From a virus: a stretch of DNA of 21,045 nucleotides. How positions within the stretch are numbered: position 1 is the stretch's first letter; each line of letters starts with the position of its first letter. Both the position numbers and the translations under genes were made by a program. The notes under the pieces are model-generated. The model was not told the DNA's origin and made no database searches. It saw nothing but the letters and a program-made list of their open reading frames with translations. Below, one piece after another: positions 1 to 21,045 of the stretch. Location of the stretch: the IMG/VR virus record IMGVR_UViG_3300049893_000973, positions 1-21,045 of that record. One strand, 5' to 3'.

Positions 1-480
1 ATGGCTTGGCTTGACCTACAACATTACGAACAACTAAAAGAAGCCGATATACTTATTAATAATGTCGGAGGAAGAGGAACTTGGAGGTCAGAAGATGCTG
101 GAAAGACAATGTGGATAAACTATGGAGTTACTAAAGAATTAACAGAAACATTCTTAAAGGCTAGAAAGAGAAAAGGCGGAAGAGTTATTACGATAGCCAG
201 CATATACGGAAAAGAGAAAGGACCTAATCCTTATTTCACAGCTGCTAAATCTGCTCAAATAGCTTATATGAAATCAATGGCTGGAAAGGTTAAAGGATAT
301 ACATTCAATACAATTTGTCCTGGTCATATAGATGTAGGTAAGAAGTTTCCAGATAAACCTAAAGTAATAGGTAAGCCGGAAGATGTAGCTAACTTAGTAG
401 TTTATCTTTGTTCTAATAAAGCTAATCATATAAATGGAGCTTGTATAACTTGCGATGGAGGAGTGTCACATGGATTCTAA
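1..480 (+). CDS. SDR-family oxidoreductase, 5' end outside the window
   Basis: This is the C-terminal two thirds or so of a short-chain dehydrogenase/reductase, an NAD(P)-dependent Rossmann enzyme. Seen: NNVGG at residues 20-24, IASIYG with the active-site Ser at 67, an AAK segment with the Lys at 83, the CPGHI turn at 106-110, and a CDGG end typical of the family. The N-terminal TGxxxGxG cofactor loop is missing, and the sequence opens in the middle of the fold, so the ATG at base 1 is very probably internal and the gene starts left of the window. The residue aligning with the catalytic Tyr (YxxxK) appears to be Phe79; Tyr78 is one place off. The next gene overlaps its 3' end, giving a coupled operon with glycosyltransferases, so a role in nucleotide-sugar or glycan modification is likely but inferred. 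Family sure; substrate unknown. Confidence 0.88.
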   Translation: MAWLDLQHYEQLKEADILINNVGGRGTWRSEDAGKTMWINYGVTKELTETFLKARKRKGGRVITIASIYGKEKGPNPYFTAAKSAQIAYMKSMAGKVKGYTFNTICPGHIDVGKKFPDKPKVIGKPEDVANLVVYLCSNKANHINGACITCDGGVSHGF

Positions 481-1372
481 TAGAATACTTCTTCATGTTT
501 GTTTAAAAGATAGACCTACGGAACTTGGTTTACTACTACAAAGTCTTAGAACACAAACATATCAAAACTTTGATGTACTAATTTTGAACGATGGAAGTGG
601 TACACCTCCAATGGGATATTACTTTATACAATACATTGTAATGAGAATGCAAGACGAAGGACATTATATTCATATAATAGATAATCCTAGGCCTAGTGGT
701 GTTAGTGGAGCAAGACAACAGCTAGTTGAATATACTATGAAGAATCTTCCTCATAAACTAATTTGCAGAGTAGATGATGACGTCATATTAGAGCCTGATT
801 ATTTAGAGGAATTAAAATTAGGCTTAGACGAAGGTTATGATTTAATGTCTGGAATAACAACACCTGTAGCTTCTCCGAGAATTGTAAGAGATGTTAAACA
901 TGTTTCTCCGATAATTGGATATTGTGAATTTGATAATGAAGGAAGTCTTGTTGCGAATTTTGACGATTGTGGACATTTATATAATAAAAAAGCGATATTA
1001 TTAACTCATCATTTTAGAAGTTGTGCTTTATATAAAAGAGAACTACATGAAAAAGGAGTTAATTATATTAATAATTTATCTAGAAATGGATTTAGAGAAG
1101 AACAAGTCTTTTCATTTAAAGCAATATTAGCAGGATTTAAATTAGGTGTTAATACGTATGCTATTAATTATCATCTTATGACTCCATCAGGCGGAGAAAG
1201 AGATACAATGAATATGGTACAGTTTAATCAAGAACAATTTGAATCATGGTGTAAAGATAAGTTTAAGGAACATGGTGACTTTTTAAAGGCATATAATAAT
1301 AAATACGGAGTAGAGATGAAACTAGATAAAGAACACTATCTAAAGTCTAATAATCTCATAACAAGAAAATGA
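470..1372 (+). CDS. Family 2 (GT-A) glycosyltransferase
   Basis: This is a nucleotide-sugar-dependent glycosyltransferase of 300 aa with a GT-A fold. Seen: an N-terminal strand followed by the RPTELGLLLQSL helix, the NDGSG nucleotide-binding segment near residues 40-44, and a VDDDV segment at about 101-105 that serves as the DxD metal/sugar site. The start at 470 is preferred over an in-frame ATG at 455 because GGAGGAG at 458-464 sits 6 bases before it; the 455 ATG would put its own ribosome site inside the coding region. The gene overlaps the SDR gene by 11 bases. No membrane segment is seen, so it is probably cytoplasmic. It could glycosylate virion proteins, modify host surface sugar or act on DNA bases; the sequence does not say which. 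Confidence 0.88.
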   Translation: MDSNRILLHVCLKDRPTELGLLLQSLRTQTYQNFDVLILNDGSGTPPMGYYFIQYIVMRMQDEGHYIHIIDNPRPSGVSGARQQLVEYTMKNLPHKLICRVDDDVILEPDYLEELKLGLDEGYDLMSGITTPVASPRIVRDVKHVSPIIGYCEFDNEGSLVANFDDCGHLYNKKAILLTHHFRSCALYKRELHEKGVNYINNLSRNGFREEQVFSFKAILAGFKLGVNTYAINYHLMTPSGGERDTMNMVQFNQEQFESWCKDKFKEHGDFLKAYNNKYGVEMKLDKEHYLKSNNLITRK

Positions 1373-1527
1373 AGGAATATATAGTATATTTAAAACACGG
1401 AGACTTTGAAGAAGGGATAACTATTAATGCTTTAAATAAAATTAGTGCTAAGAAAGCTTATCTAGGAGCTTATAATGGAGAAATATCTACTAGAGATGTA
1501 ATAGCAGTAGAGGTAGTATATACATGA
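1369..1527 (+). CDS. Small 52-aa protein between two glycosyltransferases
   Basis: This unrecognised small gene begins MKEYIVYLKHGDFEEG and ends in EVVYT. It is joined by ATGA overlaps at both ends: its ATG overlaps the TGA of the upstream glycosyltransferase, and its TGA overlaps the ATG of the downstream one. This double coupling is strong evidence that it is a real gene in the same operon and made with its neighbours. It looks like a single small alpha/beta domain, with strands at each end, a central helix rich in Lys and Ala, and no membrane segment or cysteine. An accessory role to the glycosyltransferases is inference from position only. Confidence 0.75.
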   Translation: MKEYIVYLKHGDFEEGITINALNKISAKKAYLGAYNGEISTRDVIAVEVVYT

Positions 1528-2615
1528 AGTTAAATATAATCGGCACAATATTTGGACAGTCAGGTTATGACTCTCACACAAGACAACTAGCAAATGCTAT
1601 GATGGAAGAAGGAGTCGATGTTACTCTTTCAGTTAATAGACCACAAGGATGGGAAAGATATGTTAATGATAATGAGTTATTAGCGCTTCAAAAGAATCCT
1701 GATAGTTGTGATATTGATTTAGCTATCGCTTTACCTCAACAATGGCCTATGCTTATGAATCATCCTAATAAGAAGTTTATAGGATTTTGCGTATGGGAAG
1801 GAGATAGAGTTCCTGACAGTTGGATTGATATATTTTTAGATTCGAAAGTATCTCAAATATGGGTTCCATCAAACCATACTAAAAATGCAATATTAAATAC
1901 TGCACAAGGATTAGAGTTAGGATTTATAAGTCATAAGATTAGGGTTATACCTCATGGAGTTAATCCTAAATTATTTTATCCTAAAGAAAATAAAAGAGAT
2001 AATACATTTACATTCTTCACAGACGGCGGATGGAAAGATGGTATATATGATAGAAAAGGGATTAGTTATTTAATTAAAGCATTTAACGAAGAGTTTACTT
2101 CTAAAGATAATGTACAATTATTGGTAAAGTTAAATACTGTTTATGGTCAAAACTTATCTATGCCCCAAACGTTTCCAGAAGATAATAAAGACTTACCGAA
2201 AATATCTATGATAGCGAATCAAGTTTCTTTAGAACAATTAAATGACTTTTATAATGTATCTGATGTATTTGTTATTAGTTCATTAGCAGAAGGTTTTCAT
2301 TTAGGAGGCATACAAGCAATGGCTTGTAGTAAACCTGTTATTAGTACATCATTTGGCGGTATGACGGATTATATTAATAGTGAAAATGGTTGGAGTGTAT
2401 CAGGAGAATTCTTTGAGGTTAAACACGATATTCAGTACGAAGGTATACAATGGGTTAAACCTAATCTAAATCAATTAAAAAGAACATTAAGACATGTATA
2501 TGAACATAAAGATGAAGTTAAAGCTAGTGGACTAAAAGCTTTAGATACATCTAAGAAATTTACATGGAAAGAAAGCGCCAAGAAAGCTATTCAGTCAATC
2601 AAAGAGATTATATAG
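1524..2615 (+). CDS. GT-B glycosyltransferase (GT4-like)
   Basis: This is a glycosyltransferase of 363 aa with the two-Rossmann GT-B fold. Seen: an N-terminal acceptor domain opening with IIGTIFGQSGYDSHTR, the VPSNHTK hinge region at 114-120, VIPHGVN at 141-147 starting the donor domain, and the C-terminal donor signature around 249-275 (DVFVISSLAEGFHLGG, then AMACSKPVI). The usual E-x7-E donor motif is E256-x7-Q264 here, so the second Glu is replaced by Gln. The start overlaps the stop of the 52-aa gene as ATGA, so translation is coupled. It is the last gene of the plus-strand block; no hairpin terminator is seen after it, and the opposing 48-aa gene overlaps its end by 21 bases. Donor and acceptor are unknown. 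Confidence 0.88.
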   Translation: MKLNIIGTIFGQSGYDSHTRQLANAMMEEGVDVTLSVNRPQGWERYVNDNELLALQKNPDSCDIDLAIALPQQWPMLMNHPNKKFIGFCVWEGDRVPDSWIDIFLDSKVSQIWVPSNHTKNAILNTAQGLELGFISHKIRVIPHGVNPKLFYPKENKRDNTFTFFTDGGWKDGIYDRKGISYLIKAFNEEFTSKDNVQLLVKLNTVYGQNLSMPQTFPEDNKDLPKISMIANQVSLEQLNDFYNVSDVFVISSLAEGFHLGGIQAMACSKPVISTSFGGMTDYINSENGWSVSGEFFEVKHDIQYEGIQWVKPNLNQLKRTLRHVYEHKDEVKASGLKALDTSKKFTWKESAKKAIQSIKEII

Positions 2616-2741
2616 AAAGCTTATAATCGCAAACATTATTGCTATTGCTATGAAGAAACCTAACGTTTGTATATATATTTTCCACATTTCTAAAGTGAAA
2701 AACCAAGCATCTTTTAAATAATGTTTTACTTCTGCATTCAT
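2595..2741 (-). CDS. Small 48-aa single-span membrane protein
   Basis: An open frame begins MNAEVKHYLKDAWFF and has one long hydrophobic stretch at about residues 26-44 (LGFFIAIAIMFAIISFLY), followed by a short acidic tail. GAGG at 2748-2751 lies 6 bases before the ATG, a good ribosome site. It follows the terminator of the 204-aa membrane protein and runs 21 bases into the convergent glycosyltransferase gene. The predicted topology is an amphipathic N-terminus with one membrane span. It may belong to the lysis or envelope group next to it (holin, antiholin or superinfection factor), but nothing in the sequence settles this. Confidence 0.6.
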   Translation of the reverse strand: MNAEVKHYLKDAWFFTLEMWKIYIQTLGFFIAIAIMFAIISFLYNLFD

Positions 2742-2764
2742 TTTATACCTCGTTTAATTATTAA

Positions 2765-2829
2765 AAATTATAAAAAATAAAAAAATAAAAAAATAAAATT
2801 TGTTTTGTTATCCTAGATTACCTAGGATA
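2765..2829 (-). terminator. Rho-independent terminator after the 204-aa gene
   Basis: On the minus strand a perfect 8-bp stem (TATCCTAG / CTAGGATA, 2809-2829) with a 5-base loop is followed by a long T-rich run with three blocks of six or seven T. The stem includes the last codons and the stop of the 204-aa gene. The stem is AT-rich, but the T tract is strong. Confidence 0.75.
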
Positions 2830-3432
2830 GAATTTGACCAATGTGAAATCACTAGAACCGTAGCTATCAACTTCTGCATCAACATACTCTTCGTCTTCGT
2901 CTAAATCGTCAACAGACAATTCAACTTTAACTTTAGCAGCTTCGACATCTTCAGAGTCAGTATCTCCATCAAGAAGATATTTAACTTTCAATGTCAAAGT
3001 AACTGTTGCAGAATCACCACTAACAACAACATCATCAGCTCCGTCAGTAACAACAACGCTTTCTATATCTTTGTAATCTTCTACAGTAGAAGAGTCACCA
3101 GATGCATTAAGCTCTGCGTTAAGGAAGCTAACTAGTTCTTTCTTGAAATCCTTTGAACTAAGCTCTTCATTAAATAACTCTAATGCTTTTGCTTCTTTCA
3201 AATCATCTTTCAAAACTTCATTGCTAAGTTTATCTACTTTAGCAACAAGTGCAGTGTCATTGTAAGCATCAGTTGTTACTGAAGTTACTTTAACTTTAGC
3301 TGCAATTTCGTCAGCGGTTGGTACAACTACATCTTGTGACGTCACATTAAATACTGCCCAAGTGTTAAACGCTAAAAGCGCAACAACAAGGACTGTAACT
3401 ACTGTTGGCCAGACAGATGAATTATTCCCCAT
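2818..3432 (-). CDS. Acidic membrane-anchored protein, 204 aa
   Basis: Unrecognised. A short N-terminus (MGNNSSVWP) is followed by one hydrophobic span at about residues 9-29. The rest is a long acidic region: Asp/Glu/Lys helices to about residue 110, then beta-rich Val/Asp/Thr sequence to the end. There is no signal-peptidase site obvious to me, so a membrane-tethered outer domain is likely. AAGGAGGA at 3441-3448 gives it one of the best ribosome sites in the window. It has its own 99-bp upstream control region and its own terminator, unlike the coupled virion genes around it. The reading frame appears richer in GC than its neighbours, using GAC, GTC and GCA more often, which hints at a different origin. 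It could be a cargo gene changing the host surface; this is inference. Confidence 0.75.
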   Translation of the reverse strand: MGNNSSVWPTVVTVLVVALLAFNTWAVFNVTSQDVVVPTADEIAAKVKVTSVTTDAYNDTALVAKVDKLSNEVLKDDLKEAKALELFNEELSSKDFKKELVSFLNAELNASGDSSTVEDYKDIESVVVTDGADDVVVSGDSATVTLTLKVKYLLDGDTDSEDVEAAKVKVELSVDDLDEDEEYVDAEVDSYGSSDFTLVKFYPR

Positions 3433-3449
3433 TTGTATTTTCCTCCTTA

Positions 3450-3495
3450 TAATTGATTAGAATGAACATGTTATTATATATTAATTTATTAGAAT
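3450..3495 (-). promoter_or_regulatory. Direct repeat pair in the control region of the 204-aa gene
   Basis: The 99-bp gap 3433-3531 holds two direct copies of a 14-base word, TAATTGATTAGAAT at 3450-3463 and TAATTTATTAGAAT at 3482-3495 (plus strand), with 13 of 14 bases the same and starts exactly 32 bp apart, about three helical turns. Such spacing suits a repressor or activator binding on one face. AT-rich TATAAT-like words lie beyond them (about 3500-3530), but no clear -35/-10 pair can be chosen. Confidence 0.45.
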
Positions 3496-3531
3496 TCTCC
3501 ATATTTAAATTTTATTATATTATAGAATATA

Positions 3532-3816
3532 TTAGGATTGGTTGTTTTTCAACCATTTCCATAGGATATTAGCAACAATAGCAAAACCTGCAGTAATTAA
3601 AGGAGTATATGTTCCATTAGGAAGGCTAACGGATAGTTGTGTTAAGTAGGTAAGAATTGCTCCTGCAACCGCAATGATTGCTCCTTTAAAGATTTTGCTA
3701 ATATCTTGTTTATTTAGTTTAAATCTTTTGCTTGGTTCAGGACTAGGAATAGGTTCTAATAGAGGGTCTTTTTCTATAGAAGGTAATTCAGGTTCGTATG
3801 TTTCAAATGGTGCCAT
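3532..3816 (-). CDS. Two-span membrane protein, probable holin or phage membrane protein
   Basis: This 94-aa protein has a Pro/Glu-rich N-terminal tail (about residues 1-30), a basic segment (KRFKLNKQDISKIFKG), and two hydrophobic spans at about 45-65 and 73-90, ending in WKWLKNNQS. Small size, two spans and a position next to an XhlA-like protein and a cell-wall-type hydrolase fit a lysis role (class II holin-like). I do not recognise a named family with certainty. Its ATG directly overlaps the stop of the upstream gene, so it is translationally coupled. GGAG lies about 12 bases upstream. Confidence 0.6.
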   Translation of the reverse strand: MAPFETYEPELPSIEKDPLLEPIPSPEPSKRFKLNKQDISKIFKGAIIAVAGAILTYLTQLSVSLPNGTYTPLITAGFAIVANILWKWLKNNQS

Positions 3817-4046
3817 TATTTAGTAGACTCCGTTAAGTGTTGTATAAAGAATGTAAATAAAGCTAGTACTAATGTTATAGCTGATGTTGCTAACCACATA
3901 GACTTTTTAACTCTACCGTTAGTTATATCTTGTCTTTTTGTTATTTGAGATTGCATTTGTTCTATTGTTTTATGCATTGATTGTAATTCATTATAAATAT
4001 CTTGATTCGTTATCTTAATAAATGTATCTGAATTATTTGATGTCAT
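3816..4046 (-). CDS. XhlA-like small membrane protein (putative holin partner)
   Basis: This 76-aa protein has an N-terminal amphipathic coiled-coil region (about residues 8-40, with YNELQSMHKTIEQMQSQI) and one C-terminal span (about 49-68), then a short polar tail. This architecture is that of the haemolysin XhlA/holin-accessory family found near phage lysis genes; sequence similarity is weak, so the call rests on architecture and position. GGAGGA lies about 10 bases before the ATG. The stop overlaps the next gene's ATG. Confidence 0.6.
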   Translation of the reverse strand: MTSNNSDTFIKITNQDIYNELQSMHKTIEQMQSQITKRQDITNGRVKKSMWLATSAITLVLALFTFFIQHLTESTK

Positions 4047-4047
4047 G

Positions 4048-4551
4048 TTAGTATCTTCCTCCTGCAGTAATAAAATAATTTAAAACCGCACTACCATTCA
4101 TATTAGTTAATCCGCTGATACCTATAACGAATGGACTACCTGGATAAATGTTATTAATGTAATTGGTCGCAGCAGAGAAAGGTTGAGTCTTATTATCAGA
4201 TACAGAATTCCAAACTGCTTGTCCAATTCCTACCATAGGACTTCCGAACAATAACTGAATCCTCCCCACAGGAGATACATTTAGACCAGAAACATTAACT
4301 TTACTCTCTGCTGCTAAGCCAGATATAGAAAGTGAAAAAGCGATTGCTCCTGAACCAGTAAAAAAATATTCTAAAGATGTAGGATTTCCAAGACCGGAAA
4401 TTAAATGACTACCTACTATAAAATAATTAGTACCGCTTGAAATAAGATAAGAACCTGCAGCAATATAACGACCGTTTGCATTAAAGCTGTTAACTTCGCT
4501 TGCATATAAAATGTCACCATCTACCTTTGGAAATACTCCTTCAGCTGCCAT
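4048..4551 (-). CDS. Small tail fibre-like protein, copy 2
   Basis: This 167-aa protein shares its N-terminus with the copy at 5080-5595: both read AEGxFPKxxGDxxYASEVNxF. Both carry PVGR(V/I)Q in the middle and end in a short beta segment finishing RY. The shared N-terminal motif is common at the head of small tail-fibre or tail-tip proteins in phages, where it probably attaches to the tail. The middle is Gly/Ser/Ala-rich, fitting a trimeric beta fibre. It overlaps the hydrolase gene upstream by 11 bases. Function in adsorption is inferred from position after the hub. Confidence 0.65.
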   Translation of the reverse strand: MAAEGVFPKVDGDILYASEVNSFNANGRYIAAGSYLISSGTNYFIVGSHLISGLGNPTSLEYFFTGSGAIAFSLSISGLAAESKVNVSGLNVSPVGRIQLLFGSPMVGIGQAVWNSVSDNKTQPFSAATNYINNIYPGSPFVIGISGLTNMNGSAVLNYFITAGGRY

Positions 4552-5077
4552 TATTATTCTCCCATATTATTTGTTTAGATTTAGAAAAGTCATCTGGTGT
4601 AATAGTGTCATATGATTTTCCAAATTCTTTAACAAAGTCTATTTGTTTATTAGAGCTATCATAAAGTATTCTAGCTACCGCTTCACTACATATTAATGAT
4701 TTAGTACCATCTGACCAGTTAATAGATTTATGTCCTAGGAAAGAAAGAGCAATATAGAATATTCCTAAGAATCCATATTCAGTACCTTTATACTTTTCGG
4801 CATTCTCTTTTACATTAATTAAAGGTACAATAGAATTTCCTAATGTAATAGTTCCATCTTTTATTCTTCCTTCAACCCACCACTTTTCATAATTAGATAT
4901 AGTGAATCCATCTCCTAATGCTTCAGCTATTGTTAAATAATCTTCGCCTACAAATGTTATAATAGATGTATGTGTATAAGGAGAACCATAATAGAATTTA
5001 TTTCTGAATCTAATTAGCTTAGCGAATAATGTATCGCCATATGCACAGTTTAAGATTTGTCCGATTTTGAATTCCAT
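4541..5077 (-). CDS. Papain-like NlpC/P60-superfamily hydrolase (permuted type)
   Basis: This 178-aa protein has the marks of the circularly permuted NlpC/P60 (YiiX/YebB-like) cysteine hydrolases: GQILNCAYGD at the N-terminus, YTHTS with His36, an acidic partner at Glu52 (IAEALGDG), and, late in the chain, LICSEAV with Cys130, the reverse of the usual Cys-then-His order. Known relatives act as peptidases, amidases or acyl-transfer enzymes. Here a role in cutting host wall peptide at lysis or entry is plausible. An in-frame ATG at 5107 lies inside the upstream gene; 5077 is preferred because it follows that gene's stop by two bases and the protein fold begins there. It sits between two paralogous fibre genes. 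No signal peptide is seen. Confidence 0.7.
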   Translation of the reverse strand: MEFKIGQILNCAYGDTLFAKLIRFRNKFYYGSPYTHTSIITFVGEDYLTIAEALGDGFTISNYEKWWVEGRIKDGTITLGNSIVPLINVKENAEKYKGTEYGFLGIFYIALSFLGHKSINWSDGTKSLICSEAVARILYDSSNKQIDFVKEFGKSYDTITPDDFSKSKQIIWENNNGS

Positions 5078-5079
5078 TG

Positions 5080-5595
5080 TTAATATCTCACTCCATCGGC
5101 TGTACAATAATAATAATATGCAGCAGTGCTTGCTGAAATAGTAGCTTGCATAATAATAACGACAGGAGAGCCGGTATTTAAATTATCAAATTCAATACAA
5201 GTTTCGCTATGAGCATCTACTGATTCTCCTCCAGCGTTAGATTGACCTACTTCGGAGAATATCCAACCATACCAAGGGCTTCCCGTATAAAATTGAACTC
5301 TTCCTACCGGTTTATCAAAAAATGATACTCCAGTATATGCATTATTAGCAGATGCTCCGGAACATCTTATTACAGGTTTAGCGATATTAGTGAGTCTAAA
5401 TCTGAAATCTATTAAAGAGGGGCTAGTTAATGTACCACCTGGGATAATAAAACTTCCTAATGTTTGTATAGCTGTGCCGCTATTAAATGACGCCGTACTT
5501 CCAGTTGTTGCATATAATCTTGAAGCAAACTTATTAACTTCGCTTGCATAAATTACATCACCTGCTATTTTTGGAAAAGTGCCTTCAGCTGTCAT
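5080..5595 (-). CDS. Small tail fibre-like protein, copy 1
   Basis: This 171-aa paralogue of the 4048-4551 product has the same AEGxFPK...YASEVN N-terminus, KPVGRVQF in the middle (SPVGRIQL in the other copy), a GSPVVI strand and a terminal RY. The Tyr-rich end (AYYYYCTADGVRY) suggests an aromatic tip. It is the first gene after the 36-bp element at 5633-5668 and has no Shine-Dalgarno site in its AT-rich leader, unlike internal genes of the operon. Likely a virion tail-tip or fibre component; the receptor is unknown. Confidence 0.65.
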   Translation of the reverse strand: MTAEGTFPKIAGDVIYASEVNKFASRLYATTGSTASFNSGTAIQTLGSFIIPGGTLTSPSLIDFRFRLTNIAKPVIRCSGASANNAYTGVSFFDKPVGRVQFYTGSPWYGWIFSEVGQSNAGGESVDAHSETCIEFDNLNTGSPVVIIMQATISASTAAYYYYCTADGVRY

Positions 5596-5632
5596 ATTAG
5601 ATTATAAAAATTATATAGTTATAAATTAAACT

Positions 5633-5668
5633 TTATTTAAAAATGTTTAAAACATCACTATATAGTTA
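5633..5668 (-). promoter_or_regulatory. 36-bp bipartite element, copy A (candidate late promoter/operator)
   Basis: On the plus strand this reads TTATTTAAAAATGTTTAAA, then five variable bases (acatc), then ACTATATAGTTA. The same 19 + 12 bases with a five-base gap recur at 11720-11755 and 19845-19880. The 12-base part holds the perfect palindrome ACTATATAGT. The element lies in front of the fibre gene at 5595 and includes the stop codon of the gene before it. On the minus strand the order is palindrome first, then a TTTAAATA-type box about 40 bases before the ATG. Confidence 0.75.
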
Positions 5669-6043
5669 AAATACCTCCCATGTCTCTTCAATTCTAAGCT
5701 CATTAGTTCCATCAAATTGTATAGCCGGCATTCCAGTTCTTGACCAAATACTTCCAGTAATTCCAGTTCCCGATGCTATCATACCGAATTCTTTTAAAGA
5801 TAAACCACTTAATTCTACACTATTCCAATCTCCAGTCCAAGAAACTTTATACGGTATTGTTATATCAGTAGAAGTGACTGCTTGTCTATCATATGTATTT
5901 AATAGAGTTGTCATACTAGATAAACTAGTTCCACTTCCGCTTCCTATTACAAAGTAAGATGGTATTGTTTGAGCTATAGTTCCTGCTCCACTATTACCAA
6001 TAAATCTAGCTATTGTTTTTTTTGCATAATCTGTTACTACCAT
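5666..6043 (-). CDS. Small tail protein after the hub, 125 aa
   Basis: Unrecognised at family level. It begins MVVTDYAKKTIARFIG, then a Gly/Ser-rich strand region, and ends IEETWEVF. The form, a short N-terminal helix that could dock to the tail followed by beta strands, and the place just downstream of the hub, suggest a tail-tip or fibre-linking protein. GGAGGATA lies right before the ATG and overlaps the hub gene's TGA region, giving coupled translation. The stop is part of the 36-bp element copy A. Confidence 0.55.
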   Translation of the reverse strand: MVVTDYAKKTIARFIGNSGAGTIAQTIPSYFVIGSGSGTSLSSMTTLLNTYDRQAVTSTDITIPYKVSWTGDWNSVELSGLSLKEFGMIASGTGITGSIWSRTGMPAIQFDGTNELRIEETWEVF

Positions 6044-6055
6044 ATTATCCTCCTT

Positions 6056-8299
6056 TCAGAAATATCCCCCTGAATATATAAGTGTCCAAGCACCAAACGC
6101 TCCTCCTAATCTAGATGTTCCTAAAATTCCTTGTAATACATTTCCCATTACAAAAGCTAGTCCTGATTCTACAGACACTGTGTATGTATCTAGTAATCCA
6201 AATACTTGAGAGTCTAATATTAGAGACGTTCCCGCAATATTTCTAGTGTAAACTTCAACACCACTTTGTCTTATTCCAACACTTCCTGTAGTATTTTGAA
6301 ATCTAGTTATAATATCAGAATCATCTATATCAGCTGCTTGTAGCTTTTTAACGTCAAGTGTTAACTGTTTTATTATATCAGTCACATCATTCATCTTAGT
6401 ATTAAGTTTAACGTTCATTACATTTTCAGTTAAGTTATTTTCTTTGTTAAATTGATAACTAGCTTCTATTATATCATAAGTTTCGTTATCAATACTTTCA
6501 TAAGGCATATCTACTACTACTGTTTGACCAGGAGTTACGTTATATATTCCTTGAAGATTTAAATTGCCTTCTTTTTCAGGGACAGAATATTTAGCTAATT
6601 GCTGTTGCATTACGCTAACTGCTGTATTAGGGTCTTTAATATTTTTATCTACTATAACTTTTACTCTAGTTCCGTATTGAGCTTTACTGACTTCATCATC
6701 TGCTACTTTAACAATAGGAAGTAATCTTTTATAATTAACTATAACTTGATTTCCAGATGAAGGAATAAATGCTCCTAGACTAGTTCCTGATATAAATATA
6801 ATTTGTTTATCGTCATAGTTAACTAAATATTTTAATCCTGAAGGAGTAGAATAAGACATTTGATAAACTCCGCCCGGTTGTATAGTTGCTCCAGAAACAG
6901 TTATTTCTGTATTATGAGGTTTATATAATAATGTAAATATAGAACCACCTAGGGGAGAGCCAGCTGTAAATGTTTCTTTATATCCATCTAAATATCTATC
7001 TCCATATACCCATATTTGATTAAATATATTATCTCTTTTCTCTGTAAAGTCTGAAGTAGAAACAGCATTATTATCAAAAGTATATCCAGAACTTACACTT
7101 GAATTAGGTTCAAAGTGAAAGTCTTTATTATTATCTATATAAAATATATATTCATTTCCGTCAGCTAGTCCTGCTAGTTCTTTTATAGCATCGTATACAG
7201 GAACGTGTTTAAATGTTATTCTAGGTAATATGGTTCCGGGATGTTGTATTCCGCTCCAACTAATGTTTTGAGTATATTTAGAAATAATATCTTGTACTAT
7301 GCTTCCGACTTCCCAGTTAGTATATACTTCAGGTTCTACAGTTCTATCTTGTAATCTAGCAATATAATCTCTGCCACTTAGATGAATTTTTTCGTCTAAA
7401 GGTTGTCCAACATATGAAATATCTTCTAAGATTCCTCTAAATAATAATTGAGAACCATTATTATATAATTCAGTTCCAGAACCTTTATTAGCAATAGCTG
7501 CTACTTCATTTGCTGTTAAAGCTCTTCCTTCGTATATTCTTAAATCATCTATTTGTCCATACCAGTATTCATTATTAGCATCTGAACGCTTTCCTATTTG
7601 TGCATCGGCTGGTGCTACTCCTGCTGTTAAGACTTGATTACTAGAACCTATTAATACTCCATCAAAATATCCATAAATATTAGAACCATTATACACTCCA
7701 GCATAGTGATGCCAATTAGTATCTAAAACATTACCTCTCATTACAGAACCACCAGCACCTACACTATCATAAGCAAATTGGAATGAACCAAGTCCTTGTC
7801 CTAACTTCCATAAGTCGTTACCTGCATTACGAGTTCCTATTATGACCATAGTTGCACCTGCAACTCCTCCAGAAGGCGATTTAGCCCATGCTGTAAATGA
7901 CACAGGGTAACCTGGACCATAACTTCCAATTCCGCTAATTGCAATATAAGCAGGACTTCCTAGAGTTATAGCACTTCCTATCTTTCCAGCTGATGTAAAT
8001 TGAACACCGCTAATACAACTTCCTATTCTATTAGAAATAGTATCGTATATAAAAGTTCCGCTAGAATTAAATGTCCATTGATATGTAGGATTTCCACTAG
8101 GCTGAATCATTCTATTATCAGCGTAAACTGTAACTTCATCGTTAAGAGTAAAGTAATCTTTATTCTTTCCAACAAAATTATCTACAGTAGCTTCAAAACT
8201 ACTAGCTGATAAGTTATCGCTTATTGTTTTAGAAACATTATAATCATATATTTCATCTTCAGGTATATCATTAAACCTGATTTCACTAAAGACTACCAT
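6056..8299 (-). CDS. Tail hub / tail-tip protein with an inserted LamG domain
   Basis: This 747-aa protein follows the tape measure gene directly. Residues 1-65 and about 276-600 read as a phage tail hub (gp27/Tal-like) fold: the strand NDEVTVYADNRM is broken off at about 70 and its natural continuation, GSQLLFRGILEDISYVG, appears at about 282; later parts include LSGRDYIARLQD, a 'VPVYDAIKELAGLAD' helix and a long Val/Thr-rich domain with QTVVVDMPY. Residues about 72-275 are a complete LamG/concanavalin-like domain (YQWTFN start, NWHHYAGVYNGS, FDGVLIGSS, IDDLRIYEGRALTANEV end). Thus a lectin-type fold has been inserted in the first hub domain. The C-terminus (about 665-747) is a separate Gly-rich beta region. 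Role: closes the tail and probably meets the host surface. Confidence 0.78.
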   Translation of the reverse strand: MVVFSEIRFNDIPEDEIYDYNVSKTISDNLSASSFEATVDNFVGKNKDYFTLNDEVTVYADNRMIQPSGNPTYQWTFNSSGTFIYDTISNRIGSCISGVQFTSAGKIGSAITLGSPAYIAISGIGSYGPGYPVSFTAWAKSPSGGVAGATMVIIGTRNAGNDLWKLGQGLGSFQFAYDSVGAGGSVMRGNVLDTNWHHYAGVYNGSNIYGYFDGVLIGSSNQVLTAGVAPADAQIGKRSDANNEYWYGQIDDLRIYEGRALTANEVAAIANKGSGTELYNNGSQLLFRGILEDISYVGQPLDEKIHLSGRDYIARLQDRTVEPEVYTNWEVGSIVQDIISKYTQNISWSGIQHPGTILPRITFKHVPVYDAIKELAGLADGNEYIFYIDNNKDFHFEPNSSVSSGYTFDNNAVSTSDFTEKRDNIFNQIWVYGDRYLDGYKETFTAGSPLGGSIFTLLYKPHNTEITVSGATIQPGGVYQMSYSTPSGLKYLVNYDDKQIIFISGTSLGAFIPSSGNQVIVNYKRLLPIVKVADDEVSKAQYGTRVKVIVDKNIKDPNTAVSVMQQQLAKYSVPEKEGNLNLQGIYNVTPGQTVVVDMPYESIDNETYDIIEASYQFNKENNLTENVMNVKLNTKMNDVTDIIKQLTLDVKKLQAADIDDSDIITRFQNTTGSVGIRQSGVEVYTRNIAGTSLILDSQVFGLLDTYTVSVESGLAFVMGNVLQGILGTSRLGGAFGAWTLIYSGGYF

Positions 8300-9727
8300 T
8301 TAATAGACTCCCTTTCTCACTAGTTCTTTTTGCAACGCTTTAGCTATATCATTTGGATTCATGCCGTAAACATTTCCTATGCTAACATTAATACCTGCTC
8401 CGCCGGGAGAATTTCCTTTAAATGCCATTATATTATCATCAGGAGAAGTTTCTATTATTTGTCCTTTTTTAGTTATTATAGCATCATTTACTCTGGTAGT
8501 ATCTCCAAAACCAAACCAAGACTTTACAGCTCTTGTAAATTGTGCTGAAGTAGAATATTTTTCATTCATTTTAGCTGCATTTAAATCATACTGAGCTTTC
8601 ATTAAAGCTTTATAATTTTCCATATCTTTCTTCCAATCTTCATCTTTTATTCTTCTTAATTCAACATAATATTTGTCCTTTAGATATGTTAACTGGTCTT
8701 GATAACTTTTATTCCAAAAATCATTTATTCTTTGTTGACTTTGAGTTGAGGACATTTCTTGAATATTTTGAAGATTAATTTTAGCATCAAATACATCTCT
8801 AGCTTTAGCGAATTCAGCATCATATACTGTTTTCATTTTTTCTAGTTCAGCTTCAGCATCTATTATTTTCTGAGATGTTCCAGCTGGTCTTTTATTTAAA
8901 GCTCTTAAGTCAGCTATTTCTTTTTCTTTTTCAGCTATTTTAACAAGAGCTTGAGCTTCTTTTTCAGACTGAGGAGTATATTCTCCTGTTAATAATCCTT
9001 GGAGTTCTTTTAGAGCCTCTGTAGTTCTTTTAGTATTATCATATAGCTCTCTGTAAGCATCAGATATAGATATTGCATTGTCTTTAGCTTTTTCTTCTAT
9101 ATCTTTCATTCTTTCAAGATGTCCACTATATACTTTATATCCAGCAGCTACAACAGCTAAAGTCCCTGCTAAAGTTGCTAGGGTAGCTCCAACAGGAGTA
9201 GCTACAAATGCTAAACTAGCAGTAGTTAAACTTCTAGTACTTGCTATTAAATTAGGCATAGAAGCTGCTAATTGACCAACTCCTGTAGCCATTTGAACAT
9301 AAGTTCCAAAAACTTGATTATTAACTCTAGCTAGATTGTTTTGAGAAATAGTTAATCCTCTAGATGCTGCAGTTAATTCTTGTTGTGCTTCTGCTAAATC
9401 TTCTGTAGTTGATGTAGAACTCTTTTGCACTTTTTGAAGATTTAATTGTGCTTTCTTTAATCTATCTTGAGCATTAGCTAATCTTTCAGTAGCATTTTCT
9501 ACTCTTATCTGCATATTTTGATAGGAGCTAAATACTCTATCTACTCTATCTACAGCATTACCTAATACTAATAAGTTTCCTGTTTGTTCTGTAAAAGCTT
9601 TGCTAGTAGATTCTGTAGTCCTTTCGACATTTTTAGAAGTCTTAGTTAAAGTATCTTCAATACCTTTTAGCGTTTTAGTAGTATCATCTACTGCTGTTAT
9701 CAGTATCTTCATTTCTTCTTCTGCCAT
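8300..9727 (-). CDS. Tail tape measure protein
   Basis: This is a 475-aa tape measure. It is helical almost throughout: long coiled-coil stretches at about 15-140 (NAQDRLKKAQLNLQKVQ) and 225-400, with a hydrophobic Ala/Thr-rich block at about 165-205 that could cross a membrane during genome entry. The C-terminus is Gly-rich (GNSPGGAGINVSIGNVYGM). It follows the chaperone genes and precedes the hub, the standard siphovirus order. At about 0.15 nm per residue of helix, 475 residues would give a tail of roughly 70 nm, a short siphovirus tail (estimate only). Its ATG overlaps the stop of the frameshift extension by one base (TAATG); AGAGG lies upstream. Confidence 0.85.
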   Translation of the reverse strand: MAEEEMKILITAVDDTTKTLKGIEDTLTKTSKNVERTTESTSKAFTEQTGNLLVLGNAVDRVDRVFSSYQNMQIRVENATERLANAQDRLKKAQLNLQKVQKSSTSTTEDLAEAQQELTAASRGLTISQNNLARVNNQVFGTYVQMATGVGQLAASMPNLIASTRSLTTASLAFVATPVGATLATLAGTLAVVAAGYKVYSGHLERMKDIEEKAKDNAISISDAYRELYDNTKRTTEALKELQGLLTGEYTPQSEKEAQALVKIAEKEKEIADLRALNKRPAGTSQKIIDAEAELEKMKTVYDAEFAKARDVFDAKINLQNIQEMSSTQSQQRINDFWNKSYQDQLTYLKDKYYVELRRIKDEDWKKDMENYKALMKAQYDLNAAKMNEKYSTSAQFTRAVKSWFGFGDTTRVNDAIITKKGQIIETSPDDNIMAFKGNSPGGAGINVSIGNVYGMNPNDIAKALQKELVRKGVY

Positions 9728-10148
9728 TATCTTTTCCTCTTATTTTGCTGTTTCATTTTTCGAATTTGTTTATTGATATAATGGATTATATATTGTTCTT
9801 CAAATAATGTTAATGCTTTAGTATCTTTTAAAGACCAATTAAAGTATTCACATATTTTTAGATTATTTTCTAAATTCTTTAATCTAGGGTCTTCTGAGAC
9901 AAAAAATCATTTAAACCATTTAGGTTATTAAATGTATTTACTAGAGACAATCTTTCTTTGATTGTTAGATTTTTATATTCATCTTCTGTTAATCCTGTGC
10001 TTATTGTTATCTGCTTTTTTAATGTTTCATTTGAGCGAACACTAATATCTTCTATTTTAGATGTTTCGTTTAAAATAGAGTCTAATTCGATAGCTAACAA
10101 TTCACGCATAGTAACATTTTTTGAATTAAGTTTTACTATTGTTTCCAT
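9727..10148 (-). CDS. Tail assembly chaperone, -1 frameshift product (gpGT-like)
   Basis: In tailed phages the chaperone gene before the tape measure is usually read in two forms by frameshift. Here the first 81 codons of the 89-aa gene run to GAT TTT TTG, an exact X XXY YYZ slippery heptamer (9900-9906). A -1 slip there opens 57 further codons with no stop until a TAA at 9727-9729 that abuts the tape measure ATG. The extension begins VSEDPRLKNLENN, contains an EYFNWSLKD segment, and ends in a strongly basic tail (KMKQQNKRKR). The fused product would be about 140 aa. Without the shift the 150 bases between the two genes would be unexplained. The extension probably binds the tube protein, as in lambda gpGT. 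Confidence 0.82.
9879..10148 (-). CDS. Tail assembly chaperone, unshifted form (gpG-like)
   Basis: This 89-aa acidic helical protein begins METIVKLNSKNVTMREL and has an LTEDEYKNLTIKERLSL helix region. By size, helix content and place between the tail tube and tape measure genes it is the short form of the tail chaperone that coats the tape measure while the tube forms. AAGGAGGATAA precedes the ATG, a strong ribosome site. The last eight codons after the slippery site are replaced in the frameshifted form. Confidence 0.78.
   Translation of the reverse strand: METIVKLNSKNVTMRELLAIELDSILNETSKIEDISVRSNETLKKQITISTGLTEDEYKNLTIKERLSLVNTFNNLNGLNDFLSQKTLD
9900..9906 (-). other. -1 ribosomal frameshift site T TTT TTG
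   Basis: On the minus strand the bases TTTTTTG lie in frame as GAT TTT TTG. Both tRNAs can re-pair one base back on TTT TTT. The new frame stays open to the tape measure start. No strong downstream stem is obvious, which is common for this class of site. Confidence 0.8.
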
Positions 10149-10204
10149 TTATCCTCCTTTATGAGTTTGTTAAATTAAATAAAAAATAAAATAAAAATAA
10201 ATTT

Positions 10205-11209
10205 TTAATACGGATTACCGTATAGTCTAACTGCATCACTTCCTATAAAGACTGCATTTGCAGGTCTTATAGTAATAGTAGTATCATCAATACCTTCAGC
10301 TTCAGATGTAGTTCCTAAATCAGTGATATAACAACCACTAAATATAAACCAACCTACTTCAGTTGCGGATTGTCTGCATTCAAGCATTGCATTAAATGTA
10401 CTTCCGTTTTTATGGAAATCGCTTAATGTTCTAAACCACGTATTGTTAGTACTCATACCAAGTTCTAATGTATGATTTCTATTAGTTGGTATCATTGCTT
10501 GAGCAACTCTACTTCCATTAACAAAATGTCTATTCTCTACATTATTCTCTAATGAGTAAGTTATATCGTTAATTTCATTAACAACTGTTCCTGATGGAAG
10601 ATGGAATTTCAAATCACTCCAAACATATGGTCTTGATGTATCTGCATCGTTAAGTGCAAAGATATCTGTAGTCTTACTTCCTAAAGTAAATGATTGTCCT
10701 TTATAGCTTACTTCACATTCAACAACTTCTCCGTTTGATGCTGATAAGCTAAATGTATCTGCTACACAACCATTAACTATTCTAACATAATGATTTCCGT
10801 CTCCAGCATATGATTTTTTAGAATCTCTTACTGTGAATGATGGAAAGTTTGTTAGTTGAGTAGTTCCTGATGTATAAGCATATCTTCCATCTCCATTAAG
10901 TTCACTTATTACGTGAACACTAGTAGTTCCGGAAACATTTACTACGCTACCTAAAGCGAAAGCAAACATTCTAAAATCTTGAGGATGATATGTTAACGTC
11001 CCTTCATAGTCAACTGGTCCAGGTATTTGCTGGTCGTAATTTCTATTTCCAGCTCCTGTATGTCTTGTTTCAATATAATTTTCACTTTCAGTTAAATCAT
11101 GATTTGTAACAAGTCCTATCCAGTTTGCGTTTGTACCCGTTGGTGCTGCATAAGTACCTGATTCGTATTGAAACGATACTGTATTTTGGTCTCTGCTATA
11201 TATTGCCAT
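10205..11209 (-). CDS. Major tail tube protein
   Basis: This 334-aa beta-rich protein begins MAIYSRDQNTVSFQYESGTY and has alternating strands with Gly/Ser/Thr turns throughout, for example a 'VECEVSYKG' strand, then HTLELGMSTNN, and TTITIRPANAVF near the end, typical of tail tube proteins. It lies between the tail terminator gene and the chaperone. It is longer than the common 150-200 aa tube protein, so an extra domain (probably about residues 85-170, with the RYAYTSGTTQL region) may be displayed on the tail. GAAAGGAGG gives a strong ribosome site. After its stop the 10161-10204 stretch is only AT-rich, with no hairpin found. Confidence 0.78.
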   Translation of the reverse strand: MAIYSRDQNTVSFQYESGTYAAPTGTNANWIGLVTNHDLTESENYIETRHTGAGNRNYDQQIPGPVDYEGTLTYHPQDFRMFAFALGSVVNVSGTTSVHVISELNGDGRYAYTSGTTQLTNFPSFTVRDSKKSYAGDGNHYVRIVNGCVADTFSLSASNGEVVECEVSYKGQSFTLGSKTTDIFALNDADTSRPYVWSDLKFHLPSGTVVNEINDITYSLENNVENRHFVNGSRVAQAMIPTNRNHTLELGMSTNNTWFRTLSDFHKNGSTFNAMLECRQSATEVGWFIFSGCYITDLGTTSEAEGIDDTTITIRPANAVFIGSDAVRLYGNPY

Positions 11210-11225
11210 TATTTAATTCCTCCTT

Positions 11226-11663
11226 TCATTCTAATATTGTTTTATAATTAAAAGATAGTATTTTAGAGTGAATAGAGTTGTCTCCTTCACTCTCAACTAT
11301 GCTATTAACATTATTTAGTCTAAAGCCAAACATTTGGTCTTCGGAGGTTCCTCCTGTTCCAAATTGTGCTGTCCTTAGAGTATTAATAATATCTTGTGTT
11401 AAAGTCTCTGCTTGTTTTGATTCTTTCGTCCAAGCTCTTACTTCCATATCCATATTGATAAGAGACGTTTCACTTGATATTCCTAGTTTTTGAGAATTAA
11501 TATTTGTTATTTTACAAGTTATAATAGGGTATTGCACATCTCTTTTAGGATAAGATGTCATTACGAATCCTTTTGTTCTTCCTAAAGGGTCTGTTATATT
11601 ATCTCTAAGATAGTCTCTTAAAAATAAAATCATATCACTTGCAAATGTTGCTGTTTGTACCAT
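11226..11663 (-). CDS. Tail terminator / tail completion protein
   Basis: This 145-aa protein with FLRDYLRDNITDPLG near the N-terminus, then strands (YPIITCKITNI, NMDMEVRAWTKESKQAETL) and a helix (LTQDIINTLRTAQ), resembles the tail-completion/terminator family (gpU, gp17-like): an alpha/beta protein that caps the tube and meets the neck. Its place between the gp10-like gene and the tube gene matches. It opens a block behind the 36-bp element at 11720-11755, with a 20-bp tandem repeat in its leader and no clear Shine-Dalgarno site. Confidence 0.72.
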   Translation of the reverse strand: MVQTATFASDMILFLRDYLRDNITDPLGRTKGFVMTSYPKRDVQYPIITCKITNINSQKLGISSETSLINMDMEVRAWTKESKQAETLTQDIINTLRTAQFGTGGTSEDQMFGFRLNNVNSIVESEGDNSIHSKILSFNYKTILE

Positions 11664-11666
11664 GTG

Positions 11667-11706
11667 TCTCGCTTGACGAATATTAATCTCGCTTGATTAA
11701 TATATG
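11667..11706 (-). repeat. 20-bp tandem repeat in the leader of the tail terminator gene
   Basis: Two adjacent 20-base units (plus strand 11667-11686 and 11687-11706) both start TCTCGCTTGA and continue with AT-rich bases. On the sense strand TCAAGCGAGA occurs twice, exactly 20 bp apart, with the last copy four bases before the ATG. The words are richer in GC than the surrounding leader, and the 20-bp step equals about two helical turns, so an operator or an RNA-level control site is possible. Confidence 0.5.
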
Positions 11707-11719
11707 GATAAATATTAAG

Positions 11720-11755
11720 TTATTTAAAAATGTTTAAAATAAGACTATATAGTTA
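11720..11755 (-). promoter_or_regulatory. 36-bp bipartite element, copy B
   Basis: The 19- and 12-base parts are identical to the copies at 5633 and 19845; the five-base spacer is ataag. It lies between the gp10-like gene (stop at 11756-11758) and the tail terminator gene, 56 bases before that ATG. Confidence 0.75.
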
Positions 11756-12136
11756 TTATGAAATTTTAGAAAGAACGTATTTAAACTTATCTTTTATAAC
11801 GAACTTTAAACGATTTAGACTATTTCTAAAATGACTTCTAGCTTCCATCTTAGAAGTTCCAAACTCTAAGAAAGATGAATAATCAACTTCGCTATATACA
11901 TTTACATAACTAGATTTTGAAGAGTTATTTTGGTCAACATTTATAGATGCCAAGAATGCTCCAGTATCTACACTTCTAGGTTCAGACCTATTACCTTCAA
12001 TAGAATATTCTATTTCTTCTTTTAATAGAATTCCACTTTCAGCCATAGCAACATCTATTTCAGATTTTAATTGTCTAGAACTCTTATTAAGTTTATCAAT
12101 TACTTTTTTAGAGTCAACAGTAATAGACATCTTCAT
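11756..12136 (-). CDS. HK97 gp10-like head-tail joining (neck) protein
   Basis: This 126-aa protein carries the signature of the HK97-gp10/tail-component family: a helical N-terminus (DSKKVIDKLNKSSRQLKSEI), the mid-chain VDTGAFLASI, then YSSFLEFGTSKMEARSHFR, the match to the family's 'Y-x-x-FGT-s-k-m-x-A-r-p-h' block. The family joins the tail to the head connector. Its ATG follows the previous stop directly, with CGAGGA upstream. It is followed by the 36-bp element B. Confidence 0.8.
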   Translation of the reverse strand: MKMSITVDSKKVIDKLNKSSRQLKSEIDVAMAESGILLKEEIEYSIEGNRSEPRSVDTGAFLASINVDQNNSSKSSYVNVYSEVDYSSFLEFGTSKMEARSHFRNSLNRLKFVIKDKFKYVLSKIS

Positions 12137-12463
12137 TTAGTTATAGTCCTCGTTTACTTCTATCTTAAACGAATGGTCTGAAGGTATTGTCATTTTACTT
12201 CCTGTCCATTGTATTTCAAATTCTCCAAAGTATGTTCCTGATGTTCCAGTATCTGTAGTTCCAGTCCATCTGTATTCTACTTGTCCTAATGAACTTCCAG
12301 TTATAACACATTGACCGCTAGTAAAAGCTGCATATGTTGTTGATAATCCCATATTAAACCAAACACTTCCATTATTCAAATCTATTGGTGTGCCGTCTTC
12401 ATATGTTAATGTAGCTGCTAGTACAGGCAGAGTATCATTCTTTTTTATTTTAAATATTTGCAT
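12137..12463 (-). CDS. Small beta-sandwich virion protein (BppU N-domain-like)
   Basis: This 108-aa protein has the layout seen in BppU N-terminal-like/Ig-like small phage proteins: KKNDTLPVLAATLTYEDGTPIDLNN, a long strand pair, QVEYRWTGTTDT, a 'SGTYFGEFEIQW' strand and a final FKIEV strand. Such domains often dock fibres or decorate the particle. It lies between the triple-LamG gene and the gp10-like neck gene, so an anchoring role for the LamG protein at the neck is a reasonable guess. AAAGGAGGT precedes its ATG. Confidence 0.62.
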   Translation of the reverse strand: MQIFKIKKNDTLPVLAATLTYEDGTPIDLNNGSVWFNMGLSTTYAAFTSGQCVITGSSLGQVEYRWTGTTDTGTSGTYFGEFEIQWTGSKMTIPSDHSFKIEVNEDYN

Positions 12464-12464
12464 A

Positions 12465-14663
12465 TTAATTATTTACCTCCTTTATTGTTGTGTATTTAGG
12501 TTTATAACGCCAATATAATTGTATAGCTTCTTCATGTGATAATGCTTTATTGTAAAGAGAGAAATCATCTACTAATCCTGATAATGCTAAATACTGAAAA
12601 TTAGCATAACCTGGATTAGCTCCAATATATAAAACATCATCTCCACCTCCTAATGTAGTAACTCCTATTTGAGAGCCTGCTAAAACACCATTCATATAAA
12701 ATCTTACTTCCTGATTAGTTAAATCTCTAATGCAAATTCCATGATTCCACTGCCCTTGTTTTATAACAGGAGATTTACCGGTATCTCCTCCTGGACTTTT
12801 ATTAAATGTCATACTTACATAATTACTATTCCAGAATTTAATCCAAGAATTATAATCAAACATTCCTATAACATGTCCAGCATCTGAATGATATGCACTA
12901 TGATTAGCTATTTTAAACCATACGCTAGTAGACCAATCTGAATTAACAGATACTGGCAATCCTCTAGTTAAAAATAATATAGAACTTCCAAGACCTGTAA
13001 CCGCTCCACCAGAATAGCCATAAAATCCTAGACCACTTCCTATAAACCCATTAGTATATTCAGGTTTTGGAAAACCTACTATACTTCCTGGTTTATTAGA
13101 TATTTTATCTAGTATATAAGACCCATTATTAATAGTCTCAAAGTCATACCACATTACACATCCTGATATGTCACTTGGTAATAATCCTGATATATTAGTT
13201 TCTTTTGAAACTGTTAAATTATATTTAGGTTTATTTCTTTTATACAATTGATATATTTCTTCAGACGATAAATCTCTATTATAAACTGCCATTTCAGCCA
13301 TTGTACCTAAGAAACTTCTAGTTAAATCTGTAGTGTTACCAAAGTAAACATTAGTTGCTCCGTCTATAGAAGTTGTTGTTGTATTATCTAGTGCTGAACC
13401 TAGTAAACTACCATTAGTATATACTCTAATATATTTATCGTTCTTATTATAAGTAGTGGAAACATTAGACCATATATTCGGCTCTACTCCTGATAATGCT
13501 ATTGCAGAAGGATTATTAAATCCATCATATCTAGCATTCCCAAAAGATAATTTAGTACCACTATATAATCTTAATTCAGCGTGATAAACTCCTGCTGTAC
13601 CTTTAGGAGATATTAATCTTATTAAATAGTTTTCAGTAGGTTGAGGATTAATCCATAATGAATAAGTATAACTACTTCCTCCGTTAAATTTGAAAGGTAA
13701 TGTAGTACCACTCGCTAGACCACTTAAAGGAAAATTAATTCCAGAATTATATATTGCTCCAGTAAAATTAGCGCCACTCATTATTCTTATTTCTGCGCCT
13801 GATACTCTGTCATATGCTGTACTTCCAATAACATTATTGAAATCCCAATAACTTTGCACCCATGGAAAGCTTCCAGGAGATAGTAATTCTATTTGATTAT
13901 TACTACTTAATGTTACGCTACTAGAGTCTAAAGACAAGGTTTGATATTTAGGAAGATTACTTTTATAGATAGAATATATTTCATTTGATGTTAAAACACG
14001 ATTAAATACTGAAAAATCAGATATGTTATAGTCTCCGGGAGAATCAGCCATTCCTAATCTTATCGTTTGTCCTATTCTAATACTTCCAGTACTTGCAAAT
14101 ACTTTAGTAGGTGTATCTAATTTTCCATTTCTATAGTCAGATATTGAACCATTTTTCCATGTAAAAGCAACATGTTGCCAAATACCTGATGCTAGAATTG
14201 TACCTCCTACTATATTATCATAAACTGTTGATGCGCTATCCCAAAACTTATATCCTATTTGATTACTATTTACAGCTCTAGATTGATATAATATGAATCC
14301 TCTAGGTGATTCATTTCCTATGAATCCAGGAAAGCCATTTGTTTCTGCTCCTACTCCTATATTATGTCTTACCCACATAGATACAGTTAAATTTGTAGAA
14401 CTCATTCCTAATGACCCTATTCTAAAATACACGTTATCTGTAGAACTTAAACTTCTTACTCCCGAAGTATATCTTCCAGCATCCCAATACATTCCACTTA
14501 CAAAAGAACCAGTCATTCCTGTTATTCTATCATATCCATAACTTCCAGTTCCTTCATTTAAAGGAAAGTAAACTACACAACCTGATATACTTCCTGGATT
14601 AATAGGAACTACGTTAAAACTAGAATTAAGATTATAGTTATTACTGTTAGAATTAAATTGCAT
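12465..14663 (-). CDS. Triple LamG-domain virion protein
   Basis: This 732-aa protein consists of three tandem LamG/concanavalin A-like jelly-roll domains at about residues 26-241, 268-482 and 499-725. Each opens with a strand like SGCVVYFPLNEGTGSY or SGCVMWYDFETINNGSY, carries a W(Q/S/N)HV-type strand (WQHVAFTWKNGS, WSNVSTTYNKND, WNHGICIRDLTN), and closes with SxEIYxxY (or EAIQLYW) ending PKY. LamG folds bind carbohydrates or serve as rigid displays. The short Asn-rich N-terminus has no signal peptide. It sits inside the head-tail joining block, so it is probably a neck or head fibre ('whisker') that touches glycans. Start: ATG follows the previous TAA directly; GGGAG is upstream. Confidence 0.82.
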   Translation of the reverse strand: MQFNSNSNNYNLNSSFNVVPINPGSISGCVVYFPLNEGTGSYGYDRITGMTGSFVSGMYWDAGRYTSGVRSLSSTDNVYFRIGSLGMSSTNLTVSMWVRHNIGVGAETNGFPGFIGNESPRGFILYQSRAVNSNQIGYKFWDSASTVYDNIVGGTILASGIWQHVAFTWKNGSISDYRNGKLDTPTKVFASTGSIRIGQTIRLGMADSPGDYNISDFSVFNRVLTSNEIYSIYKSNLPKYQTLSLDSSSVTLSSNNQIELLSPGSFPWVQSYWDFNNVIGSTAYDRVSGAEIRIMSGANFTGAIYNSGINFPLSGLASGTTLPFKFNGGSSYTYSLWINPQPTENYLIRLISPKGTAGVYHAELRLYSGTKLSFGNARYDGFNNPSAIALSGVEPNIWSNVSTTYNKNDKYIRVYTNGSLLGSALDNTTTTSIDGATNVYFGNTTDLTRSFLGTMAEMAVYNRDLSSEEIYQLYKRNKPKYNLTVSKETNISGLLPSDISGCVMWYDFETINNGSYILDKISNKPGSIVGFPKPEYTNGFIGSGLGFYGYSGGAVTGLGSSILFLTRGLPVSVNSDWSTSVWFKIANHSAYHSDAGHVIGMFDYNSWIKFWNSNYVSMTFNKSPGGDTGKSPVIKQGQWNHGICIRDLTNQEVRFYMNGVLAGSQIGVTTLGGGDDVLYIGANPGYANFQYLALSGLVDDFSLYNKALSHEEAIQLYWRYKPKYTTIKEVNN

Positions 14664-15068
14664 TTAGAATAAACTCCCAGGCAGAGTTTGCCTTATATAC
14701 ATCTTTTGGTAAATTATTGAATTACCAATTGTATACTTTTGCACTCCATCTGGAATCATTGTATAGTATTCAGTGCCTATATTTATAACTAGACCGCTAG
14801 TATTAACTTGACAGCTTCCTGTATATAGAACTTTATCCTGAGTCTTTAACTTTCCTTGTTCCATTAATAAAGCTTCACTACTTCCCATTTTAGATTTTAT
14901 AGGAAATATTAAACCACTTACATAAGTACTTCCAGTAAGAGTTTGAACTAGAACGTCATCAAAGTCTGCTTCATTGGTAGTATAATTAATTAATTTAACA
15001 AGAACTTGATTACCATGAGGTAGTATATATCTCATACCGTCATTCAAAAAAGTAGTAGCTATTGACAT
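14664..15068 (-). CDS. Head-closure / stopper-like protein
   Basis: This 134-aa beta-rich protein begins MSIATTFLNDGMRYILPHG; KTQDKVLYTGSCQVNTSG and YTIGNSIIYQKMYIRQTLP follow. Size, strand content and place right after the adaptor gene suggest the head-closure (SPP1 gp16-like) role, which seals the packaged head before the tail docks. The call rests mainly on gene order. Its ATG overlaps the adaptor stop (TAATG). Confidence 0.55.
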   Translation of the reverse strand: MSIATTFLNDGMRYILPHGNQVLVKLINYTTNEADFDDVLVQTLTGSTYVSGLIFPIKSKMGSSEALLMEQGKLKTQDKVLYTGSCQVNTSGLVINIGTEYYTMIPDGVQKYTIGNSIIYQKMYIRQTLPGSLF

Positions 15069-15454
15069 TATCCACTAATTACTCTTCTATAACGAGTATA
15101 TCTCCCTAATTCTTTTAATCTTAATATAGCATCAGCTCTAAGCTGTTTAGCTAATTCACTTCCACCACCAGCACCTTGACTTACAGACAAGTCTCCTAAA
15201 CTAACTGTATCTATCCCACCTTGTTGACTTTCAAGAGTTAATAATACTTTAGACTGAACTAAATCTATTACTGAAGGTTGATATTTTTCAGCAATTGAGT
15301 CAGAAGAAGTATTATCATTTGTATAAGTATTCATGAAATTAATTTCCTGAATTACCATATCATTAAGAGTCGCTCCACTAAGAGTACCTATGACACTCCA
15401 GCCATACATATTTCCTATATGTGTAGCGACACTTCCGCTATTCCACACTACCAT
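15068..15454 (-). CDS. Head-tail adaptor (gp6/gp15-like connector)
   Basis: This 128-aa protein is mainly helical: an MVIQEINFMNTYT helix, then AEKYQPSVIDLVQSKVLLTL, a short strand region with VSLGDLSVSQGAGGG, and a long basic C-terminal helix (ELAKQLRADAILRLKELG). The arrangement 'helices, S-L-G-D-x-S-V, then Ala/Leu helix' is typical of adaptor proteins that ring the portal and take the tail. No Shine-Dalgarno is evident right at its ATG, which follows the preceding stop by only two bases. Confidence 0.65.
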   Translation of the reverse strand: MVVWNSGSVATHIGNMYGWSVIGTLSGATLNDMVIQEINFMNTYTNDNTSSDSIAEKYQPSVIDLVQSKVLLTLESQQGGIDTVSLGDLSVSQGAGGGSELAKQLRADAILRLKELGRYTRYRRVISG

Positions 15455-15456
15455 GT

Positions 15457-15837
15457 TTACCTATAGTAGACCGTTACTGGTCCGAATAATGTTCCTGTAC
15501 CTGATGTAAATCCGCTTCCTGCTAAGAATAAAATGTTATTTGTTACTCTAGTTAAGAATGCTTGTGGACTTCCTGTGGTGTTTGTATTATCAACTGGATA
15601 TACAAATGTATATGCTTCTTGTGCACTTAATCCTGAAGTTATGTTATTTCTTCTCCATACTTCTACATTAGTTCCACTTTCTCCAACTATTAAACTACCT
15701 GGCGATGTTATTCCTAAAACTGTTACTTTTAGAATTTCTCCATTAGCTACTGATGAAGCATATATAGGTCCAAGGTTACTTCCATTTACAGCAAATGCTG
15801 GGAATGTTATATCTTTGATTCTATTTGGTCTTACCAT
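15457..15837 (-). CDS. Small virion protein homologous to the C-terminus of its upstream neighbour
   Basis: This 126-aa protein is made of strands; no named family is recognised. It shares clear similarity with the last about 95 residues of the LamG-fusion at 15853-16881: GSLIVGESGTNV against GSIFLVESGTNI, and VDNTNTTGSPQAF against VDNTNTIGSPYAF, then a closing strand pair ending VTVYYR against IKILYS. So it is a duplicated domain, likely a head-surface or fibre-anchoring element. A strong AAGGAGG precedes the ATG. Confidence 0.65.
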   Translation of the reverse strand: MVRPNRIKDITFPAFAVNGSNLGPIYASSVANGEILKVTVLGITSPGSLIVGESGTNVEVWRRNNITSGLSAQEAYTFVYPVDNTNTTGSPQAFLTRVTNNILFLAGSGFTSGTGTLFGPVTVYYR

Positions 15838-15852
15838 ATTTTTCCTCCTTTT

Positions 15853-16881
15853 TCATGAATATAAAATTTTAATATTTTCAACATAAGCATCATTTGACAT
15901 TCCACTTCCTATAATATAAATAGGATTAGTTGATATAACTTTTGAAAATGCATACGGACTTCCTATAGTATTAGTATTATCAACCATATATTTAATTGGT
16001 ACATTATATGTTTTTGTATCTAGTCCTGAATAATATTTTGCTAGAACTATATTTGTACCTGATTCAACTAAGAAAATACTTCCAACAGAAAAATTATTTC
16101 CTGGAGTTATTTCAACACTTTCTATTTGTCCATATATTAAAGGAGTAGATAAATTTGTACTTCCAGTTATAAAATTATTTATATAACTTCCAACTCCTTC
16201 GTTTATTCTCCAATATCTAATTAAACCATTTCCTGGTATTTTATTTGAAACTAAACTTCCAACTTCAGCTATTGATAATCCTCTATTATATAATACTACA
16301 TTACTTAATGCTCCATTTAAAGCTGTTCCACCTGCTGATGCTAATGTTGCATCAGTATCAGTTGCTAGTAAAGAACCACCAACTGCTGAATCTACATTAG
16401 TTCCAAATCCAGTTAAAGAGCCATTTTTAAACGCTGAACCTGCAGTTCCATTAAATGTAAAACAATAATGGTCCCAAGTATTAGAGCCAATAGGGATTAA
16501 AGAGACTTGAAAGTCTGGTCCTATACCTGAAGTGTTTTGAGCAAAGACTAATTCTCTTGCTCCATTATTTCCATAGCACCAAGGCGTTCTACTTCCTGTT
16601 GAACCTCTACCAAATGCTCCTTCAAATCCGTTAAAGCTTCCAGTATTATGTTTCATCCAGAATCCTAATGTAATTCCATTAGGTTTGTTATCTAGTTCAA
16701 GTAAACTTCCTATTCTTGCAAATGAAGTTCCACTAAAGTTAAATGTAAAAGAATTAACGCTACCGGATTCCCAATAACCTGTCCCAAAGACAAGACTACC
16801 TAAATTGAAGTTATTGCTTCCAGTGCTGATATAAAATCGTCCTGTTTCATATTGTCTTATTTCTTCGTCTAAATATTGCAT
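15853..16881 (-). CDS. LamG-fold virion protein with duplicated C-terminal domain
   Basis: This is a 342-aa protein. Residues about 30-213 form a LamG-like domain (FARIGSLLELDNKPNG, LGFWMKHNTGSF, WDHYCFTFNGTAG, FKNGSLTGFG, NVVLYNRGLSIAEVGSL). The domain lacks the usual opening strand; a segment that looks just like it, GLIRYWRINEGVGSY, appears after the domain at about 219-233. The C-terminal part (about 250-342) is homologous to the next gene's product. An in-frame TAA upstream shows that the N-terminus is complete. AAGGA precedes the start, behind two short hairpins. Probable surface decoration or fibre protein on the capsid. Confidence 0.72.
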   Translation of the reverse strand: MQYLDEEIRQYETGRFYISTGSNNFNLGSLVFGTGYWESGSVNSFTFNFSGTSFARIGSLLELDNKPNGITLGFWMKHNTGSFNGFEGAFGRGSTGSRTPWCYGNNGARELVFAQNTSGIGPDFQVSLIPIGSNTWDHYCFTFNGTAGSAFKNGSLTGFGTNVDSAVGGSLLATDTDATLASAGGTALNGALSNVVLYNRGLSIAEVGSLVSNKIPGNGLIRYWRINEGVGSYINNFITGSTNLSTPLIYGQIESVEITPGNNFSVGSIFLVESGTNIVLAKYYSGLDTKTYNVPIKYMVDNTNTIGSPYAFSKVISTNPIYIIGSGMSNDAYVENIKILYS

Positions 16882-16898
16882 TGTTATGTTTCCTTATC

Positions 16899-16924
16899 GT
16901 CCTTTTTAGGACATGCCTTTCGGC
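16899..16924 (-). promoter_or_regulatory. Two short hairpins in the leader of the LamG-fusion gene
   Basis: On the sense strand, GCC-GAAA-GGC (a GNRA-type loop) is followed two bases later by GTCCT-AAAA-AGGAC, 17 bases before the ATG. The words are GC-rich in an AT-rich gap. There is no T run after them, so they are not a usual terminator; a leader structure for translation or mRNA processing is possible. Confidence 0.4.
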
Positions 16925-16962
16925 GTTTAATTAAAATATAAAATAAAAATAAATTATAGTTC

Positions 16963-17208
16963 TTACGTTCTACTTCCGACGTTAAACCATGTGCTTCCGT
17001 TAGCTATTAACGACATATATAATTTTCTATTAAGAGGGTCAAATGCGACTTGACTTCCTACTATAGACGTAACATATGTATCTGGGTTTCCCCATACTGT
17101 TAATATTTCTTCTGGTAAATTATAATTGTTACCGCTACCTACGTTTAAGCATCTACTAAGACCATTTACTAGCCCTGGTGTTGAACTTCCTGTTGTTGCT
17201 ACTGGCAT
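16963..17208 (-). CDS. Small structural protein after the capsid gene, 81 aa
   Basis: Unrecognised. It begins MPVATTGSSTPGLVNG and has a central LNVGSGNNYNLPEEIL and an end of VAFDPLNRKLYMSLIANGS followed by TWFNVGS. The end looks like a short display or beta-strand module seen in small capsid or fibre proteins. It is the first gene behind the capsid-gene terminator and has no Shine-Dalgarno in its leader. No cleavage site or membrane segment is seen. Confidence 0.55.
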   Translation of the reverse strand: MPVATTGSSTPGLVNGLSRCLNVGSGNNYNLPEEILTVWGNPDTYVTSIVGSQVAFDPLNRKLYMSLIANGSTWFNVGSRT

Positions 17209-17302
17209 TTTTTATTTGTTTGTATATAATTTATTTATGTAAAATTCACTTTGTACCACTCTAGTGGCTCCGGTGTGAAAAACCTAATAATAAAAATAAA
17301 AG

Positions 17303-17326
17303 AACTTCTTATATTATTAAGAAGTT
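17303..17326 (-). terminator. Terminator overlapping the end of the major capsid gene
   Basis: A perfect 9-bp stem (AACTTCTTA / TAAGAAGTT) with a 6-base loop, followed on the minus strand by CTTTTATTTTTATTATT. The stop codon of the capsid gene is part of the stem. It probably trims or weakens transcription between capsid and later genes. Confidence 0.75.
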
Positions 17327-18177
17327 GTTATTTTTGCTACTGCTTGACTTCTAAGAATCTTGACTGCTATTCTCTGAGTGACAACTGCTGCTGACATATC
17401 GTTGTTTGGTAAATCGAACTTCTCTATCATTACAGGTCTTTTTTCAACTATAGCATAAGCTTGGTTTTTATCCCAAACATAAGCATACTTTGAATAAGTT
17501 GTAGATGGAGCTGCGTTTGTACTAAACTTGATAACATTGCATCCGTAGATTCTTCCTACGAAACCGCTTGCCATCATTTGAGTATTACCAGCTTTATCTG
17601 CTTCTACAAAAGTGTCGATATTTCTAAGGTCATTTAATACCTCAATACCTACTGCTAAAGTAGTTGGAGTAAAGTCTTGGTCCTCAAGTGCTTGCATTGC
17701 AGCAGTGATGTTTGCTATTGTTATAGCTGCACCACCGGAAACAGTAGTTGATGCTGAGTCTAGTGCGGTGATTACGAGAGCGTTCTCGTTTTCAGCCATT
17801 CTAACTCCAGCCCTTCTAATGTTCCTTTCTAAAAGATTCCACTTAGCGTCTTCTAGCATTTCTCTTGTGATTCTAATTCCAACACCATACTTTATAGGTC
17901 TAATGTTTATAGTAGTATAAGTTTGTTGGTCAGATGTTATATCTGCTCCTTCTGCAATCTCCCTTACTCTTAATGAATTAGGTGTTTCTAAGTCAACATC
18001 ATAACTTGAACCTGGCACGTTTGCTGGTCCAGCAACAAATGCTGCTTCACTTCTAGGAATAAGTACTTTATCTACTTCTTCTATAAGTGTGTCATGTATT
18101 TTCTTAACAATCAAAAGAGAACCTTCTACTCCAGTACCAGTGTTCAATAATTCCTTGATATATTTATATTCTGCCAT
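17317..18177 (-). CDS. Major capsid protein (HK97 fold)
   Basis: This 286-aa protein matches HK97-fold major capsid proteins by context and sequence: an N-terminal helix (KYIKELLNTGTGVEGSLLIV), an extended strand section (SYDVDLETPNSLRVREIAEG), the spine-helix region with ITREMLEDAKWNLLERNIRR then MAENENALVITALDS, an A-domain-like segment (LAVGIEVLNDLRNIDTFVEA) and a late strand pair (YAIVEKRPVMIEKFD). It follows the protease-scaffold and decoration genes as in most tailed phages. Its start is one base after the preceding TAA, and no Shine-Dalgarno lies at normal distance; GGAGG occurs only about 27 bases upstream. It ends inside a terminator stem. Confidence 0.88.
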   Translation of the reverse strand: MAEYKYIKELLNTGTGVEGSLLIVKKIHDTLIEEVDKVLIPRSEAAFVAGPANVPGSSYDVDLETPNSLRVREIAEGADITSDQQTYTTINIRPIKYGVGIRITREMLEDAKWNLLERNIRRAGVRMAENENALVITALDSASTTVSGGAAITIANITAAMQALEDQDFTPTTLAVGIEVLNDLRNIDTFVEADKAGNTQMMASGFVGRIYGCNVIKFSTNAAPSTTYSKYAYVWDKNQAYAIVEKRPVMIEKFDLPNNDMSAAVVTQRIAVKILRSQAVAKITTS

Positions 18178-18178
18178 T

Positions 18179-18595
18179 TTAATTTAATAAAACTAATGCA
18201 AAACCTCCGCTAGCTGATGTAGTTAATGCTTTTCCTATTGACATTTCTGAACCAGTACAGAATCCGACTGAGTCGTCTCCTAATGCTGCTACAGTATATC
18301 CTCCAGAAACTGGTGCTCTTGCTTGTAACAAGAATACTCCGTTTATAGCTACAGGTACTAATGCATTACTTCCTACAGTTGCCAAAGCAACTCCAAGATA
18401 TTGTAATCCAGAAGCTCCTGCTCTAACTTTAACATCAGATGTTGCGAATGAATCAAGTCCTGAACTTACTAGTCCTGCGACACCTGAGGCGAATACTAAT
18501 TGTCCTCCGGAAATAACTGAGTCTGAATAGGCACTTATGACTTTAGGGTTACCAAAATCTGTTGCCCAAACTGCTCCATATGGATTTACTGCCAT
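18179..18595 (-). CDS. Putative head decoration protein (DUF2190-like)
   Basis: This 138-aa, Ala/Gly/Ser/Val-rich beta protein has ISGGQLVFASGVAG, YLGVALATVGSNALVPVAI and NGVFLLQARAPVSGG, a pattern like DUF2190-type and related capsid-stabilising proteins coded between protease and capsid genes. It probably sits on the capsid surface. It follows the protease-scaffold stop by six bases and has no Shine-Dalgarno, so it may rely on coupled translation. Confidence 0.65.
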   Translation of the reverse strand: MAVNPYGAVWATDFGNPKVISAYSDSVISGGQLVFASGVAGLVSSGLDSFATSDVKVRAGASGLQYLGVALATVGSNALVPVAINGVFLLQARAPVSGGYTVAALGDDSVGFCTGSEMSIGKALTTSASGGFALVLLN

Positions 18596-18601
18596 GTTTA
18601 G

Positions 18602-18982
18602 TTAAAATTTTCCGAAAGCTAATCCGCCAAGTGTAGAACTCTCAACAATATAATCATTGAATTTTTCGTCAACTTTTTCGGCAACTACTTCGACTGACTT
18701 AGTTTGTGCAACTTCTTTTACTTCTTCCTTTTTTGCAGGAATTGAATCAACTGTTGCTATTAATGCTTTTATAGATTCCATTGTCATATTAGATACATCT
18801 AATGCTGTTAATGATTTCTCTGTGCATTTTGCTTTGTAAGAAGTTATAGTTTCCTGTCTTTGAGCTTCTTTCATTTCAGAAAGTGCTTTTTCAGCAGCTT
18901 CCAATTTGGCCTTAAGCTCTACAGATTCGTCGACTTTTGTTTCAACAACACTGTCGTTCTTCTTGACTTCGTTTGCTTCCAT
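18602..18982 (-). CDS. Nested scaffold protein from an internal start
   Basis: This 126-aa product has the same frame and the same end as the protease fusion. It begins MEANEVKKNDSVVETK, exactly where the coiled-coil scaffold starts. AAAGGAGG (18989-18996) lies six bases before this ATG, as good a ribosome site as any in the window, while inside the protease frame it merely encodes ERRIK. This mirrors lambda C/Nu3, where the scaffold is made in excess from a start within the protease gene. Helical, acidic, expected inside the prohead and removed on maturation. Confidence 0.78.
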   Translation of the reverse strand: MEANEVKKNDSVVETKVDESVELKAKLEAAEKALSEMKEAQRQETITSYKAKCTEKSLTALDVSNMTMESIKALIATVDSIPAKKEEVKEVAQTKSVEVVAEKVDEKFNDYIVESSTLGGLAFGKF

Positions 18983-19597
18983 TTTAATCCTCCTTTCAAT
19001 ATTATGATTATCTTCCTCGTTAGAGGTTGAATATGATTCGTTCTTTTTACAATCAGGGCAGAACAACTTTCCCTCTTCATTCTTTTTCATTTTCATTCCA
19101 CAATCTTTACAAACTGTTTTTCCTTCTTCTTCCTTCGTATAATCTTCAATCATTTTACTTATCTCTTCTTCATTTAAATCATAATTTTCTTTCTTTACTA
19201 TTAATGTGGTCCCAGGAACTCCAGGAGTTGGTGTTAAACTTAATTCTAATGCTTGCAAATCTTTAGCAATTACTATGTCACTATCTTTAGATTCTTTAAC
19301 CATTCTACCGGCTATTGCTCCAATAGAAACTTGTAATATTCCATCTTTAGCTCTTTCAACAACTTGCGCATCGCCATAATTCTTAATCCAGCCTTCATAC
19401 ATTACTGTTTGTCCATTGTCTGTACTTTCCGCTTTTGTAACTTTTCCTACTGAACTTAATGTGTTTCCGTTATGGTCCATTAATATAGGAACGCCAGCCA
19501 TTGTAGGTGCAAATTTAGCTAATTCTTCTGCACTATAGTGAACTTTATTTCTAGAAGTACCCTCTTTAATAGCAAGACCTTTTACTGCGACTTTCAT
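18602..19597 (-). CDS. Prohead protease - zinc ribbon - scaffold fusion
   Basis: This is a 331-aa protein. Residues 1-135 are a prohead protease of the HK97/S78-like type: GVPILMDHNG with His42, LQVSIGA with Ser91, and LELSLTPTPGVPGT with Glu118 as a possible third active residue. Residues 160-186 hold a CxxC-x13-CxxC zinc ribbon (Cys 163, 166, 180, 183). From about 206 to the end is an acidic, Lys/Glu-rich coiled-coil scaffold region (VELKAKLEAAEKALSEMKEA) closing with a short conserved-looking tail (LGGLAFGKF). The protease trims scaffold and capsid protein during head maturation. The start overlaps the previous stop (ATGA) with GAGGAG upstream. The scaffold part has its own start, given separately. 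Confidence 0.82.
   Translation of the reverse strand: MKVAVKGLAIKEGTSRNKVHYSAEELAKFAPTMAGVPILMDHNGNTLSSVGKVTKAESTDNGQTVMYEGWIKNYGDAQVVERAKDGILQVSIGAIAGRMVKESKDSDIVIAKDLQALELSLTPTPGVPGTTLIVKKENYDLNEEEISKMIEDYTKEEEGKTVCKDCGMKMKKNEEGKLFCPDCKKNESYSTSNEEDNHNIERRIKMEANEVKKNDSVVETKVDESVELKAKLEAAEKALSEMKEAQRQETITSYKAKCTEKSLTALDVSNMTMESIKALIATVDSIPAKKEEVKEVAQTKSVEVVAEKVDEKFNDYIVESSTLGGLAFGKF
18989..18996 (-). promoter_or_regulatory. Internal Shine-Dalgarno AAAGGAGG for the nested scaffold
   Basis: A full match to the anti-Shine-Dalgarno pairing, six bases before an in-frame ATG, inside the protease gene. It decides the nested start. Confidence 0.8.
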
Positions 19598-19809
19598 TCT
19601 TTAATCTCCTCACCAATTATAGCTTCACACATAATATTGATTTTAACATTTTCACCGACAACAATTTCTTCAGAAACAGATTCTTTTTTAAATTTAGAAT
19701 TAGCTATAGCCCAAGCCATTTGGTCTATTTCTTTATCATCTTTTTTAGGATACTTATCACGCAATTGCTTCTTAATTGCTGCAACCATTTTTTCTAATTC
19801 TGCTGGCAT
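19594..19809 (-). CDS. Small helical protein upstream of the protease, 71 aa
   Basis: It begins MPAELEKMVAAIKKQLRDKYPKKDD and has an MAWAIANSKFKK segment. This looks like the short 'PAELEKxVxxvk ... aWAIxxas' module that in many phages lies next to, or is fused to, the prohead protease; here it is a separate gene. Function is unknown to me. Its stop overlaps the protease ATG (ATGA). It is the first gene behind the 36-bp element at 19845 and has no Shine-Dalgarno in its leader. Confidence 0.65.
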   Translation of the reverse strand: MPAELEKMVAAIKKQLRDKYPKKDDKEIDQMAWAIANSKFKKESVSEEIVVGENVKINIMCEAIIGEEIKE

Positions 19810-19844
19810 GTTATTTAAAAATATATAAATAGATAAATTAAAAG

Positions 19845-19880
19845 TTATTTAAAAATGTTTAAAGTAATACTATATAGTTA
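19845..19880 (-). promoter_or_regulatory. 36-bp bipartite element, copy C
   Basis: The 19- and 12-base parts are identical to copies A and B; the spacer here is gtaat. It begins right after the stop codon of the 98-aa gene and lies 35 bases before the start of the 71-aa gene, heading the capsid maturation block. The leader beyond it (TTTAATTTAT on the sense strand) also matches copy A. Confidence 0.75.
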
Positions 19881-20177
19881 TTAATTTACAAACCAGCTCT
19901 CAATATCATCAGGTATAATTAAATTATCTAGACTATATACTTTTTTTAATTCCTCTAATAAGAATTTACCTGAATTGAAATTGTTCCAGAACTCATTCCA
20001 TTGTGTTACGTCATAATCTATTCTAATCAATTCTACAGGTGCTCCAACATCATTTAAAATATTGAATGTTACTCGGGCAGTATATTGTCCACTGCTTAAA
20101 GGTGTTAATGTAATCTCAGGTTTACTTATTTTACCCTTAATTTTCTGCTCGATTGTTTTTGTTATATCTATCTCCAT
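19881..20177 (-). CDS. Uncharacterised 98-aa protein of the head region
   Basis: No family recognised. It begins MEIDITKTIEQKIKGKISK, has strands (PEITLTPLSSGQYTARVTFNI, RIDYDVTQW), then a helical C-terminus (FNSGKFLLEELKKVY) ending ESWFVN. Small, soluble, alpha/beta. AAGGAGG lies close before the ATG, following the stop of the large upstream gene by a few bases, so it is part of the same operon. Head-related by place only. Confidence 0.55.
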   Translation of the reverse strand: MEIDITKTIEQKIKGKISKPEITLTPLSSGQYTARVTFNILNDVGAPVELIRIDYDVTQWNEFWNNFNSGKFLLEELKKVYSLDNLIIPDDIESWFVN

Positions 20178-20187
20178 GTTCCTCCTT

Positions 20188-21045
20188 TTAACGAATCTCT
20201 GTCCAGTTAATTACTCCTTCAACTGCACTATTTGCACCAAGCCCTGTAACTAAAATAGTAACCCTACCAAGTGCTCTTGCTGCACCTGCTGCATCTAAGG
20301 TAATAGGATATTTTACTTCAACGTGTTCTGATACGGTGCCTTTCGTTGTAGCGGATGCAGAAATATGTCCTGAATACATTATAATTGCAGGATTACCACT
20401 TGTAGTTCCGGCAGTATTATATTGTACTGCGGAATAAGTTGTATTGACATCATTAAATGTTGTGGTCCCTGTTAAAACATCCCCTATGCAAATATCATAA
20501 TGAACTGGAGAGTTTCCAGTTACAATAATGTCGACAGTATCTATTATTATTTTAGTTCTATTTGTTATTGAATTAAATGTCGTTTTTGGCTGAATTGAAA
20601 TTAGGTGAGTCTTAGTGCCATTTGCAGCAGTTACACTTGCGTCTTGTGAAAAATGATAACCTTCTTTACTGATAGCCCCATTTTCACTTTGAACTGTTGA
20701 ACAAATATAATTCATTGTTGCGCTAACTGTTCCTGTGCAAGTCATACCACATCTTATTGGAAGATTTGCAGTTTTGAAATATGGAGTTGTAATATTATTC
20801 GCATGTTTGAATTCATGAGCCCAATATAAAACTCCGTCTATATCAAATCCGACTCTGACTCTACCGACATAAAGTGCTTGTAAATCTATAGCAAGAATTT
20901 GTACTTTAGAAGTATCGAGTGTTTTTCCACTTGCGCCAGTTCCATCTAATTTATCAAGGTTCCAACTTGATTGTGCAATCGTTTGATTTCCATTTGTTGT
21001 TGTTGAATAAAGAACTATTTGCTTTGTCGTTCCACTTAATTGGAA
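20188..21045 (-). CDS. Large virion protein, N-terminus beyond the right edge
   Basis: The frame is open from the right edge to the stop at 20188, so the ATG at 20745 is internal: 100 further codons upstream are uninterrupted and carry conserved-looking text (SSWNLDKLDGTGASGKTL, then LQALYVGRVRVGFDIDGV, 'HEFKHANNITTPYF' and ANLPIRCGMT). This block, 'GRVRVGF-x-IDG ... HEF-x-HAN ... T-x-NLPIR', is one I associate with a large structural protein of phages, often coded near the portal. The visible 286 residues are beta-rich and end in GVINWTEIR. Virion role likely; exact position in the particle unknown. Confidence 0.72.
   Translation of the reverse strand, partial: FQLSGTTKQIVLYSTTTNGNQTIAQSSWNLDKLDGTGASGKTLDTSKVQILAIDLQALYVGRVRVGFDIDGVLYWAHEFKHANNITTPYFKTANLPIRCGMTCTGTVSATMNYICSTVQSENGAISKEGYHFSQDASVTAANGTKTHLISIQPKTTFNSITNRTKIIIDTVDIIVTGNSPVHYDICIGDVLTGTTTFNDVNTTYSAVQYNTAGTTSGNPAIIMYSGHISASATTKGTVSEHVEVKYPITLDAAGAARALGRVTILVTGLGANSAVEGVINWTEIR

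Follow-up and report, generated by a model that had tools for sequence, protein, structure and literature searches.

The window, the whole stretch of 21,045 nucleotides of viral DNA analysed here, carries three copies of a two-part element (5633-5668, 11720-11755 and 19845-19880) that match exactly; 100 shuffles give a chance expectation of 0. As stated in a preliminary description of this DNA, the bases in the gap vary freely and are different in every copy (acatc, ataag and gtaat in copies 1, 2 and 3). The same description correctly assigned one shared direction to the copies, and the strand has to be corrected. The genes adjoining all copies are carried on the minus strand, so that the element is to be read as its reverse complement, TAACTATATAGT-N5-TTTAAACATTTTTAAATAA. 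In this reading it is composed of TAACTATATAGT-N5-TTTAAACA-TTTTTAAATAA, that is a 10-bp palindrome, 13 nt and an archaeal-type TATA box. Stray copies inside genes, named earlier as evidence against a regulatory role, are not found in the window: there is no fourth element with up to three mismatches allowed, and the palindrome ACTATATAGT occurs three times, every time within an element.

5633..5668, minus strand: element copy 1, putative late promoter (exact match in minus-strand reading)
5657..5666, unstranded: palindrome ACTATATAGT copy 1, proposed regulator site (fixed TATA distance in relatives)
5633..5643, minus strand: TATA box TTTTTAAATAA copy 1 (13 nt past the palindrome, like relatives)
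11720..11755, minus strand: element copy 2, putative late promoter (exact match in minus-strand reading)
11744..11753, unstranded: palindrome ACTATATAGT copy 2, proposed regulator site (fixed TATA distance in relatives)
11720..11730, minus strand: TATA box TTTTTAAATAA copy 2 (13 nt past the palindrome, like relatives)
19845..19880, minus strand: element copy 3, putative late promoter (exact match in minus-strand reading)
19869..19878, unstranded: palindrome ACTATATAGT copy 3, proposed regulator site (fixed TATA distance in relatives)
19845..19855, minus strand: TATA box TTTTTAAATAA copy 3 (13 nt past the palindrome, like relatives)

Each copy is placed between the end of one gene and the start of the next. 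Copies 2 and 3 start immediately past the stop codons of the genes 11756-12136 and 19881-20177, as the preliminary description has it for all three, while copy 1 instead contains the TAA stop of the upstream gene 5666-6043. The distances from the element to the next start codon are 37, 56 and 35 nt and lie within the 35-60 bases given before. A degenerate repeat of one half of the element also follows closely downstream of copy 3, at 19811-19829, and of copy 1, at 5610-5619.

The following genes and leader structures lie behind the elements.

5080..5595, minus strand: gene after copy 1, 171 aa, function unknown, in a small late block, without Shine-Dalgarno sequence
11226..11663, minus strand: gene after copy 2, 145 aa, tail-terminator-like, without Shine-Dalgarno sequence
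11666..11703, minus strand: tandem pair of AAGCGA-loop RNA hairpins, tail-gene leader behind copy 2 (covariation, model search)
19594..19809, minus strand: gene after copy 3, 71 aa, the first ahead of protease and capsid
18602-19597: head maturation protease, behind copy 3
17317-18177: capsid, behind copy 3

The assignment of the tail gene is based on its homologue in the relative G020, which matches the tail-terminator family phrog_123 with an E value of 0.0015. The earlier claim that each element begins a functional block holds for the protease/capsid and the tail blocks; the third block consists of small late genes whose type is unknown or fibre/lysis. In the window, a Shine-Dalgarno sequence is absent from the genes after copies 1, 2 and 3 and present in most internal genes. 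The same is found across the set of relatives, where a Shine-Dalgarno sequence is missing from all 34 genes whose start lies no more than 40 nt from the TATA box, compared to its presence in 989 of 2100 (47%) other genes. This fits leaderless or short-leader archaeal genes. The distances between TATA box and start codon fall mainly into two groups, around 27-43 nt and 72-75 nt, and the second group is largely made up of the tail gene, whose leader contains the RNA hairpins. In an alignment of 26 viruses these tandem hairpins are conserved and show strong compensatory change, the covariation being 0.90 compared to at most 0.13 for slid pairings. A model search returns about 19 sites in 840 kb, mostly ahead of the tail gene, and a comparison with Rfam gave no match. 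The hairpins are perhaps a translational control element. On the opposite strand to the structural genes, positions 1-2615 (plus strand) encode a short-chain dehydrogenase and two glycosyltransferases, and similar sugar-gene operons are present in relatives.

The virus most likely infects an archaeon. The capsid protein has matches among HK97-type families; within the phage collection its matches are haloarchaeal tailed viruses only, and the protease matches Halogranum tailed virus 1 in the same collection. The relative G021 encodes a PCNA-like clamp, above the Pfam cut-off, and a family B DNA polymerase. No host was found when 152 genomes from a single methanogen phylum were searched with the capsid profile. 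These observations bear on the reading of the element as a promoter for a bacterial-type sigma factor of a phage, for which one could argue that AT-rich sequence mimics -10 hexamers and that internal genes use Shine-Dalgarno sequences. Against it stand the exclusively haloarchaeal matches of capsid and protease, the PCNA of a relative and the clustering of box-to-start distances at 27-43 nt in leaders without Shine-Dalgarno sequence. We have set this reading aside as highly improbable.

Relatives were collected in two ways: a scan with the capsid protein yielded 17 loci, and a capsid profile yielded 329 relatives, with 80 loci retained. Their intergenic regions contain, at the same gene borders, a related two-part element in which each virus has its own wording of the palindrome (ACTATATAGT, ATTATATAAT and others) ahead of a TATA-like box. 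The search in relatives that was proposed earlier thus finds the same design with virus-specific wording. This specificity also explains why an exact scan of viral contigs for the full element returned no match. A genome scan with the 19-bp half gave 68 scattered matches, mainly in unrelated bacteria, which are chance-like.

The distance between palindrome and TATA box is a fixed feature of this design. In 90 sources (1.40 Mb), 100 of the 153 palindromes of the form A[CT]TATATA[AG]T fall within the 82.5 kb of upstream regions, and a TATA-like string begins exactly 13 nt past the palindrome in 46 of 79 distinct upstream cases. All other palindromes, taken for comparison, show a peak at 13 nt as well (15/210), probably because real elements missed by the simple gene caller sit there. 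For ACTATATAGT, a TATA box is in range for 23 of 25 occurrences from 14 records, or about 20 of 22 after removal of the overlapping records L108/G183 and L114/G187, compared to 5% of random positions; in these AT-rich genomes, TATA-like strings and AT palindromes are common. G009 has a spacing of 11 nt and not 13. Among relatives, palindrome and TATA box vary separately. Together with the lack of mirror symmetry between the two halves, this led us to reject a single binding site centred on the N5 gap.

In relatives with mapped gene blocks, these sites precede late genes. G021 (61 kb) has five palindromes with a TATA box at this distance; they lie ahead of the terminase-operon, portal, fibre/lysis and tail blocks, one site (32296) being without clear target, and no such site is found ahead of its replication genes. 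In G020 there are three sites, ahead of the portal, terminase-operon and tail blocks. The palindrome of the window itself, ACTATATAGT, is present three times within 19 kb of G187, ahead of the portal, protease and tail blocks, and twice in G183, ahead of portal and protease. A function other than that of a promoter, as terminator, RNA-processing site or packaging or recombination repeat at block borders, might be suspected from copies lying directly past stop codons. Such a role is hard to reconcile with the single direction, the fixed palindrome-TATA geometry, the defined distance to the start codon and the missing Shine-Dalgarno sequence, and the free N5 gap and AT-only make-up are ill-suited to a stable terminator hairpin. 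We consider it the least probable of the readings, and terminator and recombination repeat were set aside on grounds of geometry, direction and start-codon distance.

The geometry, the missing Shine-Dalgarno sequences and the late-block position in mapped relatives lead us to interpret the element as a late promoter with a regulator site at the position used by archaeal activators. Very likely it serves an archaeal tailed virus as late promoter and consists of a TATA/BRE core and an upstream site for a dimeric, probably virus-coded regulator. Host TBP and TFB would bind the core, with TTTTTAAATAA as the TATA box and TTTAAACA, which is constant between gap and TATA box and spans the BRE position, as the presumed BRE. 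Transcription would start around 30 nt past the first T of this box. Between the end of the palindrome and the TATA box lie 13 bp, and the centres of the two are about 22 bp apart, which corresponds to two helical turns; the N5 gap would represent the linker between two protein footprints. A regulator dimer bound to the palindrome would recruit TBP/TFB late in infection and thereby switch on the blocks for terminase, portal, capsid, tail and fibre. The preliminary description had suggested a late promoter or else an operator, perhaps served by a transcription factor of the virus, and the comparative evidence argues for this. Its view of the whole element as a protein-binding site is retained for the palindrome half as the proposed regulator site; the constant 19-bp half, with archaeal-type TATA box and BRE position, would be core promoter. 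The use of the minus strand, the TATA/BRE in the 19-bp half and the variation of the palindrome between viruses had been overlooked.

A placement upstream of BRE/TATA, found here at a fixed 13-nt spacing, is known from TFB-RF1 of Pyrococcus, an activator with a palindromic site (TCTG-N5-CAGA) just upstream of BRE/TATA and with a site also at its own operon (PMC5937170). TFB-RF1 is a host gene with a different palindrome and protein, and activation of the viral element is our inference. Related designs exist in archaeal viruses. According to the available part of the report on HF2, its intergenic repeats of class I and II are experimentally proven promoters with a TATA box around 26 nt before the start; like the element they are short and lie at block borders in the genome of an archaeal tailed virus, class II is located in the late morphogenesis module, and the repeat positions are conserved in relatives (PMC8707807). 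The sequences differ, as judged from the strings quoted there, for example CCCTTTAC, and that part of the report describes neither a palindrome at fixed distance upstream of TATA nor a regulator gene tied to the repeats (PMC8707807). Early motifs of SIRV2 and other archaeal viruses likewise combine virus-specific sequence around a common BRE/TATA core and mark one temporal class, which in their case are early, anti-defence genes, in contrast to the late structural genes marked by the element (PMC11065993). For HFTV1, a strictly timed transcriptome with late structural genes is reported, and the available text of that paper names no late promoter motif or activator (PMC12542753). In the open-access literature on archaeal-virus late promoters, we found no description of the element; prior description elsewhere is possible.

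Clustering of the proteins of 19 longer records revealed a small protein family of 52-98 aa, here called c16, in 11 of these records. Its promoter carries the late palindrome of its own virus, located between TATA box and start codon: ATTATATAAT in G009, G019 and G020, CTATATAG in G018, TTTATATAAA in G022 and G025 and TATATATA in G014. The four ATTATATAAT in 23.9 kb of G009 are accounted for by three late promoters and c16. In 40 kb of G014, TATATATA is found five times, at c16 and at four late-strand sites, three of which lie directly ahead of the portal, protease and tail genes. Two of four TTTATATAAA in G022 and three of four in G025 flank c16, and the remaining ones are the G022 portal promoter and one other site per genome, with a TATA-like box 12-13 nt further on. 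All five scored c16 promoters contain the cognate palindrome, compared to 5 of 118 other non-late regions; the Fisher p value of 1.2e-6 is optimistic, since the link was noticed before testing. The clean test is limited to two further viruses, G181 and G182, retrieved by a search with c16 sub-alignments, and both have ATTATATAAT between TATA box and c16 start. G182 contains ATTATATAAT also ahead of portal and protease-block genes and at two more sites, G181 also ahead of the tail gene, there without obvious upstream TATA box. With these two included, the placement of the palindrome fits in 9 of 10 c16 genes with recognisable TATA box. The c16 promoter of G026 is without palindrome, and G008, G017 and G024 have c16 without such a promoter. 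The gene was not found in G021, G023, G027 and G028 and is not encoded on the 21-kb fragment of the window.

On the basis of these promoters, c16 is the best candidate for the regulator of the late palindrome, an assignment we regard as rather more probable than its opposite. It may also repress its own promoter, as proposed from the palindrome between TATA box and start codon; here we see the chances as about even. What we read directly from the sequences is the fixed geometry, the conservation at late borders, the short-leader genes without Shine-Dalgarno sequence and the palindrome shared with the c16 promoter, and from these we infer binding, activation, timing and autorepression. The strongest form of the proposal, to which we give slightly less than even chances, is that c16 alone could act as the switch from early to late genes in a large group of uncultured archaeal tailed viruses. 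It would repress its own promoter through a palindrome close to the transcription start and activate late promoters through the same palindrome placed two helical turns ahead of the TATA box, and this palindrome would change in step with the regulator from one virus to the next.

The position of the palindrome in the c16 promoter is that of a repressor site, and repressors controlling themselves and other virus genes are common. In a late promoter with the palindrome as repressor operator, the late genes would stay off as long as the repressor is neither removed nor titrated, and it would also shut off its own gene. We regard this as unlikely: in the late promoters the palindrome lies upstream of TATA/BRE at a fixed distance, the usual position for archaeal activators (PMC5937170), and a repressor does not require a single exact upstream spacing. 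Slightly less likely still is a promoter whose palindrome is bound by a host protein, with no need for a virus regulator. The regulator is not on the fragment of the window, and host factors can activate virus promoters, as the accessible text of PMC5569661 cites for Sta1; yet related viruses have different palindromes, with the matching version in the c16 promoter.

The c16 protein has no match in Pfam, and its low-confidence AlphaFold models (pLDDT 58-65) gave no significant match in fold searches. A weak likeness, with an hhalign P of 2.7e-4 across 19 columns, links it to a second set of small proteins from these viruses. This second set matches AbrB, SpoVT, MazE and C68 chains, the AbrB chains at E 0.001-0.1; its AlphaFold models are of low confidence and fold searches with them were without significant match. 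C68 of pSSVx and AbrB-like regulators are small virus- or plasmid-coded proteins that bind beside their own promoter (PMC5569661), as is proposed for c16, which differs from this group by the weak similarity and by its link to late promoters. No RHH_1 regulators were found in 16 relatives. Other small AbrB-like proteins are also encoded among these viruses, and one AbrB/MazE-like gene, at 2569-2736 (minus strand) of L112, lies behind its own ACTATATAGT, the same palindrome as in the window. For this reason c16 is not necessarily the regulator in the clade of the window, for which the L112 protein is an alternative candidate.

The element would make late operons recognisable in uncultured archaeal viruses, and it is paired with a candidate regulator whose site can be predicted from its own promoter. 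Two synthetic promoters and a single protein of around 50-100 residues would therefore be enough to test the proposed switch in vitro.

Further motifs were seen in these genomes. Past the capsid gene, L017 (6401-6495), L018 (6901-7006) and L020 (9256-9370) seem by eye to have GCAG/CTGC and GGGG/CCCC pairing, which could form an H-type pseudoknot, and at the corresponding place the window has simple hairpins (16882-16962). A second palindrome-like string, AAAATATATTTT, is located between TATA box and start codon in L137, L145, L151, L156, G024, G027 and others. G018 (95 kb) contains a second promoter-like repeat, TATATAAT and TATAAATAYATTTAWA separated by an NNN-like spacer, at 1869, 7798, 64119, 66478, 73109, 79120 and 89252. 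It is distinct from the CTATATAG late element and perhaps represents an early or middle class.
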